From assembly GCF_011420305.2 (NCBI RefSeq), contig NZ_CP061769.1, positions 917,001-981,000 on the forward strand: a DNA stretch of 64,000 nucleotides, written 5' to 3'. Positions within the stretch are counted from its first letter, which is position 1; each line of letters starts with the position of its first letter. This DNA is from Nocardioides ochotonae. Its GTDB lineage: Bacteria; Actinomycetota; Actinomycetes; Propionibacteriales; Nocardioidaceae. This document shows, piece by piece, positions 1-64,000 of the stretch. Under the pieces are notes generated by a model that was not told the DNA's origin, ran no database searches, and saw only the letters and a program-made list of their open reading frames with translations. Both the position numbers and the translations under genes were made by a program.

Positions 1-770
1 TCTACGGCGCCCTCAACACCCCGGCCCAGGCCCGCAGCCAGCTGGCGCAGATGGCGCAGGTGCTGCCGCCGCAGGTGCAGGCGCTCGTCACCGACCAGCT
101 GACCAGCATCACCACCGCCTCGACGGAGGTGCTGACCGTGCGCGGCGTGGTCGGGCTCGTGCTCGCGCTGTGGACGGCCACGACCGCCGCGGTGGCTCTC
201 ATCGACGCGTTGACCGTGGCCTACCACGAGACCGAGACCCGGGGCTTCCTGCGTCGTACGCTCCTGGGCCTGCTGTTCGTCCTCGGCGGCGCGCTCCTGC
301 TGGGCGCGGTGATCGCCCTCGCCGGGGTGATCTCCCGAGCCACCGACGATGCGCCGGGCTACGTGCGAGCCGCGGTGGCGGTGCTCGCGTGGCCGGCGCT
401 CGCGGTGCTGATGAGCACGATGCTGGCATTCCTCTACCGGTTCGCCCCGGATCGGCGGGACGCGCAGTGGCGATGGACGACGTGGGGAGCCGTGGGCGCC
501 ACCCTGCTGTGGGCGGGCACCTCCGCCGCGCTGTTCGCCTACGTGCAGAACCTCGGCACCTACGGGACCACCTACGGCTCGCTGGCGGGGGTGGCGATCA
601 GCATGTTCTGGCTCTGGCTCACCGTCCTGCTGATCGTGTTCGGGGCGGTCGTCAACGGGGAGTCGGAGCGGCAGACCCTGCGCGACTCCACGACCGGCCC
701 GGAGCGGCCGCTCGGCGAGCGCGGCGCGGTCGTCGCCGACAGCACACCGGCTGACCTCGACCGGCCCTGA
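1..770 (+). CDS. YihY/BrkB-family membrane protein (5' partial)
   Basis: The frame is open from the left edge, so the N-terminus lies outside the window. The visible part has at least four hydrophobic segments, an amphipathic stretch rich in Gln and Thr near the start, and the Gly/Tyr-rich YGTTYGSLAG segment before the last membrane helix, all typical of the YihY/BrkB family (once called ribonuclease BN). The tail of about 30 residues is polar. The family consists of inner-membrane proteins of unclear function, and it is common in actinobacterial chromosomes. Its stop codon is 7 bp from the stop of the convergent LuxR-type gene. It looks like background chromosome rather than part of the catabolic locus. 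Confidence 0.85.
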   Translation, partial: YGALNTPAQARSQLAQMAQVLPPQVQALVTDQLTSITTASTEVLTVRGVVGLVLALWTATTAAVALIDALTVAYHETETRGFLRRTLLGLLFVLGGALLLGAVIALAGVISRATDDAPGYVRAAVAVLAWPALAVLMSTMLAFLYRFAPDRRDAQWRWTTWGAVGATLLWAGTSAALFAYVQNLGTYGTTYGSLAGVAISMFWLWLTVLLIVFGAVVNGESERQTLRDSTTGPERPLGERGAVVADSTPADLDRP

Positions 771-777
771 CCGCCGC

Positions 778-1548
778 TCAGGCCGCGTCGAGGAAGGCGC
801 GGACCCGCGCCACCGCCTCGGTCCGGCTCTGCACACCGAGGCGCAGGAAGACGTTCTCGAGGTGCTTGCGGACCGTCGCCTCGGAGACGTCGAGGGCACG
901 GGCGATCTGCGCGTTGCCGGCTCCGGTGGACACCAGGCGCAGGACCTCCCACTGACGCGGGGTCAGGTGGGGGCCGCCACGCAGCTCCCGGGCCCGGCGC
1001 GTGTGCAGCTCCGCGAGGTGCGGGCGCACCAGCGCGAGCATCGCGATCTCGTGCTCGGAGAAGTCGGGCTCGTCCTTGGTGCGCCAGAGCAGGAGGCGTC
1101 GGTCCAAGCCGCCGAGCGGTGGCAACGGGACCAGGAGCTCGTCCTTGATCCCGATGTCGTCGAGCAGCGAGCCGAACGGAGTGTTGGTGTACGCCCGGCC
1201 GCGCGAGGTCTCCGCGTGATGGAGAAGTGTCGAGTGGTCGCCGGTCCGCAGCGGGCCTGCGCAGCCGTGCTCGTCCCAGAACTGCTGCCAGAACAGCGTC
1301 AGGTACTCATCGGTCGTCCCGACGACCTCCTCGCGTTCCACGCCGTCGTCGTTCACGCAGAGTGTCGAGACCCGCTTCTCGGTGACGTCCATCAGCTGGA
1401 AGGTGATGTCGAGGCACGGGATCAGCTCGCGCAGCCCGACCAGGACGTCGGCGTAGAAGATGTCGTCGGCGGCAGCGGGCCGGCACCGGTCGAGCACGTC
1501 CAGAAGGGCGCAGAGATCACAGTCCGTGATCATCGTGCGGTCCGGCAC
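778..1548 (-). CDS. LuxR-type transcriptional regulator
   Basis: About 256 residues. The last 65 residues form a LuxR/FixJ-type helix-turn-helix (LTPRQWEVLRLVSTG, then IARALDVSEATVRKHLENV), which supports DNA binding. The N-terminal 190 residues look like a GAF-type or other small sensor domain with no receiver aspartate pattern, so the signal is unknown. I chose the GTG start at 1548 because a perfect GGAGG lies 7 bp upstream of it (complement of 1556-1560); the later ATG at 1533 has no such site. It is divergent from a small secreted protein gene, from which it is separated by 137 bp. A link to the catabolic locus is not evident. Confidence 0.85.
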   Translation of the reverse strand: MPDRTMITDCDLCALLDVLDRCRPAAADDIFYADVLVGLRELIPCLDITFQLMDVTEKRVSTLCVNDDGVEREEVVGTTDEYLTLFWQQFWDEHGCAGPLRTGDHSTLLHHAETSRGRAYTNTPFGSLLDDIGIKDELLVPLPPLGGLDRRLLLWRTKDEPDFSEHEIAMLALVRPHLAELHTRRARELRGGPHLTPRQWEVLRLVSTGAGNAQIARALDVSEATVRKHLENVFLRLGVQSRTEAVARVRAFLDAA

Positions 1549-1685
1549 GGCGCTACCTCCGATGCGTCCGTCCCACCACACTACGACCACCGGGCGGGCT
1601 CGAGCATGCGCGTTTTCGCGTACGTCGATCCGCCAACGAAGAACGTCGCATGGCGTCTGCGAGCGGCTCGGCGCACCGTCGGACC

Positions 1686-1991
1686 ATGACCATCGCATCG
1701 ACCACCCGCCGCCGGGCCACGATCGCCGTCGCCGCAGCGGCCACAGGCCTGGTGGTCGGTGCGCTGCCGGTCGCCACCCTCGCCAGCGCTCCCGTCCAGC
1801 CGGCACCTCCCGACGTCCCCGCCCACATCGACCGCACCGACGACCGCACCGACGGGGACGGCAGCTACAGCACCGGCGGCAGCCATGTCGAGCGAGGCTG
1901 CTTCACGGCGCGTTCCGCCTGGGGCGAGGGCGGCGAGCACGTGCCCCGCTGCTTCACCTACATCGCCAACAGGCCGGCGGAGGCGCGCTGA
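1686..1991 (+). CDS. small secreted protein, unknown function
   Basis: About 101 residues. The N-terminus has a basic region (TTRRR) followed by a hydrophobic Ala/Val/Leu stretch ending in an ALPVATLASA-type cleavage region, consistent with a Sec signal peptide. The mature part is short, polar and has two cysteines (in ERGCFTARS and PRCFTYIAN), which could form a disulfide. The ATG at 1686 was preferred over the upstream ATG at 1650 because it puts the signal peptide at the N-terminus. No family recognised. It is divergent from the LuxR-type gene. Confidence 0.55.
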   Translation: MTIASTTRRRATIAVAAAATGLVVGALPVATLASAPVQPAPPDVPAHIDRTDDRTDGDGSYSTGGSHVERGCFTARSAWGEGGEHVPRCFTYIANRPAEAR

Positions 1992-1997
1992 CCGACG

Positions 1998-2024
1998 CCC
2001 TCGAGCCGGCTCAGCCGTCGAGGG
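1998..2024. terminator. weak convergent hairpin
   Basis: CCCTCGA at 1998-2004 pairs with TCGAGGG at 2018-2024 around a 13-nt loop, between the convergent ends of the small secreted protein gene and the DUF3224 gene. The stem is only 7 bp and lacks a clear U tract. Confidence 0.35.
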
Positions 2025-2433
2025 TGTAGTCGAGCAGCAGCCGGTGGGTCCCGTCGGCGTCGACGTCGATGCGACCCGTGCCGGCGATGCCGGTGAGGTC
2101 CCCGGCGCCGCTGTGCGGGACGATCACGAGGTGCTCGTCGAAGCGGTCGGAGCCGTGCGTCGACGCCGCGTGCACCACGTTGAAGGTGCCGCGCCGTCCG
2201 CCGAGCACGCCGTCGATCGCCTCGACGGCGGCGTACGAGCCGTGCCCGGTGCCGGGATTCAGGCAACCCAGGAACCAGGTCACCGAGTGGCCGGCCAGGT
2301 CGCCCTGGAAGGTCTTGACCATCTGGGCGAGAGCCGCAGGCGCTGACGTCTCCGGGACCGGCGTGCTGCCCACGGTGGTGGGGGAGTCCGTCGGGGTCCA
2401 GTCGGAGACCGTGAAGGTCGAGGTTGCGTGCAT
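2011..2433 (-). CDS. DUF3224-family protein
   Basis: 140 residues. The pattern matches the DUF3224 family: N-terminal strand (ATSTFTVSDWTP), a central segment with VKTFQGDLAGHSVTWFL, a YAAVEAIDGVLGGRRGTF segment, and the terminal SGAGDLTGIAGTGRI loop. The family is a small single-domain beta-barrel related in fold to allene oxide cyclase; members are widespread in actinobacteria and their biochemical role is unknown. It ends close to the convergent secreted protein gene and is separated by a terminator-like hairpin from the membrane protein gene at 2549. Confidence 0.8.
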   Translation of the reverse strand: MHATSTFTVSDWTPTDSPTTVGSTPVPETSAPAALAQMVKTFQGDLAGHSVTWFLGCLNPGTGHGSYAAVEAIDGVLGGRRGTFNVVHAASTHGSDRFDEHLVIVPHSGAGDLTGIAGTGRIDVDADGTHRLLLDYTLDG

Positions 2434-2490
2434 GCAACGACGCTAGTGACCCCCGGCGACGTCGGCCACCACGAATCCGGCGGCCGCGGT

Positions 2491-2538
2491 ACGACGACGG
2501 GCCCGACCCACCGCGAGGTGGACCGGGCCCGACGTCGT
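2491..2538. terminator. hairpin downstream of membrane protein gene
   Basis: A long interrupted inverted repeat: ACGACG, CGGGCCCG and CCACC on the left pair with GGTGG, CGGGCCCG and CGTCGT on the right around a GCGA loop. It follows the stop of the minus-strand gene at 2549. Confidence 0.55.
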
Positions 2539-2548
2539 ACGACGCGGC

Positions 2549-3280
2549 TCAGCCGGCGAGCGTGCCCGGCTTGAAGACGCCCAGGAACGAGGCGATCAGG
2601 ACCAGCACCCAGATCGAGTAGACCCACGGCACGGCGCGCTTCATCGCGCCGCCGATGCCGGCCTCGACCTCGGGGGTGGAGCCGGTGGTCATCAGGGCCC
2701 CGAACGCGGGCCCGAACGGACGCAGCGCGACGCGGATCATGATCCCGCAGAAGATGCAGAGGGCGTAGGCGATGATCTTGCCCGCGAGCCACTTCGGGTT
2801 GGTGTCGACGCCGAAGGGGGAGTCGACGGCCAAGGCGTACATCGCGGCGGCCAGCAGGCCCACGGTGATGCCGATGCGGACCACCCAGTCGGCGCGGTAG
2901 GCCAGGTCGGCGTGCTTCGCGGGGGACTTGAAGAAGGCGATCAGCATGATCGCCAGCCAGGCCAGCGAGCCGATCCAGGCGAGCGCCAGCGGCCACCCGT
3001 AGAAGATGTCGCGGCCGATGTCGCCGGCCGCCATCAGGGTGACACCGCTGGGCAGCATCAGGATCAGGCAGACCCGCGGCGCCAGGTCGACCATGTGCAT
3101 GATCTTCATGGCCGTCGCGCGGGCGGCCGGCGTGATGCTCGGGTCGACCACGAACTTGCTGGAGTAGAACACTCCGAGGTCGCTGCCCAGCCAGTAGGTC
3201 ACCAGCAGGATGTGCAGGAGGATCGCGAAGCTGTGCAGGTCGAAACCGACTGCGGGTTCGATCGTCGCAGCGAGGTCCAT
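2549..3280 (-). CDS. multi-pass membrane protein, unknown function
   Basis: 243 residues with about six or seven hydrophobic helices. His and Trp residues sit in the first helix (LHILLVTYWLGSDLG) and a second His-containing helix follows (IMHMVDLAPRVCLIL). This resembles the layout of CopD-like or PuuD-like membrane domains that can hold b-type heme, but I cannot assign it to a family with confidence. A GGAG site precedes the ATG. It lies 70 bp downstream of the acyl-CoA synthetase gene on the same strand and is probably co-transcribed with it from the promoter that carries the first IclR-type site. Confidence 0.75.
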   Translation of the reverse strand: MDLAATIEPAVGFDLHSFAILLHILLVTYWLGSDLGVFYSSKFVVDPSITPAARATAMKIMHMVDLAPRVCLILMLPSGVTLMAAGDIGRDIFYGWPLALAWIGSLAWLAIMLIAFFKSPAKHADLAYRADWVVRIGITVGLLAAAMYALAVDSPFGVDTNPKWLAGKIIAYALCIFCGIMIRVALRPFGPAFGALMTTGSTPEVEAGIGGAMKRAVPWVYSIWVLVLIASFLGVFKPGTLAG

Positions 3281-3350
3281 GGGTCTCCGTTCGAGGGCAA
3301 GACGGGATGGGGAGCGCCGCGCGGGCGGCGGCTCGGAGGCAGGGGCAGGC

Positions 3351-4877
3351 TCAGAGCTGGATGTCGCGCTTGACGACCTTGCCCGCGGCGTTGCGGGGCA
3401 GGACGTCGGTGGTCGACCAGCGACGCGGGATCTTGAAGCCGGCGAGACGCTCGCGGCAGAACGACTCCAGGTCGTCGGTGTCGAGGGTGGCGCCAGGGGC
3501 CAGGACGAGCACCGCCGCGACCTCCTCGCCCCACTTCTCCGAGGCGACGCCGAGCACCGCCGCCTCGGACACCGTCGGGTGCTCGGCCAGGACGTCCTCG
3601 ACCTCGCGGGGATAGACGTTGATCCCGCCGGACACGATCATGTCGCTCTTGCGCCCGACGATGTGGATGAACCCGTCCTTGTCGAGGGAGACCAGGTCGC
3701 CACAGGTGACGAAGCCGTCCTCGGTGGTGCAGCGGGCGGTCGCTTCGGGGTTCTTGAAGTAGCCGTTCATCAGGTACGGCGAGCGGCTGAACAGCTCGCC
3801 GCTGCCGCCGGGCCCGACCTCGGCGCCGGCGTCGTCGATGACGCGGACCTCGGTCATGAACCACGGCTGGCCCACCGACCCGGGCCGGCTGGTGGCCTCG
3901 TCGGGGCGCAGGTTGGTGATGATGCCGCTCTCGGTCGAGCCGTAGAGCTCGTGGACGTCGACGCCGGGGAAGGCGCCCATGACCCACTGCTTGAGCTCCC
4001 ACGGCAGGGCCGAGGCGTTGAAGTACAGGGTGTCCAGGCTGGACAGGTCGGCGGTGGCGATCGCCTCGTCGCCGAGCCCGCGCAGCATCTGCGCGTGGGC
4101 GGGCACCAGGAAGACCGACTGCACGCCGTGCTTCGCCACCAGCTCGAGCATCGCGGTGGGCGACCACTTGTTCAGCATCACCACGGTGCCGCCGGTGAAG
4201 ACCGGAGCGTAGCCGAACGCGAACCCGGCGCCGTGGTACATCGGCGCGACCGCGAGCGAGGTCCGGCCATTGCCCAGGCCCCATTCGGTGGCGGCCTGGT
4301 AGAAGGTCAGCGACCGCGAGCGGTGGCTGATCATCACGCCCTTGGGCTGACCTGTCGTCCCGGAGGTGTAGGCGATGCAGAACGGGTCGGTCTCCGCGAC
4401 CGGGCGGCGCGGGTCGACCGGCGAGGCGGCCGCGAGCGCCGCGTCGTACGTCGGGAACTCGCTGCTCTGCCCGACCACCACGAGGGGCAGCCCGGCGGCA
4501 CGGACGGCCGGGCCGACGACGTCGACGAGGTCGTCGGCCGCGATCACGGCGCGCGCCTCGGAGTGCTCGAGGATGAACTCGGCCTCGGCGGCGGTGTAGC
4601 GCGGGTTGACCGGGACCATCGTCATCCCCGCCATCGCGATGCCGCAGGCGATCTCGGGGTGCTCGAGGCGGTTGCCGAGGCCGACGGCCACGTGGGCGCC
4701 GTCCTCGAGGCCGAGACCGATGAGCATGTTCGCGACCCGGGCCGCCCGCTCGCCGAGCTGGGCGTAGGTCAGGCTGCGGTCGCCGTCGACGACGGCGAGA
4801 CGCTGGGGCGTCGCGCGGACGAACTCACGGACACCGTTGGCGATGTTGAGGGGGGCGCCGCCCGGGGCGAGTGACAT
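3351..4877 (-). CDS. AMP-forming acyl-CoA synthetase / ligase
   Basis: 508 residues, normal for the ANL superfamily. Visible landmarks are the P-loop-like phosphate-binding motif YTSGTTGQPKGV, the aromatic YGSTESG motif that binds adenine, the hinge region CGDLVSLDKDGFIHIVGRKSD, and the C-terminal GKVVKRDI lysine segment used for adenylation. The enzyme would activate a carboxylic acid as an acyl-AMP and transfer it to CoA; the substrate cannot be read from sequence. The ATG at 4877 was chosen because a GGAAGG site precedes it. It is divergent from the first IclR gene, and a GAAAC-N3-GTTCC palindrome lies in the shared promoter region. Confidence 0.92.
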   Translation of the reverse strand: MSLAPGGAPLNIANGVREFVRATPQRLAVVDGDRSLTYAQLGERAARVANMLIGLGLEDGAHVAVGLGNRLEHPEIACGIAMAGMTMVPVNPRYTAAEAEFILEHSEARAVIAADDLVDVVGPAVRAAGLPLVVVGQSSEFPTYDAALAAASPVDPRRPVAETDPFCIAYTSGTTGQPKGVMISHRSRSLTFYQAATEWGLGNGRTSLAVAPMYHGAGFAFGYAPVFTGGTVVMLNKWSPTAMLELVAKHGVQSVFLVPAHAQMLRGLGDEAIATADLSSLDTLYFNASALPWELKQWVMGAFPGVDVHELYGSTESGIITNLRPDEATSRPGSVGQPWFMTEVRVIDDAGAEVGPGGSGELFSRSPYLMNGYFKNPEATARCTTEDGFVTCGDLVSLDKDGFIHIVGRKSDMIVSGGINVYPREVEDVLAEHPTVSEAAVLGVASEKWGEEVAAVLVLAPGATLDTDDLESFCRERLAGFKIPRRWSTTDVLPRNAAGKVVKRDIQL

Positions 4878-4903
4878 GGTTGGCCCTTCCGGTTTCGAGA
4901 TAC

Positions 4904-4916
4904 GAAACAGCGTTCC
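4904..4916. promoter_or_regulatory. IclR-type operator candidate 1
   Basis: GAAACAGCGTTCC, a 5-3-5 inverted repeat 27 bp upstream of the acyl-CoA synthetase start. An overlapping second palindrome, GTTTCG-N5-CGAAAC, covers 4892-4908. The same 13-bp motif recurs at six other promoter regions in the window. Confidence 0.6.
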
Positions 4917-5172
4917 ACACCATGGCACACCTCGTCCAGCAGTTCCGTGCGGTGTCGGCCAACGGCCGGTGCTGGTCTGGGCTCGTCCGGGCCCGACCGG
5001 GGCGCTGGTTGCCAGACCCGGGAGAACGTGGGAGAAACGTCATTGCCCTGCGTGGAACAGGGGGACGCGGCGAACCGTTGGGTGCTGCGAGGCCCGACGG
5101 GGCGACGTGGGCGGCTCTCGCTCCCGTGACGACGACGACAAGATGTCCAGACATCTCCCAAGGAGTTCAGCC

Positions 5173-5982
5173 ATGTCCCCTACGGCCAAGTCGGTTGCCG
5201 GCGGCGAGAGCCACGGCAGCGCCACCATCGCCACCGTCGAGCGCGCAGCGGACATCCTCCTGCACCTCGCGAACTCCCGCGGCCCGGACTTCGGGATCAC
5301 CGAGCTCAGCGAGCAGCTCGGGATGTCGAAGGCGGCCATCCACCGGGTCCTGGCCTCGCTGCGCAGCCGCGGCCTGGTCGACCTCGACGAGCGCACCCGG
5401 CGCTACTCCCTGGGCGTCGGCGCCCTCCGTCTGGGCCTGGCCTACCTCGACCGCATCGACGTACGCCGGATGGGGCGCCCGACCCTCGAGCAGCTCTCGG
5501 CGCGCACCAACGAGACGGCGACCCTCTCGGTGCTGCTCGGTGGCCGCGAGCGCATCTACGTCGACCAGGTGACCCCCGACCGCGAGGTCATCATGTCGGT
5601 CTCGCTCGGTGAGCCCTACCCGCTGCACGCGGGCGCCTCGGGCCGCACGTTCCTTGCCTACCTCCCCGAGGACCAGGGGGAGACCTACCTCAACGAGGTG
5701 CCGCTGGACGCGCTGACCGCCAGCACGATCATCGACGCCGACACCTTGCGCGAGTCGCTGGCCGAGATCCGCACCCAGGGCTGGGCCCGGTCCTCCGGCG
5801 AGCGCAAGAGCGGTGCCGCCTCGGTGGCCGCGCCTGTGCGCAGCCACGACGGCTACCCGATCGCGGTGATCAGCGTCTGCGGGCCTGCGGAGCGCCTCGC
5901 GGGGGAGTTCGAGGGCTGCCGCGACGCCCTCGTGCACGCCGCGCGCACCATGTCGCGCCAGTTCGGCTGGACCGGGGACTGA
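5173..5982 (+). CDS. IclR-family transcriptional regulator 1
   Basis: 269 residues. An N-terminal winged helix (about residues 20-80, with ITELSEQLGMSKAAIHRVLASLRSRG as recognition helices, shown here only as family pattern) is followed by the IclR effector domain (SLGEPYPLHAGASGRTFLAYL, then the ISVCGPAERL segment). IclR proteins bind palindromes and respond to small aromatic or carboxylic ligands. The ATG at 5173 has AGGAG 7 bp upstream. It is close in sequence to the IclR gene at 20760 throughout, so the two are paralogues. It is divergent from the acyl-CoA synthetase, and candidate operators lie on both sides of it. Confidence 0.92.
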   Translation: MSPTAKSVAGGESHGSATIATVERAADILLHLANSRGPDFGITELSEQLGMSKAAIHRVLASLRSRGLVDLDERTRRYSLGVGALRLGLAYLDRIDVRRMGRPTLEQLSARTNETATLSVLLGGRERIYVDQVTPDREVIMSVSLGEPYPLHAGASGRTFLAYLPEDQGETYLNEVPLDALTASTIIDADTLRESLAEIRTQGWARSSGERKSGAASVAAPVRSHDGYPIAVISVCGPAERLAGEFEGCRDALVHAARTMSRQFGWTGD

Positions 5983-6042
5983 GCGCCCGGGGCCGGCCCC
6001 CGCTCCCAGAATTAACATGAACGTTCCGGCGTTACCTCTTGT

Positions 6043-6055
6043 GGAACAGCGTTCC
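6043..6055. promoter_or_regulatory. IclR-type operator candidate 2
   Basis: GGAACAGCGTTCC, a 5-3-5 palindrome 108 bp upstream of the VOC gene that heads the first Dpp operon. Confidence 0.6.
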
Positions 6056-6163
6056 TCTAAGTGAAACTCCTGTCTAGCGCGGTGCTGTCGGCCGAGGTCG
6101 GCGCGCGCCGTGCCATCGGCCGGTCGTCCGCGTCTGCGGCGCTGCACAGGAACGAGGAACGCG

Positions 6164-7111
6164 ATGGGCTCGCACCGATCCGTGCTGTACGGCGGCCTGA
6201 TCTCGACCGCGACACCCGAGGAGCACATCCGCCTCTTCAGTGACGTGTTCGGCATGGCCGTCGTCGGCACCACCCGCCTCGACGCCGCCGCGGCCAGCGC
6301 GCTCTTCGACGCGCCGCTGAGCGGCGCGGAGCTCGTGGTGCTCCAGACGCCCGGCGTCGAGTCCGGCGTGGTGCTGGTGAGCTTCACGCCCACCTCGGCG
6401 GAGACCGTGCGCAGCTATGAGACCCGCGTCGACCGCGACGCCCTCAAGGTCATCGACTTCTACGCGCCGGACTACGAGGACGCGATCGCGCACGCCCGCG
6501 GCCTCGGCTACGAGGTCGTCGAGGCCGAGGCGGAGTACGAGCTCGCCGCCGGCACCTTCCGCGAGGCCCACCTGTGGGCGCCGGACAACGTGGTGACCGC
6601 GTTCCTCGGCGGCCCGGCCGAGTTCTTCGCCGACTTCGCCCAGGTGGGCGACCGGCGTACCAGCGAGGTGCAGAGCATCTCCGCGCCGGTGAGCGACGGC
6701 GCGCCCGTGGTCGAGTTCTACCGCGAGGTCCTCGGCTGGGACGTCGTCTTCGAGTACGCCATCGACGACCCGAGCTTCTCCGCGCTGGTGGGGATCGAGG
6801 AGCCGCTCCGGCTGCGCTCGCGCAACGTCGGGCCGAGCACCCGGGAGCCGTACCTCGGCCTCATCGACTACGGCCTGCCTGCCGACGTCGGCGGCTCGCT
6901 GCTCGGGCGCAGCGTCGCCCCGCGGCGCGGGCTGCTCGGCGCGGTGGTGCTCGTCGGTGACCTCGGGGCCGTGGTCGCTGCCGCGGGCGGCGCCGCCGGA
7001 CCGGTCCAGGCCCTGGACCCCGTCGCCTTCGTGGGCCCGCGTGCCTGCGTGCTGACCCCGCCGCACGGCGTGCCGCACCTGGTCCTGGAGCGGGCGGGGC
7101 TGACGGCGTGA
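6164..7111 (+). CDS. VOC-superfamily protein (glyoxalase/bleomycin-resistance fold)
   Basis: 315 residues. Two consecutive regions show the paired beta-alpha-beta-beta-beta pattern of the vicinal oxygen chelate fold; the first starts at VLYGGLISTATPEEHIRLFSDVFGM and the second around VQSISAPVSDGAPVVEFYREVLG. The usual metal-binding His at the start of each module is not obvious, so a catalytic role is uncertain. The ATG at 6164 has a GAGGAA site just upstream. It heads the operon of the first Dpp-type importer, 172 bp before the permease, and sits behind operator candidate 2. The VOC gene at 11474 is a distant relative of similar length. Possible roles are ring or lactone chemistry or substrate binding. 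Confidence 0.75.
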   Translation: MGSHRSVLYGGLISTATPEEHIRLFSDVFGMAVVGTTRLDAAAASALFDAPLSGAELVVLQTPGVESGVVLVSFTPTSAETVRSYETRVDRDALKVIDFYAPDYEDAIAHARGLGYEVVEAEAEYELAAGTFREAHLWAPDNVVTAFLGGPAEFFADFAQVGDRRTSEVQSISAPVSDGAPVVEFYREVLGWDVVFEYAIDDPSFSALVGIEEPLRLRSRNVGPSTREPYLGLIDYGLPADVGGSLLGRSVAPRRGLLGAVVLVGDLGAVVAAAGGAAGPVQALDPVAFVGPRACVLTPPHGVPHLVLERAGLTA

Positions 7112-7283
7112 CGAGAGTTTCGAGGAATGCCGACGGCGTGGTCCGTACGACGGACGCGCCGGACGGCGAGAGGAGTGGAGCCGTGAGGCGGACGCAGAGG
7201 GAAGTGGGGCGCCGAGCGCCCCGGTGCTCGACCTGGTCGGGGGCCGAGCGCGACGCGCGCGCGGTCGCTCGAGAGGACGCGGC

Positions 7284-8249
7284 ATGCTGAGGATGACGCT
7301 GTCACGGCTCGCCTCGGCGGTGCCGGTGCTGATCGTGATCTCGATGGTGTCGTTCGCGCTGCTGCGGCTCTCGCCCGGCGACCCGGCGCTGCTCTCGGTC
7401 GGGATGGAGGCGCCGGCGGAGGCGCTGGCCCAGGCCCGTGCCGAGATGCGGCTCGACGACCCGATCTGGTCGCAGTACTGGGCCTGGGCGACCGACATGC
7501 TGCGCGGCGACCTGGGCACGTCGTACTCCGACAAGGCCCCGGTCACCCAGGCGATCGCCGACCGGCTGCCCGCGACGCTGCAGCTCGCCGTCCTGGCACT
7601 GCTGCTCATCGTGCTCATCGGCGTCCCGCTCGGCGTGCTGTCCGCGCTGCGCGCCAACCGGCTCACCGACCAGATCATCCGGGTCGGCTCGCTGGCAGGC
7701 ATCTCGGTGCCGAACTTCGTGGTCGCGCTGTTCCTGGTGCTGGCCTTCGGGTGGTGGTTCCCCGGGATCATGCCGTACCAGGGCTTCGTCCCCCTGATGG
7801 AGGATCCGCTGCTCAGCCTCAAGACCACGCTGCTCCCGGCGATCGCCCTCGCCGCGCCGCAGGTCGGCCTGGTGGCGCGGCTCACCCGGTCCAGCATGCT
7901 CGAGGTCCTCGGTCAGGACTACGTGTCCGCGGCTCGGGCCATGGGCGTGCGCGAGCGGGTGATCATCTGGAAGGACACGCTGCGCAACGCGCTGCTGCCC
8001 GTGGTGACGGTGCTCGGCGTCCAGACCGGGTTCCTGCTCGGCGGGTCCGTCGTCGTGGAGACCGTCTTCGGCATCCCCGGCCTGGGCCGGCTGCTCGTGG
8101 AGTCCTTCACCATCCGCGACTACCCGGTGACCATCGGCGTGATGATGTTCATCGCCGCGGTCTTCGTCTTCATCAACATCGTCGTCGACCTGCTCTACGG
8201 GGTCATCAACCCCCGCATCCGGGTCGGCTACGCGAGCGGGAAGGAGTGA
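7284..8249 (+). CDS. Dpp/Opp-type ABC importer permease (DppB-like), system 1
   Basis: 321 residues with six membrane segments. It has the N-terminal hydrophobic anchor (LASAVPVLIVISMVSFALL), the family segment LRLSPGDPALL, and the cytoplasmic coupling loop EVLGQDYVSAARAMGVRERV that contacts the ATPase. ATG at 7284 was preferred to earlier in-frame starts because a GAGAGGA site precedes it and it gives the standard N-terminus. It pairs with the DppC-like gene that follows. Dpp systems take up dipeptides, and some also take heme or 5-aminolevulinate. No binding-protein gene accompanies this set. Confidence 0.92.
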   Translation: MLRMTLSRLASAVPVLIVISMVSFALLRLSPGDPALLSVGMEAPAEALAQARAEMRLDDPIWSQYWAWATDMLRGDLGTSYSDKAPVTQAIADRLPATLQLAVLALLLIVLIGVPLGVLSALRANRLTDQIIRVGSLAGISVPNFVVALFLVLAFGWWFPGIMPYQGFVPLMEDPLLSLKTTLLPAIALAAPQVGLVARLTRSSMLEVLGQDYVSAARAMGVRERVIIWKDTLRNALLPVVTVLGVQTGFLLGGSVVVETVFGIPGLGRLLVESFTIRDYPVTIGVMMFIAAVFVFINIVVDLLYGVINPRIRVGYASGKE

Positions 8250-8254
8250 GCGCG

Positions 8255-9301
8255 GTGAGCACCAGCATCCCCACACCGCCCGCAGTCGAGCCGAAGGAGC
8301 CGGCGAACGCGCCGGCGAACGCACCGGCATCGGTCCACCGGGCCGACGAGGTCGGCCTGCTGCGGCGGCTGGCCTCCAACAAGCTCAGCCTGATCAGCCT
8401 GATCGGCGTCGTGTTCTTCCTGCTGCTGGCCCTGGTCGGGCCGTTCTTCGCGCCGTACGACCCCGCGGCGCTCGGCGACGACCCGATGGCGGCCCCCAGC
8501 GGCGAGTACTGGATGGGTACCGACTCGGTCGGCCGTGACGTCTTCTCCCGGTTCCTGCACGGCTCCCGGGTCTCGATCCTGGTCGGCTTCCTCGCCGTCG
8601 TGTTCGCACTCGTCGTCGGGACCGCGCTGGGCATGCTCGCCGGCATGCGCTCGGGCAAGTGGCGCGACTCGGTGATCATGCGCCTGATGGACGTCATCCT
8701 GGCGTTCCCGCTGCTGGTGCTGGTGCCGGTGATCACCGGCATCATCGGCCAGCGCGACCTCTCGCTCGGGCCGATCCCGATCGGGCCGGAGACACTCGTC
8801 GCCATCGCGATCGGCATCGTGCTGGTCCCCGTCTTCGCCCGCATCGCCCGCGCCAGCGTGCTGGCCGAGATGCGCGAGGACTACGTCATGGCGGTGCGCT
8901 CCTTCGGTGGGCGCAGCCGCGACATCCTGCTGCGCAACCTGCTGCCCAACATCGCCGCCCCGCTGGTCGTGCAGGCCGCCTTCGGCCTGGCCATGGCGAT
9001 CACGGTCGAGGCGGCGGTCTCCTTCCTCGGCCTCGGGGTACAGCCGCCCGGCGCGAGCTGGGGCACCCTGCTCGCCGACGCGCGCCAGTACGTCACCCTC
9101 GGCGCGTGGTGGCTCGTGGTGTTCCCCTCGATCGCGATCGCGCTGTTCGTGCTGGTCTTCAACCTGCTCGGCGACCAGCTGCGCGACGAGCTCGACCCGC
9201 GGGCCAAGACCGCGATGAAGAAGAAGTCAGCGAGCCCGCGACGGGCCCGCCGTGGCACCGACCCGGTCGCCACCCCCGACCGTGTGGAGGGAGAGCGATG
9301 A
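8255..9301 (+). CDS. Dpp/Opp-type ABC importer permease (DppC-like), system 1
   Basis: 348 residues. About 30 disordered N-terminal residues rich in Pro and Ala with repeated PANAPAN are followed by the DppC landmarks FAPYDP, WMGTDSVGRDVFSRFLHGSR, and the coupling loop VLAEMREDYVMAVRSFGG. The start is ambiguous: GTG at 8246 overlaps the DppB stop, but AAGGAG is correctly spaced only for GTG at 8255, which I chose. The C-terminal tail is longer and more basic than usual (KKKSASPRRARRG). It overlaps the following ATPase gene by 4 bp. Confidence 0.9.
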   Translation: MSTSIPTPPAVEPKEPANAPANAPASVHRADEVGLLRRLASNKLSLISLIGVVFFLLLALVGPFFAPYDPAALGDDPMAAPSGEYWMGTDSVGRDVFSRFLHGSRVSILVGFLAVVFALVVGTALGMLAGMRSGKWRDSVIMRLMDVILAFPLLVLVPVITGIIGQRDLSLGPIPIGPETLVAIAIGIVLVPVFARIARASVLAEMREDYVMAVRSFGGRSRDILLRNLLPNIAAPLVVQAAFGLAMAITVEAAVSFLGLGVQPPGASWGTLLADARQYVTLGAWWLVVFPSIAIALFVLVFNLLGDQLRDELDPRAKTAMKKKSASPRRARRGTDPVATPDRVEGER

Positions 9302-10356
9302 GCACCATGACGAGCGACGACGCCACCAGCGCCGCCGTGCCCGAGGACCGGGAGGTGCTGCGGGTCACCGGCCTGCGGACCAGCTACCTCTTCCGCGGGA
9401 CACCGGTCCCGGCGGTCCAGGAGTTCGCCCTCTCGGTGCGACCCGGCGAGATCGTCGGGCTCGTGGGGGAGAGCGGCTCGGGCAAGAGCACCGCCCTGAA
9501 GTCGATCCTCGGGATGCTGCGACCGCCCGCCGAGGTGGTCGCGGACGAGATCGTGCTCGACGGCCGCGACCTGCGTGCCCTCTCCGCCGAGGAGGCGCGA
9601 CGGGTCCGGGGCGGCGAGATGGCGATGATCTTCCAAGACCCCATCAACTCCTTCAACCCCGCCTGGACGATCGGCAGCCAGTTCCGCCGGGTGCTCGCGC
9701 TGCACCGCCCGGACCTGCGCCGCAAGGACTACGACGCGGAGATCATCCGGCTGCTGCGCGGCGTCGGGATCGACGGCGCCGGCAAGCTGGACTCCTACCC
9801 GTTCCAGTTCAGCCAGGGCCAGCTGCAGCGGATCATGATCGCCGTCGCATGCGCGAGCAAGGACCTCAAGGTGCTGCTCGCCGACGAGCCGACCACCAGC
9901 CTGGACGTGACCATCGAGGCGCAGGTGCTCGACCTGCTCCGCACCCTGCGCGCCGAGCGTGACCTGGCGATGGTGCTGGTCACCCACGACCTCTCGGTCG
10001 TGGCGGAGATGTGCGACAAGGTCGTCGTGATGTACGCCGGCCGGGTGGTCGAGGTCGCCGACGTCTACGACCTCTTCGAGCGCCCGCAGCACCCCTACAC
10101 CGCGCAGCTGCTGCGCGCGATCCCCGGCTTCCCGCACGATGGCGAGCGGCTCTACGCGATGCGCGGGGCGGTGCCGGGGCTCGATGCGGAGATCCGCGGC
10201 TGCCGGTTCGCCGACCGGTGCGACGCCAAGCTCGGCCCCGTCTGCGACACCGACGACCCCGAGCTCTACCCGGTCGACGACCGGGGCGCGCGGGCCGCGT
10301 GCCACCGGGTCCTCACCGACCTGCCCACCCCGATGCTCAAGGAGACGAGCCGATGA
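9298..10356 (+). CDS. Dpp-type ABC importer ATPase (DppD-like), system 1
   Basis: 352 residues. Walker A is GESGSGKS, the Q loop is MIFQDPINSFNP, and Walker B is VLLADEPTTSLD. The signature reads SQGQLQR where the usual form is SGGQ, a conservative but real change. The C-terminal oligopeptide/dipeptide extension with four cysteines (GCRFADRC, VCDTDDP, ACHRV) is of the type that holds an iron-sulfur cluster in DppD. It overlaps its neighbours by ATGA on both sides, so the four genes are translationally coupled. Confidence 0.92.
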   Translation: MSTMTSDDATSAAVPEDREVLRVTGLRTSYLFRGTPVPAVQEFALSVRPGEIVGLVGESGSGKSTALKSILGMLRPPAEVVADEIVLDGRDLRALSAEEARRVRGGEMAMIFQDPINSFNPAWTIGSQFRRVLALHRPDLRRKDYDAEIIRLLRGVGIDGAGKLDSYPFQFSQGQLQRIMIAVACASKDLKVLLADEPTTSLDVTIEAQVLDLLRTLRAERDLAMVLVTHDLSVVAEMCDKVVVMYAGRVVEVADVYDLFERPQHPYTAQLLRAIPGFPHDGERLYAMRGAVPGLDAEIRGCRFADRCDAKLGPVCDTDDPELYPVDDRGARAACHRVLTDLPTPMLKETSR

Positions 10357-11402
10357 GCACCCGCCCCCTCGACGACGGCGCCCCCGCCCTGGTCTCCGTG
10401 CGCGACCTGCGCACGCACTTCCCGGTCGGCGGTGGGCTGCTGGCCCGCGCGCGCGGCAAGCAGCAGATCGTGCACGCGCTGGACGGGGTGACCGTGGACA
10501 TCCGGGCCCGCGAGACCCTGGCGGTGATCGGGGAGAGCGGGTCCGGCAAGAGCACCATGGGGCGCAGCATCCTGCGCCTCGAGGAGCCGACCTCGGGCAC
10601 CGTGGCCTTCCGGGGCAAGGACGTCACCTCGCTCTCCCGCGAGGACCTGCGCCAGCAGCGCCGGCACATGCAGATGGTCTTCCAGAACCCGTACTCCTCG
10701 GTGAACCGGCGCAACCGGCTCATCGACATCATCTCGGAGCCGCTGCGCGTGCACGGGATCGGTGACGCGGCGTCGCGGCGGGCCCGGTCCCTGGAGCTGC
10801 TCGAGCTGGTCGGGCTCAATCCCGACTTCCTGCATCGCTACCCCCACGAGGTCTCCGGCGGGCAGCTGCAGCGCGTCGGCATCGCCCGGGCACTGGCGAC
10901 CGGGCCGGAGTTCCTGGTCGCCGACGAGCCGACCGCGAGCCTCGACGTCAGTGTCCGCGCGCAGGTGATGAACCTGCTCAAGGACCTGAAGGAGGACCTG
11001 GGCCTGACGCTGATGTTCATCAGCCACGACCTCGCCGTCGTGTCCTACATCGCCGACCACATCGCGGTGATGTACCTGGGGCGCATCGTGGAGGTCGGCA
11101 GCAAGCAGCAGCTGGAGTCGGAGCCGCAGCACCCCTACACCCGGGCGCTCTTCGCGGCCGCCCCGAAGCCGGACCCGCGCCAGCGCAAGAAGGAGGCCGT
11201 CCCGCTGGGGGAGGTCCCCAGCGCGATCGACCGGCCCTCGGGGTGCCACTACCGGCCGCGCTGCCCGCTGGCGATGGACATCTGCGCGGTCGAGTACCCG
11301 CCGCTGGAGCTCAAGGCCCACGGCCAGCAGGCCGCCTGCCACGCCGTCCCGTCGGCTCCGCTGCCGGCGGGTGCCACCGCACTGCCACTGGCGACCGCCT
11401 GA
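10353..11402 (+). CDS. Dpp-type ABC importer ATPase (DppF-like), system 1
   Basis: 349 residues. Walker A GESGSGKS, Q loop MVFQNPYSSVNRR, signature VSGGQLQR, Walker B FLVADEPTASLD and the H loop FISHDLAVV are intact. The C-terminal oligopeptide-transporter extension with Cys residues (GCHYRPRCPLAMDIC) is present. It is the last gene of the first Dpp operon, ending just before a strong hairpin shared with the convergent VOC gene. Confidence 0.92.
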   Translation: MSTRPLDDGAPALVSVRDLRTHFPVGGGLLARARGKQQIVHALDGVTVDIRARETLAVIGESGSGKSTMGRSILRLEEPTSGTVAFRGKDVTSLSREDLRQQRRHMQMVFQNPYSSVNRRNRLIDIISEPLRVHGIGDAASRRARSLELLELVGLNPDFLHRYPHEVSGGQLQRVGIARALATGPEFLVADEPTASLDVSVRAQVMNLLKDLKEDLGLTLMFISHDLAVVSYIADHIAVMYLGRIVEVGSKQQLESEPQHPYTRALFAAAPKPDPRQRKKEAVPLGEVPSAIDRPSGCHYRPRCPLAMDICAVEYPPLELKAHGQQAACHAVPSAPLPAGATALPLATA

Positions 11403-11433
11403 GCGATGCCCCTGAGGGACGCCCTTGGAAATG

Positions 11434-11471
11434 CACCGCGGCGCCCGCTCGAAGGAGCGGGCGCCGCGGTG
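11434..11471. terminator. strong bidirectional terminator
   Basis: A perfect 17-bp GC-rich stem (left arm 11434-11450, right arm 11455-11471) with a GAAG tetraloop, flanked by AAA on the left and TTT on the right. It separates the first Dpp operon from the convergent VOC gene. Confidence 0.9.
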
Positions 11472-11473
11472 TT

Positions 11474-12406
11474 TCAGCGGCGTTCGTAGAGCTCGAGGCG
11501 CTCGTCGTCGGGGCCGAAGTAGGCACGGGCGGCCACCGGGCCGAGGCCAGGCAGGTCGAGCTCGACCCGCTCGCCGGCGGCCTCGGCGCCGATCGCCTGG
11601 AGCAGCAGCTCGGCCGCCGCCAGGTCGTCGGTCTCGAGGGACGCGGTGAGGATGCCGAGCGCAGGCGGCACCGCGCGGTCGCGCTGGGAACGGCCCGGGA
11701 GCCCGACGTACTGCGCGATCTCGAGGCGACCGAGGTCGGGGGCCTGCGGGTTCATCATGTTGATGTTGTGCAGCCCGGTGCCCTCCGGCAGGCCGAAGAA
11801 GGACTCCATCCGGTGCAGCACCTTGTCGTAGAGCGGGCGCATCCCGAGCGCGGCGTAGAACTGCGCCGAGCGCCGGGCGTCGCTGCTGTGGATCGCCACC
11901 GTCTGCAGCGCCGAGGGGCGCCCGTCGTAGTCGGCCAGCAACGACCCGGGCGCGGGCTCGAGCTCGAAGACGTCGAGGAGGACCCGGTCGGGGTCGTAGG
12001 ACAGCGAGTCCCAGGCCGACAGGTCGGGCGTCACGGTCCAGTGCGTGGGGCCGGACTTCGCGCTGCCGCCGTTCGTGCGTACGGCGTGCACCGCCGCCTG
12101 GATCTCCGGGACCCGGACGTTGAGCGCGTAGTGGCCGTAGTCCTGCATGGCCGAGTAGTCACCCCAGTAGAGCTCCCCGGGGCGGTCGAACTGCACCAGG
12201 CGCAGCAGCCCGCTGGTGGCGCCCTCGGGGCCGAGCAGCACGGTGTCCGCGCTCATGTCGGCCGGCAGGCCCCACAGCTGGCCCAGGGCTTCCCCGGACA
12301 GGCGCCCCGCGCCGAGCTCGACGTAGTCGAAGCACGCGGCGTAGAAGCGCCGCGAGCGCTCGAGGTCGCTGACGCCGACGGTGGCCACGCGGATCTCGCT
12401 GATCAT
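11474..12406 (-). CDS. two-module VOC-superfamily protein
   Basis: 310 residues. Two VOC-type modules are visible: the first begins IRVATVGVSDLERSRRFYAA, the second LQTVAIHSSDARRSAQFYAA. The second keeps a His at the usual first ligand position while the first has Thr there. The length fits extradiol-dioxygenase-like or glyoxalase-like enzymes and also non-catalytic ligand-binding members. It forms a one-gene unit, divergent from the second Dpp operon, with an IclR-type operator candidate 29 bp upstream of its ATG. Confidence 0.78.
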   Translation of the reverse strand: MISEIRVATVGVSDLERSRRFYAACFDYVELGAGRLSGEALGQLWGLPADMSADTVLLGPEGATSGLLRLVQFDRPGELYWGDYSAMQDYGHYALNVRVPEIQAAVHAVRTNGGSAKSGPTHWTVTPDLSAWDSLSYDPDRVLLDVFELEPAPGSLLADYDGRPSALQTVAIHSSDARRSAQFYAALGMRPLYDKVLHRMESFFGLPEGTGLHNINMMNPQAPDLGRLEIAQYVGLPGRSQRDRAVPPALGILTASLETDDLAAAELLLQAIGAEAAGERVELDLPGLGPVAARAYFGPDDERLELYERR

Positions 12407-12434
12407 GTGTTCTTCATCCCTCGTTCCACCTGCT

Positions 12435-12447
12435 GAAACATTGTTTC
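12435..12447. promoter_or_regulatory. IclR-type operator candidate 3
   Basis: GAAACATTGTTTC, a perfect 5-3-5 palindrome upstream of the minus-strand VOC gene. It is identical to the site at 21639-21651 and resembles operators of IclR-family regulators such as enterobacterial KdgR. Confidence 0.65.
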
Positions 12448-12569
12448 GGCAGTCTTGTGGTCGCGAGGAGCGGATGTCAAGGGTGGCGGTGGTGCCTGAG
12501 CTCCAGGGCTTCCGTCCCCCTTAAGTAGGACTTTATTCCTGCCGCCGGGGCTGCGGCCCTAACGTGAGT

Positions 12570-12582
12570 GAAACCACGTTTC
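12570..12582. promoter_or_regulatory. IclR-type operator candidate 4
   Basis: GAAACCACGTTTC, a 13-bp 5-3-5 palindrome 43 bp upstream of the start of the second Dpp operon. Confidence 0.6.
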
Positions 12583-12624
12583 GATCAGCGGAACGTGCGA
12601 TCGATCCTGGACGGAGGCGCACTG

Positions 12625-13593
12625 ATGCTGTCCTACCTGGTGCGGCGCCTGGGCGGAGTGGTCGTCGTGCTGCTGCTCGTCCTGACCATGGTGTTCCTGA
12701 TGCTGCACGCCACCCCCGGCGGCCCCGAGACGGCGTACCTCGGCAGCAACCCCACCCCCGAGAAGCGGGACGCGGTGATGGCCCAGCTCGGCCTGGACCG
12801 GCCGCTGTGGCTGCAGTACCTCACCTTCGTGGGCAGCGTGCTCACCCTCGACCTCGGCCGGTCGCTGACGACCGGGACCCCGGTCACCGAGCTGCTCGGC
12901 GACCGGATGCTGGTGACCCTCGAGCTCGGCCTGGTCTCCTTCGTGGTCTGGACGGCGGTCGGCATGCTCGCCGGCGCCCTCGCCGCGGCCCGCCGCGGGC
13001 GGCTCCTCGACGGGGTCGTCCGGGTCGGCAGCGTCGTCGCCCTCTCGATCCCCAGCTTCTGGCTCGGCCTCGTGCTCGTCATGATCTTCGGCCTCTACCT
13101 CCCCGGTGTGCTGCCGAGCTCGGGCTGGGTGCCGTTCACCGAGGACCCGGTGGAGAACCTGCGCTCGCTGGTGCTGCCGGCCTTCACCCTCGGCATCGGC
13201 GCGGCGGCGGTCATCGCCCGCACACTGCGGACCTCGATGATCGAGGCGCTGGACGCCGACCACGTCGCCTTCGGCCGGGCCCTCGGGCTGCCCGAGCGGA
13301 CCATCCTGTCCCGCCTCGCGCTGCGCAACGCGGTCATCCCGACGCTCACCGTGCTGGGCATGATGCTCGGCACCTTCATCGGCGGCGCGGTCCTCGTCGA
13401 GAACGTCTTCAACGTCCCGGGCGTGGGTCAGCTCGTCGTGACCTCCTTCCTCGCCCACGACTACCCGGTGGCGATCGCCGCGACGGTCTGGACGGCCGGC
13501 ACCTTCCTGGTCACCACGCTCGTGGTCGACCTCCTGTACTTCGCGATCAACCCGCGCATCCGTGCCCAGTTCGTCGGAGGTGGTTCCCGGTGA
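12625..13593 (+). CDS. Dpp/Opp-type ABC importer permease (DppB-like), system 2
   Basis: 322 residues. It has the DppB landmarks MLHATPGGPE near the N-terminus, the coupling loop EALDADHVAFGRALGLPERT, and the final FAINPRIRAQF. The ATG at 12625 has GGAGG 7 bp upstream; earlier in-frame ATG codons would overlap the operator. It overlaps the next permease by GTGA. It heads a six- or seven-gene unit reaching at least 18690 and probably the nitrilase-fold gene. Confidence 0.92.
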   Translation: MLSYLVRRLGGVVVVLLLVLTMVFLMLHATPGGPETAYLGSNPTPEKRDAVMAQLGLDRPLWLQYLTFVGSVLTLDLGRSLTTGTPVTELLGDRMLVTLELGLVSFVVWTAVGMLAGALAAARRGRLLDGVVRVGSVVALSIPSFWLGLVLVMIFGLYLPGVLPSSGWVPFTEDPVENLRSLVLPAFTLGIGAAAVIARTLRTSMIEALDADHVAFGRALGLPERTILSRLALRNAVIPTLTVLGMMLGTFIGGAVLVENVFNVPGVGQLVVTSFLAHDYPVAIAATVWTAGTFLVTTLVVDLLYFAINPRIRAQFVGGGSR

Positions 13594-14483
13594 GTGCTCC
13601 CGCCCTCACGGTCCGTGCCAGGCGCCGCCCGCGGCTTCCGCGTGTCCCGCGGCTGTCGGCGCTCGGCTGGATCGGGCTGGTCCTCGTGCTGGCCTTCTGC
13701 GCGCTCGCACTCCTCGGGCCGCTGTTCTCGCTCCCACCGGACGAGCGCACCGGCGGGCCGCTCGAGGCGCCGAGCGCGGCGCACTGGTTCGGCACCGACG
13801 ACCTCGGCCGCGACCTGTTCGCGCGCACCGCGGTCGGCGCACGCCTCTCGCTCCTGGTCGCGCTCGGCAGCGTCGTCGCCGGCCTGGTCGTGGCCGTGCC
13901 GATCGGGCTGCTCGCCGGCTACCTCGGCGGCACCTGGGTCGACGACGTGCTGATGCGGGTCATGGAGGCGCTGCAGGCGCTGCCGGTCTTCGTGCTGGCG
14001 CTGTTCGTGGTCGGCATGATCGGGACCGGTCCCACGGACATCGGCCCGGTGACGCTCTCCGCCGGGGTCAAGGTCATCCTGCTGCTCGCGCTCTCCTTCC
14101 TCCCGTTCTTCGCCCGCGTCACCCGGGCCGCGACCCTCGTCGAGGTCCAGGAGGAGTACGTCGCCGCGCTGCGGGTGGTCGGCGTCTCGCGACGGCGGAT
14201 CATGCTCGGCGAGCTGCTGCCCAACGTGCTCCCGCCGGTGCTCGTGCAGGGGTTCCTCTGGGTGGGCGTCGCGGTCTTCGCCGAGAGCGCGCTCTCCTTC
14301 CTCGGTCTCGGGGTGCAGCCGCCGCAGGCGAGCCTCGGCAACCTGCTCTCGGACGCGACCAGCGCGCTGATGATCGGCGGCTGGTGGCTCTCGGTGGTCC
14401 CCGGCCTGGCGATCCTGCTCGTCACGATCGGCATCAACCTCCTCGGCGACGAGGTCGATCGCCATCTCGGAGGCCGGCACTGA
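13590..14483 (+). CDS. Dpp/Opp-type ABC importer permease (DppC-like), system 2
   Basis: 297 residues with GTG start overlapping the previous stop. Landmarks are HWFGTDDLGRDLFARTAVGAR, the coupling loop LVEVQEEYVAALRVVGVSRRR and the SFLGLGVQPPQASLG segment. A basic leader (RARRRPRLPR) precedes the first membrane helix. It partners with the DppB-like permease upstream. Confidence 0.92.
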   Translation: MSAPALTVRARRRPRLPRVPRLSALGWIGLVLVLAFCALALLGPLFSLPPDERTGGPLEAPSAAHWFGTDDLGRDLFARTAVGARLSLLVALGSVVAGLVVAVPIGLLAGYLGGTWVDDVLMRVMEALQALPVFVLALFVVGMIGTGPTDIGPVTLSAGVKVILLLALSFLPFFARVTRAATLVEVQEEYVAALRVVGVSRRRIMLGELLPNVLPPVLVQGFLWVGVAVFAESALSFLGLGVQPPQASLGNLLSDATSALMIGGWWLSVVPGLAILLVTIGINLLGDEVDRHLGGRH

Positions 14484-14622
14484 CCGGCCCGACCCTTCGG
14501 CCTCCCTCGGCCGGAACCCTCTCGGGACGAACCCTCATGTCCGCGCTTCGTCGCGGTCCCGATTCGCGTCGCGGACGTCCGTCCTCACCGACCGCACCAC
14601 CACCCTCTTTTCAGGAGCTCGC

Positions 14623-16197
14623 ATGAAGACCGATTCCCTCGCCATGTCGCGCCGCGGCCTGCTCGGCACCCTGGGTGTCATCACCGCCGGCGTCACCCTC
14701 GCCGGCTGTGGCGGCGGCACCAGCACGAGCGGCTCCGGCGGCTCCGGCGGCAAGCCCGTCGCCGGTGGTGCGCTGGTGCTCGGCCTTCCCGCGCTCTCGG
14801 ACTACCTCAACCCGCTGGTCGCGACCACCAACGCGCTGGCCTGGGTCACCGACCCGGTGGTGGAGACGCTCTACACCTACGACGACCAGATGCGCTCGGT
14901 CCCGCTGCTCGCGGCCGGCGAGCCGACCATCTCCAAGGACGGGCTCACCTGGACCATCGAGGTGGCCAAGGGCGTGACCTTCTCCAACGGCGAGCCGCTC
15001 ACCGCCGAAGACGTCGCGGCCGTGATCAACCACGTGTCCGACCCGTCGGCGTACACCGACTGGACCAGCTACTTCGCCTACTTCGTCTCGGGCGCCAAGG
15101 CCAAGGGCCCGCGCACCGTCGTGATCTCGCTGGCGATGCCGTACGGCGTGCTGCGCTCGCACCTGAGCAATCTGCCGATCATCCACCGCGACTCGCTGAA
15201 GAAGAACGACACCACGATCGGCACCGGCCCCTACGTGATCGACAAGGTCACCCAGGGCCAGTCGGTGCTGCTGCGCCGCAACGAGAGCTACCACGGCACC
15301 GCGGGCGGCCCCGACACCCTGGAGTACCGCGCGATCCCGGACGCCGGCACCCGGCTGGTCAACCTGCGCGAGGGCAAGATCCACGTGATGACCGACGTGC
15401 CCGCGAGCAACGTCGCCACCCTGGAGAAGGACGACTCGCTCTCCGTGGAGGTCGTCGACGCCCCGATCTCGATCCTCACCTTCTTCAACGCGACCAAGGC
15501 GCCCTTCGACGACGTCCGCGTCCGCCAGGCCCTCGCCCACGCCATGGACCGCGAGGGCGTCGCCGAGCTCGTGTACGCCGGCACCGCGGCGCCCGCGCAG
15601 GGCCCCGCCGGTCCGGCCCTCGAGGCGCACGACCCGGACCTCGAGATCTACTCGGCGGCCCCGAACGTCGAGCGCGCCAAGGAGCTCCTCGCCGAGGCCG
15701 GCGTCGACGGCGTGGAGTTCACGCTGACCATCAGCAGCTCCTCGGAGGCCACCGTCAAGATGGCCGAGGTCCTGGCGCAGGGCTGGGCGAAGGCCGGCAT
15801 CACCTGCCGCCTGGAGACCACCGACGCCGGCACCTGGATCACCCGGTGGATGGAGGGCGACTACCAGCTCTCGATGACCACCTACGTCACCGGCGTCAGC
15901 GCCGGGGCCAGCGCGTTCCCGCTGTTCACCTCCTACGCCTCGAGCAACACGATGAACTTCGGCTACTCCAACAAGGAGGCCGACGCGCTGATGAGCCAGG
16001 CGTGGGCGACCACCGACGACGCCGAGCGGGCCGAGCTGACCCGCCAGGTGGACCGGATCCTCGCCGAGGACGCGGTCGCGGTGCCCCCGGTCTACCCGCG
16101 GATGATCGTGGCCCAGCGTCGCGACGTCACCGGCCTCGACGCCGGTCAGCTCGCCGTGGGCCGACTGGACGCCGCCAACCTGCGGCGCCTGGCCTGA
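14623..16197 (+). CDS. ABC substrate-binding lipoprotein (SBP_bac_5 / DppA-like)
   Basis: 524 residues. The N-terminus has a twin-arginine-like SRRGLLG, a hydrophobic stretch and a lipobox LAGC, followed by a Gly/Ser-rich linker, so it should be a membrane-anchored lipoprotein exported by Tat or Sec. The body follows the SBP_bac_5 family (LAAGEPTISKDGLTWTIEV, then FSNGEPLTAEDV, then TIGTGPYVI and VRQALAHAMDREGV). It would capture the ligand for importer system 2, and perhaps also for system 1, which lacks one. The ligand is unknown; known members bind peptides, nickel, heme or sugars. It is separated from the permease gene by 139 bp with no clear terminator. Confidence 0.92.
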   Translation: MKTDSLAMSRRGLLGTLGVITAGVTLAGCGGGTSTSGSGGSGGKPVAGGALVLGLPALSDYLNPLVATTNALAWVTDPVVETLYTYDDQMRSVPLLAAGEPTISKDGLTWTIEVAKGVTFSNGEPLTAEDVAAVINHVSDPSAYTDWTSYFAYFVSGAKAKGPRTVVISLAMPYGVLRSHLSNLPIIHRDSLKKNDTTIGTGPYVIDKVTQGQSVLLRRNESYHGTAGGPDTLEYRAIPDAGTRLVNLREGKIHVMTDVPASNVATLEKDDSLSVEVVDAPISILTFFNATKAPFDDVRVRQALAHAMDREGVAELVYAGTAAPAQGPAGPALEAHDPDLEIYSAAPNVERAKELLAEAGVDGVEFTLTISSSSEATVKMAEVLAQGWAKAGITCRLETTDAGTWITRWMEGDYQLSMTTYVTGVSAGASAFPLFTSYASSNTMNFGYSNKEADALMSQAWATTDDAERAELTRQVDRILAEDAVAVPPVYPRMIVAQRRDVTGLDAGQLAVGRLDAANLRRLA

Positions 16198-16199
16198 GC

Positions 16200-17210
16200 A
16201 TGACTGCCGTCGTGAGGGAGCGCGGAGAGCCCGGGCCCGGGACGTCCGGGGCACCGGGGACGCACCCGGTGCTCCGCGTCGAGGGCCTCGACGTGACCTA
16301 CCGGACCGGCCGGGGCCCGCTGCCGGCCGTCCGCGACGTCTCCTTCGAGGTCCACCGCGGTGAGGTGTTCGGGCTGGTGGGGGAGTCGGGCTCGGGCAAG
16401 AGCACCCTGCTCAGCGCGCTGATGCGGCTGCTGCCGCGGGGCACCGAGCTCTCGGCCGGAAGTCTCGAGCTGGACGGCCGCGACCTGCTCGGCATGTCCG
16501 AGTCCCGGCTGCGCGGCCTGCGCGGGACCGAGATCGGACTGGTGCCGCAACGGCCGATGACCTCGCTGTCGCCGGTCACCCCGGTCCGGGCCCAGCTGCG
16601 CCGCCTGACCGGCGGGCAGGTGGACGACGCCCGGCTGCACGAGCTGCTGACCAGCGTCGGCCTCGGCGGACTGCGCGAGCGGCTCGGGGACTACCCGTTC
16701 CAGTTCTCCGGTGGCCAGCTCCAGCGGATGCTGATCGCGATCGCCGTGCTCGCCCGCGAGCCCCGGCTGGTCCTGGCCGACGAGCCGACCACGACCCTCG
16801 ACGCCACCGTGCAGGCGCAGGTGCTCCGGCTCCTGATCGACCTGCGCGAGCGGCTGGGCAACACGGTCGTGCTCGTCACCCACGACCTCAACGTGGTCGC
16901 CCAGGTCTGCGACCGGGTCGGCGTCATGTACGGCGGCCGGCTGGTCGAGGTCGCCACGACGGCCCGCCTCTTCGAGGACCCGCAGCACCCCTACACCCAG
17001 GCGCTGCTCGCGGCGATGCCGAGCAAGCACGCGCCCGGGGAGCGGCTGCGCCCGATCCCGGGCACGGTCAGCGGAGCCCAGCGGCTGCCGGGGTGCCCGT
17101 TCGCCCCGCGCTGCCCGCGCGCCGACGCGCAGTGCCGCGAGGTCGACCCCGCGCCGCGGGAGGTCGCCTCCGCGACGGTGCGCTGCCACCACCCGGGGAG
17201 GGTCGCATGA
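16200..17210 (+). CDS. Dpp-type ABC importer ATPase (DppD-like), system 2
   Basis: 336 residues. Walker A GESGSGKS, Q loop LVPQRPMTSLSPV, signature FSGGQLQRM, Walker B LVLADEPTTTLD and H loop VTHDLNVV are intact. The C-terminal Cys-containing extension (GCPFAPRCPRADAQC) is typical of DppD. Start ATG at 16200 follows the binding-protein stop by 2 bp. Confidence 0.92.
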   Translation: MTAVVRERGEPGPGTSGAPGTHPVLRVEGLDVTYRTGRGPLPAVRDVSFEVHRGEVFGLVGESGSGKSTLLSALMRLLPRGTELSAGSLELDGRDLLGMSESRLRGLRGTEIGLVPQRPMTSLSPVTPVRAQLRRLTGGQVDDARLHELLTSVGLGGLRERLGDYPFQFSGGQLQRMLIAIAVLAREPRLVLADEPTTTLDATVQAQVLRLLIDLRERLGNTVVLVTHDLNVVAQVCDRVGVMYGGRLVEVATTARLFEDPQHPYTQALLAAMPSKHAPGERLRPIPGTVSGAQRLPGCPFAPRCPRADAQCREVDPAPREVASATVRCHHPGRVA

Positions 17211-18241
17211 GCGCCGGAGCCGAGCCCCTCGTCCGCGTCGAGGGCCTGGTCAAGCACTACCCGGTGCGTGGTCCGCGGCGCCCGCGCGGCACCCCGGCCT
17301 CGGTGGTGCACGCCGTCGACGGCGTCGACCTGCGGATCGCCCCCGGCGAGTCGGTCGCGCTGATCGGGGAGTCCGGCTGCGGGAAGTCGACGGTCGCGAA
17401 GGTCCTGGTCGGCCTGGTGCCGGCCACGCAGGGCGTGGTCCGGGTCGCCGGGCACGACGTCGTACCGGTGACGGTGAAGGACGCCGAGGCGCGCCGACGC
17501 GTCCAGCTGGTCTCCCAGAACCCGTGGTCGGCGCTGAACCGGGCCCGCACCGTGCGCCACATCCTGTCCCAGCCGGTCGTCCTGCATGGCCGGGCGACGG
17601 GCAAGCAGGCGGTGGAGCAGCGGGTCTCCGAGCTGTTGGGCCTGGTCGGGCTCCCGGTCGAGTACCTCGACCGGCGTCCGCGGGACCTGAGCGGCGGTGA
17701 GCTGCAACGGGTCACGGTGGCCCGGGCGCTCGCGACCGAGCCGGAGCTGCTCGTGCTCGACGAGCCGACCGCCAGCCTGGACGTCAGCGTGAAGGCGACG
17801 CTGGTCAACCTGCTCGCGGACCTGCGTGCCGAGCTCGGGCTGACCTACCTGCTGATCACCCACGAGCTCGACGTGGCCCGCCACCTGGTGGACCGGGTCG
17901 CGGTGATGTACCTCGGCGAGATCGTCGAGACCGGCACCGCCGAGCAGATCTTCAGCGCACCGGAGCACCCCTACACTCGCGCGCTGCTGGCCGCCTCGCC
18001 GGCCGAGCTCGTGATCGGGCAGCTGCACGGCGACGGCCTGGTGGGCGAGGTGCCCTCGGCGATCGACGTGCCGTCGGGCTGCCGCTTCCACACCCGCTGC
18101 CCGTTCGCCACCGCGGCGTGCACCACCGAGCACCCCCTCCTCAGCAGCCGGCCCGGCGAGCGCGCCGTGGCCTGCCTGCGCATCGACGAGCTCGTCGACG
18201 GACCCGTCGCGAGCACCCCCACCGGAAGGACACAGCAATGA
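17207..18241 (+). CDS. Dpp-type ABC importer ATPase (DppF-like), system 2
   Basis: 344 residues. Walker A GESGCGKS, Q loop LVSQNPWSALNRA, signature LSGGELQRV, Walker B LVLDEPTASLD and H loop ITHELDVA. The C-terminal extension carries the Cys cluster GCRFHTRCPFATAAC. It overlaps both neighbours as ATGA, so the small lipocalin-like gene that follows is translationally coupled to the importer. Confidence 0.92.
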   Translation: MSAGAEPLVRVEGLVKHYPVRGPRRPRGTPASVVHAVDGVDLRIAPGESVALIGESGCGKSTVAKVLVGLVPATQGVVRVAGHDVVPVTVKDAEARRRVQLVSQNPWSALNRARTVRHILSQPVVLHGRATGKQAVEQRVSELLGLVGLPVEYLDRRPRDLSGGELQRVTVARALATEPELLVLDEPTASLDVSVKATLVNLLADLRAELGLTYLLITHELDVARHLVDRVAVMYLGEIVETGTAEQIFSAPEHPYTRALLAASPAELVIGQLHGDGLVGEVPSAIDVPSGCRFHTRCPFATAACTTEHPLLSSRPGERAVACLRIDELVDGPVASTPTGRTQQ

Positions 18242-18690
18242 ACCCCTGGGACCAGGACTTCCCGATCCTCAGCAAGCACATGGGCGAGTGGGAGGGCGAG
18301 TACGTCCACCTCGACCCCGAGGGCAACGAGATCGACCGGCACGCCTCGCACCTGCGGATGTGGGTGCCCGAGGACGGCTCGTGCGACATCAAGCAGATCA
18401 ACACCTACACCTGGCCCGACGGCCGGGTCGAGGCCGTGGAGTTCCCCGGCATCCTCAAGGGCCGCGACGTGCACTTCGAGACCGACCGGATCAGCGGCCA
18501 CATGCACCAGGCCGACGAGCTGAACATCCTGCTGACCTGGACCTACAAGGAGCTGCTCAAGGAGGGCAACTACCTCTACGAGCTGATCCAGCTCAGCCGG
18601 GACGGCCAGCAGAAGGTGCGCACCTGGCACTGGATGGAGGACGACCGGCTGGTGAAGCGGACGGTCATCCGCGAGCGCAAGATCGCCTGA
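18238..18690 (+). CDS. lipocalin-like protein (DUF3598-like)
   Basis: 150 residues, no signal peptide. The opening pattern LSKHMGEWEGEYVHLDPEGNE and the alternating beta-strand texture resemble the DUF3598 family, a calycin (lipocalin-like) fold known from cyanobacteria and plants. The same opening occurs in the longer protein at 48341 (KRIAGEWHGRPSLFDAEGNH). The fold typically holds a hydrophobic small ligand; binding of a pigment or bilin here is an inference. Its start overlaps the stop of the ATPase gene, tying it to uptake system 2. Confidence 0.6.
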   Translation: MNPWDQDFPILSKHMGEWEGEYVHLDPEGNEIDRHASHLRMWVPEDGSCDIKQINTYTWPDGRVEAVEFPGILKGRDVHFETDRISGHMHQADELNILLTWTYKELLKEGNYLYELIQLSRDGQQKVRTWHWMEDDRLVKRTVIRERKIA

Positions 18691-18699
18691 TCTCCCCGG

Positions 18700-18728
18700 G
18701 GCGGGCCGACGCCTGGCGTCGGCCCGCC
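18700..18728. terminator. hairpin after lipocalin-like gene
   Basis: GGCGGGCCGACGCC pairs with GGCGTCGGCCCGCC with almost no loop (the innermost pairs must open). There is no U tract. It may end or attenuate transcription before the nitrilase-fold gene. Confidence 0.5.
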
Positions 18729-18762
18729 CACCCCTCCTCCGAGCCGAGAACGAGAGCGAGCC

Positions 18763-19776
18763 ATGCACGCAGACACGAACCCGGGGCGCTACCCGGTGGC
18801 CCCGCTGGCCCAGGACGCCTGGACCCTCGGGGTGGCGCAGTCCCGCATCCACCCCGCGGCGGACCGCGCCGACCTGGAGGACAACCTCCAGCACATGCTC
18901 CACCTCATCGACAACGCCTTCCACTACGGCCCCGGCCCGGACCTGCTGCTCTTCCACGAGTTCCCGATCAGCGGCTGGGACACCTGGACCCGCGAGGAGG
19001 CGCTCGAGCGCTGCATCACCCTCGACGGCCCCGAGCTGGCCGCGATCGCCGCGAAGGCCCGCCGGTTCGGCTCCTACATCGCCTTCGGCGCCTACGTGAA
19101 GGACCCCGACTGGCCCGGGCACGTGCTCAGCCTGACCAACCTGGTGGGCCCCGACGGCGACCTGGTCGCGAGCCACTGGAAGGCGCGCAACGTGCGCGGC
19201 CTGTTCCCCGGCTTCGAGCTCTTCACGACCGCCATCTACGACGTCCTCGACGAGTACGTCGAGCGCTACGGCGCCGACGCCGTCCTGCCGGTGGCCAAGA
19301 CCCCGCTGGGCAACATCACGCTCTCCTCCACCCAGCTCGAGCCGGAGCTGATGCGCGCCCTGGCGATCAAGGGCGCCGAGGTCATCCTGCGCACCGCCAG
19401 CGGCAGCTTCACCGAGACCGACATCGCCGCCACCGCGCTCTACAACCGGGTCTACGTGGCGGTCGCCAACAACGCGCTGCTGCTGCGCAAGGGGCCCTAC
19501 TTCGAGGACACCGGCGCCGGCGGCTCGGCCATCTACGGCCCCGACGGCAAGGTGATCGTCCGGGCCGAGGGCAAGCACGAGGCGCTGATCCAGGCGCGGA
19601 TCCCGATCGCTGCGTTCCGCGCGCGGCACCTGCAGCCCGACATCCACTGGGACCTCTACCGCGAGGTCTTCGACGGCTACGTCAGCCGGTTCCCGCCGAA
19701 CCTGTTCGCCGCCGAGCAGCCCCCGACCCTGGCCGACACCGCGGCGTACGTCGCGGGGCGGAGCCGGTGGACCTGA
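18763..19776 (+). CDS. nitrilase-superfamily protein lacking the catalytic cysteine
   Basis: 337 residues with the carbon-nitrogen hydrolase fold. The catalytic Glu is at about E66 (LLFHEFPISG) and the Lys at about K140 (ASHWKARN). At the usual cysteine motif (ICYDxxFPE) the protein reads ITLSSTQLEPE, so Ser188 or a neighbour stands where the nucleophilic Cys should be; no cysteine is nearby. The family normally hydrolyses amides or nitriles. With Ser it may be inactive, a binding protein, or carry out altered chemistry. It follows the second Dpp operon by 72 bp and may be in the same unit. Confidence 0.82.
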   Translation: MHADTNPGRYPVAPLAQDAWTLGVAQSRIHPAADRADLEDNLQHMLHLIDNAFHYGPGPDLLLFHEFPISGWDTWTREEALERCITLDGPELAAIAAKARRFGSYIAFGAYVKDPDWPGHVLSLTNLVGPDGDLVASHWKARNVRGLFPGFELFTTAIYDVLDEYVERYGADAVLPVAKTPLGNITLSSTQLEPELMRALAIKGAEVILRTASGSFTETDIAATALYNRVYVAVANNALLLRKGPYFEDTGAGGSAIYGPDGKVIVRAEGKHEALIQARIPIAAFRARHLQPDIHWDLYREVFDGYVSRFPPNLFAAEQPPTLADTAAYVAGRSRWT

Positions 19777-19802
19777 GCCGGTGGGCCTGAGCTCCGGCCG
19801 TC

Positions 19803-19831
19803 TGAGCGGCGCCCCCGTGGGGCGCCGCTCA
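19803..19831. terminator. convergent terminator
   Basis: A perfect 13-bp stem (TGAGCGGCGCCCC at 19803-19815 with GGGGCGCCGCTCA at 19819-19831) and a CGT loop. An outer CCGGCCG/CGGCCGG pair frames it. The stop codon of the FadR-type gene lies inside the right arm. Confidence 0.8.
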
Positions 19832-20674
19832 GCGGTCGGCCGGAGCGCTGCGGGCGATGACCCGGTCCTGGGCGTTCAGGAACAGCTCGAGGGTCAGGTC
19901 CATCAGCTCACCGCACACCCGCTCGGCGCCCTCGACGTCGCCGGCCTGCACCAGGTCGACCAGACGCCCGTGGCGGGCGGCGGTGTCGGGGGAGAAGTGC
20001 TGGTAGCGCTGGAAGTCCGGCACCCGCAGGCAGGCGTGCACGGTGCCCGCGAGGCGGGCGAGCATGTCGTTGCCCGAGCCGAGGTAGAGCAGCCGGTGGA
20101 AGGCCGTGTCGGCCTCGATCATCAGGCGGGGGTCCGCGGCGCGCGTCGCGCGGTCGATGCGGACCACGGCGTCGGCGAGCGCCTCGAGCACCGCCGGGTC
20201 GGCGTGGGTGGCGGTGAGGCCGGCGGCGAGCGGCTCGAGGCGCTCGCGCAGCTGGAGGGACTCCCGCAGCTGCACGAAGCGGCTGGCGCCGGAGGCGCGC
20301 CAGCGGATGACCTGCTCGTCCAGGAGCGCCCAGCTGCCCGGATCGGTCACCGTCGTACCGGCGCGTTGCCGGGCCTGGACCATGCCCTTCGCGGCCAGCG
20401 TGCGCAGGCACTCGCGCACCAACGAGCGCGACACCTCCAGCTCGGTCGCGATCCGGTCCGGGTCGATCACGCCGGTGAGCTCCCCGGCGGCGATCCGACT
20501 GCCGAGGCGCTCCACGATCCGGCCGTGCATGCTCGCCAGCTCCGCGGGCTCCGGCGGGACCGGAGGGTACGGGGACCGCGTCACCGTGGCCGCCGTGGCC
20601 CGCGAGGCCGCGGGACGGTGGGCCGGCCGGCCGTCGGAGCCGGTCGAGGACATCGGGCGCGGGCGATCCGCCAC
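19829..20674 (-). CDS. GntR-family regulator, FadR subfamily
   Basis: 281 residues. About 45 disordered N-terminal residues precede a GntR winged helix (IDPDRIATELEVSRSLVRECLRTLAAKGMV) and an all-helical FCD ligand domain with metal-binding-type residues (DTAFHRLLYLGSGND, later HGRLVDLVQAGD). FCD regulators respond to carboxylic acids. GTG at 20674 has AAAGGGA upstream; ATG at 20653 is an alternative. It is divergent from the second IclR gene, so one intergenic region serves two regulators. Confidence 0.88.
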   Translation of the reverse strand: MADRPRPMSSTGSDGRPAHRPAASRATAATVTRSPYPPVPPEPAELASMHGRIVERLGSRIAAGELTGVIDPDRIATELEVSRSLVRECLRTLAAKGMVQARQRAGTTVTDPGSWALLDEQVIRWRASGASRFVQLRESLQLRERLEPLAAGLTATHADPAVLEALADAVVRIDRATRAADPRLMIEADTAFHRLLYLGSGNDMLARLAGTVHACLRVPDFQRYQHFSPDTAARHGRLVDLVQAGDVEGAERVCGELMDLTLELFLNAQDRVIARSAPADR

Positions 20675-20721
20675 GGTCGGTCCCTTTCAGTAGGAGGGCA
20701 ACGCAGTGAGCGCACCATATA

Positions 20722-20734
20722 GGAATAGTGTTTC
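20722..20734. promoter_or_regulatory. IclR-type operator candidate 5
   Basis: GGAATAGTGTTTC, a variant of the 13-bp palindrome, 26 bp upstream of the IclR gene at 20760 and between it and the divergent FadR-type gene. This suggests autoregulation. Confidence 0.5.
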
Positions 20735-20759
20735 GGAGACCGGAACGAAAGGTGACGAC

Positions 20760-21557
20760 ATGACCACCCCCCGGCCGGCAGCGGCTGGCGCCGGTGCCAC
20801 GATCGCGACGGTCGAACGCGCGGCCGACGTGCTGCTGCACCTCGCCGCCGATCCGCGCGCCGACCACGGCGTCACGGAGGTGGCCGAGGCGATGGGGCTC
20901 TCGAAGTCGGCCGTCCACCGGGTGCTGAGCTCGCTGCGGCGCGGCGGGCTCGTCGAGCTCGACGAGCACACCCGTCGCTACTCCCTCGGCGCCGGCGCGC
21001 TCCGCCTCGGGCTGAGCTACCTCGACCGGATCGACGTGCGGCGGCTTGCTCGCCCGGTCCTGGAGGACCTCTCGGAGCGGACCGGCGAGACCGCGACGCT
21101 GTCGGTCCTGCTGGGCGAGCGCGACCGCATCTACGTCGACCAGGTCACCCCGGAGCGCGAGGTGATCATGTCGGTGTCGCTGGGCGAGCCCTACTCGCTG
21201 CACGCCGGCGCCTCGTCCCGGGTGTTCCTCGCCTTCCTGCCCGACGCCCAGCGCGAGCGCTACCTGGCCGGGCCGCTGACCTCCGCGCGGGGGGCGACCG
21301 TCGTCGACGACGCCGGCCTCCGCGAGGAGCTGGCCCGGGTGCGCGCCCAGGGTTGGGCCCGGTCCGCGGGGGAGCGGCAGGACGGGGCGGCGTCGGTGGC
21401 CGCACCGGTGCTGCGCCACGACGGCACGCCGGCGGCGGTGATCAGCGTGTGTGGCCCGGCCTCCCGGTTCGCCGCCGAGCTCGACCACTGCCGCGAGCTG
21501 CTGCTCGAGGCCACCCGCTCGCTCTCCACCGGGCTGGGGTGGGTCGCGGAGGACTGA
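20760..21557 (+). CDS. IclR-family transcriptional regulator 2
   Basis: 265 residues. Winged helix at about residues 18-75 and IclR effector domain with SLGEPYSLHAGASSRVFLAFL and ISVCGPASRF. Close match to the IclR protein at 5173 along its full length, including the region DRIYVDQVTPEREVIMSV. ATG at 20760 has AAGG upstream; a GTG at 20706 would place the operator inside the coding region and is less likely. Two such paralogues may recognise the same operator and sense different intermediates. Confidence 0.92.
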   Translation: MTTPRPAAAGAGATIATVERAADVLLHLAADPRADHGVTEVAEAMGLSKSAVHRVLSSLRRGGLVELDEHTRRYSLGAGALRLGLSYLDRIDVRRLARPVLEDLSERTGETATLSVLLGERDRIYVDQVTPEREVIMSVSLGEPYSLHAGASSRVFLAFLPDAQRERYLAGPLTSARGATVVDDAGLREELARVRAQGWARSAGERQDGAASVAAPVLRHDGTPAAVISVCGPASRFAAELDHCRELLLEATRSLSTGLGWVAED

Positions 21558-21638
21558 TCGCCGCGCGCCGAGCGTCTCGGGCTGGGTGCGCGCCCCTTGT
21601 GCGGCACCGGATCGAGGGCCACAATGATTCCACTAGGC

Positions 21639-21651
21639 GAAACATTGTTTC
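21639..21651. promoter_or_regulatory. IclR-type operator candidate 6
   Basis: GAAACATTGTTTC, a perfect palindrome ending 14 bp before the GTG start of the tandem hydrolase and just before its AAGGAGG. In this position a bound repressor would block transcription. Confidence 0.65.
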
Positions 21652-21665
21652 ACAAGGAGGAATCG

Positions 21666-23324
21666 GTGATCGAGCGCCACTACGTCAGTCTCCCGGGCGG
21701 GCAGCTGCACTACCTGCGTGCCGGAGCGGGGGCGCCGGTCATCGTGCTGCACTCCTCGCCGATGTCCTCGGCCTGCATGACACCGTGGATCGAGAGGCTC
21801 GCGGCGCACTTCACCGTCTATGCCCTCGACACCGCAGGCTACGGCCAGTCCGACCCGCTGCCCTCCGGCGACGCCGACCCCGAGATCGCCGACTACGGGC
21901 GCCGGGTGCTGGAGTTCGCCGACGCCGTCGGGCTGGAGCGCTTCGTGCTCGCCGGCACGCACACCGGGTCCAAGATCGCCCTGTCCGCCGCGGTCCTGGC
22001 GCCCGAGCGGGTCGCGCAGCTGGTGATGGACGGGCTGGGCCTCTACACGGTCGAGGAGATGGCCGAGCAGCTCGAGCACTACACCCCACGGGTCGAGCCG
22101 GTCTGGCACGGCGGCCACCTCACCGAGGCCTGGCACCGCATGCGCAACATGTGGACCTTCTGGCCCTGGTACCGCCAGGAGGCCGGCCGGCGCCTCGATG
22201 AGTCCATGCCGGCGCTGGCCGACCTGCACCAGATGACCTTCGACATGCTGCGCGCACGCCCGGACTGGGGCCTGGCCTATCGCGCCGCGTTCCGCTACGA
22301 CGCCCGAGCGGCGCTGCGCGACCTGCGGGTGCCTGCGGTGCTGCTCGCCAAGCACGCGGACCCGCTGCACGAGCACCTCGACCGGCTGCGGGTCGAGGCC
22401 CCGACGATGGAGGTGCGCAGCGTCGACAACGCCACCCACCTCGAGGACCTGGTGGCGGCCTTCGACCGCGGCCTCGGCCTGGCCGACGCCCCGCCCTCCC
22501 CGCCGGTCGAGCACCGCGGGGGTACGACGCGGACCTACGTGCGCACCGAGCACGGGGTCAGCCACGTGCGCATCGACGGCGACCCGGGGGCGCCCCCGCT
22601 GCTGCTCGTCCACGGCTCGCCGGGGTCGGCGGACAGCTTCGAGGGCCTGATCGGTGAGCTGGCACGGGACCACCTGGTGGTCTCGCCCGACACGCTCGGC
22701 AACGGCTACTCCTCCGCGCCGCGCGGCGAGGACCCCCGCATCGAGCAGTTCGCCGCCGCCGACGCCGCGGTGCTCGACGCGCTGGGCCTCGCCGGGGTCA
22801 CGGCGTACGGCAGCCACACGGGCGCCTGCATCGCCCTCGAGCTGGCCTGCCAGCGCCCGGACCTGGTGGCCACGCTCGTCGCCGACGGCCTGCCGGTGCT
22901 CGAGGAGGCGGAGCGCGCGGACCTGCTGGAGAACTACTTCATCTCGATGGAGCCGGAACGACACGGCGAGCACCTGCTGCGCGCCTGGCACACGATCCGC
23001 GACGTGCAGCTGTTCTGGCCGTGGTACCGCCAGACGGCGGCGACCGTGCGTCCCACGGCGCCCTCGGAGCCCGCGCACCTGCACCGGCTGGTGCTGGAGT
23101 TCCTCAAGAGCGGGCCGACCTATCGGCACTCCTACCGCGCGGCGTTCCTCTTCGACTCCCGCGAGCGGCTTGCGGCGGTGTCGGTGCCGACGCTGGTGTG
23201 CGCGGCCCCCGAGGACATGCTGCGCCGCGGCAGCGAGGAGGTCAGTGGCGAGGGCCGGGTCCGCTTCGTCGAGCTGGACCACGCCGACGGGCGCGACGCG
23301 GCCTGGGCGGTGCGCCAGGCCTGA
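21666..23324 (+). CDS. tandem alpha/beta-hydrolase fusion, non-canonical nucleophile
   Basis: 552 residues formed of two alpha/beta-hydrolase domains (about 1-275 and 290-552) that resemble each other. Shared landmarks are the oxyanion-type HSSP/HGSP segment, an FWPWYRQ motif (residues about 165 and 425) and the nucleophile elbow. In both halves the elbow reads G-x-H-T-G (H99 in GTHTG, H384 in GSHTG) instead of G-x-S-x-G, so the usual serine is His. The fold suggests ester, lactone or C-C hydrolysis, but the changed nucleophile makes activity uncertain. GTG start at 21666 has AAGGAGG 5 bp upstream. It is a single-gene unit behind operator candidate 6. Confidence 0.82.
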   Translation: MIERHYVSLPGGQLHYLRAGAGAPVIVLHSSPMSSACMTPWIERLAAHFTVYALDTAGYGQSDPLPSGDADPEIADYGRRVLEFADAVGLERFVLAGTHTGSKIALSAAVLAPERVAQLVMDGLGLYTVEEMAEQLEHYTPRVEPVWHGGHLTEAWHRMRNMWTFWPWYRQEAGRRLDESMPALADLHQMTFDMLRARPDWGLAYRAAFRYDARAALRDLRVPAVLLAKHADPLHEHLDRLRVEAPTMEVRSVDNATHLEDLVAAFDRGLGLADAPPSPPVEHRGGTTRTYVRTEHGVSHVRIDGDPGAPPLLLVHGSPGSADSFEGLIGELARDHLVVSPDTLGNGYSSAPRGEDPRIEQFAAADAAVLDALGLAGVTAYGSHTGACIALELACQRPDLVATLVADGLPVLEEAERADLLENYFISMEPERHGEHLLRAWHTIRDVQLFWPWYRQTAATVRPTAPSEPAHLHRLVLEFLKSGPTYRHSYRAAFLFDSRERLAAVSVPTLVCAAPEDMLRRGSEEVSGEGRVRFVELDHADGRDAAWAVRQA

Positions 23325-23354
23325 CCCGGCCCCCGCGAGAGCGGGACGTACGAC

Positions 23355-23390
23355 GACGCCCGCCGCTCCCCGAGGGGAACGGCGGGCGTC
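23355..23390. terminator. bidirectional terminator between convergent genes
   Basis: GACGCCCGCCG at 23355-23365 pairs with CGGCGGGCGTC at 23380-23390, with additional inner CCCC/GGGG pairing. It lies between the tandem hydrolase gene and the minus-strand amidohydrolase operon. Confidence 0.75.
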
Positions 23391-23439
23391 GCTGCGTCAG
23401 GCCCCGATCAGCGGGTCAGCCAGTCAGCCGATCAGCCGA

Positions 23440-24906
23440 TCAGGCGGTCGGGCGGGCCAGGAAGCGCCCGGGCGTCTCGTCGGTGACGACGCCGTCGGTC
23501 ATGATCTGCTGGCCGCGCAGGAAGGTGTCGGTGACCTTCGCGGTCAGGTCGGCGCCCTCGAACGGCGTGTACTCCTGGCTGGAGACCGAGTCCTCGGCGC
23601 GCACCGTCCAGGCGTGGTCGACGTCGACCAGGGCCAGGTCGGCGTCCTTGCCGACGGCGATGGCGCCCTTGGTGGCACCCAGGCCGTAGCGCTCGGCGGG
23701 GTTGGTCGCGGTGAGCTCGGCGATCCGGCCGAAGGCCAGGCCCCGCTTGCGCCCCTCGGAGACCATCCCGGCGAGGAGGTACTCCGCGCCGCCGAAGCCC
23801 GACTTCGCCACGAAGACGTCGTCCTTGGGCTGGCCGAACTTGAGCTCCTCCTTGCAGCACGCGTGGTCGGAGACGACCCAGTCGATCTTGCCGTCGAGCA
23901 GGTAGTCCCACAGCGCCTCGACGTCCTCGCGCGGACGCAGCGGCGGGTTGACCTTGCCGCCGACGCCGTGCGCGGTGTCGCAGTCGGCGAGCAGGTGGCC
24001 CACGGTGACCTCGCGGCGGAAGTCGATGTGCGGGAACGCCGCGGCCATCGTCAGCGCCGCCTCGACGGCCTTGCGGCTGGTGAGGTGCAGCAGGTTGATG
24101 GTGGGCAGGTTGGTCTCGTGCGCCAGGTAGGAGGCGATCGTGACCGCGAGGCCCTCGGAGTGCGGGGGACGCGAGGCGGAGTACGCCGGGAGCCCGGTGA
24201 GGGTGCCGTCCTCCTCGACCATCTTGGTGTAGGCGGCCATGATCTCGGCGGTCTCGCAGTGCAGCGAGAGCGAGATCTGGTCGGCGATCTCCGGGTTCTC
24301 CTCGCGGGCCTTCTGCACCCCGCGCATCACGAACTCGAAGTGGGCGTAGTCGTAGCGCTCGCCCTCCGGGGTCATCAGGAACTGCGACTGGTCGCTGCTG
24401 CGCCCGTGCAGGCCGTAGGAGCCGTAGAACATGAACACCTTGAACGAGGTCACCCCGTGGTCCTTGACCAGGGCCGGGATCTCGGAGATCTGCGACTTGC
24501 TCATCGGCGCGAGGTGGTAGGTGTAGTCGATCGTCGCGTTGCCCTCGGTCAGCGCGAGCACCTCGGGGAAGAAGTCGGCGTAGTCGCCGGACTTGTTGAG
24601 GTAGTACTGGCCGGTGCGCATGTAGGACAGCGACGTCGTGACGCCGCCCTGGGCCGAGGCGCGCGACTCGGTGCGCACGTCCTCGGGCAGCGGGTTGTAG
24701 ATGCCCCAGTGCTGGTGGGCGTCCACGACGCCGGGGAAGGCGACCTTGCCGCCGCCGTCGACGACCCGGGCGGCCGAGTCGGCGGGGATGCCGGCCTCGA
24801 TCCGGGCGAACTTCCCGTCCTTGACGGCGATGTCCACGGTCTGGGGCTCGTCGTGGCCGGGGAGGACGGCCTTGACGTTGGTGAGGAGGACGTCGTACTC
24901 GGTCAC
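23440..24906 (-). CDS. cyclic amidohydrolase (dihydropyrimidinase/hydantoinase family)
   Basis: 488 residues, full length for the family. The binuclear metal site is complete: H64-x-H66 (VDAHQHWG), the carboxylatable lysine K156 (TSFKVFMF), H216 (LSLHCETA), H274 (NLLHLTS) and D347 (VVSDHACC). Family members open cyclic amides, imides, hydantoins or ureides. Given the neighbours, a cyclic imide such as a substituted maleimide is a reasonable but unproven substrate. GTG at 24906 has AAGGAGA upstream and overlaps the PrpD-like stop as GTGA. It is the last gene of the operon starting at 28473. Confidence 0.9.
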   Translation of the reverse strand: MTEYDVLLTNVKAVLPGHDEPQTVDIAVKDGKFARIEAGIPADSAARVVDGGGKVAFPGVVDAHQHWGIYNPLPEDVRTESRASAQGGVTTSLSYMRTGQYYLNKSGDYADFFPEVLALTEGNATIDYTYHLAPMSKSQISEIPALVKDHGVTSFKVFMFYGSYGLHGRSSDQSQFLMTPEGERYDYAHFEFVMRGVQKAREENPEIADQISLSLHCETAEIMAAYTKMVEEDGTLTGLPAYSASRPPHSEGLAVTIASYLAHETNLPTINLLHLTSRKAVEAALTMAAAFPHIDFRREVTVGHLLADCDTAHGVGGKVNPPLRPREDVEALWDYLLDGKIDWVVSDHACCKEELKFGQPKDDVFVAKSGFGGAEYLLAGMVSEGRKRGLAFGRIAELTATNPAERYGLGATKGAIAVGKDADLALVDVDHAWTVRAEDSVSSQEYTPFEGADLTAKVTDTFLRGQQIMTDGVVTDETPGRFLARPTA

Positions 24907-26390
24907 TCGGAATCTCCTTGCGGGGTGAAGGTGGACAGCGGCGTGAGGACGGACACCAGGTCGGTGGCCGTGTGGAGCGAGAGCACCTCGGAGCTGACGG
25001 ACTCGGCGAGCGACGGCGCCAGGCGCCCGGCGACGTTGTCGCTGAACTTGCGGGCCAGCTCGGCGTCGGAGAGGGGGTTGGCCGGACCGCCGCGGTTGGC
25101 CAGCACCTCCTCGACGAGGACCTCGCCGGAGGTGGTGGTGAGCGTGACCACGGCGGGGAACTGGAACGGGTAGATCTTGTTGCACCGCTCGTCGGCGACC
25201 ACGTCGACCTTCGCCATCAGGTCCCGGCGGGCCGGGTCCTGGGCGAGGGCGTCGGTGTAGTCGTCGAGCCCGGTGCCGAGGCCGCCGCCGCCGAACAGGC
25301 CGGCGGCGAAGGCGTACGGCCCGGAGAACTGGGCCTGGTAGCCGGTGACCGGGGTCCGCTTGACCTCGATCGGCTCGCCGATGGTGCGTACGGTCGAGCC
25401 GGCGACGCCCACGACGACCGAGGCGACGTCCTCGGGACGGACGCCCCGCTCGCGGAACGCCCGGCCGGCGTCGACGGTCGTGTGGGTGAAGTGGTTGGCC
25501 GGGTAGGGCTTGAAGAAGATGCCGGGGACCGACCACTCGGTGCCCAGGCCCTCGGTGATCGCCTCGGGGAAGAACTGGCCGTGCAGCCAGGCCTGGAAGA
25601 ACCCGAAGCGGCCCTCGAGGACGGTCGGGGGACCGGTGAAGCCGCGGCGCACCAGCTGGGCGGCGGTGACCCCGGCCTGGGCGGCGTAGCCGCAGTGCAG
25701 GCGCTTGACGGTGCCGCCGGTGCGGTTGGCCTCGATGATGCCGGAGGCCAGCGAGGCGGTGATGCCGAGCGCGTCGGCGATGCCGTCCTCGTCGAGGCCG
25801 TAGGCGATCGCCGCGGCGACCGCGGAGCCCATCGCGCCGGTGATGGAGGTGGCGTGCTGGCCGTGCTCGAAGAAGACGGAGTTGCCGAGCTCGGCGTCGT
25901 ACCCGGCCATGCCGAGGCGGACGGCGACCTCGAGGCCGACGGCGATCGCGCGCACCGTCAGCTCGCCGCTGGCACCCGCGTGCTCGGCGGCGGCCAGCGC
26001 GGCCGGGACCACCGAGGCGGACGGGTGCAGAACCGAGGGCAGGTGCGTGTCGTCGTAGTCGAGGGAGTGGGCGAGCACGCCGTTGGCGAACGCGGCCTGG
26101 ATCGCGCTGACCCGGGTCGGCTCGCCGACCACCGTCGCCTGCGGGTGACCGCCCTGGTCGAGCACGTGGCCGATGGCCGCGGCGCTCGTCGGGAGCCGGT
26201 GGGCGGCGACGCAGAGACCGAGCACGTCGAGGGTGCGCTGGCCGACCGAGGCCACGACGTCGGCCGGTACGCCGTTCGTCGCGGCGTCGACGGCGAACGC
26301 CGCGAGCTGCTGGGCGAGGGTCGGGCCGGCGCCGGGCTCGCCGGTCGGGTTGCCGGCGGGGCGGGCGTTCGCCGCGGGGGAGTAGCTCAT
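24903..26390 (-). CDS. MmgE/PrpD-family protein
   Basis: 495 residues, the usual size. It contains the family segment ANGVLAHSLDYDDTH with HPSASVVPAALAAAE shortly after, and the C-terminal swivel domain. The family includes 2-methylcitrate dehydratase, cis-aconitate decarboxylase and epimerases of small polycarboxylates. A hydratase, dehydratase or decarboxylase step on a branched dicarboxylate is likely, the substrate unknown. It overlaps both operon neighbours as ATGA or GTGA, so it should be made in step with the cyclase-family and cyclic amidohydrolase enzymes. Confidence 0.9.
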   Translation of the reverse strand: MSYSPAANARPAGNPTGEPGAGPTLAQQLAAFAVDAATNGVPADVVASVGQRTLDVLGLCVAAHRLPTSAAAIGHVLDQGGHPQATVVGEPTRVSAIQAAFANGVLAHSLDYDDTHLPSVLHPSASVVPAALAAAEHAGASGELTVRAIAVGLEVAVRLGMAGYDAELGNSVFFEHGQHATSITGAMGSAVAAAIAYGLDEDGIADALGITASLASGIIEANRTGGTVKRLHCGYAAQAGVTAAQLVRRGFTGPPTVLEGRFGFFQAWLHGQFFPEAITEGLGTEWSVPGIFFKPYPANHFTHTTVDAGRAFRERGVRPEDVASVVVGVAGSTVRTIGEPIEVKRTPVTGYQAQFSGPYAFAAGLFGGGGLGTGLDDYTDALAQDPARRDLMAKVDVVADERCNKIYPFQFPAVVTLTTTSGEVLVEEVLANRGGPANPLSDAELARKFSDNVAGRLAPSLAESVSSEVLSLHTATDLVSVLTPLSTFTPQGDSE

Positions 26391-27217
26391 GCGCCGACCA
26401 CTGCCAGCGGGCGCACCGGGGAGCCGGTGGCGCCGAAGAACTTCAGCGGCGAGAGCACGAACAGGAACTCGTGGACGCCGGCGGCGGCCAGCGCCTCCAG
26501 GTCCATCGCCTCGATGATGTAGATGCCGGACTCGACGAGCAGCACCCGGTGGGCGGGGAGCAGGCCGTGGCCCGCGCCCGGCTTGAGCTGCTCGTAGGCG
26601 ATGGTGTCCGCGCCGGTGGCGTGGATGCCGTGGCCGGCGAGGAACGCCGCGCCGGTCTCGGAGACGCCGGGCACGCCGGTGGACAGACCGCGGTAGAGGT
26701 CGCCGTCGCCGTTGTCGAAGTGCTGGCCCCAGCCGGAGCGGACCAGGACGACGTCGCCCTCGCGGATCTCGGTGCCCTGGGCGGCGAGGGTGGCCTCGAG
26801 GTCGGCCACGGTGATCTCCTGGCCGGGCTCGAGGCGGTCCACGCCGAGGGTGCCGGGCACGTCGAGCAGCACGCCGCGGCGCACCATCGGCTTGATGGTG
26901 TGCGCGCCGTGCTCGAGGAAGCGGCCGCCGACCTGCGCGGCCTCGGCGTCGAGGTCGCCGTGCAGCTTGCCGTCCTGGGAGACGTGGCTCAGCGCGTCGA
27001 TGTGGGTGCCGACGTGGGTGCCCATCGAGATCATGTCGTTGGCCGCGGAGCCGCCGTCGGAGCGCACCATGTCGCCGTGCCGCCGGGGGAGCGCGTGCCA
27101 GTACGCCGGGTGGTTGGGCGACTGCGGCATGCCGACGGTCAGCGTGCGGCCCAGGTCGAAGATCTCCAGGCCGGCAGCAGCGGCGTCCAGGAGGCGTGCG
27201 GTGGTGGAGTCGGTCAT
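26387..27217 (-). CDS. cyclase-family metal-dependent hydrolase (kynurenine formamidase-like)
   Basis: 276 residues. It has the hallmark HxGTHxDxxxH metal motif at about residues 68-78 (H68, H72, D74, H78). The family (bacterial kynurenine formamidase, isatin hydrolase) uses Zn or Mn to open N-formyl or cyclic amides. In this operon it would be a second amide-opening enzyme beside the cyclic amidohydrolase. ATG at 27217 follows a GAGGACAG site and is 59 bp downstream of the CoA-transferase gene. Confidence 0.9.
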   Translation of the reverse strand: MTDSTTARLLDAAAAGLEIFDLGRTLTVGMPQSPNHPAYWHALPRRHGDMVRSDGGSAANDMISMGTHVGTHIDALSHVSQDGKLHGDLDAEAAQVGGRFLEHGAHTIKPMVRRGVLLDVPGTLGVDRLEPGQEITVADLEATLAAQGTEIREGDVVLVRSGWGQHFDNGDGDLYRGLSTGVPGVSETGAAFLAGHGIHATGADTIAYEQLKPGAGHGLLPAHRVLLVESGIYIIEAMDLEALAAAGVHEFLFVLSPLKFFGATGSPVRPLAVVGA

Positions 27218-27276
27218 CTGTCCTCGGATTCGGTGCGTGCAGGTGCAGGGCAGGTGCGGGCGTGGGTCAGCGGATG

Positions 27277-28473
27277 TCAGCGGATGACTGAGCGGCTGCG
27301 CAGGTCGGCGAGCTCCTCGGCGCTCAGGCCGAGCTCGCCGAGCACGGCGTCGGTGTCCTCGCCGTGCTCGCGACCGGTGAACCGGATCGAGCCGGGGGTC
27401 TCCGACATCCGCCACATGACGTTGTGCTGGAGCAGCGGGCCGAAGTCGCGGTCCTCGACCTCGGTGAGCATCTGGGTCTCGCGGACGTGCGGGTCCTCGA
27501 CGATCTCCTTGGCGGAGTAGATCGGCGCGATCGCGGCGCCGGCCTCGGTGAAGGCGTCGACGACCTGGTCGCGCGTGCGGGCGCCGATCCAGGAGCCGAC
27601 GTACTCGTCGAGCTCGTCGGCGTGCTGCGCGCGGGTGTTGCCGGCCGCGAACCACGGCTCGTCGATCACCTCGGGGTGGCCGACGAGTTGCAGGACCCGC
27701 TCGGCGATGGCCTGGGCGCTGGTGGAGATCGCGACCCAGTGACCGTCGGAGGTCTGGTAGGTGTTGCGCGGGGCGTTGTTGGTGGAGCGGTTGCCGTGCC
27801 GGGTGCCGACGACGCCGGTCTGCTGGTAGACCGTCGGGCCGGGGCCGACCGCGGTCATGATCGGCGAGAGCAGGTCGAGGTCGATGACCTGGCCGCGGCC
27901 GCCGTTCCGCTCCCGGGCGAGCAGCGCCATCGAGACGGCCGACGAGGCCGCGATGCCGGCGATCGAGTCCGCCAGGCCGAACGCGGGCAGTGTCGGCGGG
28001 CCGTCGGCCTGGCCGGTGAGGTGCGCGAAGCCGCTCATCGACTCTGCCAAGGTGCCGAAGCCCGCGCGGGCGGCGTACGGGCCGGTCTGGCCGAAGCCGG
28101 TGATCCGGACGATGACCAGCCCGGGGTTGACCTCGTGCAGCTGCTCGGGGCCGACTCCCCAGCGCTCCAGGGTGCCGGGGCGGAAGTTCTCGACGACGAC
28201 GTCGGCGGTGGCGGCGAGCCGGAGGAAGAGGGCTGCACCGTCGGGCTCCTTGAGGCTCAGCCCCACGGTGCGCTTGTTGCGCGCGATCTCCTTCCACCAG
28301 ATCGGCGTGCCGTCCTTCGCCGGACCGTGGCCACGCATGCCGTCGCGCTTCGCAGGGTGCTCGATCTTGACGACGTCGGCGCCGTAGTCCCCGAGGATCT
28401 GGCAGGCGAGCGGGCCCGCGAGGATCGTCGACGCGTCGATCACCGTGTAGCCGGTGAGCGGTCCTGCGGTCAT
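27277..28473 (-). CDS. class III CoA-transferase (CaiB/BaiF family), 1
   Basis: 398 residues. Family features are the N-terminal ASTILAGPLACQILGDYGADVVKIE, the NKRTVGLSL segment, VENFRPGTLERWG, and the catalytic-Asp region FGLADSIAG. It would move CoA between carboxylates, activating an acid for beta-oxidation or lyase cleavage. It shares the overall plan with the transferase at 29664 but is clearly distinct. It is the first gene of the operon running to 23440, with operator candidate 7 upstream. Confidence 0.92.
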   Translation of the reverse strand: MTAGPLTGYTVIDASTILAGPLACQILGDYGADVVKIEHPAKRDGMRGHGPAKDGTPIWWKEIARNKRTVGLSLKEPDGAALFLRLAATADVVVENFRPGTLERWGVGPEQLHEVNPGLVIVRITGFGQTGPYAARAGFGTLAESMSGFAHLTGQADGPPTLPAFGLADSIAGIAASSAVSMALLARERNGGRGQVIDLDLLSPIMTAVGPGPTVYQQTGVVGTRHGNRSTNNAPRNTYQTSDGHWVAISTSAQAIAERVLQLVGHPEVIDEPWFAAGNTRAQHADELDEYVGSWIGARTRDQVVDAFTEAGAAIAPIYSAKEIVEDPHVRETQMLTEVEDRDFGPLLQHNVMWRMSETPGSIRFTGREHGEDTDAVLGELGLSAEELADLRSRSVIR

Positions 28474-28502
28474 TGACTTCCCTCCGTTGTGTTCCGCCTT
28501 GC

Positions 28503-28515
28503 GAAACTCTATTCC
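28503..28515. promoter_or_regulatory. IclR-type operator candidate 7
   Basis: GAAACTCTATTCC, a slightly degenerate member of the 13-bp palindrome family, 29 bp upstream of the start of the CoA-transferase/amidohydrolase operon on the minus strand. Confidence 0.5.
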
Positions 28516-28638
28516 AGAAACCGCAATATAGGGCGGATCATCCGCCGAGCGCCAGTGCGCCGGCGGGGCGGTCTGTGCGGGCGTCGTCGAGCGGGGCCGC
28601 GCGCCCGGGCCGGGAGGGTGTGCTCCCCGGCCGCCGAC

Positions 28639-29598
28639 TCAGAGGAGCGGTGCGGCGAACCCGCCGGCCCGGCCGAGCATCGCCGGGGCCTGCGGCAGGC
28701 CCAGCTGCTCGGCGATCCAGGTGCCGGTCTCGGCGACCAGTGCCGCATCGACGGGGTCGGTGGTGGGGATCCCGGACTGGTGCAGCAGGTAGAGCAGGTC
28801 CTCGGTGGCGATGTTGCCGGTGGCGCCGGGGGCGAAGGGGCACCCGCCGATGCCGCCGGCCGAGGCGTCGAGCACGCTCACGCCGGCCTCGACCGCGGCC
28901 AGCGCGTTGGCGTAGCCGGTGTTGCGGGTGTTGTGGAAGTGCGCCCGCAGCGGTACGTCGGCGCCCAGGGCGCGCAGCCCGCCGACGATCGCGGTGACCT
29001 GGCGGGGCACTCCGACGCCGATGGTGTCGGCGATCGCGAGCTCGTCGGGGCCGGCGTCGAGGCAGCCCTTGGCCACCTCGAGCACCCGCGCGACCGGGAC
29101 GGGGCCGTCGAAGGGGCAGCCGAAGGCCGCGGCGATGATGACGCTCGCGCGCACGCCGGCGTCGCGGGCGGCGGCGGCCATGTCGTGCCAGGCGGCGATC
29201 TGGGCGGCCGTGTCGGCGCCCTGGTTGCGCAGCGCGAGGCCGTCGGAGGCGACGACCACGGCGGTGACCTCGGTGCAGCCGGCGGCCACGGCCCGGTCGA
29301 GGCCGCGGCGGTTGAGCACCAGGCCGATCGACTGGAGGCGCTCGTCGTCGCGGACCGCCGCCAGCACGTCCTCGGCGTCGGCCATCTGGGGCACCCGATC
29401 GGGGCGGGCGAACGCGGTGACCTCGATGCGGCGCAGGCCTGCGTCGAGGCAGCGGCGGATGAGCTCGGCCTTGATCTCGGTGGGCAGCACGCGCTTCTCG
29501 TTCTGCAGTCCGTCGCGCGGGGAGACCTCGACGATCTCGACCGGTGCTGCGGGTGAGACGGTGGGGGTGCTGCGGGGGGCGGTCGGGTGCGTCGTCAC
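28639..29598 (-). CDS. HMG-CoA-lyase-like enzyme
   Basis: 319 residues. It has the DRE-TIM signature SPRDGLQNE at residues 26-34, the metal-binding HFH (H219, H221), and the catalytic cysteine loop GGIGGCPFAPGATGN with C252. All residues for retro-Claisen cleavage of a 3-hydroxy-3-methylglutaryl-CoA-like thioester are present; the actual substrate may be a related branched hydroxy-acyl-CoA. GTG start. It is transcribed from the divergent promoter at 29.6 kb and sits upstream of the CoA-transferase operon, separated from it by 165 bp. Confidence 0.9.
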   Translation of the reverse strand: MTTHPTAPRSTPTVSPAAPVEIVEVSPRDGLQNEKRVLPTEIKAELIRRCLDAGLRRIEVTAFARPDRVPQMADAEDVLAAVRDDERLQSIGLVLNRRGLDRAVAAGCTEVTAVVVASDGLALRNQGADTAAQIAAWHDMAAAARDAGVRASVIIAAAFGCPFDGPVPVARVLEVAKGCLDAGPDELAIADTIGVGVPRQVTAIVGGLRALGADVPLRAHFHNTRNTGYANALAAVEAGVSVLDASAGGIGGCPFAPGATGNIATEDLLYLLHQSGIPTTDPVDAALVAETGTWIAEQLGLPQAPAMLGRAGGFAAPLL

Positions 29599-29639
29599 GG
29601 TGTCGTCCCAGTCCTCGGGGGTGTCGGGTGCAGGCCGAT

Positions 29640-29652
29640 GATATCGGATATA
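29640..29652. promoter_or_regulatory. GntR-type operator candidate A
   Basis: GATATCGGATATA, a 5-3-5 AT-rich inverted repeat between the divergent lyase and CoA-transferase genes. It overlaps a possible -10 element, TATACGAT, only 8 bp before the ATG of the plus-strand gene, which has no Shine-Dalgarno, so that transcript may be leaderless. Confidence 0.55.
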
Positions 29653-29663
29653 CGATCACCGAC

Positions 29664-30878
29664 ATGACCAGTTCCGAGACCGTAACCGGCCCGCTGCACG
29701 GAGTGCGCGTCCTGGAGGCCGGCCAGCTCCTCGCCGGACCCTTCGCGGGCACCCTCATGGGCGACCTCGGCGCCGACGTGATCAAGGTCGAGCCCCCGGG
29801 CATCGGCGACTCCATGCGCCAGTGGGGTCGTGCCACGGCCGCCGAGGGCAAGTCGCTGTGGTGGCCGGTCGTCGGGCGCAACAAGCGCTCGGTGACCCTC
29901 GACCTGCGCCAGGCCGAGGGCCAGGAGATCTTCCTCAAGCTCGTCGAGCAGGCCGACATCGTGGTGGAGAACTTCCGCGTCGGCACCTTCGAGAAGTGGA
30001 ACCTGGGCTACGAGCAGCTCAAGGCCGTCAACCCGAAGATCATCTTCGTGCGCGTCAGCGGCTACGGCCAGACCGGCCCCTACGCCAAGCGCGCGGGCTA
30101 CGGCTCGATCGGCGAGGCGATGGGCGGGCTGCGCTACATCGTCGGCGACCCCGACCGGCAGCCGTCGCGCACCGGCATCTCGATCGGTGACTCGCTGGCC
30201 GCGATGCACGCCACCATCGGCGCGCTCGCCGCGCTGCGGCACCGCGACGTCACCGGCGAGGGCCAGGTCGTGGACTCCGCGATCTATGAGGCCGTGCTCG
30301 CCATGATGGAGAGCCTCGTGACCGAGTGGGACGCCGCGGGCTACCAGCGCGAGCGCACCGGCGCGATCCTGCCGAACGTCGCGCCCAGCAACGTCTATCC
30401 GACCGCCGACGACAGCATGGTGCTGATCGCCGCCAACCAGGACAGCGTCTGGGGCCGCCTCGCGGAGGTCATGGGCCGCCCCGAGCTGGCCAAGGAGGGG
30501 CAGTACGCCACCCACACCGGCCGCGGCGAGCGCCAGGCCGAGCTCGACGAGCTGATCTCGGAGTGGACCCGCACGGTCGACTCCGAGGAGCTGCTCGGGC
30601 TCATGCACGAGAACGGCATCCCCGCCGGCCGCATCTTCAAGGCCGAGGACATGCTCACCGACCCGCACTTCGAGGCCCGCGAGGCGATCGTGCGGGTGCC
30701 GGATGAGTCCTTCGGCAGCCTGGCCATGCAGAACGTCGTGCCCAAGCTGTCCGCCACGCCCGGCTCGATCCGGTGGACCGGTCCCGAGCTCGGTCAGCAC
30801 AACGGCGACGTGTACGGCGACCTGCTCGGCCTCTCCGAGGACGAGCGCGCGGCGCTCCTCGAGCGCGGCGTGATCTAG
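29664..30878 (+). CDS. class III CoA-transferase (CaiB/BaiF family), 2
   Basis: 404 residues. Family landmarks: EAGQLLAGPFAGTLMGDLGADVIKVE, VGRNKRSVTLDL, VENFRVGTFEKW, and the catalytic-Asp segment SIGDSLAAM. Substrate unknown. There is no recognisable ribosome-binding site, and a -10-like element ends about 7 bp upstream, which suggests leaderless translation. Isochorismatase-fold and cupin genes follow at 4 bp and with a 4-bp overlap, forming a three-gene unit. Confidence 0.92.
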   Translation: MTSSETVTGPLHGVRVLEAGQLLAGPFAGTLMGDLGADVIKVEPPGIGDSMRQWGRATAAEGKSLWWPVVGRNKRSVTLDLRQAEGQEIFLKLVEQADIVVENFRVGTFEKWNLGYEQLKAVNPKIIFVRVSGYGQTGPYAKRAGYGSIGEAMGGLRYIVGDPDRQPSRTGISIGDSLAAMHATIGALAALRHRDVTGEGQVVDSAIYEAVLAMMESLVTEWDAAGYQRERTGAILPNVAPSNVYPTADDSMVLIAANQDSVWGRLAEVMGRPELAKEGQYATHTGRGERQAELDELISEWTRTVDSEELLGLMHENGIPAGRIFKAEDMLTDPHFEAREAIVRVPDESFGSLAMQNVVPKLSATPGSIRWTGPELGQHNGDVYGDLLGLSEDERAALLERGVI

Positions 30879-30882
30879 AGCG

Positions 30883-31551
30883 ATGGCGACCGAGCGCTCC
30901 GCGGACTACTCCTCGGCCGGCTTCCTGGGCCGCATCGGCCCGGGCAGCGCCCCGGCCGTGATCGTGGTCGACGTGTGCCGCGCCTACCTCGAGGGCGGTC
31001 CGCTGACCGACGAGGGCGGCCGGTTCGAGGCGGCGCGCGCGAGTGCGGCCCGGGTCGTCGACGCCGCACGCGCGGCGGGCCACCCGGTGCTGTTCACCGA
31101 GGTGCGCCTCGCCCCCGGCCGCAGGGACGCCGGCTGGTTCGGCGTCAAGGTGCCCGGCCTGGCCGCCTTCGAGCAGGGCTCGCCGTGGGCCGAGGCACCC
31201 GAGGCGCCCGCGCCGCAGCCCGGCGAGGTGGTGGTGTCCAAGCAGTACGCCTCGGGCTTCTTCGGCACCTCGCTCGCCTCGACCCTGCGCGCGCTCGGCG
31301 TCGACACGACGTACGTCCTGGGGTTCTCGACCAGCGGCTGCGTGCGGGCCACCGCCCTGGACGCGCTCCAGAGCGGGTTCCGCCCGCTCGTGGTGCGCGA
31401 CGCCAGCGGTGACCGCGACGCGGGCGTGCACGAGTCCAACCTGTTCGACCTCGACGCCAAGTACGCCGACGTGGTGTCCGAGGCCGAGGCCATCGACCAG
31501 CTGCGGGCGATCGCCCCGCGCGACCGCGACCTGACCGGAGGACCTGCATGA
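30883..31551 (+). CDS. isochorismatase-fold amidohydrolase
   Basis: 222 residues. The catalytic triad is visible: D30 (VIVVDVCRAY), K120 (VVVSKQYASGF) and C153 (GFSTSGCVRATA). This wording is nearer to N-carbamoylsarcosine amidase and maleamate amidase than to isochorismatase itself, because of the Cys triad and the KxYASGFFGT segment. A maleamate-type amide produced by an imide-opening enzyme would be a fitting substrate; this is an inference from context. It begins 4 bp after the CoA-transferase stop. Confidence 0.88.
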   Translation: MATERSADYSSAGFLGRIGPGSAPAVIVVDVCRAYLEGGPLTDEGGRFEAARASAARVVDAARAAGHPVLFTEVRLAPGRRDAGWFGVKVPGLAAFEQGSPWAEAPEAPAPQPGEVVVSKQYASGFFGTSLASTLRALGVDTTYVLGFSTSGCVRATALDALQSGFRPLVVRDASGDRDAGVHESNLFDLDAKYADVVSEAEAIDQLRAIAPRDRDLTGGPA

Positions 31552-32126
31552 GCATCGTCGAGCTCGACTCCCCAGACCTGACCTGGGGCCAGCACACCGT
31601 GGCCGGCGCCGACGTGCCGGCCGGGATGGTGATGCTGCACGCGGACGCGGAGCGGCCCTACCGCGCCGTGCTCGTCGGCTTCCCCGACGGCTGGCGGCGC
31701 GACGTGACCGGCAACCAGCCGGCCGGCGAGGAGATGGTCGTGGTCTCCGGTGCCCTGCACATCAGCGGACGCACCTGCGGCACCGGCGAGCTGCTCGTCG
31801 CCGAGCCGCACACCACGCGGGCCGCGACCTCCACCGAGCCGGGCACCCGTGCCGTCGTCTGGTTCACCGGCGCCCCCGGCGGCTGGAGCGAGGGCGAGGC
31901 CGAGCACCCGGGCAAGCTCGACGTCGTCCCGATCGCCCCGGGCCTGGTCCGCGGCCCGAGCGCCACCCTGCCCGGCACCATCGAGGTCCGCGACGACGTC
32001 GCCGGCGCGGTCTTCGACAGCGACGCCGACCTGGTCTGGCCGGACACCCAGCGCTACCTGCACCTGCCCGCCGGCACCCCGGCCCCGCAGCTCCCCGGCC
32101 GCGCCGTCATCCGCATCTGGGGCTGA
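31548..32126 (+). CDS. cupin-like protein
   Basis: 192 residues, overlapping the previous gene as ATGA. The beta-rich texture with EEMVVVSGALHISGRTCGTGELLV, GTRAVVWFTG and a repeated module resembles the DUF4437/ChrR-type double cupins. Clear metal-binding His residues of a catalytic cupin are sparse, so it could be a small isomerase, lyase or binding protein. It is the last gene before a strong hairpin. Confidence 0.65.
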   Translation: MSIVELDSPDLTWGQHTVAGADVPAGMVMLHADAERPYRAVLVGFPDGWRRDVTGNQPAGEEMVVVSGALHISGRTCGTGELLVAEPHTTRAATSTEPGTRAVVWFTGAPGGWSEGEAEHPGKLDVVPIAPGLVRGPSATLPGTIEVRDDVAGAVFDSDADLVWPDTQRYLHLPAGTPAPQLPGRAVIRIWG

Positions 32127-32142
32127 CCCACCCAGCACCACC

Positions 32143-32183
32143 AGACGCCCGCCCCCGGCCTGCCTGCCGCGGGGCGGGCGTCT
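32143..32183. terminator. terminator after cupin gene
   Basis: AGACGCCCGCCCC at 32143-32155 pairs with GGGGCGGGCGTCT at 32171-32183, loop of 15 nt. Confidence 0.75.
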
Positions 32184-32336
32184 GCGTGGGGGGCGGCTGC
32201 TTGTCACGCGGGGTTGCTGCCGCTCCACACGCGTCGTACGACGGGGGAAGCGTCGACAGTCCGTGGGAGGAGCCCGCGGCCCCGCCACAAGTCCCGACCC
32301 GGGCAACCACGAGCCCCGGCTCGGGCGAGACGACGA

Positions 32337-32374
32337 AGCGCCCGGACCCTCCCTCGCGGGAGGAGCCGGGCGCT
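32337..32374. terminator. terminator after MFS gene
   Basis: AGCGCCCGG pairs with CCGGGCGCT, with inner CCCTCC/GGGAGG pairing. It lies just downstream of the minus-strand MFS gene stop. The 150 bp between the two hairpins show no gene. Confidence 0.65.
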
Positions 32375-32390
32375 CGAGGTGTCTGCCGGG

Positions 32391-33851
32391 TCAGGCGACG
32401 GTGTCGGGCGAGGCGAGGGTCGCGGCTGTGGCGGCCGCGGCGTCGTCCTCGAAGGTGTCGCGGATCCACAGGAGCGCGAGCACGGCGGCGAACATCGCCG
32501 GCACCAGGACCAGCATCGCCAGGGCCAGCGGCTCGCCGTCGTACGACGTGGAGCCGATCAGGTCGGAGGTGACGCCGATGAGCAGCGGGCCGACGGCGCC
32601 ACCGAGGGTCACCAGGAAGGTGAGCAGCGCGAAGCCCATGCCCCGGCGGTCCGCCGGCACGACGTCGGCGGAGGCGGCGGTCAGGTTCGGGATGGCGGCG
32701 GCGAAGCCGGCGCAGGCGACGCAGACGAGCGCGATCCGCAGCCACAGGCCCGGCAGCATCACCGCACCGGTCAGCGCGACGGCGCCGACGAGCAGGAACC
32801 CGGTGGCGACCTTGATCCGCCAGCCCGGGCGGATGCCGTGGAACTTGTCGCCCATCCGGCTGCCCAGGATGATGCCGATCACGATGCCGGTGCCGCCCAC
32901 GCCGCCGGCGAGGCCCGAGGCGGCGTCGTAGCCGAGGTCCTCGGTGCGCTGGAGGAACGTCGGCAGCCAGTAGAAGAGGCCGGCGACGCCGAGCGACAGC
33001 AGCGCCTGGCCGAGGATGATGCCCTTGAGCGTCTTCACCTTCAGCAGGCCCTTGGCCTCGGCGAACAGCGAGCTGCTCGACGCGGTGAGGACGCCGTGGG
33101 CGCCGTCGGACTCCACGGCACCGCCGCGCAGCCGGTCCATGCGGTCGCCCAGGCCGCGCAGCGGCTCCTTGAGGGTGAGCACGAGCAGTGCCACGACCAG
33201 GCCGGGCACCGCGGCGACGAAGAACACCGCACGCCAGTCCATCGCCTCGGCGATCGCGCCGCCGAGGATGACGCCGGTGGGCAGACCCATGTAGTAGCCG
33301 GCGCGCTCGAACCCGAAGGCCTTGCCGCGGCTGCGGGCCGGGTAGTAGTCGGCGATCAGGCTGGAGGCCGGGGGGTTGTAGAGCTGGCCGGCGGCCCCGA
33401 TGAGGACGCGTACGGCGAAGAACATCACCAGGCTGGTCGCCAGACCGCTCAGCACCGAGCAGATCGACCAGATCAGCACGACGACGAAGATCGTCACCAC
33501 GCGGGGCGCCCGGTCGGCGAGGCGCCCGGCGGGCAGCAGCAGGATCGCGGCCGCCAGGCTGGCGGAGGTCGGGATCGCGCCCGCGACGGTGTCGCTGAAG
33601 CCGAAGTGGTCCTGGATCGCGGGCAGGGCGCCGGAGATCAGGTTGATCTCGACGCGGTCGATGAACGCGACCAGCGCGATCACGACGGCGGGCCACCATC
33701 CGAGGGGGGCCGGCTTGGAGAGGTCGACGCTGCGGGCGGGACGCTTCGGGAAGACGTCCAGCATGACGGTCGAGGACGCGGCCACGCCGGACGAGGCTTC
33801 AGCGGCCTCGGCGGCGGGCCGCTGGGGAGCCACGTCGTGCGTGTCGGTCAT
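32391..33851 (-). CDS. MFS transporter
   Basis: 486 residues with about 12 membrane helices and a long cytoplasmic N-terminus (about 50 residues). The MFS motif A-like GRLADRAPR and the central loop between helices 6 and 7 are visible. The DRVEIN segment in helix 1 resembles Spinster-like/organic-anion carriers. It probably moves an acidic intermediate or substrate. It is divergent from the tandem nitrilase gene and shares with it an AT-rich regulatory site. Confidence 0.9.
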   Translation of the reverse strand: MTDTHDVAPQRPAAEAAEASSGVAASSTVMLDVFPKRPARSVDLSKPAPLGWWPAVVIALVAFIDRVEINLISGALPAIQDHFGFSDTVAGAIPTSASLAAAILLLPAGRLADRAPRVVTIFVVVLIWSICSVLSGLATSLVMFFAVRVLIGAAGQLYNPPASSLIADYYPARSRGKAFGFERAGYYMGLPTGVILGGAIAEAMDWRAVFFVAAVPGLVVALLVLTLKEPLRGLGDRMDRLRGGAVESDGAHGVLTASSSSLFAEAKGLLKVKTLKGIILGQALLSLGVAGLFYWLPTFLQRTEDLGYDAASGLAGGVGGTGIVIGIILGSRMGDKFHGIRPGWRIKVATGFLLVGAVALTGAVMLPGLWLRIALVCVACAGFAAAIPNLTAASADVVPADRRGMGFALLTFLVTLGGAVGPLLIGVTSDLIGSTSYDGEPLALAMLVLVPAMFAAVLALLWIRDTFEDDAAAATAATLASPDTVA

Positions 33852-33907
33852 GAGATCTGCTCCTGTCGTGGAACCTGATGTGCAACGCTTGGTTCAAGAT
33901 CGTACAA

Positions 33908-33920
33908 GATATATAGGAGA
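33908..33920. promoter_or_regulatory. GntR-type operator candidate B (half-site)
   Basis: GATATATAGGAGA. Only the left half matches GATAT-N3-ATATM. It overlaps the ribosome-binding site (AGGAGA) of the nitrilase gene, between divergent MFS and nitrilase genes. Confidence 0.4.
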
Positions 33921-33925
33921 CGAGC

Positions 33926-35596
33926 TTGTCCGTCCTACGCGTCGCCGCCGTCCAGTTCGCCGCCACCGAGGATGTCGCGGAGAACCTCGCGACCTGCCTG
34001 CGCACGATCGATGAGGCGGCCGCCCGGGGCGCCCGGGTCGTCGTGCTGCCGGAGTTCTGCAACCACGTCTCCTGGTACGGCTCGCGCGAGCACGCTCGGG
34101 AGAAGGCCGTGACGCTCGACGGCGAGTTCGTGGCCGCTCTCGCCGAGCGCGCCGCCCGGCACGGGCTGCACCTGATGGCCAACCTCACCCTGCTGCGCGA
34201 GGACGGCCGGGTGAGCGGCAGCAACGTGCTGTTCGGACCCGACGGCGCGGTGCTCTGCGTCAGCGACAAGCAGGTGCTGATGGGCAGCGAGCGCGACCAC
34301 ATCGACACCGCCGTCGACCGCTCGCCGGTCGTGGTGACCGACGTGGCCCGCTTCGGGCTCTACTCCTGCATGGACGGCGTCATCAACGAGACCCCGCGGA
34401 TGCTCGCCGTCGAGGGCGCCCAGGTGCTGCTCAACAGCGTCAACTCCTTCGCCCTGGACGAGGCGACCCTCCACGTCCCGGTCCGTGCGGTGGAGAACAA
34501 GGTCTGGGTGGTGGCCGGCAACAAGGTCGGGCCGCTGGTGCCCGAGCACAGCATCCAGGCGGTCGCCGAGCGCGTGGGCGTCCCGGTCGAGCGCCTCCAC
34601 GGCGCGGGGGAGGCGCAGATCGTGGCGCCCGACGGCACCGTGGTCGCCCGTGGTCCGCGCACCGGCGAGGCGGTCGTGGTCGCCGACATCGAGGTGGGGG
34701 CCGCCGACGACAAGCGTCGCCCGGACGGCACCGACCTGATGGCCGCGCGCCGCCCCGAGATCTACGGCCCGATCGCCGAGGAGCCGCGGGGACGCCGCGC
34801 TCCCGCCGGCGCCCCGCGCGCCGTCGCCGTCGTCGTTGCCCCCGCCCCCGGCGAGGACGTCGCATCGCTGCTGGCCAAGGCCATCGCCGAGGGCCCGGAC
34901 CTGGTCGTGCTGCCCGAGCTCGCCGCACACGGGGACGGTACGGCGGCCACGCCCGCCCGCGACGGCCTCGCGCCAGCCGACATCGCCGCCGCCCTGGCCG
35001 GCACCTCCACCCTGGTCGTGACGAGCGTCGTCGACGGTGGTCGCCACCTCGGCGTGGTCGTGGGCGAGGGCGGTGTCCTGCTCGAGCAGCCGCAGCTGCA
35101 CCGCAGCGAGCGCCACGCCGGCTGGCACACCGAGCTCGGCGACGAGGTGGCGGTGCTCGAGACGGCCTTCGGTCGGCTGGTGGTGCTCGTGGGTGACGAT
35201 GCGCTCTACCCCGAGGCGTTCCGGCTCGCGGCGTTCCAGGACGCCGACGTGGTCGCGGTGCCGTTCAGTGCCGCCGAGCCGCACGACCTCGACCTGCTGC
35301 TGCGCGAGCGCGCGGCGGAGAACCGGGTCAACCTGGTCGCCGGCTCGCGGCGTACCTCCGCGGAGCTCAGCGGTGCCGCGGTGCCGCTCTCGCCCGACTT
35401 CACGCTGTGGGGCGACGGCTGGGAGACCGGGTTCGCCGGCGTCATCAGCTGTCCCGAGCTCGTCGTGGCGCACGAGTCGCTCACCACCGTGTCGCTGCGC
35501 CCGGAGTGCGCGACCAACCGTTTCGTCAGCAAGGGCACCGACGTCGTCGACGGTCGCCCGTGGGCCCTCGCGGCACCGCTGGTCACTGCCCGCTGA
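33926..35596 (+). CDS. tandem nitrilase-superfamily hydrolase, C-terminal half degenerate
   Basis: 556 residues made of two carbon-nitrogen hydrolase domains (about 1-285 and 295-556). The first keeps the triad E43 (VLPEFCN), K115 (SDKQVLM) and C148 (YSCMDG). The second keeps E331 (VLPELAAHG) but the Lys position reads LHRSERH and the Cys position is G423 (LVGDDALYPE), so it cannot use the normal mechanism. The first half is probably an amidase, and the second structural or regulatory, replacing a partner subunit. TTG start at 33926 has AGGAGA upstream. It is a single-gene unit ended by a strong hairpin. Confidence 0.88.
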   Translation: MSVLRVAAVQFAATEDVAENLATCLRTIDEAAARGARVVVLPEFCNHVSWYGSREHAREKAVTLDGEFVAALAERAARHGLHLMANLTLLREDGRVSGSNVLFGPDGAVLCVSDKQVLMGSERDHIDTAVDRSPVVVTDVARFGLYSCMDGVINETPRMLAVEGAQVLLNSVNSFALDEATLHVPVRAVENKVWVVAGNKVGPLVPEHSIQAVAERVGVPVERLHGAGEAQIVAPDGTVVARGPRTGEAVVVADIEVGAADDKRRPDGTDLMAARRPEIYGPIAEEPRGRRAPAGAPRAVAVVVAPAPGEDVASLLAKAIAEGPDLVVLPELAAHGDGTAATPARDGLAPADIAAALAGTSTLVVTSVVDGGRHLGVVVGEGGVLLEQPQLHRSERHAGWHTELGDEVAVLETAFGRLVVLVGDDALYPEAFRLAAFQDADVVAVPFSAAEPHDLDLLLRERAAENRVNLVAGSRRTSAELSGAAVPLSPDFTLWGDGWETGFAGVISCPELVVAHESLTTVSLRPECATNRFVSKGTDVVDGRPWALAAPLVTAR

Positions 35597-35612
35597 TCCT
35601 CCGGGAACGACG

Positions 35613-35643
35613 GAGCCCGGACTCCTGGGGGAGTCCGGGCTTC
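35613..35643. terminator. terminator between convergent genes
   Basis: GAGCCCGGACTCC pairs with GGAGTCCGGGCTT (12 of 13 perfect) around a short TGGG loop, followed by TTC. It separates the tandem nitrilase and GntR genes. Confidence 0.8.
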
Positions 35644-35699
35644 GATCCGGAGCGTCCGCGCCGGGTGATCGACGTCGCTCCCGTTGATCGGGACGCGGG

Positions 35700-36398
35700 T
35701 CAGGCGGTGGCCTCGCCGCGGGCGGCCAGTGCCTCGAGCATCGCCTGCTGGGTGCTGTCGAGGTGCGCGATCCAGGCGGCCTTCAGCCCCTCGGTGTCGC
35801 CGGCGCGGGCGAGCCGGAGCAGCTCCTCGTGCTCGTCGATGCGGCGCTGCTGGGTCTCCGGCTCGCGGTCGAGGTTGTCCATCAGCAGGTGCAGGTAGCG
35901 GTCCGCGGACTTCCAGAGCAGGTCCAGCACGCGGCGGTCGGCGCTGCCGAGCACGTGGTCGAGCATCGCCTCGTGGAACGCGTGGTGCTTGGCGGCCAGC
36001 AGGGCCGGCTCGCGCACGATGCCGACGTACTCGGCCAGCGCGTCCTCGGCGGTCTTGAGGTACTCCTCGCGCATCGAGGCCATCGCCCGCACGGTCAGCT
36101 CGCCCTCGATGAGCTTGCGCAGCTCATAGATGTTGGTGAGGTCCTCGGCGCTGAGCGAGGCGACGAGCGCGGAGCGGCCGGGGCGCAGGCTGATGACGCC
36201 CTCGCTCTCCAGGCGACGCAGCGCCTCGCGCACGGGGATGTGGCTGACGGCGAACTGCTCGCACAGGTCCACGATCGAGACCGCGGAGCCGGGGGCGATG
36301 TCGCCGTTGAGGATCGCGCGGTGCAGCTCGTCGGTGACGCGGTCGACGAGGGACTGGTGCGCGATCGGGCGTACCGAGGTTGAGGCCGATCGGGCCAT
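35700..36398 (-). CDS. GntR-family regulator, FCD type
   Basis: 232 residues. Winged helix (IVDLCEQFAVSHIPVREALRRLESEGVISLRPGR) and FCD helical effector domain (KHHAFHEAMLDHVLG, later DEHEELLRLARAGD, His residues consistent with a metal/carboxylate site). ATG at 36398 has AGGAGC upstream. It is divergent from the large oxidation operon starting at 36577. AT-rich palindromes in the shared intergenic region and upstream of six other units make it the leading candidate regulator of the right half of the locus. Confidence 0.9.
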   Translation of the reverse strand: MARSASTSVRPIAHQSLVDRVTDELHRAILNGDIAPGSAVSIVDLCEQFAVSHIPVREALRRLESEGVISLRPGRSALVASLSAEDLTNIYELRKLIEGELTVRAMASMREEYLKTAEDALAEYVGIVREPALLAAKHHAFHEAMLDHVLGSADRRVLDLLWKSADRYLHLLMDNLDREPETQQRRIDEHEELLRLARAGDTEGLKAAWIAHLDSTQQAMLEALAARGEATA

Positions 36399-36447
36399 CG
36401 GAGCTCCTGAGGGTGACGGGGGGCAGGGGGGATGCCTCGGACAGGCC

Positions 36448-36460
36448 CAAATCATATATC
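36448..36460. promoter_or_regulatory. GntR-type operator candidate C
   Basis: CAAATCATATATC; read on the minus strand it begins GATAT, but the second half is degenerate. It is 50 bp upstream of the GntR gene, consistent with autoregulation. Confidence 0.45.
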
Positions 36461-36502
36461 GCCCGCCGAGGAGATCGGCCCGCTGGCGCACGGAGTCACC
36501 GG

Positions 36503-36519
36503 TCGGGACCAAAGTACCC
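36503..36519. promoter_or_regulatory. shared upstream box 1
   Basis: TCGGGACCAAAGTACCC, upstream of operator candidate D. A near-identical box (TCGGGACCAAGGTCCCG) occurs at 44433-44449 in the same relative position (30-35 bp upstream of the AT-rich palindrome). It could be a second regulator site. Confidence 0.4.
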
Positions 36520-36537
36520 TTGCGCACCCTCGAAGAA

Positions 36538-36550
36538 GATATTGTATATT
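36538..36550. promoter_or_regulatory. GntR-type operator candidate D
   Basis: GATATTGTATATT, a good match to the 5-3-5 AT-rich palindrome, 27 bp upstream of the oxidation operon. It contains a -10-like TATATT. Confidence 0.6.
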
Positions 36551-36576
36551 CTCCTACGAGGATGAGGAGGTGAGCC

Positions 36577-37956
36577 GTGGTCGATCCACAGGTCTTCCGG
36601 GACGTGCTGGCCCAATGGCCCAGCGGCGTGACCGTCGTGACGACACTGGCTGCCGACGGCAGCCGGATCGGGATGACTGCGAGCTCGTTCTCGAGCGTGA
36701 GCGCGACACCCGCGCTGGTCTCCATCTGTCTGGACCGCAAGCTCTACACGCACGACCAGATCGCCCAGGCCGGGTGCTTCGGCATCAACGTCCTGGCCAA
36801 GGACCAGATCGAGGTCGGTCGGCGCTTCGCCGGCATGGTCAAGGACTGCCCCGACCGGTTCGCGGGGGAGGAGTGGTCGACCGCCGAGACCGGCGTCGCG
36901 CTGCTCGACTCCGCCCTGGGCTGGCTGGACTGCCGCGTCGTGCACCAGTACGACGGGGGCGACCACACCATCTTCGTCGGGGAGGTGCTCGCGGCGAACG
37001 CCGCGCGCCGCTCGGCGCCGCTGCTCTACCACGCCCGCGGCTGGGGCCAGTTCGCCGACGTGCTGCCCGAGGTGGCGACCCTCGCCGACGGCGGCGCCGT
37101 CCGGGCGCTGCGCGAGCGGGGCGAGGACCCCGAGTCCGTCGCCGCGGTGATCGCGGCGCTCGCGGGGGCAGGGATCCGGGTCCGGGTGCTCGACCTGGTC
37201 GGCTCCGACCCCGGCGCGGACCCCGCCATCGTGGCCGTGAACGCGGTCGACACCCAGGCCGCCCTCGACGCGGTGCCCACCTGCGTCGACCTCGCGACCA
37301 CCAGCGCCCGGGTGGGCGACCGGCTCCAGGCGGAGCAGGCGCTGAGCCTGGGCATCGGGACCCTCGAGGTCGTCGCCGACCTCGGGGGCGACCCTGCTCT
37401 CGGGGCCGACCCCGACGAGGCCCTCGCCCGTGCACTGGCCGCCATCGAGGGCGTCGAGGACCGGGCCGCGGTGACGCTGCTCGACCCGTTCGGCCCGGCT
37501 CGCGCGGAGAGCGTGATCGCCGCAGTGGTCACCCTCGCCGCCCGGGGGGTCCGCGAGGTGTGCCTGCCCGACACCGACGGCCGCGCGACCGCGCTCGAGG
37601 TCCGCGCCCTGCTGGCCGAGGTCACCCGCCTGGCCCGCCCGACCGCGCTGCGCGTCGCGCTCCACGACCGGGACCGCCTCGGTCTGGTCAAGGCGCTCAC
37701 CGCTCTGAAGAGCGGCGTCACCCACTTCGACACGACCCTCGGTGGACTCGACGGTGCCGTCGCCACCGAGGACCTGGTCCGGCTGCTCGAGACGCTCGAC
37801 GTCACGACCCCCGCCGACCCCCACACGCTCTCCGGTCTCGCCCAGCAGCTGCGCGGCGAGACCACCTCGGGCCTGCCCGGCCCGGAACCGGTCGCCGACC
37901 GGCCGGAGCTCGCTCCGGAAACTTCCACCCCTGACACCGTAGGAGCCGCAGGATGA
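36577..37956 (+). CDS. flavin reductase fused to a degenerate HMG-CoA-lyase-like domain
   Basis: 459 residues. Residues about 1-160 are a flavin-reductase domain of the HpaC/short-chain type (WPSGVTVVTTLAADG, TASSFSSVSATPALVSIC, GDHTIFVGEV at 128-137). After a short linker, residues about 300-415 resemble the end of a DRE-TIM lyase: LHDRDRLGLVKALTAL (H363) and FDTTLGGLDGAVATEDL (384-400). The N-terminal lyase signature and the catalytic cysteine loop are missing, so this part is probably not an active lyase. The reductase would supply reduced FMN or FAD to an oxygenase; the next gene is a candidate partner. GTG start at 36577, with AGGAGGTGAG upstream. Confidence 0.8.
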   Translation: MVDPQVFRDVLAQWPSGVTVVTTLAADGSRIGMTASSFSSVSATPALVSICLDRKLYTHDQIAQAGCFGINVLAKDQIEVGRRFAGMVKDCPDRFAGEEWSTAETGVALLDSALGWLDCRVVHQYDGGDHTIFVGEVLAANAARRSAPLLYHARGWGQFADVLPEVATLADGGAVRALRERGEDPESVAAVIAALAGAGIRVRVLDLVGSDPGADPAIVAVNAVDTQAALDAVPTCVDLATTSARVGDRLQAEQALSLGIGTLEVVADLGGDPALGADPDEALARALAAIEGVEDRAAVTLLDPFGPARAESVIAAVVTLAARGVREVCLPDTDGRATALEVRALLAEVTRLARPTALRVALHDRDRLGLVKALTALKSGVTHFDTTLGGLDGAVATEDLVRLLETLDVTTPADPHTLSGLAQQLRGETTSGLPGPEPVADRPELAPETSTPDTVGAAG

Positions 37957-39323
37957 CGGCACGACTGACCGCAGAGCGCCTTCTGCCCGACCTGACCCCT
38001 GCCGAGCGCGCCCGCGCCGAGCGGGTCGAGTCGGTGCTCCCGGCGATCGCCGCTGCCGCCGAGGCAGCCGACGCCGCGGGCAAGCTGCCCGAGGGCCACC
38101 TGGACCTGCTCGGGGAGGCCGGCCTGCTCGGCCTGGTGATCCCCGAGGAGTTCGGAGGGCTCGGGGGCGGGCTGCGTGACCTCGCCGCCACGACGTACTC
38201 GATCGGCACGGTCTGCGGCTCGACCGCGCTCGCGTACTTCTTCCACTGCTCCTCCTCCTCGCGCGGCATGCTGCCGATGGCCGCCCTCGAGGCCGGCCTG
38301 TACGGCGACGAGGAGGCCCCCGTCGTGCGCGCCTTCGCCGAGAAGGTGCTGACCCTGATGGGCGCCGAGCGCAAGTCGATCGGCAACTTCGCCTCCGAGG
38401 CGGTCAAGGCCTCCAACGCCAACGTGCTGATCCAGACGACCGCCACGCGCACGGAGGGCGGCTGGCTGCTCAACGGCGAGAAGTCCTTCGGCTGCCTCTC
38501 CGGCTCCGGCGACTACGCGCTGGTCACCGCCCGTCGCGAGGACATCGAGGGCCTCGACGCGCTCAGCCTGTTCCTCGTCCCCAAGGACGCGCCGGGCTCG
38601 CGCCCCCGCCTGAACTGGTCGGGCCTGGGCATGCGCGCCTCCGACAACTTCGGCCTGGTGCTGGAGGACTGCTTCGTCGCGGAGGACCTGGCGCTGACCG
38701 TCCCCGGCGGGTTCACCCGCGCGACCCAGATGTCGCGCGGCTCGTGGGTCGGCAACCAGATCGCGATCGCCGCGATCTACGCCGGCATCGCCCAGGGCGT
38801 CTGGGACTACGCGCTCGGGCGCACCATGGCCGCGACGTTCGCCGACACCGGCAAGCCGATCGCGTCCTCCCCGATGCACCAGGTGCTGATCGGTGAGGGC
38901 GAGCGCCACCTCGCCGAGGCGCACCTGTGGCTGCGCCGCCAGATCGAGCTCGAGGTCAGCGACCCGCCGATCCTCCCCAAGGCCGAGGTCGTCCAGAGCT
39001 GGAAGCTCGCCAAGGGCGCGATCTGCGAGCACGCCCACGACGTCGCCCTCACGGCACTGAAGATGTGCGGCACCTCCGGGGCGCTCATGGGCAACGAGAT
39101 CGGCCGCGCGGTGCGCGACACCACGATGGGCCTGGTCCAGGCGTTCCCGGCCGAGCGCGGCAAGCTCGACCTCGCCAAGATGATCGTCGAGAAGGAGGGC
39201 TGGGCCGGGCTCACCACGACCGACAGCTTCAAGGCCCCCACCCCGAACGGCGCCGCCAACGGCAACGGGGCCGTCAACGGCACGCCCGCCGGCGCCGGTG
39301 CGCCGACGCTGGAGAAGGCATGA
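37953..39323 (+). CDS. acyl-CoA-dehydrogenase-fold flavoprotein
   Basis: 456 residues. The three-domain acyl-CoA dehydrogenase pattern is present: N-terminal helices (LLGEAGLLGLVIPEEFGGLGG), central FAD-binding barrel (LNGEKSFGCLSGSGDYALVTA, GMRASDNFGLVLEDC), C-terminal helices (MCGTSGALMGNEIGRAVRDT). The tail of about 25 residues is low complexity (Asn/Gly/Ala). The family covers dehydrogenases and two-component flavin monooxygenases such as DszC. Translational overlap with a flavin reductase gene favours the monooxygenase reading, but a dehydrogenase cannot be excluded. Confidence 0.85.
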   Translation: MTARLTAERLLPDLTPAERARAERVESVLPAIAAAAEAADAAGKLPEGHLDLLGEAGLLGLVIPEEFGGLGGGLRDLAATTYSIGTVCGSTALAYFFHCSSSSRGMLPMAALEAGLYGDEEAPVVRAFAEKVLTLMGAERKSIGNFASEAVKASNANVLIQTTATRTEGGWLLNGEKSFGCLSGSGDYALVTARREDIEGLDALSLFLVPKDAPGSRPRLNWSGLGMRASDNFGLVLEDCFVAEDLALTVPGGFTRATQMSRGSWVGNQIAIAAIYAGIAQGVWDYALGRTMAATFADTGKPIASSPMHQVLIGEGERHLAEAHLWLRRQIELEVSDPPILPKAEVVQSWKLAKGAICEHAHDVALTALKMCGTSGALMGNEIGRAVRDTTMGLVQAFPAERGKLDLAKMIVEKEGWAGLTTTDSFKAPTPNGAANGNGAVNGTPAGAGAPTLEKA

Positions 39324-40822
39324 CCGCCACCGACGCGACCGGCACCGCCGCTCGCCTCGAGGTCCCCGAGGTCGTCGAGATCATCGCGGGCGTGACGGCT
39401 GTCCCCGGTGACCGCCTCGAGCTCGTGCTCGAGGACCCGTTCACCGGTGCCGAGCTCGGGCACGCCGTGGCCAGCACCGCCGACGCCGTCGAGCGCGCCC
39501 TGGCCGCGGCCACCGAGGTGCACGTGTCCGGCTCCTGGTCGAGCACGCCGATCGAGCGTCGCGCCGACATCCTCGAGGCGATCGCGGACGCCGTGATGGC
39601 CGAGGTGCCGCGCCTGGCCGCGCTGGAGTCCTTCGCCACCGGCGTCCCGGTCAGCCAGACCCAGATCGTCGCGCTGATCGACCACGCCGCCTTCCGCCTG
39701 GCCGCCGCCGCGATCCGCAACGGCGCGCTGCACGAGGTCACCGCCGGCGAGAGCGGCCGCGCCGTCGAGGTGCACCGCCTCCCGCTCGGCCCCGCGCTCA
39801 ACCTGGTGCCGTGGAACGCCCCGGCCCCGATGGCCGCGCACAAGATCGCCAGCTCGCTGGCGGCCGGTGCGCCCACCATCCTCAAGCCGAGCGAGTACGC
39901 GCCGTACGCCACCACCGAGCTGGGGCGCATCGTCGCGCGCGTCCTCGACGACGAGGGCGTCGCGCCCGGCACCTTCCAGCTGGTGCAGGGCGGCGCCCAC
40001 GTCGGCGGGACGATGGTGACGGACCGCCGGATCCGCGCGGTCTCCTTCACCGGCGGGCTGATCGGCGGCAAGGCCATCGCCGCGGCCTGCGCTGCGAACT
40101 TCACCTCCCTGCAGCTGGAGCTGGGCGGCAACAACCCGCTGCTCGTGCTGCCCGACGCCGACCCGGCCGCCGCGGCGCAGCACGCCGCCGACCTGCTCAC
40201 CACGCTCAACGGCCAGTGGTGCCGCGCGCTGGGCCGCCTGATCGTGCCCGAGGCACTCGCCGAGGAGATCGTCGAGCTGACCCTGGGTCGGCTGGCGCAG
40301 CTCCAGGCCGGTGACCCGCTCGACGAGACCACCCAGCTCGGCCCGATCGTGCACTCGGTGCACCGGGCCCGCCTGGTCGCCGCGATCGAGGAGCGGGTCC
40401 AGGCCGGCGGCACCGCACGCGCCGCGACCGCGCTGCCCGAGGGCGGCCACTTCCTGGCGCCCACCCTCATCACCGGCGTCCCCGACGAGGCTGCGCACGA
40501 GGAGGTCTTCGGGCCGGTCGCGACCGTGCACACCTACCGCACCGAGGAGGAGGCGCTGGCCCTGGCCAACGCGACCCCCTTCGGGCTGGAGGGGTACGTC
40601 GTGGGCTCCGACGAGGAGCGCGCGCTCGCGGTGGCCCGCCGCGTCCAGGCCGGCGAGGTCAAGGTCAACGGCTCCACGATCATGAACCTCCACCTGATGA
40701 CGCCCCGCCCCGCGTGGGGCTGGTCGGGCATGGGGGAGGAGGGCACCGTGGAGACCATCCGGATCTTCACCGGGGCCCGCGTGGTCGGCGTCGAGGGCGG
40801 CTTCGCCCTCCACGGCCGGTGA
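39320..40822 (+). CDS. aldehyde dehydrogenase 1
   Basis: 500 residues. The NAD(P)-binding and catalytic landmarks are present: PWNAPAPMAAHKIASSLAAGA, ILKPSEYAP, SFTGG, catalytic base in LQLELGGNNP and catalytic Cys in NGQWCRALGR. It oxidises an aldehyde to an acid; substrate unknown. ATG overlaps the stop of the upstream flavoprotein gene, so it is coupled to the oxidation operon. Confidence 0.92.
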   Translation: MTATDATGTAARLEVPEVVEIIAGVTAVPGDRLELVLEDPFTGAELGHAVASTADAVERALAAATEVHVSGSWSSTPIERRADILEAIADAVMAEVPRLAALESFATGVPVSQTQIVALIDHAAFRLAAAAIRNGALHEVTAGESGRAVEVHRLPLGPALNLVPWNAPAPMAAHKIASSLAAGAPTILKPSEYAPYATTELGRIVARVLDDEGVAPGTFQLVQGGAHVGGTMVTDRRIRAVSFTGGLIGGKAIAAACAANFTSLQLELGGNNPLLVLPDADPAAAAQHAADLLTTLNGQWCRALGRLIVPEALAEEIVELTLGRLAQLQAGDPLDETTQLGPIVHSVHRARLVAAIEERVQAGGTARAATALPEGGHFLAPTLITGVPDEAAHEEVFGPVATVHTYRTEEEALALANATPFGLEGYVVGSDEERALAVARRVQAGEVKVNGSTIMNLHLMTPRPAWGWSGMGEEGTVETIRIFTGARVVGVEGGFALHGR

Positions 40823-41766
40823 CCTCGCACCACCTCCTGCGGGCGGCACCGGCCGGTGCCGCCGACCGGCTGCGGGCCCTGCTCCAGGGCACCGAGCTGG
40901 TGCACCTGCCGGGGGTGCACGACGCGGTCAGCGCGCGGCTCGCGAGCCGTAGCGGCGCGCGCGCCCTGCACCTCTCGGGCGCCGCGGTCTCCGCGGTGGA
41001 GCTCGGCCTTCCCGACATGGGCTTCGTGCACGGCACCGACATCGCCCGCCGGGCCGCGGTCATCGCGGCCTCGGCGGGTGGCGTCCCGCTGCTGGCCGAC
41101 GCCGACACCGGCTACGGCAACGCCCTGCAGGCGCGGCACACCGCGCTGGCCTACGCCGCCGCGGGGGTGGCCGGTCTCCACCTGGAGGATCAGGTCTCGC
41201 CCAAGCGGTGCGGGCACATGGCCGGCAAGGCGGTGATCGGGTGCGCCGAGGCGGTGCAGAAGGTGCGCGCCACCATCGACGCCGCGACGTCGCTGGTCGT
41301 CGTGGCCCGCACCGACGCGCTGTCGGTGGAGGGGATCGACTCCGTGGTCGAGCGCTGCCTCGGGTTCGCCGACGCCGGCGCCGACGCTGTCTTCCCCGAG
41401 GGGGCGGGCCTCGCCGACCTCGAGCGGGTGCGCGACGCCCTGGACGCCGCCGGCCACCGGGTGCCGATGGTCTGGAACCGCTCCGAGGCCGCCGGTCCGG
41501 TCGAGGCCGGCCCGACGGCGGCCCAGCTCGCCGAGGTCGGCGTCCGCGCGGTGATCCACCCGGTCTCCGCGCTGCTGGCCGCCGCCCGCGCGATGGAGCA
41601 GGTCTACGCAGCAGTCGTCACGTCGGGCTCCGCAGCCGGCACCGAGCGCTGGGAGTGGTCCTCGCTCACCGGGCTCACGGGCCAGCCCGAGCTGCTCGAC
41701 GAAGAGAAGCAGTACGCCGTCGCCGAGGCCACCCCCTCGGCGCACCTTTCGAAAGGGAACCGATGA
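40819..41766 (+). CDS. isocitrate lyase / PEP mutase superfamily lyase
   Basis: 315 residues. The family signature appears as KRCGH at residues 129-133 (with HLEDQVSPK before it), and Asp residues for Mg binding appear in LLADADTGYGN (about 94-96). The cysteine of KRCGH is the general acid of true lyases, so C-C cleavage of a 2-hydroxy or 2-methyl dicarboxylate is likely. Relatives include 2-methylisocitrate lyase and 2,3-dimethylmalate lyase. The latter reaction would suit alkylated C4 acids derived from pyrrole rings, which is an inference. GTG start overlaps the aldehyde dehydrogenase stop. Confidence 0.88.
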   Translation: MTSHHLLRAAPAGAADRLRALLQGTELVHLPGVHDAVSARLASRSGARALHLSGAAVSAVELGLPDMGFVHGTDIARRAAVIAASAGGVPLLADADTGYGNALQARHTALAYAAAGVAGLHLEDQVSPKRCGHMAGKAVIGCAEAVQKVRATIDAATSLVVVARTDALSVEGIDSVVERCLGFADAGADAVFPEGAGLADLERVRDALDAAGHRVPMVWNRSEAAGPVEAGPTAAQLAEVGVRAVIHPVSALLAAARAMEQVYAAVVTSGSAAGTERWEWSSLTGLTGQPELLDEEKQYAVAEATPSAHLSKGNR

Positions 41767-42989
41767 CCACCACCCCCCACCACAGCACCGTTCTCGTGGC
41801 CGGCGCCGGCGCGGTCGGCCTGACCGCCGCCCTGGTCCTGGCGCGTGCGGGTGTGCAGGTGACCGTGCTCGAGGCCGGCGCGACGCTGTCCACGGAGTCG
41901 CGCGCCTCGACGTTCCACCCGCCGAGCCTGGAGATGCTCGACGACCTCGGCGTCCTGGAGCCGCTGATGGCCCGCGGCATCGTGTCCACCGGCTTCCAGT
42001 ACCGCGATCGCCGCTCCGGCCCGATCGCCGACCTCGACCTCGGCGTGCTCTCCGAGGACACCCGCTTCCCGTTCCGCGTGCAGTGCGAGCAGTCCAAGCT
42101 CACCCCGATCCTGCTGGAGGTCCTCGAGGGTCTCGAGCATGTCACCGTCCACTTCGACCAGCGTGTGGTCCAGGCCGAGACGACCGCCGAGCAGGCGACC
42201 CTGACCACCGAGCGCGGTGACGTGTTCACCGCGGACTGGGTGCTCGGCGCCGACGGCTCGAACTCCCAGGTGCGCCAGACGGCCGGCTTCACCTTCGAGG
42301 GCATGACCTACCCCGAGCGCTTCCTGGTCGCCTCGACCACCGAGGACCTCGACACGATCCTGCCGGGCATCTCGGCGGTCAACTACGTCTTCGACCCGAC
42401 CGAGTGGCTGGTGCTGCTGCGCACCCCCGAGCACTGGCGGATCCTGTTCCCGACCGACCCGAGCACCCCCGACGAGGTCGAGATCGACCCCGCCCGCGTG
42501 CAGGAGCGCCTGGCCGGCGTCGCCGACCTCGGCCGCGACTGGGACGTCCTGCACACCACCCTCTACCGGGTGCACCAGCGGGTGGCCGACACCTTCCGCA
42601 AGGACCGGCTGATCCTGATGGGCGACGCCGCCCACATCAACAACCCGCTCGGCGGCATGGGCATGAACAGCGGCGTCCACGACGCGATGCTCGAGGCGCT
42701 CGCGCTGATCGGCGTGCTCGACGGGTCGGCGTCCCTCGACGAGCTCGACGAGGTCTGCGAGGCGCGCCGCCAGGTGGCGCTGTCCTACGTCAAGACCATC
42801 ACCCACGACAACTGGGAGAAGCTGCGCCAGGACGACCCGGCGGCGCAGAAGGCCTACCACGACGAGCTGCGCACGCTGGCCTCCGACAAGGAGAAGATGC
42901 GCAAGCACCTGCTCAACACCTCGATGATCAACTCGCTGCGCAGCGGCCAGGTCGTCGACATGGTCGGCGTGGGCGGTACGCAGGCGTGA
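41763..42989 (+). CDS. class A FAD-dependent monooxygenase
   Basis: 408 residues. The FAD fingerprints are clear: GAGAVGLTAALVLARAG at residues about 14-30, the DG motif in WVLGADGSNSQVR, and the second fingerprint LMGDAAHINNPLGGMGMN. It belongs with hydroxylases of the PHBH/UbiH type that act on aromatic or pyrrolic rings. About 50 charged residues follow the second fingerprint in place of a thioredoxin-like tail. ATG overlaps the lyase stop. The substrate is unknown. Confidence 0.9.
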   Translation: MTTTPHHSTVLVAGAGAVGLTAALVLARAGVQVTVLEAGATLSTESRASTFHPPSLEMLDDLGVLEPLMARGIVSTGFQYRDRRSGPIADLDLGVLSEDTRFPFRVQCEQSKLTPILLEVLEGLEHVTVHFDQRVVQAETTAEQATLTTERGDVFTADWVLGADGSNSQVRQTAGFTFEGMTYPERFLVASTTEDLDTILPGISAVNYVFDPTEWLVLLRTPEHWRILFPTDPSTPDEVEIDPARVQERLAGVADLGRDWDVLHTTLYRVHQRVADTFRKDRLILMGDAAHINNPLGGMGMNSGVHDAMLEALALIGVLDGSASLDELDEVCEARRQVALSYVKTITHDNWEKLRQDDPAAQKAYHDELRTLASDKEKMRKHLLNTSMINSLRSGQVVDMVGVGGTQA

Positions 42990-44428
42990 GGATCGAACGC
43001 GAGAACCCGGCGCGCACCGACGAGCTCGTCGGTGCCGTCGAGTCCTCCGACGCGGTGGCGGTCGACGAGGTCGTCGCCCGCGCCCGCGCCGCCCAGGCGC
43101 AGTGGGTGGCGGTGCCGGTGGACAAGCGCGCGGCCCTGCTGCGCGAGGCGTCGGCCCGGGTGCGCGAGCACCTCGAGGAGATCGCGACCCTGACCGCGCG
43201 CGAGACCGGCAAGGTGCTCGCCGACTCGCGCGGTGAGGCCGGGTTCGCCGCGACCGTGCTCGGCTTCTACGCCGACCGCGGCGAGGCGCTGCTGACGCCC
43301 GGCGGGTACGACGACGTGCGCGGCCGGATGAGCGTGCGGCACCGCCCGTACGGCGTCGTCGCCGCGATCACGCCGTGGAACGCGCCGCTGATCCTCACCA
43401 CGCTCAAGCTCGCCCCGGCCCTGGTCAGCGGCAACGCGGTGGTCGTGAAGCCGTCGCCGTTCGCGCCGTTCGGCATCGGCCGCCTGCTCGAGCTGGTCGG
43501 CCGCGACCTGCCCGCCGGCCTGGTCCAGGTCGTGCACGGGGGAGCGGAGACGGCGACCGCGCTGGTCTCGCACCCGGGCGTCGACCGGGTGGCGTTCACC
43601 GGCGGCGAGTCGGCCGGGCGGGCGATCGCCTCGCTGGCCGGTCGGGCGCTCACCCCGAGCGTGCTCGAGCTCGGCGGCAACGACGCCGCGCTGCTGCTCG
43701 ACGACGCCGCCCTCGACGACGCCGCGCTGGAGCGCCTGGTGATGGCCGCCTTCGCGACCAGCGGCCAGGTCTGCATGGCGATCAAGCGCCTATACGTCCA
43801 CCGCAGCCGGCTCGACGAGGTCGTCGCCGGGCTGGAGTCCGCGGCCGCGCGGGTGCTGCGTACCGGCGACCCGCTGCACGACGGCGTCAGCATGGGCCCG
43901 GTCGTCAGCGGCGACTCGGCCGCGCGCGTGACCGGGCTGGTCGAGGAGGCCCGGGCCGCCGGCGCCGAGGTCCGCGAGCTCGGCACCGTCGACCCCGCGA
44001 CCGACCTCTCCCGTGGCTACTTCGTGCGACCCACCCTGGTGCTCGGGGCCGGGGACGCCTCGCGGATCGTGGCCGAGGAGCAGTTCGGCCCGACCCTGCC
44101 GGTGCTCGCCTTCGACGAGGTCGACGAGGCGGTCGCCCGCGCCAACGCCGGCGACCTGGGCCTCGGCGGCTCCGTCTGGTCGGCCGATGAGGACCGCGCG
44201 TTCGCGGTCGCGGCGCGCCTGGACGCCGGCTTCGCCTTCGTCAACACCCACAACCGCACCGGCATGGCGCTGCACGCGCCGTTCGGCGGCGTGAAGCGCT
44301 CCGGCTGGGGCCGGGAGTACGGCGACGACGGGCTGTGGGAGTACGTCCAGCCCTGCGTCGTGCACGCCCCCGCGGCCTTCCGCGCCGGGGGCGCCGGCCT
44401 CGCGGCCAACGCCTATCCCGGGTCGTGA
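42986..44428 (+). CDS. aldehyde dehydrogenase 2
   Basis: 480 residues. Landmarks: AAITPWNAPLILTTLKLAPALVSGN, VVKPSPFAPF, AFTGGESAGRAI, catalytic base in LELGGND and catalytic Cys in SGQVCMAIKR. Distinct from the enzyme at 39320 and closer to benzaldehyde/lactaldehyde dehydrogenase types. GTG start overlaps the monooxygenase stop. It ends the oxidation operon; the perfect hairpin TCGGGACC-AA-GGTCCCGA at 44433-44450 follows. Confidence 0.92.
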   Translation: MRIERENPARTDELVGAVESSDAVAVDEVVARARAAQAQWVAVPVDKRAALLREASARVREHLEEIATLTARETGKVLADSRGEAGFAATVLGFYADRGEALLTPGGYDDVRGRMSVRHRPYGVVAAITPWNAPLILTTLKLAPALVSGNAVVVKPSPFAPFGIGRLLELVGRDLPAGLVQVVHGGAETATALVSHPGVDRVAFTGGESAGRAIASLAGRALTPSVLELGGNDAALLLDDAALDDAALERLVMAAFATSGQVCMAIKRLYVHRSRLDEVVAGLESAAARVLRTGDPLHDGVSMGPVVSGDSAARVTGLVEEARAAGAEVRELGTVDPATDLSRGYFVRPTLVLGAGDASRIVAEEQFGPTLPVLAFDEVDEAVARANAGDLGLGGSVWSADEDRAFAVAARLDAGFAFVNTHNRTGMALHAPFGGVKRSGWGREYGDDGLWEYVQPCVVHAPAAFRAGGAGLAANAYPGS

Positions 44429-44432
44429 GAGA

Positions 44433-44449
44433 TCGGGACCAAGGTCCCG
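44433..44449. promoter_or_regulatory. shared upstream box 2
   Basis: TCGGGACCAAGGTCCCG, almost identical to the box at 36503-36519 and at a similar distance from an AT-rich palindrome. It is also a short perfect hairpin behind the aldehyde dehydrogenase gene, so it could have a terminator role. Confidence 0.4.
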
Positions 44450-44462
44450 AGCCGGGCCGCTC

Positions 44463-44475
44463 GATATAATATATA
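44463..44475. promoter_or_regulatory. GntR-type operator candidate E with -10 element
   Basis: GATATAATATATA contains a consensus TATAAT -10 (44465-44470). It lies 38 bp upstream of the first gene of the chlorophyll-type operon, so a bound regulator would cover the promoter. Confidence 0.65.
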
Positions 44476-44512
44476 GTTCAGGCATCACCGCCCGAGATCC
44501 CGAAGGACACCC

Positions 44513-45328
44513 ATGAGCCAGAACCTCAAGTACGTCCAGGACTTCCTGGACGACGCCCCGGTCACGGACGTCTCCGCCGTCTTCGCGGAGTGGACCGACA
44601 TCATCGAGGGACTCAAGACCAAGGCGATGGCGCACTTCGACCTGTTGCGCGACCCCTCCACGGAGGAGCTCGAGGCGTTCTCCTCCGACGTCGAGGGCGG
44701 CCCCTCGGGCAGCGTCCGCGGCTACACCGGCCCCGACGTGGACTGGATGATCCACTCCCACATGCAGAACAAGGGCCTGGGCTTCGTCAACGTCCACCTG
44801 ACCATCTGGCTCGGTCCGCACATCGACGTGCCGCACTTCGGCATGGCCCTCGGCGCGTTCCCGCAGGCCTGGATGTTCCTGGACTCGGTGCCGCGCAAGG
44901 TCGTCTCGACCGACGTCGACTACTTCCGCAAGTACTACGAGCCGTTCAACCAGGAGTGGCTGACGCTGCACAAGGAGACCCCGGGCATCGAGGAGTTCGT
45001 CTCGCGCGACGCCTTCGTCCGGGCCACCTACTCCCCGACGGCGTGGTCGTTCATGGCGCCGGGCTCGCAGGAGATCTTCGACCTGGCCCGCAAGACCGCC
45101 AACGCCCACATGGACCGCTGGCTGCAGTGGGTCGACGAGGCCACCGCGGTGCCGGTCGAGAAGCGCGCCGAGCTGGCTGCCAACGACCTCGCGACCCGCC
45201 GGAACATCGCCGAGCTGGACCCGGCCAACGTGGTCGCGGTCCGCTACTTCGGCGAGGAGCGCACCGCTCAGCTGGTCCGCGCCCTGTGGGGCGGCGACCG
45301 GGCCCTGCCCCGCCCGCTCGAGGCCTGA
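44513..45328 (+). CDS. red chlorophyll catabolite reductase (RCCR)-like protein 1
   Basis: 271 residues, no signal peptide. From about residue 78 the order of motifs matches plant RCCR: a VDWMIHSHM segment, DVPHFGMAL (PHF at 107-109), FLDSVPRK (122-129), DYFRKYYEPFN (136-146) and FVRATYSPTA (168-177). Plant RCCR, as I remember it, has the corresponding RKDLVLNPDYLKEYY and FVRSAFSPTA. RCCR shares its fold with ferredoxin-dependent bilin reductases and reduces the linear product of pheophorbide a oxygenase. That a bacterial copy heads an operon with a Rieske oxygenase makes a reductase role likely. A related gene lies at 63392 and a divergent one at 47604. A ferredoxin gene was not found nearby. 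Confidence 0.8.
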   Translation: MSQNLKYVQDFLDDAPVTDVSAVFAEWTDIIEGLKTKAMAHFDLLRDPSTEELEAFSSDVEGGPSGSVRGYTGPDVDWMIHSHMQNKGLGFVNVHLTIWLGPHIDVPHFGMALGAFPQAWMFLDSVPRKVVSTDVDYFRKYYEPFNQEWLTLHKETPGIEEFVSRDAFVRATYSPTAWSFMAPGSQEIFDLARKTANAHMDRWLQWVDEATAVPVEKRAELAANDLATRRNIAELDPANVVAVRYFGEERTAQLVRALWGGDRALPRPLEA

Positions 45329-45338
45329 CGACGACGCG

Positions 45339-46349
45339 ATGAGCTCTCCTGTCCTGGTCCGGGCGGTCCGCGAGGCGGTGCGCGTCCCCGGCGCGCCCGC
45401 CCCGTACGACACCGCCCACGTGACCATCCGGCACCCGGCCCGGCCGGCGTCGACGGAGGTCGAGCGGATGAGCGGCATGCTCCCCGCCGACGCCTCCGGC
45501 GCGCCGTACCCCGTGGTCGTCGTGGTGCCGGGCGTGAACGTCTCCTCCGAGGGCTACCGCTGGCTGGCGATCGCCCTGGTCGAGGCGGGCTACGTGTGCG
45601 TCACCTACGACTGGGTGGGGGAGCTCTTCGCGGGCCAGAACGGCCTGACTCCCGGGGTCGACCTGACCGCGGTCGGGCCCGAGACCTACGGCACCAAGCC
45701 GACCACGCCCGCGCTGGCCGCGGTGCTGGACCGGCTCGCCGAGCTGAGCTGTGCCGACGGCGGCGACGGCGGCCCGCTGCGCGGGCTGCTCGACCTGGGC
45801 CGCGTCGCCCTGGTCGGCCACTCCGCCGGCGGCACCGTCGCGCTGCAGTCGGCGAGCCCGGAGTGGTTCCCCGGCGTCCGCGCGGTGGTCACCTACGCCT
45901 CGCACACGATGGCCTCCCAGCAGCTCGGCCACCCGGCCGGCACGCTGCTGACCGCGCCGGTCGCCGTACCCGTCCTGCTGGTCGGCGGCAGCGCCGACGG
46001 CGTGGTCGCGGCGAGCGCGGTGCGCTACGGGGAGGAGGCCGGCGCTCCCGGCCACGACCCGCTCGAGCGCACCTGGCGCGAGGCGCTGCCGTCCGCGGCC
46101 GAGGCCTGGCTCGCGGTGCTCTCCGGCGCCGGGCACATGCTGCCCGCCACCCCCGACGACCCGTCGTCGGCACGAGGGTTCCTCGAGGAGCCGCTCGACG
46201 CCGACCAGGACGAGTTGCGCGAGGCCTTCGTGCGACTCGTCACCGACTTTCTTGCCGCGAAGCTCCGCGACGACCCGGCCGCCACGGCCACACTGCAGCA
46301 CCACCTGGACCAGCCCAACCCCGCCTTCGCCGATATCCGGCGACGCTAG
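45339..46349 (+). CDS. chlorophyllase-like alpha/beta hydrolase
   Basis: 336 residues, no clear signal peptide. It shows YPVVVVVPGVNVSSEGYRWL (57-76), the nucleophile elbow GHSAGG with S162, and a C-terminal His in SGAGHMLP. The arrangement of a Y-P-V-V-x-x-PG strand, a whole-chain 'VEAGYVCVTYD' strand and the GHSxGG elbow resembles plant chlorophyllase and dienelactone-hydrolase-like enzymes. Chlorophyllase cleaves the phytyl ester of chlorophylls; a methyl-ester or other ester cleavage is equally possible. It is 10 bp downstream of the RCCR-like gene and 10 bp before the Rieske gene. Confidence 0.72.
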   Translation: MSSPVLVRAVREAVRVPGAPAPYDTAHVTIRHPARPASTEVERMSGMLPADASGAPYPVVVVVPGVNVSSEGYRWLAIALVEAGYVCVTYDWVGELFAGQNGLTPGVDLTAVGPETYGTKPTTPALAAVLDRLAELSCADGGDGGPLRGLLDLGRVALVGHSAGGTVALQSASPEWFPGVRAVVTYASHTMASQQLGHPAGTLLTAPVAVPVLLVGGSADGVVAASAVRYGEEAGAPGHDPLERTWREALPSAAEAWLAVLSGAGHMLPATPDDPSSARGFLEEPLDADQDELREAFVRLVTDFLAAKLRDDPAATATLQHHLDQPNPAFADIRRR

Positions 46350-46359
46350 GAGGATCACG

Positions 46360-47607
46360 ATGTTCAAGAACTTCTGGTACGCCGTCGAATTCGCCACCGA
46401 CGTTGTCCCCGGCAAGCCCAAGAGGGTCAAGGTGCTGGGTCAGCAGCTGGTCCTCTACCGCAAGAACAGCGACAACTCCGTCGTTGCGATGTCGGACCTG
46501 TGCGTGCACCGCGGTGCCGCGCTCTCCGACGGTGAGGTCAAGGGCGACTGCATCATGTGCCCCTACCACGGCTGGGAGTACAACCCCGCCGGTGAGGTCA
46601 CCAAGATCCCCGCGCACCCCGACAAGGGCATCCCGCGCAAGGCCCGCATCGACTCCTACCCCGTGCAGGAGAAGTACATGATGGTGTGGGTCTACATGGG
46701 CGACCTGCCCGAGGAGGAGCGCCCGCCGATCCCGGACTGGTCCGCGGTCGACGACACCGACACCTACGCCGCCGTCACCGGCAGCTTCCTGTGGAAGTCC
46801 AACTACGAGCGCATCCTCGAGAACGGCGTCGACGTCGCGCACACGCCGTTCGTGCACGGTGGCGTCTTCGGCAACCCCGAGAAGCCCGAGGTCCCCGAGT
46901 TCGAGATCGAGGAGAGCCCCTGGCACTGCAAGGTGTCGGTCAAGCTCAACCCGCCGAAGTCGAAGGGCCTGTGGGGCCTCATCAACCCCAACAAGCAGGA
47001 CCTGGCGAACCGCCCGCAGGTCCCGGTCTCCACCACGTGGTGGCTGCCGAACATGATCCTGCTCGAGGTCGACACCCCGATGGGTGCGATGAAGATCTTC
47101 GACGTCAACATCCCGATCGACGAAGAGACCACGCTGGTCAAGTTCATCGCTCTGCGCACCTTCTTCAAGGGCAAGTGGGCCGACCGCGACGCCAAGCGCC
47201 GCGTCTTCAAGGTGCTCTACGAGGACCAGGCCATCGTCGACGCAGTCCGTCCCGAGCTGCTCCCGTTCGACCTCTCCGACGAGCTGCACGTCAAGAGCGA
47301 CTACAACGCGGTGCTCTACCGCCGCCGTCGTCAGCAGCTCATCGACATGGGCTGGTCGGTCGAGGGCAACACGATCGTCGGCGAGGGCCCGGCCCGCGTC
47401 GAGGCCCGGGTGATCCCCTCCCCGATCCGCAAGGAGGTGCCGGAGCTCGCCAGCGCGTGGAACTTCAAGGAGGTCCGCAGCCGCGAGATCAAGGCCGGCA
47501 TCCAGGAGAAGGAGGCAGCCGCGAAGGACGTCGCCGCTGCCCGCAAGCCCAAGGGCGCCGTCAACGGGGCGGCCGCCACGACCAAGAACGAGGACGTCAA
47601 GGCATGA
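46360..47607 (+). CDS. Rieske non-heme iron oxygenase, PAO/VanA type
   Basis: 415 residues. The Rieske cluster ligands are C48-x-H50 (LCVHRGAAL) and C67-x-x-H70 (CPYHGWEYN). The mononuclear iron motif is D158-x-x-H161-x4-H166 in ENGVDVAHTPFVH. This single-component layout is shared by pheophorbide a oxygenase, Tic55, chlorophyllide a oxygenase and vanillate demethylase. The terminal CxxC and membrane helix of plant PAO are absent, and a 45-residue charged, Ala-rich tail is present instead. Between the RCCR-like genes the expected role is oxygenolytic opening of a tetrapyrrole, by inference. AGGAGG precedes the ATG. No ferredoxin or reductase is encoded next to it. Confidence 0.85.
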   Translation: MFKNFWYAVEFATDVVPGKPKRVKVLGQQLVLYRKNSDNSVVAMSDLCVHRGAALSDGEVKGDCIMCPYHGWEYNPAGEVTKIPAHPDKGIPRKARIDSYPVQEKYMMVWVYMGDLPEEERPPIPDWSAVDDTDTYAAVTGSFLWKSNYERILENGVDVAHTPFVHGGVFGNPEKPEVPEFEIEESPWHCKVSVKLNPPKSKGLWGLINPNKQDLANRPQVPVSTTWWLPNMILLEVDTPMGAMKIFDVNIPIDEETTLVKFIALRTFFKGKWADRDAKRRVFKVLYEDQAIVDAVRPELLPFDLSDELHVKSDYNAVLYRRRRQQLIDMGWSVEGNTIVGEGPARVEARVIPSPIRKEVPELASAWNFKEVRSREIKAGIQEKEAAAKDVAAARKPKGAVNGAAATTKNEDVKA

Positions 47608-48344
47608 GCCTGCCCGAGGAACTCTGCATCGGCACGCTGAACGAGATCGTCAAGCGTGGCAACCTGACCGAGATCACCGGGGCCGACGGCGGCCCCTTCC
47701 AGGTGCTCGGCTCCGTGATGGGCCCCGACCCGGTCGGCTCGGTCCGGATCTTCTCCGGCGACACGATCGCCAAGGTCGTCTACGTCGGCATCGTGGTCCC
47801 GCAGATCCAGATGGACAGCCACATGGTGTTCGCGTTCATGCCCGACGACTCGCCGGTGCCGCACTACACCCTGGACTCGGTCCACGCCGGTGGGCACTAC
47901 GCCTTCCACATCGACCTGATCCAGCGCGCCGACGCCGGCACCCACATGGTCTACAACGACTGGGCGCACACCCCGCTCACCGAGGCCTACGAGCAGGTCA
48001 ACGCGATGGAGGGGCTGTCCAAGGCCGCTCTCGAGCCGCGCCAGCTCACCGTGATGTCGTCGTGGATGCTGGCCAGCCGTGCCAGCGAGGAGGCCTTCGG
48101 CAACCTCAACGCGCCGGTCAACGCCTACCTCGACCACTGGTTCTCCCTCGTCGAGGGTGAGGTGCCGGCCGAGGTCACCGCCGACCTGGCCGACACCGAC
48201 CTGGCGGCTCGCGACGCGAAGAACCGGGCGCTGCTCTTCAGCCCCGAGGTCGACAAGGTGTGGGCGCAGATCTCGCGCCTGCTCACCGAGCCGGTCGCGG
48301 AGAGCATCCGCCTGCAGCTGGTCGACAACGAGCTCCCTGCATGA
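47604..48344 (+). CDS. divergent RCCR / bilin-reductase-like protein
   Basis: 246 residues. It is a weak but ordered match to the RCCR-like protein at 44513: VPHYTLDS (86-88 for PHY), FHIDLIQRAD (101-110), then VNAYLDHWFSLVE (172-184), which lines up with ANAHMDRWLQWVDE there, and a similar charged C-terminus. The N-terminal 70 residues differ. The likely fold is that of ferredoxin-dependent bilin reductases, function unknown; it might form a heteromer or act on a later intermediate. ATG overlaps the Rieske gene, showing tight coupling. Confidence 0.6.
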   Translation: MSLPEELCIGTLNEIVKRGNLTEITGADGGPFQVLGSVMGPDPVGSVRIFSGDTIAKVVYVGIVVPQIQMDSHMVFAFMPDDSPVPHYTLDSVHAGGHYAFHIDLIQRADAGTHMVYNDWAHTPLTEAYEQVNAMEGLSKAALEPRQLTVMSSWMLASRASEEAFGNLNAPVNAYLDHWFSLVEGEVPAEVTADLADTDLAARDAKNRALLFSPEVDKVWAQISRLLTEPVAESIRLQLVDNELPA

Positions 48345-49294
48345 GCGAGGCCCAGGCCAGCGAGTGGCAGAAGCGCATCGCGGGGGAGTGGCACGGTCGT
48401 CCGTCGCTGTTCGACGCCGAGGGCAACCACGTCGGCTTCGAGCGGATCGCTCGGGCCAGCGTGGTCGAGAACGGTGAGACCAGCTACTGGATGAAGAGCC
48501 AGCTCGAGGGCAGCGGACCGCTGCGCAACCGCCTCGAGGTCGGCGCGACGTTCAACTTCGGGATCGTCGACTCCGACGAGAACCGGGTGTACGTCGGGCC
48601 GGACTTCTTCGGCACCGGTCAGCCCTACGGCACCCTCGTCGACGCGAACTACTACTCGCCGGCCTGGCAGGCCGACATGCACACCTGGAACCAGGTGCTG
48701 CCTGACGGTGACACGCAGGTCTACTCCTCGATCCTCTACGACGGCTGGTCCGTGGTGGCGCTGTTCAACGGCGTCTACACGCGCACCTTCGACCACGAGA
48801 CGAACCCCGAGACGCAGGCCTACGTCGAGGACTGGATCGCCGCCGAGACCCGGCGCGGTCCGGTCCCGCAGGTGCTGCCGACCAAGGAGGCCGGGACCTA
48901 CTCCGGCGTCCTCGCGGTGGTCGGTGAGGACCAGAAGCCGGTGGGCGAGGTCGCGGTGCGCATCGAGCACGAGCCCGTCGGGCTCCGCACGGTCCGGCAC
49001 CGGGTGACCTGGACCGGGGCGCTGGAGCGCTCCTACACCTACGAGCGTCAGCGTGACGGCGCCCGGGTCCTCTACGAGGGCCCGGAGGTCTACGGCAACG
49101 CCATGACCTTCGGTCGCGCGCTCTTCACCAACCAGCACCTCGTGGGGCCGGACCTCAAGGGCGTGGAGAAGATCCGCGGCCGCGAGTACGTCCTGGACCC
49201 CGAGACCCGTGACCTCGCGGTCGTGTGGCGCCTGTTCCACGGCGACCGCACCACGCACTTCATCCACGGACTACTGACCTGGGAGCCCCGATGA
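48341..49294 (+). CDS. two-barrel lipocalin-like protein
   Basis: 317 residues, cytoplasmic. Two beta-rich halves: the first opens EWQKRIAGEWHGRPSLFDAEGN, like the protein at 18238; the second runs from about residue 185 (AGTYSGVLAVVGED) to the end. The texture suits DUF3598-type calycins. Calycins such as CpcS/CpcT and lipocalins bind bilins or other hydrophobic ligands, so a chaperone for a ring-opened tetrapyrrole is conceivable; that is an inference. Coupled by ATGA overlaps with both neighbours. Confidence 0.6.
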   Translation: MSEAQASEWQKRIAGEWHGRPSLFDAEGNHVGFERIARASVVENGETSYWMKSQLEGSGPLRNRLEVGATFNFGIVDSDENRVYVGPDFFGTGQPYGTLVDANYYSPAWQADMHTWNQVLPDGDTQVYSSILYDGWSVVALFNGVYTRTFDHETNPETQAYVEDWIAAETRRGPVPQVLPTKEAGTYSGVLAVVGEDQKPVGEVAVRIEHEPVGLRTVRHRVTWTGALERSYTYERQRDGARVLYEGPEVYGNAMTFGRALFTNQHLVGPDLKGVEKIRGREYVLDPETRDLAVVWRLFHGDRTTHFIHGLLTWEPR

Positions 49295-50097
49295 GCAGCA
49301 CCGACGGTCGCGTCGTCGTCGTCACCGGTGGCACCCGCGGCATCGGCCTGGGCCTGGCGCGCGAGTTCCTCGCGCGCGACGCCCGAGTCGTCATCTGCGG
49401 GCGCAGCACGGAGGCGGTCGACAAGGCGCTCGCCGAGCTCGGCAGCGACCGGGCGAGCGGGCTGGCCACCGACGTGACCGACCGGGCCGCCGTACAGGCG
49501 CTGTGGGACCACGCGGTCGCGACCTTCGGGCGCGTCGACGTGTGGGTCAACAACGCCGGCCTCTCCGCTCCCCGCGGCCCCCTGCACACCGTGCCGGTCG
49601 ACGACGTCCACAGCGTCGTCGAGGTCAACGTGATCGGCGCCCTCAACGGCAGTGCGGTGGCCTCGCACGGCATGGCCGCGCAGGCCGGCGGCGGCTGGAT
49701 CTGGAACATGGAGGGCTTCGGCTCCCGTGGCGAGCACCAGCCGGGCATGGCCGTCTACGGCGCCTCCAAGCGCGCGGTGCAGTACCTCACCGAGGCCCTG
49801 GTCAAGCAGACCAAGGACACCGACGTGCGGGTCGGCTTCCTCTCGCCGGGGATCGTGGCCACCGACCTGCTGGTCGGCGACTACACCGACGACCCGGACG
49901 GGTTCGAGAAGGTCAAGAAGGTCTTCAACATCCTGGGCGACCGGGTCGAGACGGTCACCCCGTGGCTGGCCGAGCAGGTGCTGGGTGCCCACAAGCACGG
50001 CACCCGGGTTGCCTGGCTGACCAAGGGCAAGGCCATGCGCCGGTTCATGACGGCTGGGTTCAACAAGCGCGACATCTTCGCGAGCGAGGACGCCTGA
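49291..50097 (+). CDS. SDR, chlorophyll b reductase (NYC1/NOL)-like
   Basis: 268 residues. NAD(P) motif TGGTRGIG at 12-19, NNAG at 87-90, N113, and the YxxxK pair Y156/K160. The segment before the Tyr reads NMEGFGSRG (139-147) where most SDRs have a plain ISS; plant NYC1/NOL have the same N-I-D-G-x-GS-x-G type wording in the places I remember, and a similar LSPGxVxTDLL later. NYC1/NOL reduce the formyl group of chlorophyll b. An unrelated carbonyl substrate remains possible. It sits in the same operon as the RCCR-like, chlorophyllase-like and Rieske genes. Confidence 0.78.
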   Translation: MSSTDGRVVVVTGGTRGIGLGLAREFLARDARVVICGRSTEAVDKALAELGSDRASGLATDVTDRAAVQALWDHAVATFGRVDVWVNNAGLSAPRGPLHTVPVDDVHSVVEVNVIGALNGSAVASHGMAAQAGGGWIWNMEGFGSRGEHQPGMAVYGASKRAVQYLTEALVKQTKDTDVRVGFLSPGIVATDLLVGDYTDDPDGFEKVKKVFNILGDRVETVTPWLAEQVLGAHKHGTRVAWLTKGKAMRRFMTAGFNKRDIFASEDA

Positions 50098-50098
50098 C

Positions 50099-50815
50099 GT
50101 GCTGGCCATGAGCTCCACGATCGACGTGTGCGAGGAGTACGGCGTCGCGCTGGCCATGGAGGACTTCGTCCCCTGCGTGCTGGCGCTCGCTGCGCTGGTC
50201 ATCCTCGCCCTGGGCGTCCGTCGCCGGGTTCCGGCCGCCTTCCCGGTCGCCCTGCTCGGCGGGCTGCTGATCTCGGCCGGCGGGTTCGGCAAGGCCACGT
50301 GGAAGCTCCTGGTCGCCACCGGCTGCTGGGAGTACCCGTGGCTGGAGGCACTGCTCTTCCCCTGCCTGGCCTTCGGCTTCTCGGCCGTCGCCTGGGCCGT
50401 GCTCAGCGCGGTCAAGGGACGTGAGGTCGCGCCGCTGTGGTTCGTGCTCTTCCCGCTGGCCGCCGGCGTCGGCGCCGCCTGGATGAGCATCTCGGCCGGG
50501 GAGTACACGAACTGGCCGCTGCTGATCGCCGCCGCCGTGGGCGCGACGTTCCTGGGGGTCACGCTCGCCGCCACGGCGTTCCGGGCGGGGAAGCCCTCGG
50601 TCGGTGTCCTCTTCGTCCTCTACACCCTGGGCACCAACATCCTGCCCCCGCTCGCGGCCCAGCCGAACCAGTCGGCCGAGCTGCAGTGGGCCGAGCAGCT
50701 CACCAACTCCGCGGTCCAGCTCTGCTTCCTCCTGGGAGCGCTGTGGCTGCGCGAGCACCTGACCAAGCTGGCGGTCGACACGACCGCCGATGACAAGACG
50801 GGAGTGCCCGCGTGA
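50099..50815 (+). CDS. membrane protein, unknown function
   Basis: 238 residues with about seven hydrophobic helices and a short polar N-terminus carrying CEEYGVALAMEDF. No family recognised. The start could be GTG at 50099 or ATG at 50108; both fit the GAGGA upstream. It lies 1 bp after the SDR stop and overlaps the next gene, so it belongs to the operon. It may be a membrane anchor or carrier for a pathway intermediate. Confidence 0.6.
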   Translation: MLAMSSTIDVCEEYGVALAMEDFVPCVLALAALVILALGVRRRVPAAFPVALLGGLLISAGGFGKATWKLLVATGCWEYPWLEALLFPCLAFGFSAVAWAVLSAVKGREVAPLWFVLFPLAAGVGAAWMSISAGEYTNWPLLIAAAVGATFLGVTLAATAFRAGKPSVGVLFVLYTLGTNILPPLAAQPNQSAELQWAEQLTNSAVQLCFLLGALWLREHLTKLAVDTTADDKTGVPA

Positions 50816-51561
50816 GCGTGGACCGCCTGGGGTGGCGCCGCAAGTTCGGCGTCATCGCGCCCAGCACCAACACCATCGTCCAGCCCGAGTTCGACATGAT
50901 GCGCGTCCCGGGCGTCACGTCGCACTACGGGCGGATCTTCATCCCCGACGGCCGGATCGCCACCGACGAGGGCATGGAGAACCTCCTCCTGCAGATCCGC
51001 GCCAACATGGACGCCTGCGTCGAGAGCCTGATGACGATGCAGCCCGACTACATGGTCATGGGCATGAGCGCCGAGACGTTCTGGGACGGCGTCGAGGGCA
51101 ACCGCGCCTTCGTCAAGCAGATCCAGGCCCTCACCGGCGGGCTCGGCGTGGCGACCGGTGCCGAGGGCTGCGAGCGTGCGCTGCACCTCTTCGGTGCCAA
51201 GAAGATCGCCGTGATCACGCCGTACACGCCGATCGGCGACGCCAACGTGCGCAAGTTCTTCACCGAGCTCGGGTTCGAGGTCGGCCAGATCAAGGGTCTG
51301 TGCGTCAACAGTGCCGTCGAGATCGCCCAGGTCACCGAGAAGACGCTGCGCGAGTCGCTGATCGAGATCAACGACTCCGACGTCGACGCCATCGTGCAGT
51401 GCGGCACCAACCTGTGCATGACCGAGCTCGCCGACGAGGCGGAGCGCTGGCTGGACAAGCCGGTGATCGCGATCAACGCCGCCACCTGGTGGATGGCGCT
51501 GCGCGACAACGGCATCGAGGACCAGCTGCACGGCTACGGCACGCTGCTGCGCGAGCACTGA
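50812..51561 (+). CDS. Asp/Glu racemase superfamily enzyme (maleate isomerase / AMDase-like)
   Basis: 249 residues. The N-terminal GVIAPSTNTIVQPEF and the C-terminal cysteine segment VQCGTNL (C197) are typical of maleate cis-trans isomerase and arylmalonate decarboxylase. The first catalytic cysteine of maleate isomerase seems absent; the place reads VMGMSAETF. A single Cys is the arrangement of arylmalonate decarboxylase. Isomerisation of an alkyl maleate or decarboxylation of a malonate-like acid are both plausible. GTG overlaps the previous stop; it is the last operon gene before a strong terminator. Confidence 0.8.
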   Translation: MSVDRLGWRRKFGVIAPSTNTIVQPEFDMMRVPGVTSHYGRIFIPDGRIATDEGMENLLLQIRANMDACVESLMTMQPDYMVMGMSAETFWDGVEGNRAFVKQIQALTGGLGVATGAEGCERALHLFGAKKIAVITPYTPIGDANVRKFFTELGFEVGQIKGLCVNSAVEIAQVTEKTLRESLIEINDSDVDAIVQCGTNLCMTELADEAERWLDKPVIAINAATWWMALRDNGIEDQLHGYGTLLREH

Positions 51562-51587
51562 CCCGCGCCGCACACTGCCGCCTGCAC

Positions 51588-51637
51588 ACGCTGACGGGCC
51601 CGCACCGACCAACCGGTCGGCGCGGGCCCGTCAGCGT
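51588..51637. terminator. strong bidirectional terminator
   Basis: ACGCTGACGGGCCCGC pairs with GCGGGCCCGTCAGCGT and an inner CCGACC/GGTCGG stem, AACC loop, followed by TG-rich sequence. It separates the chlorophyll-type operon from the sortase unit. Nothing gene-like was seen from 51638 to 51759. Confidence 0.85.
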
Positions 51638-51759
51638 TGTGGTGCGTGGTCGTGGTGGTCGGTGCGGGTGGCGGCAGCGCGGCGGCGGCCGGTGTCGTTC
51701 CGCGCAATTGCGCAGTTACGTGCACCCCGCAGGCCAGCACCCGAGGCGCTGGCCCGTGC

Positions 51760-51918
51760 TCACTCGCCGACGGTGACGTCGTCGAAGGGGAGCAGCGGCT
51801 CGACGGCGGGGAAGACGAGGGTCATCAGCACGATGAGCACCACCACGACGAGGGCCAGTGCCTCGAGCACCCTCAGCCAGGTGGGGCCGGGCAGGAGGCG
51901 CCACAGCGCTGCGTACAT
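51760..51918 (-). CDS. small sortase-associated membrane protein
   Basis: 52 residues: a WRLLPGP opening, one long hydrophobic helix and a FPAVEPLLPFDDVTVGE tail. GAGGAG precedes the ATG at 51918. Small proteins with this plan often accompany class E sortases in actinobacteria. It lies 65 bp downstream of the sortase gene on the same strand. Confidence 0.65.
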   Translation of the reverse strand: MYAALWRLLPGPTWLRVLEALALVVVVLIVLMTLVFPAVEPLLPFDDVTVGE

Positions 51919-51983
51919 CGGGTCTCCTCGGGGTGCGGGGGAGGGCTTGCGGGGCTGGTGGGGACGGCGCGGGTGCCGTGCGG

Positions 51984-52658
51984 TCAGGCGAGGTCCGGCG
52001 GCGGGCCGGCCTCGGCGGCGTACCGCTCGACGAGCTCGGCGCCGAGGACCAGCCGCTCGCTGGAGCCCCAGCGCGGGTGGCAGGTCACCAGGGTCATGGT
52101 GCGCGCCGTCGGCTTCGCGCCCGGGAAGCCGGCGACCGGCTCCACGACCTCGACGGCGCTGGGGCTGACGATCCGGCTCCAGGTGACCTCGTAGACCAGC
52201 CACTTGCCGACGGTCTCGACGATGATCCGGTCGCCCTCCCCGACCTGGTCGAGGTTGGCGAACGGCTCGCCGTGGGTGGCGCGGTGGCCGGCGATCGCGA
52301 AGTTGCCGACCTGACCGGGCAGCGCGGTGCCGGGGAAGTGGCCCGGGCCTCGGGTGAGGTCGGAGTCGCTGACGCCCTCGACGACCACCCACTCCCAGTC
52401 CTTGCCAAGAGCAGGGATGTGCAGGACGCCGAAGCCCTCCCCGGCGCGCGGGGTGCTCTCCTTGGACGCCTTCTGGGCGCCGCCCTCGGCGCGCTCGCGG
52501 AAGTCGTCCATGAGGTCGCGCTGGGCGGCCTGGGTCTGCTGGTTGGTCCAGACCAGGAGGTAGAAGGCGAAGGCCAGCAGCACCAGTCCGGCGGTGATCG
52601 CAAGCTCTGCGACCGCACGGATTCCGGTGGCAAAGGCAGTTCGTAACAACGCGGACAC
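51984..52658 (-). CDS. class E sortase
   Basis: 224 residues. An N-terminal membrane helix (about 17-38) is followed by the sortase barrel with H125 (AIAGHRATHG), C193 (LVTCHPRW) and R202 (SERLVLG). Sortases cut an LPXTG-type signal and attach the protein to the cell wall; class E enzymes prefer LAXTG, yet the two candidate substrates in the window end in LPKTG and LPQTG. GTG start at 52658 with a -10-like AT-rich element directly upstream, so translation may be leaderless. It is divergent from the Pro-rich surface protein gene. Confidence 0.88.
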   Translation of the reverse strand: MSALLRTAFATGIRAVAELAITAGLVLLAFAFYLLVWTNQQTQAAQRDLMDDFRERAEGGAQKASKESTPRAGEGFGVLHIPALGKDWEWVVVEGVSDSDLTRGPGHFPGTALPGQVGNFAIAGHRATHGEPFANLDQVGEGDRIIVETVGKWLVYEVTWSRIVSPSAVEVVEPVAGFPGAKPTARTMTLVTCHPRWGSSERLVLGAELVERYAAEAGPPPDLA

Positions 52659-52660
52659 CT

Positions 52661-52673
52661 TAAATAATATATC
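52661..52673. promoter_or_regulatory. GntR-type operator candidate F
   Basis: TAAATAATATATC. It begins 3 bp upstream of the sortase start and overlaps its -10-like sequence. One half (ATATC) is perfect. Confidence 0.45.
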
Positions 52674-52728
52674 ATCGCCAAATCGCGGATCCGGCGCAGG
52701 GGACCGTCAACGAGGGGACGCTACGGCA

Positions 52729-55101
52729 ATGAGGACGAGCGCACGAGCACTTGGGGCCGCCTTGGCCTCCGGCCTGGTCGCATCGATGGCACTCGTCGGT
52801 GCGGGTGCCCCGGGCGCTGCGGGCCTCGGCGCCGCCGCGGCGGACGAGCCTGCAGCGGTCGTCCTCGCCGGCGGGTGCTGGACCTACACGCCCGACCTGT
52901 CGAGCGACCCGGCGGAGCCGTCCGGGCCTGCCGTCGAGGTCGGACCCCTCGACCTGACCGACGTGCCTATGCTCGACATCTCCACCTCGTTGGAACCGTG
53001 GTCACTCCCGCCTTCGGACCCGGCTGTGCCCCCGGTCGCCCCGGTGCTCACGACCGCCGGCGACACCGCGGTCGGCGGCACCCGCACCTTCACCCTCGAC
53101 CTGGCCGGCGGTCCTGACCTCGGCGACGTTCCGACGCCCGTCACGGGGGTCTTCCACTTCTCCGTCAACGGGGAGGATATCGATCCGATCAAGGTCCCCT
53201 TCGGGCTCGGCCACGAGGACGAGGAGCTCCCCCTGGTCGAGGGCAGCTTCCCGATCGAGAAGACCGGCCCCCACTCGGTCGTGCTGCGCGGCGTCTTCTT
53301 CGACATGCCGCTCCTGCCTCGCCGGGTGGCCTGCAACGGCCAGACCGACGGCGTCCCCGGCGGCGTCAACCCCGCGACCACCCCGCTCGACACCAACCTC
53401 GCCTCCGGGTTCGACGCCGTCGCCGCGCCCAAGGCGTACGTCGCGGGCATCGAGGGCCAGTCCGGCCTTGCGGCGGCCCGCTCCGGCGACACTGTCCGGG
53501 TCTACGTCACCGGCCTGGCCTCCGGTGCCGAGGCGAGCCTCGCGCTCTGCGACGCCGCCGCGCTGTGCCTGCCGAAGGCCACGTTCCTCACGGAGCCGGA
53601 CGGCTCCGGACTCGGCGAGGTCCGGGTGCCGCGCGACGTGGCGACCGGGCCGGGGACGCTGCGGGTGACTCAGGGCCTCCACTCGCTGGACCTCCCACTC
53701 ACCCTGCTCGGCGCCCCGGCGCTCACCCTCACCGAGGAGACCGCGGACGACGAGGTCGAGGTCACCGTCGACGGCACCGGGTGGAACCCGGGCGCGCCCG
53801 TCGAGGTGCGCGGCTACCGCGGCCCTCGGCTCCTCGCCGGCAACGCCACCTCCGACCGCAGCGCACGGGTGCGGGCGGATGCGACCGGCTCGTTCCGTGC
53901 GACGTTCACCGTCACCGAGCGCGACACGAAGCGGATCGGTGCGGTGCAGGCGCGGCCCGGCCGCGCGCCGCTGCGTGCCGGTGCGGTCTTCGGCGGCGTG
54001 CCGCCCATCCCGCCGCCGACCGAGCCGCCGCCGGCCCCGCCGACCCCGCCGGTCCCGCCGCCGGCCGTCGTGACGCCGGCGCCGCCGGCCTCCATCGCGG
54101 CCCCGCCGGTCACCGAGCCGCCGCTCAGCATCCCGCCGCCCAGCGGCAAGGGCGTCAAGAAGTTCGATCCGCCGGCGGAGCCGGACCCGGCGCCCGCCGC
54201 GACGACCCTGGCCATCGGCCAGGTCTCGCTGGAGGGCAGCGTCTCCTTCGGCGAGCTCTTCGGCGCCGCGCCCGAGCGCACCCTCACCTTCACCGTGCAG
54301 AACCTCGGTGAGGTGGAGATCGTGGACCCCGAGGTGCGGCTCGTGGTCAGCAAGACCGACGACGTCGAGCCCGCGCCGGTCCAGGCCGGCATCGGCACGC
54401 TCGGGCCCGGTGAGCAGGCACAGGTCGAGATCCCGATCGCGCTGCCGACCGCCGCGTTCGGCACCTACCACGTGCGCGGCGGCGTCGGCGACGCCGAGCT
54501 GACCTCGTTCGACCTCGAGTGGAGCAGCTACCCCTGGGGGCTGTTCGTCCTCAACGCCCTCGGCCTGCTGCTGCTCGGGTGGGGCGTGCGCCGCCGCCTC
54601 GCCGCGCGGGGCGTCGAGCTCTCCGCGCTGCTTCCGGCCGCGATGCTGTCGCTGCCGGTCGGCGCGCGCCGTACGCCGGCCGCCGACGGGCCCCTCGGGG
54701 ACGCGGTCGTCGACCTGGTCGCCCTGGAGAAGTGGTGGGACCTGCGTGACGGCGGTCAGCGGCCGCCGGCTCCACGGCCCCGCATCCTCGGCGGCACGCC
54801 CACCCCGCTGATGGCCGCCGTCCCGGCAGCGGCGCTGCCCGACGACGCTGCGGAGCTGAACGACTCCGTGGTCGACCTGGCCGCGGCCGCCGCGTGGTGG
54901 GAGCACCGCAGCAACGGTGAGCCGCAGCCGCGCCGGCGCCTGCTCACGGTGGGCGGCGAGCCCGTCTCCCGCGCGGTCGGGCCGGTCGCGGTCCTCGATC
55001 CCGAGGCCGAGGCGGCGGACGCCGCCATCGTCGATCTCGCGGCCGCCGACGCCTGGTGGTCCAGGCAGGAACAGCGTCGGAAGGGTTACGGTCGTCGTTA
55101 A
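52729..55101 (+). CDS. large Pro-rich surface protein with cytoplasmic repeats
   Basis: 790 residues. A signal peptide (about 1-38) leads to an extracellular region of beta-rich, Ig-like modules (about 40-460, with paired Cys), a Pro-rich spacer (about 440-505, PPPTEPPPAPPTPP-type), a further beta module (about 520-595), one membrane helix near 600-620 and a 170-residue cytoplasmic tail. The tail has three copies of a VVDLxAAxAWW motif (near 659, 714 and 768). No LPXTG. Its function is unknown; a surface sensor, scaffold or transport partner is possible. Operator candidates lie on both sides. Confidence 0.75.
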   Translation: MRTSARALGAALASGLVASMALVGAGAPGAAGLGAAAADEPAAVVLAGGCWTYTPDLSSDPAEPSGPAVEVGPLDLTDVPMLDISTSLEPWSLPPSDPAVPPVAPVLTTAGDTAVGGTRTFTLDLAGGPDLGDVPTPVTGVFHFSVNGEDIDPIKVPFGLGHEDEELPLVEGSFPIEKTGPHSVVLRGVFFDMPLLPRRVACNGQTDGVPGGVNPATTPLDTNLASGFDAVAAPKAYVAGIEGQSGLAAARSGDTVRVYVTGLASGAEASLALCDAAALCLPKATFLTEPDGSGLGEVRVPRDVATGPGTLRVTQGLHSLDLPLTLLGAPALTLTEETADDEVEVTVDGTGWNPGAPVEVRGYRGPRLLAGNATSDRSARVRADATGSFRATFTVTERDTKRIGAVQARPGRAPLRAGAVFGGVPPIPPPTEPPPAPPTPPVPPPAVVTPAPPASIAAPPVTEPPLSIPPPSGKGVKKFDPPAEPDPAPAATTLAIGQVSLEGSVSFGELFGAAPERTLTFTVQNLGEVEIVDPEVRLVVSKTDDVEPAPVQAGIGTLGPGEQAQVEIPIALPTAAFGTYHVRGGVGDAELTSFDLEWSSYPWGLFVLNALGLLLLGWGVRRRLAARGVELSALLPAAMLSLPVGARRTPAADGPLGDAVVDLVALEKWWDLRDGGQRPPAPRPRILGGTPTPLMAAVPAAALPDDAAELNDSVVDLAAAAAWWEHRSNGEPQPRRRLLTVGGEPVSRAVGPVAVLDPEAEAADAAIVDLAAADAWWSRQEQRRKGYGRR

Positions 55102-55112
55102 TATCCTATATT
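55100..55112. promoter_or_regulatory. GntR-type operator candidate G
   Basis: AATATCCTATATT, 38 bp upstream of the ABC-importer operon. It contains a -10-like TATATT and begins within the stop codon of the preceding gene. Confidence 0.55.
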
Positions 55113-55150
55113 CTTCCGCTATGACCCGCCTCACGGATGGAGGAGCCCGC

Positions 55151-56518
55151 GTGAGCAGCTCGAGGACCAAGACCCCCTGGTGGCGCGATCGCTCGGCGGT
55201 GATCCGCACGACCGCAGTGGCGGCCTCCGCGTGCCTCGCGCTCGTCGGCTGCGGGGCCCTGATGCCCGGACAGAACTCCGGCGGCGGCCTCGCCGTGGCC
55301 GCCGGCCCCGGCCCCGGTGTCAGCAGCGACTCGGTCAAGGTGGTCTTCGTGGCCGTCGACCTCGACGCGGTCCAGGAGACGACCAACTTCATCACCGCCT
55401 CGGTGGGCGACCAGGAGGCGCAGGTCCAGGCCCTCGAGGACTGGGTCAACGACAACGGCGGCGTCGGCGGCAAGGAGCTGGACGCGGTCTTCCGCCTCTA
55501 CGACGGGAAGAACGACTCCCCGGCGGCCGAGGAGCAGCTCTGCAACCAGATCACCCAGGACGACAAGGCGTTCGCCGTCGTGCTGACCGGCCAGTTCCAG
55601 TCCAACGCCCGCCCCTGCTACGCCCAGCGCGAGACGCTCATGCTCGACGCGACGCTGGTTGCGAACGACGCCGAGTACTACGAGGAGCTGTCGCCGTACC
55701 TGTGGACGCCGAGCTTCCCCGAGTACAACTCCTTCATCCGCGCCTACGTCGAGGTCAGCGAGAAGCAGGGCTTCTTCGAGGGCCAGAAGTCCGTCGGCGT
55801 GGTCGCCGCTGACTCCCCGGTCAACCGCCGCGCGGTGGAGGAGGTCGGCGTACCCCTGCTGGAGGAGGCTGGCCTCGACGTGCAGGTCGGATGGGTCGAC
55901 CCCACCGACATGGGCACGCTGTACGCCGGCCAGGAGCAGGCGGCCGACACGTTCCGCAGCAAGGGCGTCGAGCGGGTCATGTTCTTCGGCGGCTCGCGCC
56001 TGGCCTCGATCTTCGCCAGCATCGCGGTCGGTCGCCAGTTCAAGCCGAAGTACTCGATCTCGAGCTTCGACAACCCCTCGTTCTTCATCAACAATCCCGT
56101 CCTGATCCCCGACGGGACGATGGACGGGATGATCGGCATCGGGTTCCACCCGCCGCAGGACGTCGCCGACGACCTGCTGCCCTTCCCGAACCCCGACAAC
56201 CCCGCCGAGGTGGAGTGCGTCGAGGTCTACAAGGACGCCGGCATCACCTTCGAGACGCGCGAGAGCGCCCGCGTCGCGCTGCCCTACTGCGACGCCGCGC
56301 GCATGCTCAAGATCGGCGCGGACAACGCGACCGGCGACCTCAACGCCCAGACCTGGTCCGACGCGATGGAGGCCAATGGCGACGGCGTGCTGACCGCGGC
56401 CGGCTTCGGAGGTGCGCTCGACCGCGGCCGCGCGGGCGCCGGTGGCTACCGCGCCATGCGCTTCGACGACGAGTGCCAGTGCTTCGTCTACGACGGCGAC
56501 GTGGAGTCCTTCGAATGA
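55151..56518 (+). CDS. Liv-type ABC substrate-binding lipoprotein
   Basis: 455 residues. The signal has a lipobox LVGC near residue 34. The mature part follows the periplasmic-binding-protein type I (LivJ/Leu-binding) fold: DLDAVQETTNFITASVGDQEAQVQALEDWVNDNGGVGGKEL and the pattern of alternating strands and helices. The GTG at 55151 has GGAGGAG 6 bp upstream; an in-frame ATG at 55121 would place the site inside the gene. Relatives bind branched amino acids, amides, urea and aromatic acids. It starts the operon of a Liv-type importer. Confidence 0.87.
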   Translation: MSSSRTKTPWWRDRSAVIRTTAVAASACLALVGCGALMPGQNSGGGLAVAAGPGPGVSSDSVKVVFVAVDLDAVQETTNFITASVGDQEAQVQALEDWVNDNGGVGGKELDAVFRLYDGKNDSPAAEEQLCNQITQDDKAFAVVLTGQFQSNARPCYAQRETLMLDATLVANDAEYYEELSPYLWTPSFPEYNSFIRAYVEVSEKQGFFEGQKSVGVVAADSPVNRRAVEEVGVPLLEEAGLDVQVGWVDPTDMGTLYAGQEQAADTFRSKGVERVMFFGGSRLASIFASIAVGRQFKPKYSISSFDNPSFFINNPVLIPDGTMDGMIGIGFHPPQDVADDLLPFPNPDNPAEVECVEVYKDAGITFETRESARVALPYCDAARMLKIGADNATGDLNAQTWSDAMEANGDGVLTAAGFGGALDRGRAGAGGYRAMRFDDECQCFVYDGDVESFE

Positions 56519-57252
56519 CCGACGCCCCCGCGCTCTCCTGTGCCGGCATCCGCGCCTCCTATGGCCAGATGCAGGTGCTCTTCGACGCCGGGCTGGTCGT
56601 CGAGCAGGGCGAGATGGTCGCCCTGATGGGGCCCAACGGCGTCGGCAAGAGCACCTTGTTGAAGGTGATCGGCGGGCTGCTCAAGCCCGACGCCGGCACC
56701 GTGACGGTGGGCGGGGTGGACGTCACCCACGCCTCCACCCGCAAGCGGATCGACCTGGGGCTGTCCCAGGTGGTCGGCCAGTCGGCGTTCGGGTCGCTGA
56801 CGGTCGTCGAGAACCTGACCATGCACGGCTTCGCCGCGACCGACCGGCGCTGGAACCTGGAGGCCGTCGAGGCGGCGCTGGCCGTGTTCCCCCGGCTCAA
56901 CGCCCGCCGCAACCAGACGGCCTCGACGCTCTCCGGGGGCGAGCGCCAGATGCTCGCGCTCGCCAAGGCGATCGTCGTCGAGCCCAAGGTCCTCGTGATC
57001 GACGAGTTCTCCCTCGGCCTGGCCCCCGTCGTCGTGGGCGGACTGATGGACCTGCTGCGCCGGCTCAACGAGCGGGGCTCCGCCGTGCTGCTCGTGGAGC
57101 AGTCGGTCAACGTCGCCCTCTCGCTGGTCGACCGTGCCTACATGATGGAGAAGGGTGAGATCATCGCTGAGGAGCGTGCCGCCGACCTGGCGGCCAACCC
57201 CGACCGGATCCGCGAGCTGATGCTCGGTGGCCACGCGGCGGGTGCCCGATGA
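56515..57252 (+). CDS. Liv-type ABC ATPase (LivF-like)
   Basis: 245 residues. Walker A GPNGVGKS, signature LSGGERQML, Walker B VLVIDEFSLGLAP (Phe in place of Pro after the Glu-containing DE), and H loop region LLVEQSVNVAL. The length suits LivF. It overlaps the binding-protein stop and the next gene. Confidence 0.92.
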   Translation: MTDAPALSCAGIRASYGQMQVLFDAGLVVEQGEMVALMGPNGVGKSTLLKVIGGLLKPDAGTVTVGGVDVTHASTRKRIDLGLSQVVGQSAFGSLTVVENLTMHGFAATDRRWNLEAVEAALAVFPRLNARRNQTASTLSGGERQMLALAKAIVVEPKVLVIDEFSLGLAPVVVGGLMDLLRRLNERGSAVLLVEQSVNVALSLVDRAYMMEKGEIIAEERAADLAANPDRIRELMLGGHAAGAR

Positions 57253-60164
57253 GCGCCGCCGGACAGGTGAGCGCCGAGCTCGGCGCCGCGATCACCCCGA
57301 TGTTCTCCCTCACCGACTTCGACTTCGGGCTCGACCGGATCGTCCTCGGACTCTTCTCCGGCCTGACCTACGGGCTGCTCGCCATCGGCCTGGTGCTGGT
57401 CTACCGCTCCAGCCGGTTCGTGAACTTCGCCCACGGCTCCGTCGGCGCGTTCGGCGCGTCGGTGCTGGCACTGCTCGTCGTCGACTGGGGCGCGCCGTAC
57501 TGGCTGTCGTTCCTGCTCGCGATCGCCGTCGCCGGCCTGCTCTCCGCGGGCATCGAGGTGCTCGTCGTACGCCGCCTGACCGGGCGACCGGCGCTGATCG
57601 GCATGATCGCCACCCTCGGGCTCTCGCAGTTCATCCTGATCATGTCGCTGGTCATCAACACCGACGGCATCAGCGGCTTCACCTTCCCGAGGCCGCCGTA
57701 CCTGCCGACGTGGGAGGTCGACTCGCTGCCGATCGGCCCGCCGTACATCGCGATGTTCATCCTCGGTCCGCTGCTGCTGTGGGGCCTGGCCGCGTTCCTG
57801 CGCCGCCACCGCCTCGGCATGGCGGTGCGTGCGGCCGCCGACGACCCCGACGCCGCCCAGCTCGAAGGCATCCCGGCGCGCCGGATGGCCACGCTGGTGT
57901 GGGGCCTGGCCGGCGGCATCGCCGCGTTCTCGGCCATCCTGGTCACCCCGACGACCTCGGGTCAGGGCCTCGACGGGCTCGGCGCCGACCTGCTGCTCAA
58001 GGGTCTCGCCGGCGCCGTGATCGGGCGGATGACCTCGATCCCGATCGCCGTGGCCGCCTCGCTCGGTATCGGCGTCTTCGAGCAGCTGCTGCTCTCCAAC
58101 CCCGACACCCGGTCGCTCGTCAACGTCGCCATCGGCCTGGTGATCGTGATCGCCCTGCTGCGCCAGCCGATCCTCGGCCGGGCCAGCAAGGAGCGCGGCG
58201 GCTGGCGCCGCGTCGTCGTGCCCCCGCTGCCCGAGGCCTACCGCAAGGTGCGCAGCATCGTGTGGCTGCCGCGGGTGCTGATGTGCATGGTCGCGATGGC
58301 GGTCTTCGGGCTGGCCTACGTCGTGTCCAACGAGACGGCGTCGATCCTGACCAGCGTCGCCGGCTACACGCTGGTCGGACTCAGCGTCGGTCTGGTGACC
58401 GGTGTGTCCGGACAGCTCTCCCTCGGCCAGTTCGCCTACGCCGGCATCGCCGCCGCTGCCTCGGCGCACGTGGTCGACGCGACCGGGAGCTTCGTGTTCG
58501 GCATCGCGGCCGGTGTCGCCTCCGCGGCGATCGCCTCGGTGCTCATCGGCATCCCGGCGATGCGGCTCAAGGGGCTCGCGCTCGCCGTGTCGACGCTCGC
58601 CTTCGCGCTGGCAACCACCTCGTGGCTGCTGCGCACCGACCTCTTCCTGGGCAACGGGCTGTCCCCGGCCAGCCCGACGGTCTTCGGCTACCCCGTGACC
58701 TACGCGGTCGACTACTACCTCTTCGCGCTGCTGATGCTCGCGATCGGCATCTGGTTCACCAACAACCTGCGCCACAGCGGCTTCGGTCGCAGCCTGCAGG
58801 CGCTGCGTGACAACGAGGAGGCCGGTCGTGCCTTCACGGTCCCGGCGCGGCTGCGCAAGTTCCAGCTGTACGCCGCCTCCGGCGTGGTCGCCGGGCTGGG
58901 CGGCGTGGTGATCGGACACGGCCAGACGTCGCTGACGGTCAACTCGTTCCCGGCCAGCGCCAGCATCGACGTGGTGGCGCTGACGGTCATCGGTGGCCTC
59001 ACCCTGACCATCGGTCCGCTCATCGGCGCGCTGATCATCGTGGGCCTGCCCGCGATCGTCACGCTGTCGACCGTCGGCCAGGCGGCGCTCGCGATCAGCT
59101 GGCTGCTCGTCGTCATCCTGCTGCCCGACGGGCTGGGCGGGGTGCTGATCAACGTCCGCGACCGCATCTACGACGCGCTCGCCCGGCGTGCGGGCATCGA
59201 CGTCGAGCTGGCCCGCCACGGGCCCGGCGAGCCGTCCACCTCCCCGCTCCAGGGGACGATGCGGCTCGAGGGCCTCGTCGAGCGTCCCGGGCCTGCCTCC
59301 GACGGTCCCGTCGACGGCCTGGCGCCGGTGCTCACCGTCGAAGGCCTGTCCAAGCGCTTCGGCGGCGTCGTCGCCGTCGACCACGCCGACTTCGAGGTCG
59401 CGCCGGGGGAGATCCTCGGTGTGATCGGACCGAACGGCGCGGGCAAGACCACCTGCTTCGAGATGGTCGCAGGCTTCACCCGCCCGGACACCGGCCGGGT
59501 GATCTACGACGGCATCGATGTCACCCGCGCGACTCCCGAGCAGCGCGCCACCCAGGGCCTGGTGCGGTCCTTCCAGGACGCCGCGCTCTTCCCGACGCTC
59601 ACGGTGCGCGAGACCCTGATGATCGCCCAGGAGCGCACCGACCCGACCGGCCTGTGGACCGCCTCGATCGGTGTACGCACCGGCGAGCGGGCCAAGCGCG
59701 CCGCGGCCGAGGAGCTGATGGAGCGCACCGGCCTGACGCCGTACGCGAACCGGATGATCTCCGAGCTCTCGACCGGCACCCGCCGGGTGGTCGAGCTGAC
59801 CGCTCTGCTGGCGCTGGAGCCGAAGGTGCTGCTGCTCGACGAGCCGTCCGCCGGCATCGCGCAGAGCGAGAGCGACGCGCTCGGCGACCTGCTGCTCAGC
59901 ATCCGCCGCGAGCTCGGCACCACGATGGTCGTCATCGAGCACGACCTTCCCCTCCTCTCGCGACTGTGCGACCGCATGATCGCGATGAACCTCGGCCGGG
60001 TGGTGGCCACCGGCACCCCCGACGAGGTCCGCAACGACCCGGCGGTCGTCCGCTCCTACCTGGGCAGCGAGCAGGCCGCGATCCACCGTTCCGGCGCCCA
60101 CACGGCACCGGTCCCGGTGGTCACCGATCCGGCCCTCACCCGGGCCCAGCCGGTGGCCCCATGA
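57249..60164 (+). CDS. fused LivH-LivM-LivG importer subunit
   Basis: 971 residues joining three normally separate subunits. Residues about 1-320 are a LivH-like permease (YGLLAIGLVLVYRSSRFVNFAHG), about 345-640 a LivM-like permease (GLVTGVSGQLSLGQFAYAGIAAA, ALRDNEEAGRAF), and about 700-950 a LivG-like ATPase (Walker A GPNGAGKTT, Walker B VLLLDEPSAGIAQ, H loop IEHDLPLL). The signature reads LSTGTRRVV in place of LSGGQ. With the LivF-like protein and the lipoprotein it forms a complete importer. The cargo is unknown but is likely to be a pathway substrate or intermediate. Confidence 0.92.
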   Translation: MSAAGQVSAELGAAITPMFSLTDFDFGLDRIVLGLFSGLTYGLLAIGLVLVYRSSRFVNFAHGSVGAFGASVLALLVVDWGAPYWLSFLLAIAVAGLLSAGIEVLVVRRLTGRPALIGMIATLGLSQFILIMSLVINTDGISGFTFPRPPYLPTWEVDSLPIGPPYIAMFILGPLLLWGLAAFLRRHRLGMAVRAAADDPDAAQLEGIPARRMATLVWGLAGGIAAFSAILVTPTTSGQGLDGLGADLLLKGLAGAVIGRMTSIPIAVAASLGIGVFEQLLLSNPDTRSLVNVAIGLVIVIALLRQPILGRASKERGGWRRVVVPPLPEAYRKVRSIVWLPRVLMCMVAMAVFGLAYVVSNETASILTSVAGYTLVGLSVGLVTGVSGQLSLGQFAYAGIAAAASAHVVDATGSFVFGIAAGVASAAIASVLIGIPAMRLKGLALAVSTLAFALATTSWLLRTDLFLGNGLSPASPTVFGYPVTYAVDYYLFALLMLAIGIWFTNNLRHSGFGRSLQALRDNEEAGRAFTVPARLRKFQLYAASGVVAGLGGVVIGHGQTSLTVNSFPASASIDVVALTVIGGLTLTIGPLIGALIIVGLPAIVTLSTVGQAALAISWLLVVILLPDGLGGVLINVRDRIYDALARRAGIDVELARHGPGEPSTSPLQGTMRLEGLVERPGPASDGPVDGLAPVLTVEGLSKRFGGVVAVDHADFEVAPGEILGVIGPNGAGKTTCFEMVAGFTRPDTGRVIYDGIDVTRATPEQRATQGLVRSFQDAALFPTLTVRETLMIAQERTDPTGLWTASIGVRTGERAKRAAAEELMERTGLTPYANRMISELSTGTRRVVELTALLALEPKVLLLDEPSAGIAQSESDALGDLLLSIRRELGTTMVVIEHDLPLLSRLCDRMIAMNLGRVVATGTPDEVRNDPAVVRSYLGSEQAAIHRSGAHTAPVPVVTDPALTRAQPVAP

Positions 60165-60234
60165 CCTGGAACCTCCCCGCGCACGAACCCGTTCAGCCGC
60201 ACCCGCTGTCCGCACCCCGATCGAGGAGCCTTAC

Positions 60235-60879
60235 GTGAAGAGAATGCCGACGATGCTGGCCAAGCTGGCCGCAGGCGCCGCGGCGATGATGCTCGTCACC
60301 ATCGTCAACGCCCCCCCGAGCTTCGCCGCACCGACACTGGAGGTCAGTCAGCTCGAGGGCCTGACCGACGGTCAGGTGCTGACCGTCAGCGGCGAGGGCT
60401 ACGAGCCCGGCCTGTCCGAGATCGCGGTCGGGCAGTGCGTCGAGGGCTACTCGGGCCCGGGCGACTGCAACCTCCCGCTCGGCGCCACGTTCCGCACCGC
60501 GGACGCGAACGGCTCGATCGGTGAGTTCACCGTCACCGTCAACGAGAAGTTCGGCGACCACGACTGCACGGTCGTGCAGTGCTACTTCGCCTCCGGCCCG
60601 ATCCCGGGCAAGGTCGACGAGGCGACCTACAAGGCGAACGTCGTCGAGCACAAGATCAGCTTCGGTGCGCCCGCCGCCACGGAGCCGGTCGAGGAGCCGG
60701 AGACGGCCCCCGCGGCCACCACGCCCACGACGCCCACCACCGGGAACGAGGCGCTGCCCAAGACCGGTGGCGGCGACTCCATGCCCGTCGTGCTGCTCTC
60801 CGGCTCCGCGCTGCTGCTCCTCGGCCTCGGCGTGATCGTGGCCTTCCCGGGCCGCGGCCGGACCGGGGTCGCGCAGTGA
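60235..60879 (+). CDS. cell-wall-anchored neocarzinostatin-like protein
   Basis: 214 residues. Signal peptide (1-32), a beta domain (33-145), a Thr/Pro spacer and an LPKTG sorting signal at 174-178 with a hydrophobic helix and basic end. The domain resembles the neocarzinostatin family (GLTDGQVLTVSG at 42-53, AVGQC, ADANGS, and ISFG), and the four Cys are spaced C68-C78 and C111-C116, the same 10- and 5-residue loops as the two disulfides of neocarzinostatin (37-47, 88-93). The family binds bulky aromatic chromophores in a hydrophobic cleft. Here a surface trap for a pigment is inferred. GTG start; GAGGAG upstream. Confidence 0.8.
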   Translation: MKRMPTMLAKLAAGAAAMMLVTIVNAPPSFAAPTLEVSQLEGLTDGQVLTVSGEGYEPGLSEIAVGQCVEGYSGPGDCNLPLGATFRTADANGSIGEFTVTVNEKFGDHDCTVVQCYFASGPIPGKVDEATYKANVVEHKISFGAPAATEPVEEPETAPAATTPTTPTTGNEALPKTGGGDSMPVVLLSGSALLLLGLGVIVAFPGRGRTGVAQ

Positions 60880-62183
60880 CCGCCGCGTCGTGGCAGCGCC
60901 CGGTCGCGGCGTTCTTCGCGGCCACCGGCCTGGCGCTCGTCTCGCTGCCGGCGCTGGGGGGCCCGAGCGCCTCGGCGTCCCAGCCGACCGGCACGCCGGC
61001 GACCGGCACGGTCAACCTCACCTGCGAGATGCCGGACTTCAAGCGGTCCTTCGGCTACGTCGCCGAGGTCTCGGTCGCGGGCTACCGGGCCGAGGGGAGC
61101 GGCGACCTCGAGTTGATCGCGTCGTTCAGCGACCTGCCCGGTAAGGACAGCACCGGCAAGGAGTTGGTTCCGCTCGCGATCGACGTGGCGAAGGCGCCCT
61201 ACAAGGGCGAGGTGCGGCTGACGGTGGCCGGCACGGCAGCGGCTCTCCAGGCGGGCGGGACCGTGGCGGTCAAGGGCGGCGAGCCGATCGCCGTCCCTGA
61301 CGCGCGCGGCAAGCTGACCACCCCCGACGTCGACGCCGTCGCCGTCGCGATCACCGGCTTCGACTTCGAGGCCTCGGGTGTCGGCGGCACCTGCAAGGTC
61401 GACAGCGGCGGTGCGCTCAGCCCGCTCACGGCCCAGGACGGCGCGGCTCCGACGCCCAGCCCGACCCCGACTCCGACCCCGACTCCGACCCCGACCCCCA
61501 CGCCGACGCCGACGCCGACGAAGGACCCGGGTGGTGTGAAGGGCAAGCCGGCCTCCGGCACCGTCGACTTCGACTGCCTGCTGGAGGAGTTCGACTCCGA
61601 CTTCACGTACGCCGCGAAGATCAGCGTCGCGGGTGCACGGGCTGCCGAGGGTGACACCGAGGTCAAGCTGGCCGCGTCGATGAGCAAGATGCCCGGTATC
61701 GCGCCGGTGCCGATCGAGGGGGTCGGGATGCGGGTCGAGCTCGACCTGGAGGTCGACGGCGAGGCGACCACGCTGACGGGCGAGAACACCCTGACGCTGG
61801 CGAAGAACGAGGAGATCCCGATGCCCTCGATGGCCGGCACGGTCGAGACCGACGCGGTGGACGCGGAGGTCAAGGTCCTCGGCGCGGACATCGTGACCGA
61901 CGAGGTCAGCGGCTTGACGATCACCATCGGGTGCACGGCGGCGAAGTCCCTGGGCAAGATGACGATCGGCGTCGGCGAGCTCGAGGAGCCGGAGGACCGC
62001 GACGACGGCGACGACGGCGGCGCGGGCGGCGGCACCACCACGACCACGTCGAGTTCCACGCTGCCGCAGACCGGCGGCGGCGACTCGCTGCCCGTCATGG
62101 CGCTGTGGGCGACGGGCCTGACCCTGCTGGGCGCGGCCGCGCTCCTGCTGGTGCCCGGCGTACGACGCAAGGTCGAGGGCTGA
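60876..62183 (+). CDS. LPXTG cell-wall protein with two repeated beta domains
   Basis: 435 residues. Signal peptide (1-36), a first module (about 43-175, TGTVNLTCEMPDF to GGTCKV), a TP repeat linker (about 183-206), a second module (about 212-345, SGTVDFDCLLEEF to TIGCTAAKS), and an LPQTG sorting signal at 396-400 with a hydrophobic helix. Both modules contain two Cys and share spacing, so they are duplicates. They resemble the DUF6801-type extracellular domains of actinobacteria. GTG overlaps the previous gene as GTGA, so both wall proteins are made together. Sortase partner: the enzyme at 51984. Confidence 0.78.
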   Translation: MTAASWQRPVAAFFAATGLALVSLPALGGPSASASQPTGTPATGTVNLTCEMPDFKRSFGYVAEVSVAGYRAEGSGDLELIASFSDLPGKDSTGKELVPLAIDVAKAPYKGEVRLTVAGTAAALQAGGTVAVKGGEPIAVPDARGKLTTPDVDAVAVAITGFDFEASGVGGTCKVDSGGALSPLTAQDGAAPTPSPTPTPTPTPTPTPTPTPTPTKDPGGVKGKPASGTVDFDCLLEEFDSDFTYAAKISVAGARAAEGDTEVKLAASMSKMPGIAPVPIEGVGMRVELDLEVDGEATTLTGENTLTLAKNEEIPMPSMAGTVETDAVDAEVKVLGADIVTDEVSGLTITIGCTAAKSLGKMTIGVGELEEPEDRDDGDDGGAGGGTTTTTSSSTLPQTGGGDSLPVMALWATGLTLLGAAALLLVPGVRRKVEG

Positions 62184-62269
62184 GTCCCGACCTGAAGACG
62201 GCTGGCGCGGGCCTGCGGGGGCATGCGTCGGCTCGGTGGCCCTGACGTTCCAGGCGTCGGGTCACCACG

Positions 62270-62306
62270 GGGCCGGGGTGGGGTCGGAGGACCCCCACCC
62301 CGGCCC
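62270..62306. terminator. terminator after wall-protein operon
   Basis: GGGCCGGGGTGGGG pairs with CCCCACCCCGGCCC around TCGGAGGAC, followed by TTCGG. Strong 14-bp stem. Confidence 0.8.
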
Positions 62307-62323
62307 TTCGGCATGCCAGGACA

Positions 62324-62387
62324 GGTTGAATCGAGAGTTCTGACGGTCGAGTCGAGGGTTCCGACCGGTTGAGTCGAGCGATCCGTA
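62324..62387. repeat. three degenerate 21-bp direct repeats
   Basis: Units start at about 62324, 62345 and 62367, with consensus near GGTTGAGTCGAGGGTTCCGA. Copies of GCCGACTCG at 62406-62414 and 62427-62435 partly match the complement of GAGTCGAG. Role unknown. Confidence 0.5.
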
Positions 62388-62449
62388 CGCCGTGCCCTCA
62401 CTAGAGCCGACTCGGTGCACACAAGGGCCGACTCGCGGAGTACGCCGAA

Positions 62450-62485
62450 CGGCCCCGGCGGCGCGGGGTGCGCCGGCCGGGGCCG
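62450..62485. terminator. terminator after epimerase gene
   Basis: CGGCCCCGGCGGCGC pairs with GCGCCGGCCGGGGCCG with one bulged base. It follows the minus-strand gene at 62523. Confidence 0.65.
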
Positions 62486-62522
62486 CTTCGGTGCTGCTCG
62501 TGGTGTTGCGGGTGGTGCAGTG

Positions 62523-63395
62523 TCAGCTGCCGGCGGGGGCGACGAGGTCGCGGTACGCCGGGTCGAAGGAGCGGCTCGGGGTGAAGCCCGAGTCGATCAG
62601 CTTCTGCACCGAGATGGGCTTGGTCGGGCCCTCGATCTCGTTGCGGTACTCCAGCGCGGGGAGGCCCTGCTGCGCGGAGAGGGTGTCGAACAGCGTCGCG
62701 TTGGTCGGGCCGACCTCCGCGTGGGTGAGGTTGTAGACGCCCACCAGGCGCTCCTCGAGGGCGTGGACGACGGCGTCCGCGCAGTCCTCGACGTAGAGGC
62801 GGTAGAGCAGCGCGTCGCCGGAGAACGGCACCGAGCCACCGAGGTAGTCGTGCGCCATCTTCACCTTGTCGGCGATCGGCGGGTCGCCCGCGCCGAAGAT
62901 GTCGCCGCAGCGGAAGACCGAGACCCGGTCGCCCGCGGAGAGGTAGGCCTTCTCCATGAGCAGGAAGTTGGCCGGGCTCGGGTCGCCGGACTCGGTGGTC
63001 GGCGCGGTCTCGTCGACCACGTCGAGGTGGTTGGCCGCCGAGCCATAGACCGAGAGCGACGACAGCGCGACGAGGTACGGCGTACCTGGCGCCGACACGA
63101 CGTTCTCCGCGGTGTCGACGAGGATCTCCTTGTAGGTCTTGGCGCGCCCCTCGGGGGTCATCGACTGCGCGGCCGACGGGCCGGCGCTGACGACGACGGC
63201 GTCGGCCTGGGCGACGGCGGCGTGCACGGCCTCGCGGTCGTTGCCGCGCAGGATGACGGCGTTGCCGAAGCGCTCGCTGAGCCCCTCGATCTTCGCCTCG
63301 GTCGTCGTGGTGACCGTGACCTCGTGGCCCAGGGCCTTGAGCCGGTCGGCGACTGCCGAGCCGACGAAGCCCGCCCCGATGATCAGGACCTTCAT
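62523..63395 (-). CDS. NAD(P)-dependent epimerase-like extended SDR
   Basis: 290 residues. N-terminal nucleotide motif GAGFVGSAVADRL (GxGxxG), later ALSSLSVYGSA, but the YxxxK is replaced by an LLMEK segment, which is common in atypical SDRs. The later VFRCGDIFGAGDPPI is typical of extended or NmrA-like SDRs, a group that includes 8-vinyl reductases of chlorophyll synthesis. The exact function is unknown. ATGA overlap with the RCCR-like gene upstream implies joint transcription. Confidence 0.75.
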   Translation of the reverse strand: MKVLIIGAGFVGSAVADRLKALGHEVTVTTTTEAKIEGLSERFGNAVILRGNDREAVHAAVAQADAVVVSAGPSAAQSMTPEGRAKTYKEILVDTAENVVSAPGTPYLVALSSLSVYGSAANHLDVVDETAPTTESGDPSPANFLLMEKAYLSAGDRVSVFRCGDIFGAGDPPIADKVKMAHDYLGGSVPFSGDALLYRLYVEDCADAVVHALEERLVGVYNLTHAEVGPTNATLFDTLSAQQGLPALEYRNEIEGPTKPISVQKLIDSGFTPSRSFDPAYRDLVAPAGS

Positions 63396-64000
63396 GCGGT
63401 TTCCTCCATCTGCTTGAAGCCGGCGCGGACCGCGACCAGCTCATCGACCCGCTCGGCCCCGAGGAACTTCTTGGACAGCTCGTTCATGGGGTCGAGGGTG
63501 TATCCGTAGGTGCGCACCTGGTGGTCGCGGGCGCGCAGCGCGGCACGCTCCTCGACCGGGGTCGCCACCGCGTCGCGCACCCAGCCGAGCCAGGTGTCGA
63601 CACGCTCGTTGACCGTCGCGCGCAGGGTCTCCACGACGTCGGCGGTGCGCTCGGCGACGTAGGAGTGGGCGACGGGGGACAGGAAGGCGCGCATGTAGGT
63701 GCCGTGGCTGACCGACCAGGTGAACCGGTCGTCCCCGCGCAGCGCCAGGAACTTCTCGTTCTGCGGCTCGTAGTACGTCGCGAGGTAGTCCGGGTCGACC
63801 ATCAGGTCGCGGCGGGCCACGAACTCGCTGTAGAAGAAGATCTGCGGGATCGTCCCGAACACGATGATCAGGTGCGGGACGTCGATCTGCGGGCCGAGCC
63901 ACACCTGCAGGTTCATGTCGAGGATCGAGTTCTTGCGGTTGCCGATCCAGGAGTGCACCAGCCACTCCGCGGTCGGGCCGTCGTGCGACAGGTCGCCGGC
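63392..64000 (-). CDS. RCCR-like protein 2 (N-terminus beyond the window)
   Basis: The frame stays open to the right edge, so the start lies outside; 202 residues are visible. Motifs match the protein at 44513 and plant RCCR: a WLVHSWIGN segment, DVPHLIIVFG, ARRDLMVDPDYLATYY, then YMRAFLSPVAHSY. The RRDLxxxPDYLxxYY string is even nearer to plant RCCR than that of the 44513 copy. A separate copy with an epimerase-like SDR suggests a second reduction step or a different tetrapyrrole. The C-terminus is complete and overlaps the SDR gene. Confidence 0.8.
   Translation of the reverse strand, partial: AGDLSHDGPTAEWLVHSWIGNRKNSILDMNLQVWLGPQIDVPHLIIVFGTIPQIFFYSEFVARRDLMVDPDYLATYYEPQNEKFLALRGDDRFTWSVSHGTYMRAFLSPVAHSYVAERTADVVETLRATVNERVDTWLGWVRDAVATPVEERAALRARDHQVRTYGYTLDPMNELSKKFLGAERVDELVAVRAGFKQMEETA

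Follow-up and report, generated by a model that had tools for sequence, protein, structure and literature searches.

The locus raises the question of whether an actinobacterium carries an operon for tetrapyrrole breakdown and whether such an operon would follow the plant pheophorbide a oxygenase (PAO) pathway, as had been proposed from the sequence alone. The window analyzed was a 64,000-nucleotide stretch of the Nocardioides ochotonae genome (GCF_011420305.2, contig NZ_CP061769.1, positions 917,001 to 981,000), and all positions below refer to it. The most likely function of this conserved actinobacterial cluster is the capture of linear tetrapyrroles (bilins derived from chlorophyll or haem) and their breakdown to central metabolites, a reading to which we give somewhat better than an even chance.

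Gene organization and conservation

Between 44513 and 51561, eight plus strand open reading frames were present, all uninterrupted by stops. Of the seven junctions between them, four were 4-bp overlaps and three were gaps of 10, 10 and 1 bp. The plus strand run extended upstream as far as 36577, giving fourteen genes in total, with 4-bp overlaps at 9 of 13 junctions and an 84-bp gap directly before RCCR A, a member of the red chlorophyll catabolite reductase (RCCR) family. The tight operon of the original prediction was borne out by these distances, which were mostly 4-bp overlaps. The larger catabolic region and the linked neocarzinostatin-family protein described below were missing from that prediction.

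In 76 of the 80 loci compared, the genes for RCCR A, Rieske oxygenase, RCCR B and double lipocalin keep this order on a single strand, and in 70 the same holds for a set of seven (RCCR A, hydrolase, Rieske, RCCR B, lipocalin, short-chain dehydrogenase/reductase (SDR) and AMDase-type), so the cluster is not a chance assembly. Median identity of the conserved genes to the window proteins was approximately 49–67%. Homologs of the alpha/beta hydrolase and the membrane-type protein were found in 77 and 51 of the loci respectively, and a nitrilase-superfamily homolog lay immediately upstream of RCCR A in 66. RCCR A was the only core gene present in two loci (L057, L081); the Rieske and lipocalin genes of L023 were located apart, and no lipocalin gene was found in L083. 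The distribution of RCCR B was patchy (23/294 Nocardioidaceae genomes).

RCCR-type proteins

The RCCR-like reductase that had been predicted is supported by profile analysis. RCCR A (44513..45328, plus strand, 271 aa) matched PF06405 at 43.5 bits and RCCR C (275 aa) at 47.4 bits, each over the cut-off of 24.9, which places both the 44513 and the 63392 protein inside the RCCR family by curated profile and, by sequence profile, within the RCCR/bilin reductase superfamily. The gene cited at 63392 proved to be real; it lies on the minus strand (63392..64000) and reaches 219 bp beyond the window end, to 64219 (L005:2392-3219). In all eight Nocardioides and Mumia genomes (of 24 examined) a second RCCR copy, with 34–38% identity to RCCR A, was located 17–24 kb from it. 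RCCR A matched Arabidopsis RCCR (3aga) with an E value of 2.9e-7 (phmmer), and a clean RCCR A profile (A4) recovered RCCR at 3.4e-19 and GtPebB at 3.4e-9. Its score against the ferredoxin-dependent bilin reductase family PF05996 was 22.6 bits, under the cut-off of 31.

RCCR B (47604..48344, plus strand) is a divergent paralog. The window copy had no PF06405 match and only 2 of 44 relatives matched weakly (best E 0.0017), and it is therefore placed outside that family. Its predicted model had the bilin reductase fold, which assigns it by structure to the same superfamily and agrees with the second RCCR/bilin-reductase-like protein proposed originally. Nearly all solved relatives of the fold act on tetrapyrroles.

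GtPEBB Asp-99 corresponds to Glu154 in Arabidopsis RCCR. Asp-99 is essential in GtPEBB (PMC6755814). At this position RCCR A had no acid (Ala in 57 of the 58 rows of A4), nor did RCCR C (Val), and an acid was present in RCCR B only, as Asp91 in 44/44 sequences. The position of GtPEBB Asp-219 was occupied in RCCR A by Asp236 in 58/58 rows of A4, within an AExDPA-type motif common to GtPebB; placement of the second Asp of RCCR B differed between two profile alignments.

Rieske oxygenase and other core proteins

The protein encoded at 46360..47607 (plus strand) is a Rieske non-haem iron oxygenase of vanillate-demethylase (VanA) type, with Rieske (86.6 bits) and VanA_C (81.8 bits) domains both over cut-off and the motifs CxH...CxxH and DxxHxxxxH. 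Its closest solved relatives were SxtDIOX (1.3e-43), SxtT and NdmA. A pheophorbide a oxygenase had been predicted here. The PaO domain PF08417 was absent from the protein at E<=0.01 and gave no match at E<=1 across the whole genome; at this threshold 8 of 14 control genomes produced matches in the same search, one of them over cut-off. With a VanA_C C-terminal domain and SxtDIOX, SxtT and NdmA as nearest solved structures, that identity was not supported. A pattern scan identified no credible ferredoxin candidate inside the cluster; as RCCRs and Rieske oxygenases require electron partners, this weighs against the bilin reading.

The predicted chlorophyllase-like hydrolase (45339..46349, plus strand) turned out to be a generic alpha/beta hydrolase with a GHSAG motif, which may act as an esterase. 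The generic models Abhydrolase_6 (34.1 bits, cut-off 26.3), Hydrolase_4 and DLH were over cut-off, and no chlorophyllase-named model matched in Pfam (E<=0.01) or NCBIfam (E<=0.001, 0 families). The SDR (49291..50097, plus strand; adh_short 146.9 bits; TGxxxGxG, NNAG and YxxxK motifs), originally likened to NYC1/NOL, was likewise generic, matching general SDR models only, with no curated cut-off reached among the best 25 of 218 NCBIfam models.

The lipocalin-like protein of the original prediction (48341..49294, plus strand) was supported as a double lipocalin-type barrel, within the calycin/lipocalin superfamily. It reached no Pfam family, and identity was 12% to the DUF3598 protein Npun_R4044 (2o62) and 9% to BFA1 (5yvf). 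The two remaining plus strand genes encode a membrane-type protein without a Pfam match (50099..50815) and a maleate isomerase/arylmalonate decarboxylase family protein (50812..51561; PF17645 62.3 bits, cut-off 25.9), which matched maleate isomerase 2xed at E 1.1e-9; the EutA and AMDase equivalog models were both under cut-off.

Linked catabolic, import and surface genes

The upstream part of the plus strand run begins with a fusion of flavin reductase and HMGL-like domains (36577..37956; Flavin_Reduct 148.5, HMGL-like 39.1 bits), followed by an acyl-CoA dehydrogenase-fold protein (37953..39323; Acyl-CoA_dh_M 47.3 bits), which may be the flavin monooxygenase partner of the reductase; the 16 NCBIfam models among its listed matches were all under cut-off. 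Two aldehyde dehydrogenases (39320..40822, Aldedh 347.8 bits; 42986..44428, 432.6 bits) flank an isocitrate lyase/PEP mutase family protein with a KRCGH motif (40819..41766; PEP_mutase 124 bits) and an FAD monooxygenase (41763..42989; FAD_binding_3 194.1 bits). The PEP mutase family protein is likely a C–C lyase. Its best solved match was 4iqd, named carboxyphosphonate phosphorylmutase (9.3e-54), then 2-methylisocitrate lyase 1mum (2.7e-42) and 2,3-dimethylmalate lyase 3fa3 (1.1e-39), and it scored 217 bits against the prpB model, under cut-off.

Divergent from the operon is a GntR/FCD regulator (35700..36398, minus strand; GntR 60.5, FCD 52.5 bits). Beyond it are a nitrilase-superfamily protein in which residues 5–260 of 556 matched (33926..35596, plus; CN_hydrolase 142.8 bits), an MFS transporter (32391..33851, minus; MFS_1 201.4 bits) and an isochorismatase-fold hydrolase (30883..31551, plus; 112.9 bits), a putative amidase whose best NCBIfam match, RutB at 51.3 bits, was under cut-off. 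Two class III CoA transferases were found, one at 27277..28473 (minus; 377.7 bits) and one at 29664..30878 (plus; CoA_transf_3 433.1 bits), the latter scoring 296 and 257 bits against glutarate and mesaconate CoA-transferase models, under cut-off. The minus strand also encodes an HMG-CoA lyase family protein (28639..29598; NF004283 270.6 bits, cut-off 246), a cyclase-family (PF04199) hydrolase (26387..27217; 104.4 bits), an MmgE/PrpD family protein (24903..26390; 207.9 and 117.5 bits) and an allantoinase/hydantoinase-type cyclic amidohydrolase (23440..24906), a candidate imide hydrolase whose allantoinase model score of 224.9 bits was under the cut-off of 357.85. An IclR-type regulator is located at 20706..21557 (plus; IclR_C 125.6 bits). 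In the catabolism of actinobacteria, CoA transferases, MmgE/PrpD proteins, lyases and SDRs are commonplace. In the 24 cluster-bearing genomes tested for linked families, MmgE/PrpD homologs were present in 22 (best E per genome <=1e-115) and cyclic amidohydrolase homologs in 23 (E<=1e-90).

Downstream of the core genes is a sortase (51984..52658, minus; PF04203 113 bits) and a Liv-type ABC importer (55199..60164, plus) comprising a substrate-binding protein (no Pfam match at 1e-5) and a LivF-like ATPase, both assigned by eye, and a fused permease-permease-ATPase (57249-60164; BPD_transp_2 184.3, ABC_tran 103.4 bits). The usual cargo of Liv-type importers is small molecules. Two predicted secreted proteins follow on the plus strand. 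The first (60235..60879) belongs to the neocarzinostatin family by curated cut-off (PF00960 48.6 bits, cut-off 25) and ends in an LPKTG motif plus hydrophobic tail; the second (60873..62183) has a proline-threonine linker and a C-terminal LPQTG, assigned by eye, with no Pfam match. Linkage between the neocarzinostatin family and RCCR A was seen in 21 of the 24 genomes, the other three having no match, and LPxTG was missing from 6 of 10 copies read. To our knowledge, the known binding of this family is to enediynes and not to bilins.

Proposed pathway and alternative readings

From the observed families, gene order and genomic linkage we infer the substrate and a route of five steps. Pigment would first be bound on the cell surface by the LPxTG-bearing neocarzinostatin-family protein, which the adjacent sortase would anchor there; uptake of the pigment or its fragments would fall to the ABC importer or MFS carrier. 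Inside the cell the double lipocalin would hold the bilin, and selected double bonds would be reduced by RCCR A, B and C, which would draw electrons from a ferredoxin encoded outside the cluster. The Rieske oxygenase and two flavin monooxygenase systems would then split the methine bridges, with bridge carbons oxidized by the two aldehyde dehydrogenases. Opening of the resulting lactam or maleimide rings, with release of ammonia, would be the work of the cyclic amidohydrolase and the nitrilase, together with the hydrolases of the cyclase family and the isochorismatase fold. Alkyl-maleates would finally yield pyruvate and acyl units through maleate-isomerase-type, CoA transferase and MmgE/PrpD or mesaconyl-CoA-hydratase-type enzymes and methylisocitrate-lyase, HMG-CoA-lyase and CitE-type lyases. 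A point against the bilin reading comes from an excerpt of PMC7318184, in which haematinic acid is reported yet maleimides were undetectable in that study's own leaf samples. Also counting against it are the absence of the acid in RCCR A and C, the few loci and genomes that lack core or neocarzinostatin-family genes, the remote haem oxygenase match, the usual cargo of Liv-type importers and the wide catabolic use of many of the linked families.

Were the cluster a bacterial counterpart of the plant PAO pathway, its Rieske protein would open a chlorophyll-derived macrocycle (pheophorbide), RCCR A and B would reduce the red product and the hydrolase would cleave the ester. Plant PAO and RCCR act sequentially, and both the Rieske gene lying between RCCR A and RCCR B in 76/80 loci and the frequent retention of the hydrolase would suit this, but a VanA_C-type oxygenase without the PaO domain, a generic hydrolase and SDR, and neighbouring families indicative of degradation of the rings themselves make it improbable. 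Of the predicted plant mapping, the RCCR-type proteins, lipocalin and tight operon are supported; the PaO-type oxygenase and chlorophyllase are not. A different extended N-heterocyclic pigment or antibiotic is a possible, although unlikely, substrate in place of a tetrapyrrole; the RCCR-fold proteins would then have been recruited for its reduction, and the neocarzinostatin-family protein would bind it. The missing catalytic acid in RCCR A, the proximity of the Rieske protein to N-heterocycle enzymes such as SxtT and NdmA, the Liv-type importer and a protein family which carries non-tetrapyrrole chromophores all point that way; the tetrapyrrole substrates of nearly all solved RCCR-fold relatives, and the occurrence in one region of three RCCR paralogs with a haem/bilin-type barrel, point away from it.

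That the cell disposes of or salvages biliverdin from its own haem, instead of growing on external pigment, appears very improbable. The genome has one haem oxygenase match, but at 3.41 Mb it is far from the cluster. An external substrate is in keeping with the anchored surface-type protein, the importers and the lengthy set of carbon-recovery genes, and the patchiness of RCCR B is at odds with housekeeping. Least probable of all is that the cluster makes or tailors a natural product. Biosynthetic clusters can contain oxygenases, reductases and a neocarzinostatin-family carrier, but the Pfam matches for the part of the window's genes that was scanned included no polyketide or peptide synthase, and the CoA transferases, lyases, importers and cyclic amidohydrolase belong to types used in catabolism.

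Comparison with known systems

The cluster resembles the plant PAO/phyllobilin pathway and its RCCR (Arabidopsis, 3aga) in the profile-assigned RCCR A and C and the adjacent Rieske oxygenase gene, but differs in having three paralogs, no PaO-type oxygenase, Ala (A) or Val (C) in place of the central acid, and linked ring-degrading families, which have no known use in the phyllobilin pathway of plants. In Gram-positive bacteria, Isd-type haem capture uses sortase-anchored NEAT-domain haem-binding proteins to feed an importer. The arrangement proposed here is similar, with a neocarzinostatin-family fold and predicted pigment binding in place of NEAT domains and haem.

The ferredoxin-dependent bilin reductases (PcyA, PebA, PebB, HY2) and pre-PcyA (excerpts of PMC10151467) share the fold, and RCCR B keeps their central aspartate. 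As excerpted, the same source describes pre-1 and pre-3 clusters of heterotrophic bacteria, in which genes for haem oxygenase, V4R, iron-sulphur and globin proteins are typical; the families found here include no such type, V4R and globin lying outside our search. RCCR-like sequences are mentioned there both as an outgroup and as occurring in Ca. Schekmanbacteria, and its main text does not contain 'actinobacter' or 'Rieske'. Bacterial RCCR-family genes are also found in Nostoc and Anabaena, with two homologs side by side in Nostoc punctiforme; these are linked to plant symbiosis, and no Rieske or catabolic cluster is mentioned in the excerpted text (PMC2716323). Gut bacteria reduce the bilin bilirubin with BilV and BilR, but BilV belongs to the Old Yellow Enzyme family of reductases and the outcome is urobilinogen, not ring degradation (PMC13252198, in part). 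As originally claimed, no bacterial operon with such a gene set was found in the open-licence full-text literature, nor was a description of a bacterial route for linear tetrapyrrole capture or digestion.

Chlorophyll is made and degraded on a scale of 10^12 kg a year, and what later becomes of its breakdown products during decay is reported to be a largely open question (PMC7318184, in part). A conserved, named bacterial gene set would make this fate testable in culture and traceable in metagenomes. We rate as evenly balanced the stronger proposal of a complete actinobacterial bilin-eating system from surface to central metabolism, with anchored neocarzinostatin-fold traps, lipocalin carriers, an RCCR-type trio of divided regiochemistry, a tetrapyrrole-splitting oxygenase and a maleimide-to-pyruvate lower pathway; if true, it would supply the microbial end that has been missing from the turnover of chlorophyll and haem. 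The cluster would supply bilin-handling enzymes, would suggest a role for RCCR homologs outside photosynthetic organisms, and may give neocarzinostatin-fold proteins a role beyond antibiotic carriage. Should the substrate differ, there would remain a catabolic system centred on enzymes of the bilin reductase fold and undescribed within the literature searched.

Organization and conservation of the operon

The tightly coupled operon of the original prediction was confirmed as one run of fourteen genes on the + strand (36577-51561) with 4-bp overlaps at nine of the thirteen junctions, in a window that covers 917001-981000 of a single 4.26-Mb contig. The core of this run (44513-51561) encodes RCCR A (44513..45328), a hydrolase, a VanA-type Rieske protein, RCCR B (47604..48344), a double lipocalin (48341..49294), an SDR and an AMDase-type protein. 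The frame at 36577-37956 fuses a flavin reductase domain to an HMG-CoA-lyase-like domain.

RCCR A relatives were located by a scan with a 58-row profile, 56 rows of which were sound, and matches were confirmed by tblastn with the window protein. GTDB genomes yielded 206 stretches, 180 of which encoded an RCCR A relative, and the best 80 of the 180 were kept, with 10 kb on each side of RCCR A and some ending at contig ends. The record titles of these 80 loci range from Nocardioides to MAGs of Acidimicrobiia, with weaker relatives and other phyla lying outside the sample; among the 80, the named relative with the highest RCCR A identity is Nocardioides sp. zg-DK7169 (88%). The order RCCR A - Rieske - RCCR B - lipocalin was kept in 76 of the 80 loci and that of all seven core genes in 70. 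The four exceptions were L057 and L081, with RCCR A alone, L023, with the Rieske and lipocalin genes apart, and L083, where a lipocalin was looked for and none was found. L057 and L081 (RCCR A homologs around 10001-10804, remaining core lacking) belong to Nonomuraea corallina and Actinoplanes couchii.

A nitrilase homolog lay within 1.5 kb upstream in 66/80 loci. Within 10 kb on each side, homologs of the FAD monooxygenase (62/80), the acyl-CoA-dehydrogenase-fold protein (50/80) and the methylisocitrate-lyase-type protein (26/80) were observed, and each aldehyde dehydrogenase query had homologs in 69/80 loci, counts which may be inflated as the queries cross-match. The distribution of the system is patchy: among 294 Nocardioidaceae genomes 23 have RCCR B, and across the phylum PF06405 was matched by 3 of the 396 genomes sampled, the source genome counted.

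Active site residues of the RCCR-type proteins

PMC6755814, in its account of the bilin reductase GtPEBB, gives Asp-99 and Asp-219 as required residues. Our comparison with GtPebB, in which Asp-99, Arg-215 and Asp-219 match the expected letters after subtracting 2 from the chain numbering, was made with a 58-row RCCR A alignment of which 56 rows were sound, L001 and L004 having been read on the wrong strand. The column counts, profile comparison and PDB search were repeated on the rebuilt alignment (A4) and led to the same conclusions, apart from the position of the second aspartate of RCCR B. The counterpart of Asp-219 in RCCR A is Asp236, present in 58/58 rows of A4 and inside a motif common to GtPebB. 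The Asp-99 position is occupied by Ala in 57/58 rows, four residues after the invariant His108, and by Val in RCCR C (63392..64219, - strand). RCCR B has Asp at this position in 44/44 sequences; the placement of its second aspartate is ambiguous between profile alignments. We take Glu154 and Asp291 of Arabidopsis RCCR to be residues with roles in that enzyme. The pattern of acids across RCCR A, B and C may be read as chemistry divided among paralogs, and, at the level of sequence, the missing acid in RCCR A and RCCR C argues most strongly against these two proteins acting as ordinary RCCRs. Because PDB profile searches returned nothing useful for either RCCR B or the double lipocalin, the folds of these two proteins were modelled.

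The larger region around the operon

Twenty-four genomes were selected by us from the 80; they are related to one another and are not independent samples. Eight of the 24 belong to Nocardioides and Mumia, and all eight carry, 17-24 kb from RCCR A, a second RCCR copy with 34-38% identity to it, which we take to be RCCR C. An MmgE/PrpD homolog was found in 22/24 and a cyclic amidohydrolase homolog (E<=1e-90) in 23/24 of these cluster-bearing genomes, being absent from the search results in one. The amidohydrolase homolog shares a contig with RCCR A at a distance of up to 70 kb in 18 genomes; in four it is on a different contig and in one it lies approximately 415 kb away. In four Acidimicrobiia loci (L072, L084, L085 and L087) the 10 kb upstream of the core contain homologs of both CoA transferases, the HMG-CoA lyase, the cyclase-family protein, MmgE/PrpD and the amidohydrolase.

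Beyond the window end are genes for mesaconyl-CoA-hydratase-type, luciferase-type monooxygenase, RidA-type, thiolase and CitE-type lyase proteins, and several of them have counterparts among the matches listed when extended regions from six genomes of other genera were compared by rough open-frame calls. In some of these six regions, rough calls also gave counterparts of the membrane-type protein without a family and the AMP-dependent ligase (297 bits) at 2549-4928. An NAD-dependent epimerase/dehydratase gene (62523-63395) has a 4-bp overlap with RCCR C. Genes for a peptide/nickel-type ABC transporter (7224-18690) were assigned by eye except for the solute-binding protein (14623-16197; SBP_bac_5, 275 bits), and related frames occur close to the cluster in Yinghuangia by rough open-frame calls. 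In a distant actinobacterial genome a hydantoinase A/B-like pair (L006:4614-8347, by eye from rough open-frame calls), slightly upstream of the core, is a candidate for a further lactam-opening system. The haem oxygenase match of the source genome (PF01126, 161.8 bits; L108, G000:C1:3408417-3409013) is distant from the cluster.

Predicted surface proteins linked to the cluster

A neocarzinostatin-family protein with an LPKTG motif (60235-60879; 48.6 bits vs a cut-off of 25) is predicted to be secreted, and a sortase is encoded at 51984-52658 (113 bits). The family scored over the cut-off in 21 of the 24 selected genomes, in every case on the RCCR A contig at 3.1-21.1 kb (median 14.6 kb), and searches of the other three (G413, G416, G419) gave no match. 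Of 296 genomes sampled from the phylum, 12, one of them the source genome, had a match, which was over the cut-off in 10. Ten copies were read: four carry LPxTG, near the C-terminus in three, and the remaining six lack it and terminate in a hydrophobic tail. This linkage to RCCR A was unexpected from the original finding and argues that the substrate of the system is a chromophore.

The gene directly 3' of the neocarzinostatin-family gene (60873-62183) encodes a protein for which a Pfam search returned no family. It is predicted to be secreted and has a C-terminal LPQTG, a proline-threonine linker and, by eye, two halves that resemble repeats. A long predicted secreted protein (52729-55101), divergent from the sortase, has a weak neocarzinostatin match (17.2 bits, under the cut-off).

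Proposed function and novelty

From the families, gene order and linkage observed, we infer function and substrate, and we consider it somewhat probable that the cluster serves bilin catabolism. The pigment would be caught at the surface and then imported, with the double lipocalin as a putative bilin carrier; the RCCR trio would reduce the bilin, driven by ferredoxin, after which methine bridges would be split oxidatively and lactam or maleimide rings opened. Every pyrrole ring of haem and chlorophyll carries a methyl group, so imides formed from them would yield C4 dicarboxylates with methyl branches, and compounds of this class are the substrates of the mesaconyl-CoA-hydratase, PrpD and methylisocitrate-lyase families; C-C lyases and CoA chemistry of the mesaconate type would recover the carbon. 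PMC7318184 reports that chlorophyll a gave haematinic acid both in vitro and in leaves; it cites maleimides and haematinic acid in senescent leaves and lake sediments, with maleimides undetected in its own leaf samples. Imidases are listed in PMC4437985 among members of the cyclic amidohydrolase family.

Several points stand against bilin catabolism, namely the missing acid in RCCR A and RCCR C, the generic nature of the lower-pathway families, the type of importer, and the loci and genomes without some of the parts. The importer type here usually carries small molecules. A further point is that no credible ferredoxin or ferredoxin reductase was found in the cluster when 80 kb of the source genome and 14 further loci were scanned for cysteine and nucleotide-binding patterns with a codon-composition filter, a method that bears weakly on absence; the sole match, a short frame where the window begins, does not resemble a ferredoxin. 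That the substrate is another extended heterocycle we regard as unlikely, and bilin catabolism remains our preferred reading.

The plant-like tetrapyrrole breakdown reading of the original prediction is partly supported, in its RCCR-type and lipocalin-type proteins. Strict mapping to the plant pheophorbide a oxygenase (PAO) pathway was set aside, and the PAO label failed a defining test, as did the FDBR label; the chlorophyllase label was dropped on profile searches, and the NYC1/NOL label was also set aside for the SDR, which reached no curated cut-off among the 25 of 218 NCBIfam models listed. No description of a bacterial RCCR operon or of a bilin-mineralising cluster was found in the open-licence literature searched, and, as far as their descriptions go, the pre-PcyA clusters, the cyanobacterial RCCR homologs, BilV and the Isd system appear to differ from it. 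As no matching system was found there and the PAO and FDBR labels failed, we rate the cluster as probably new in kind.
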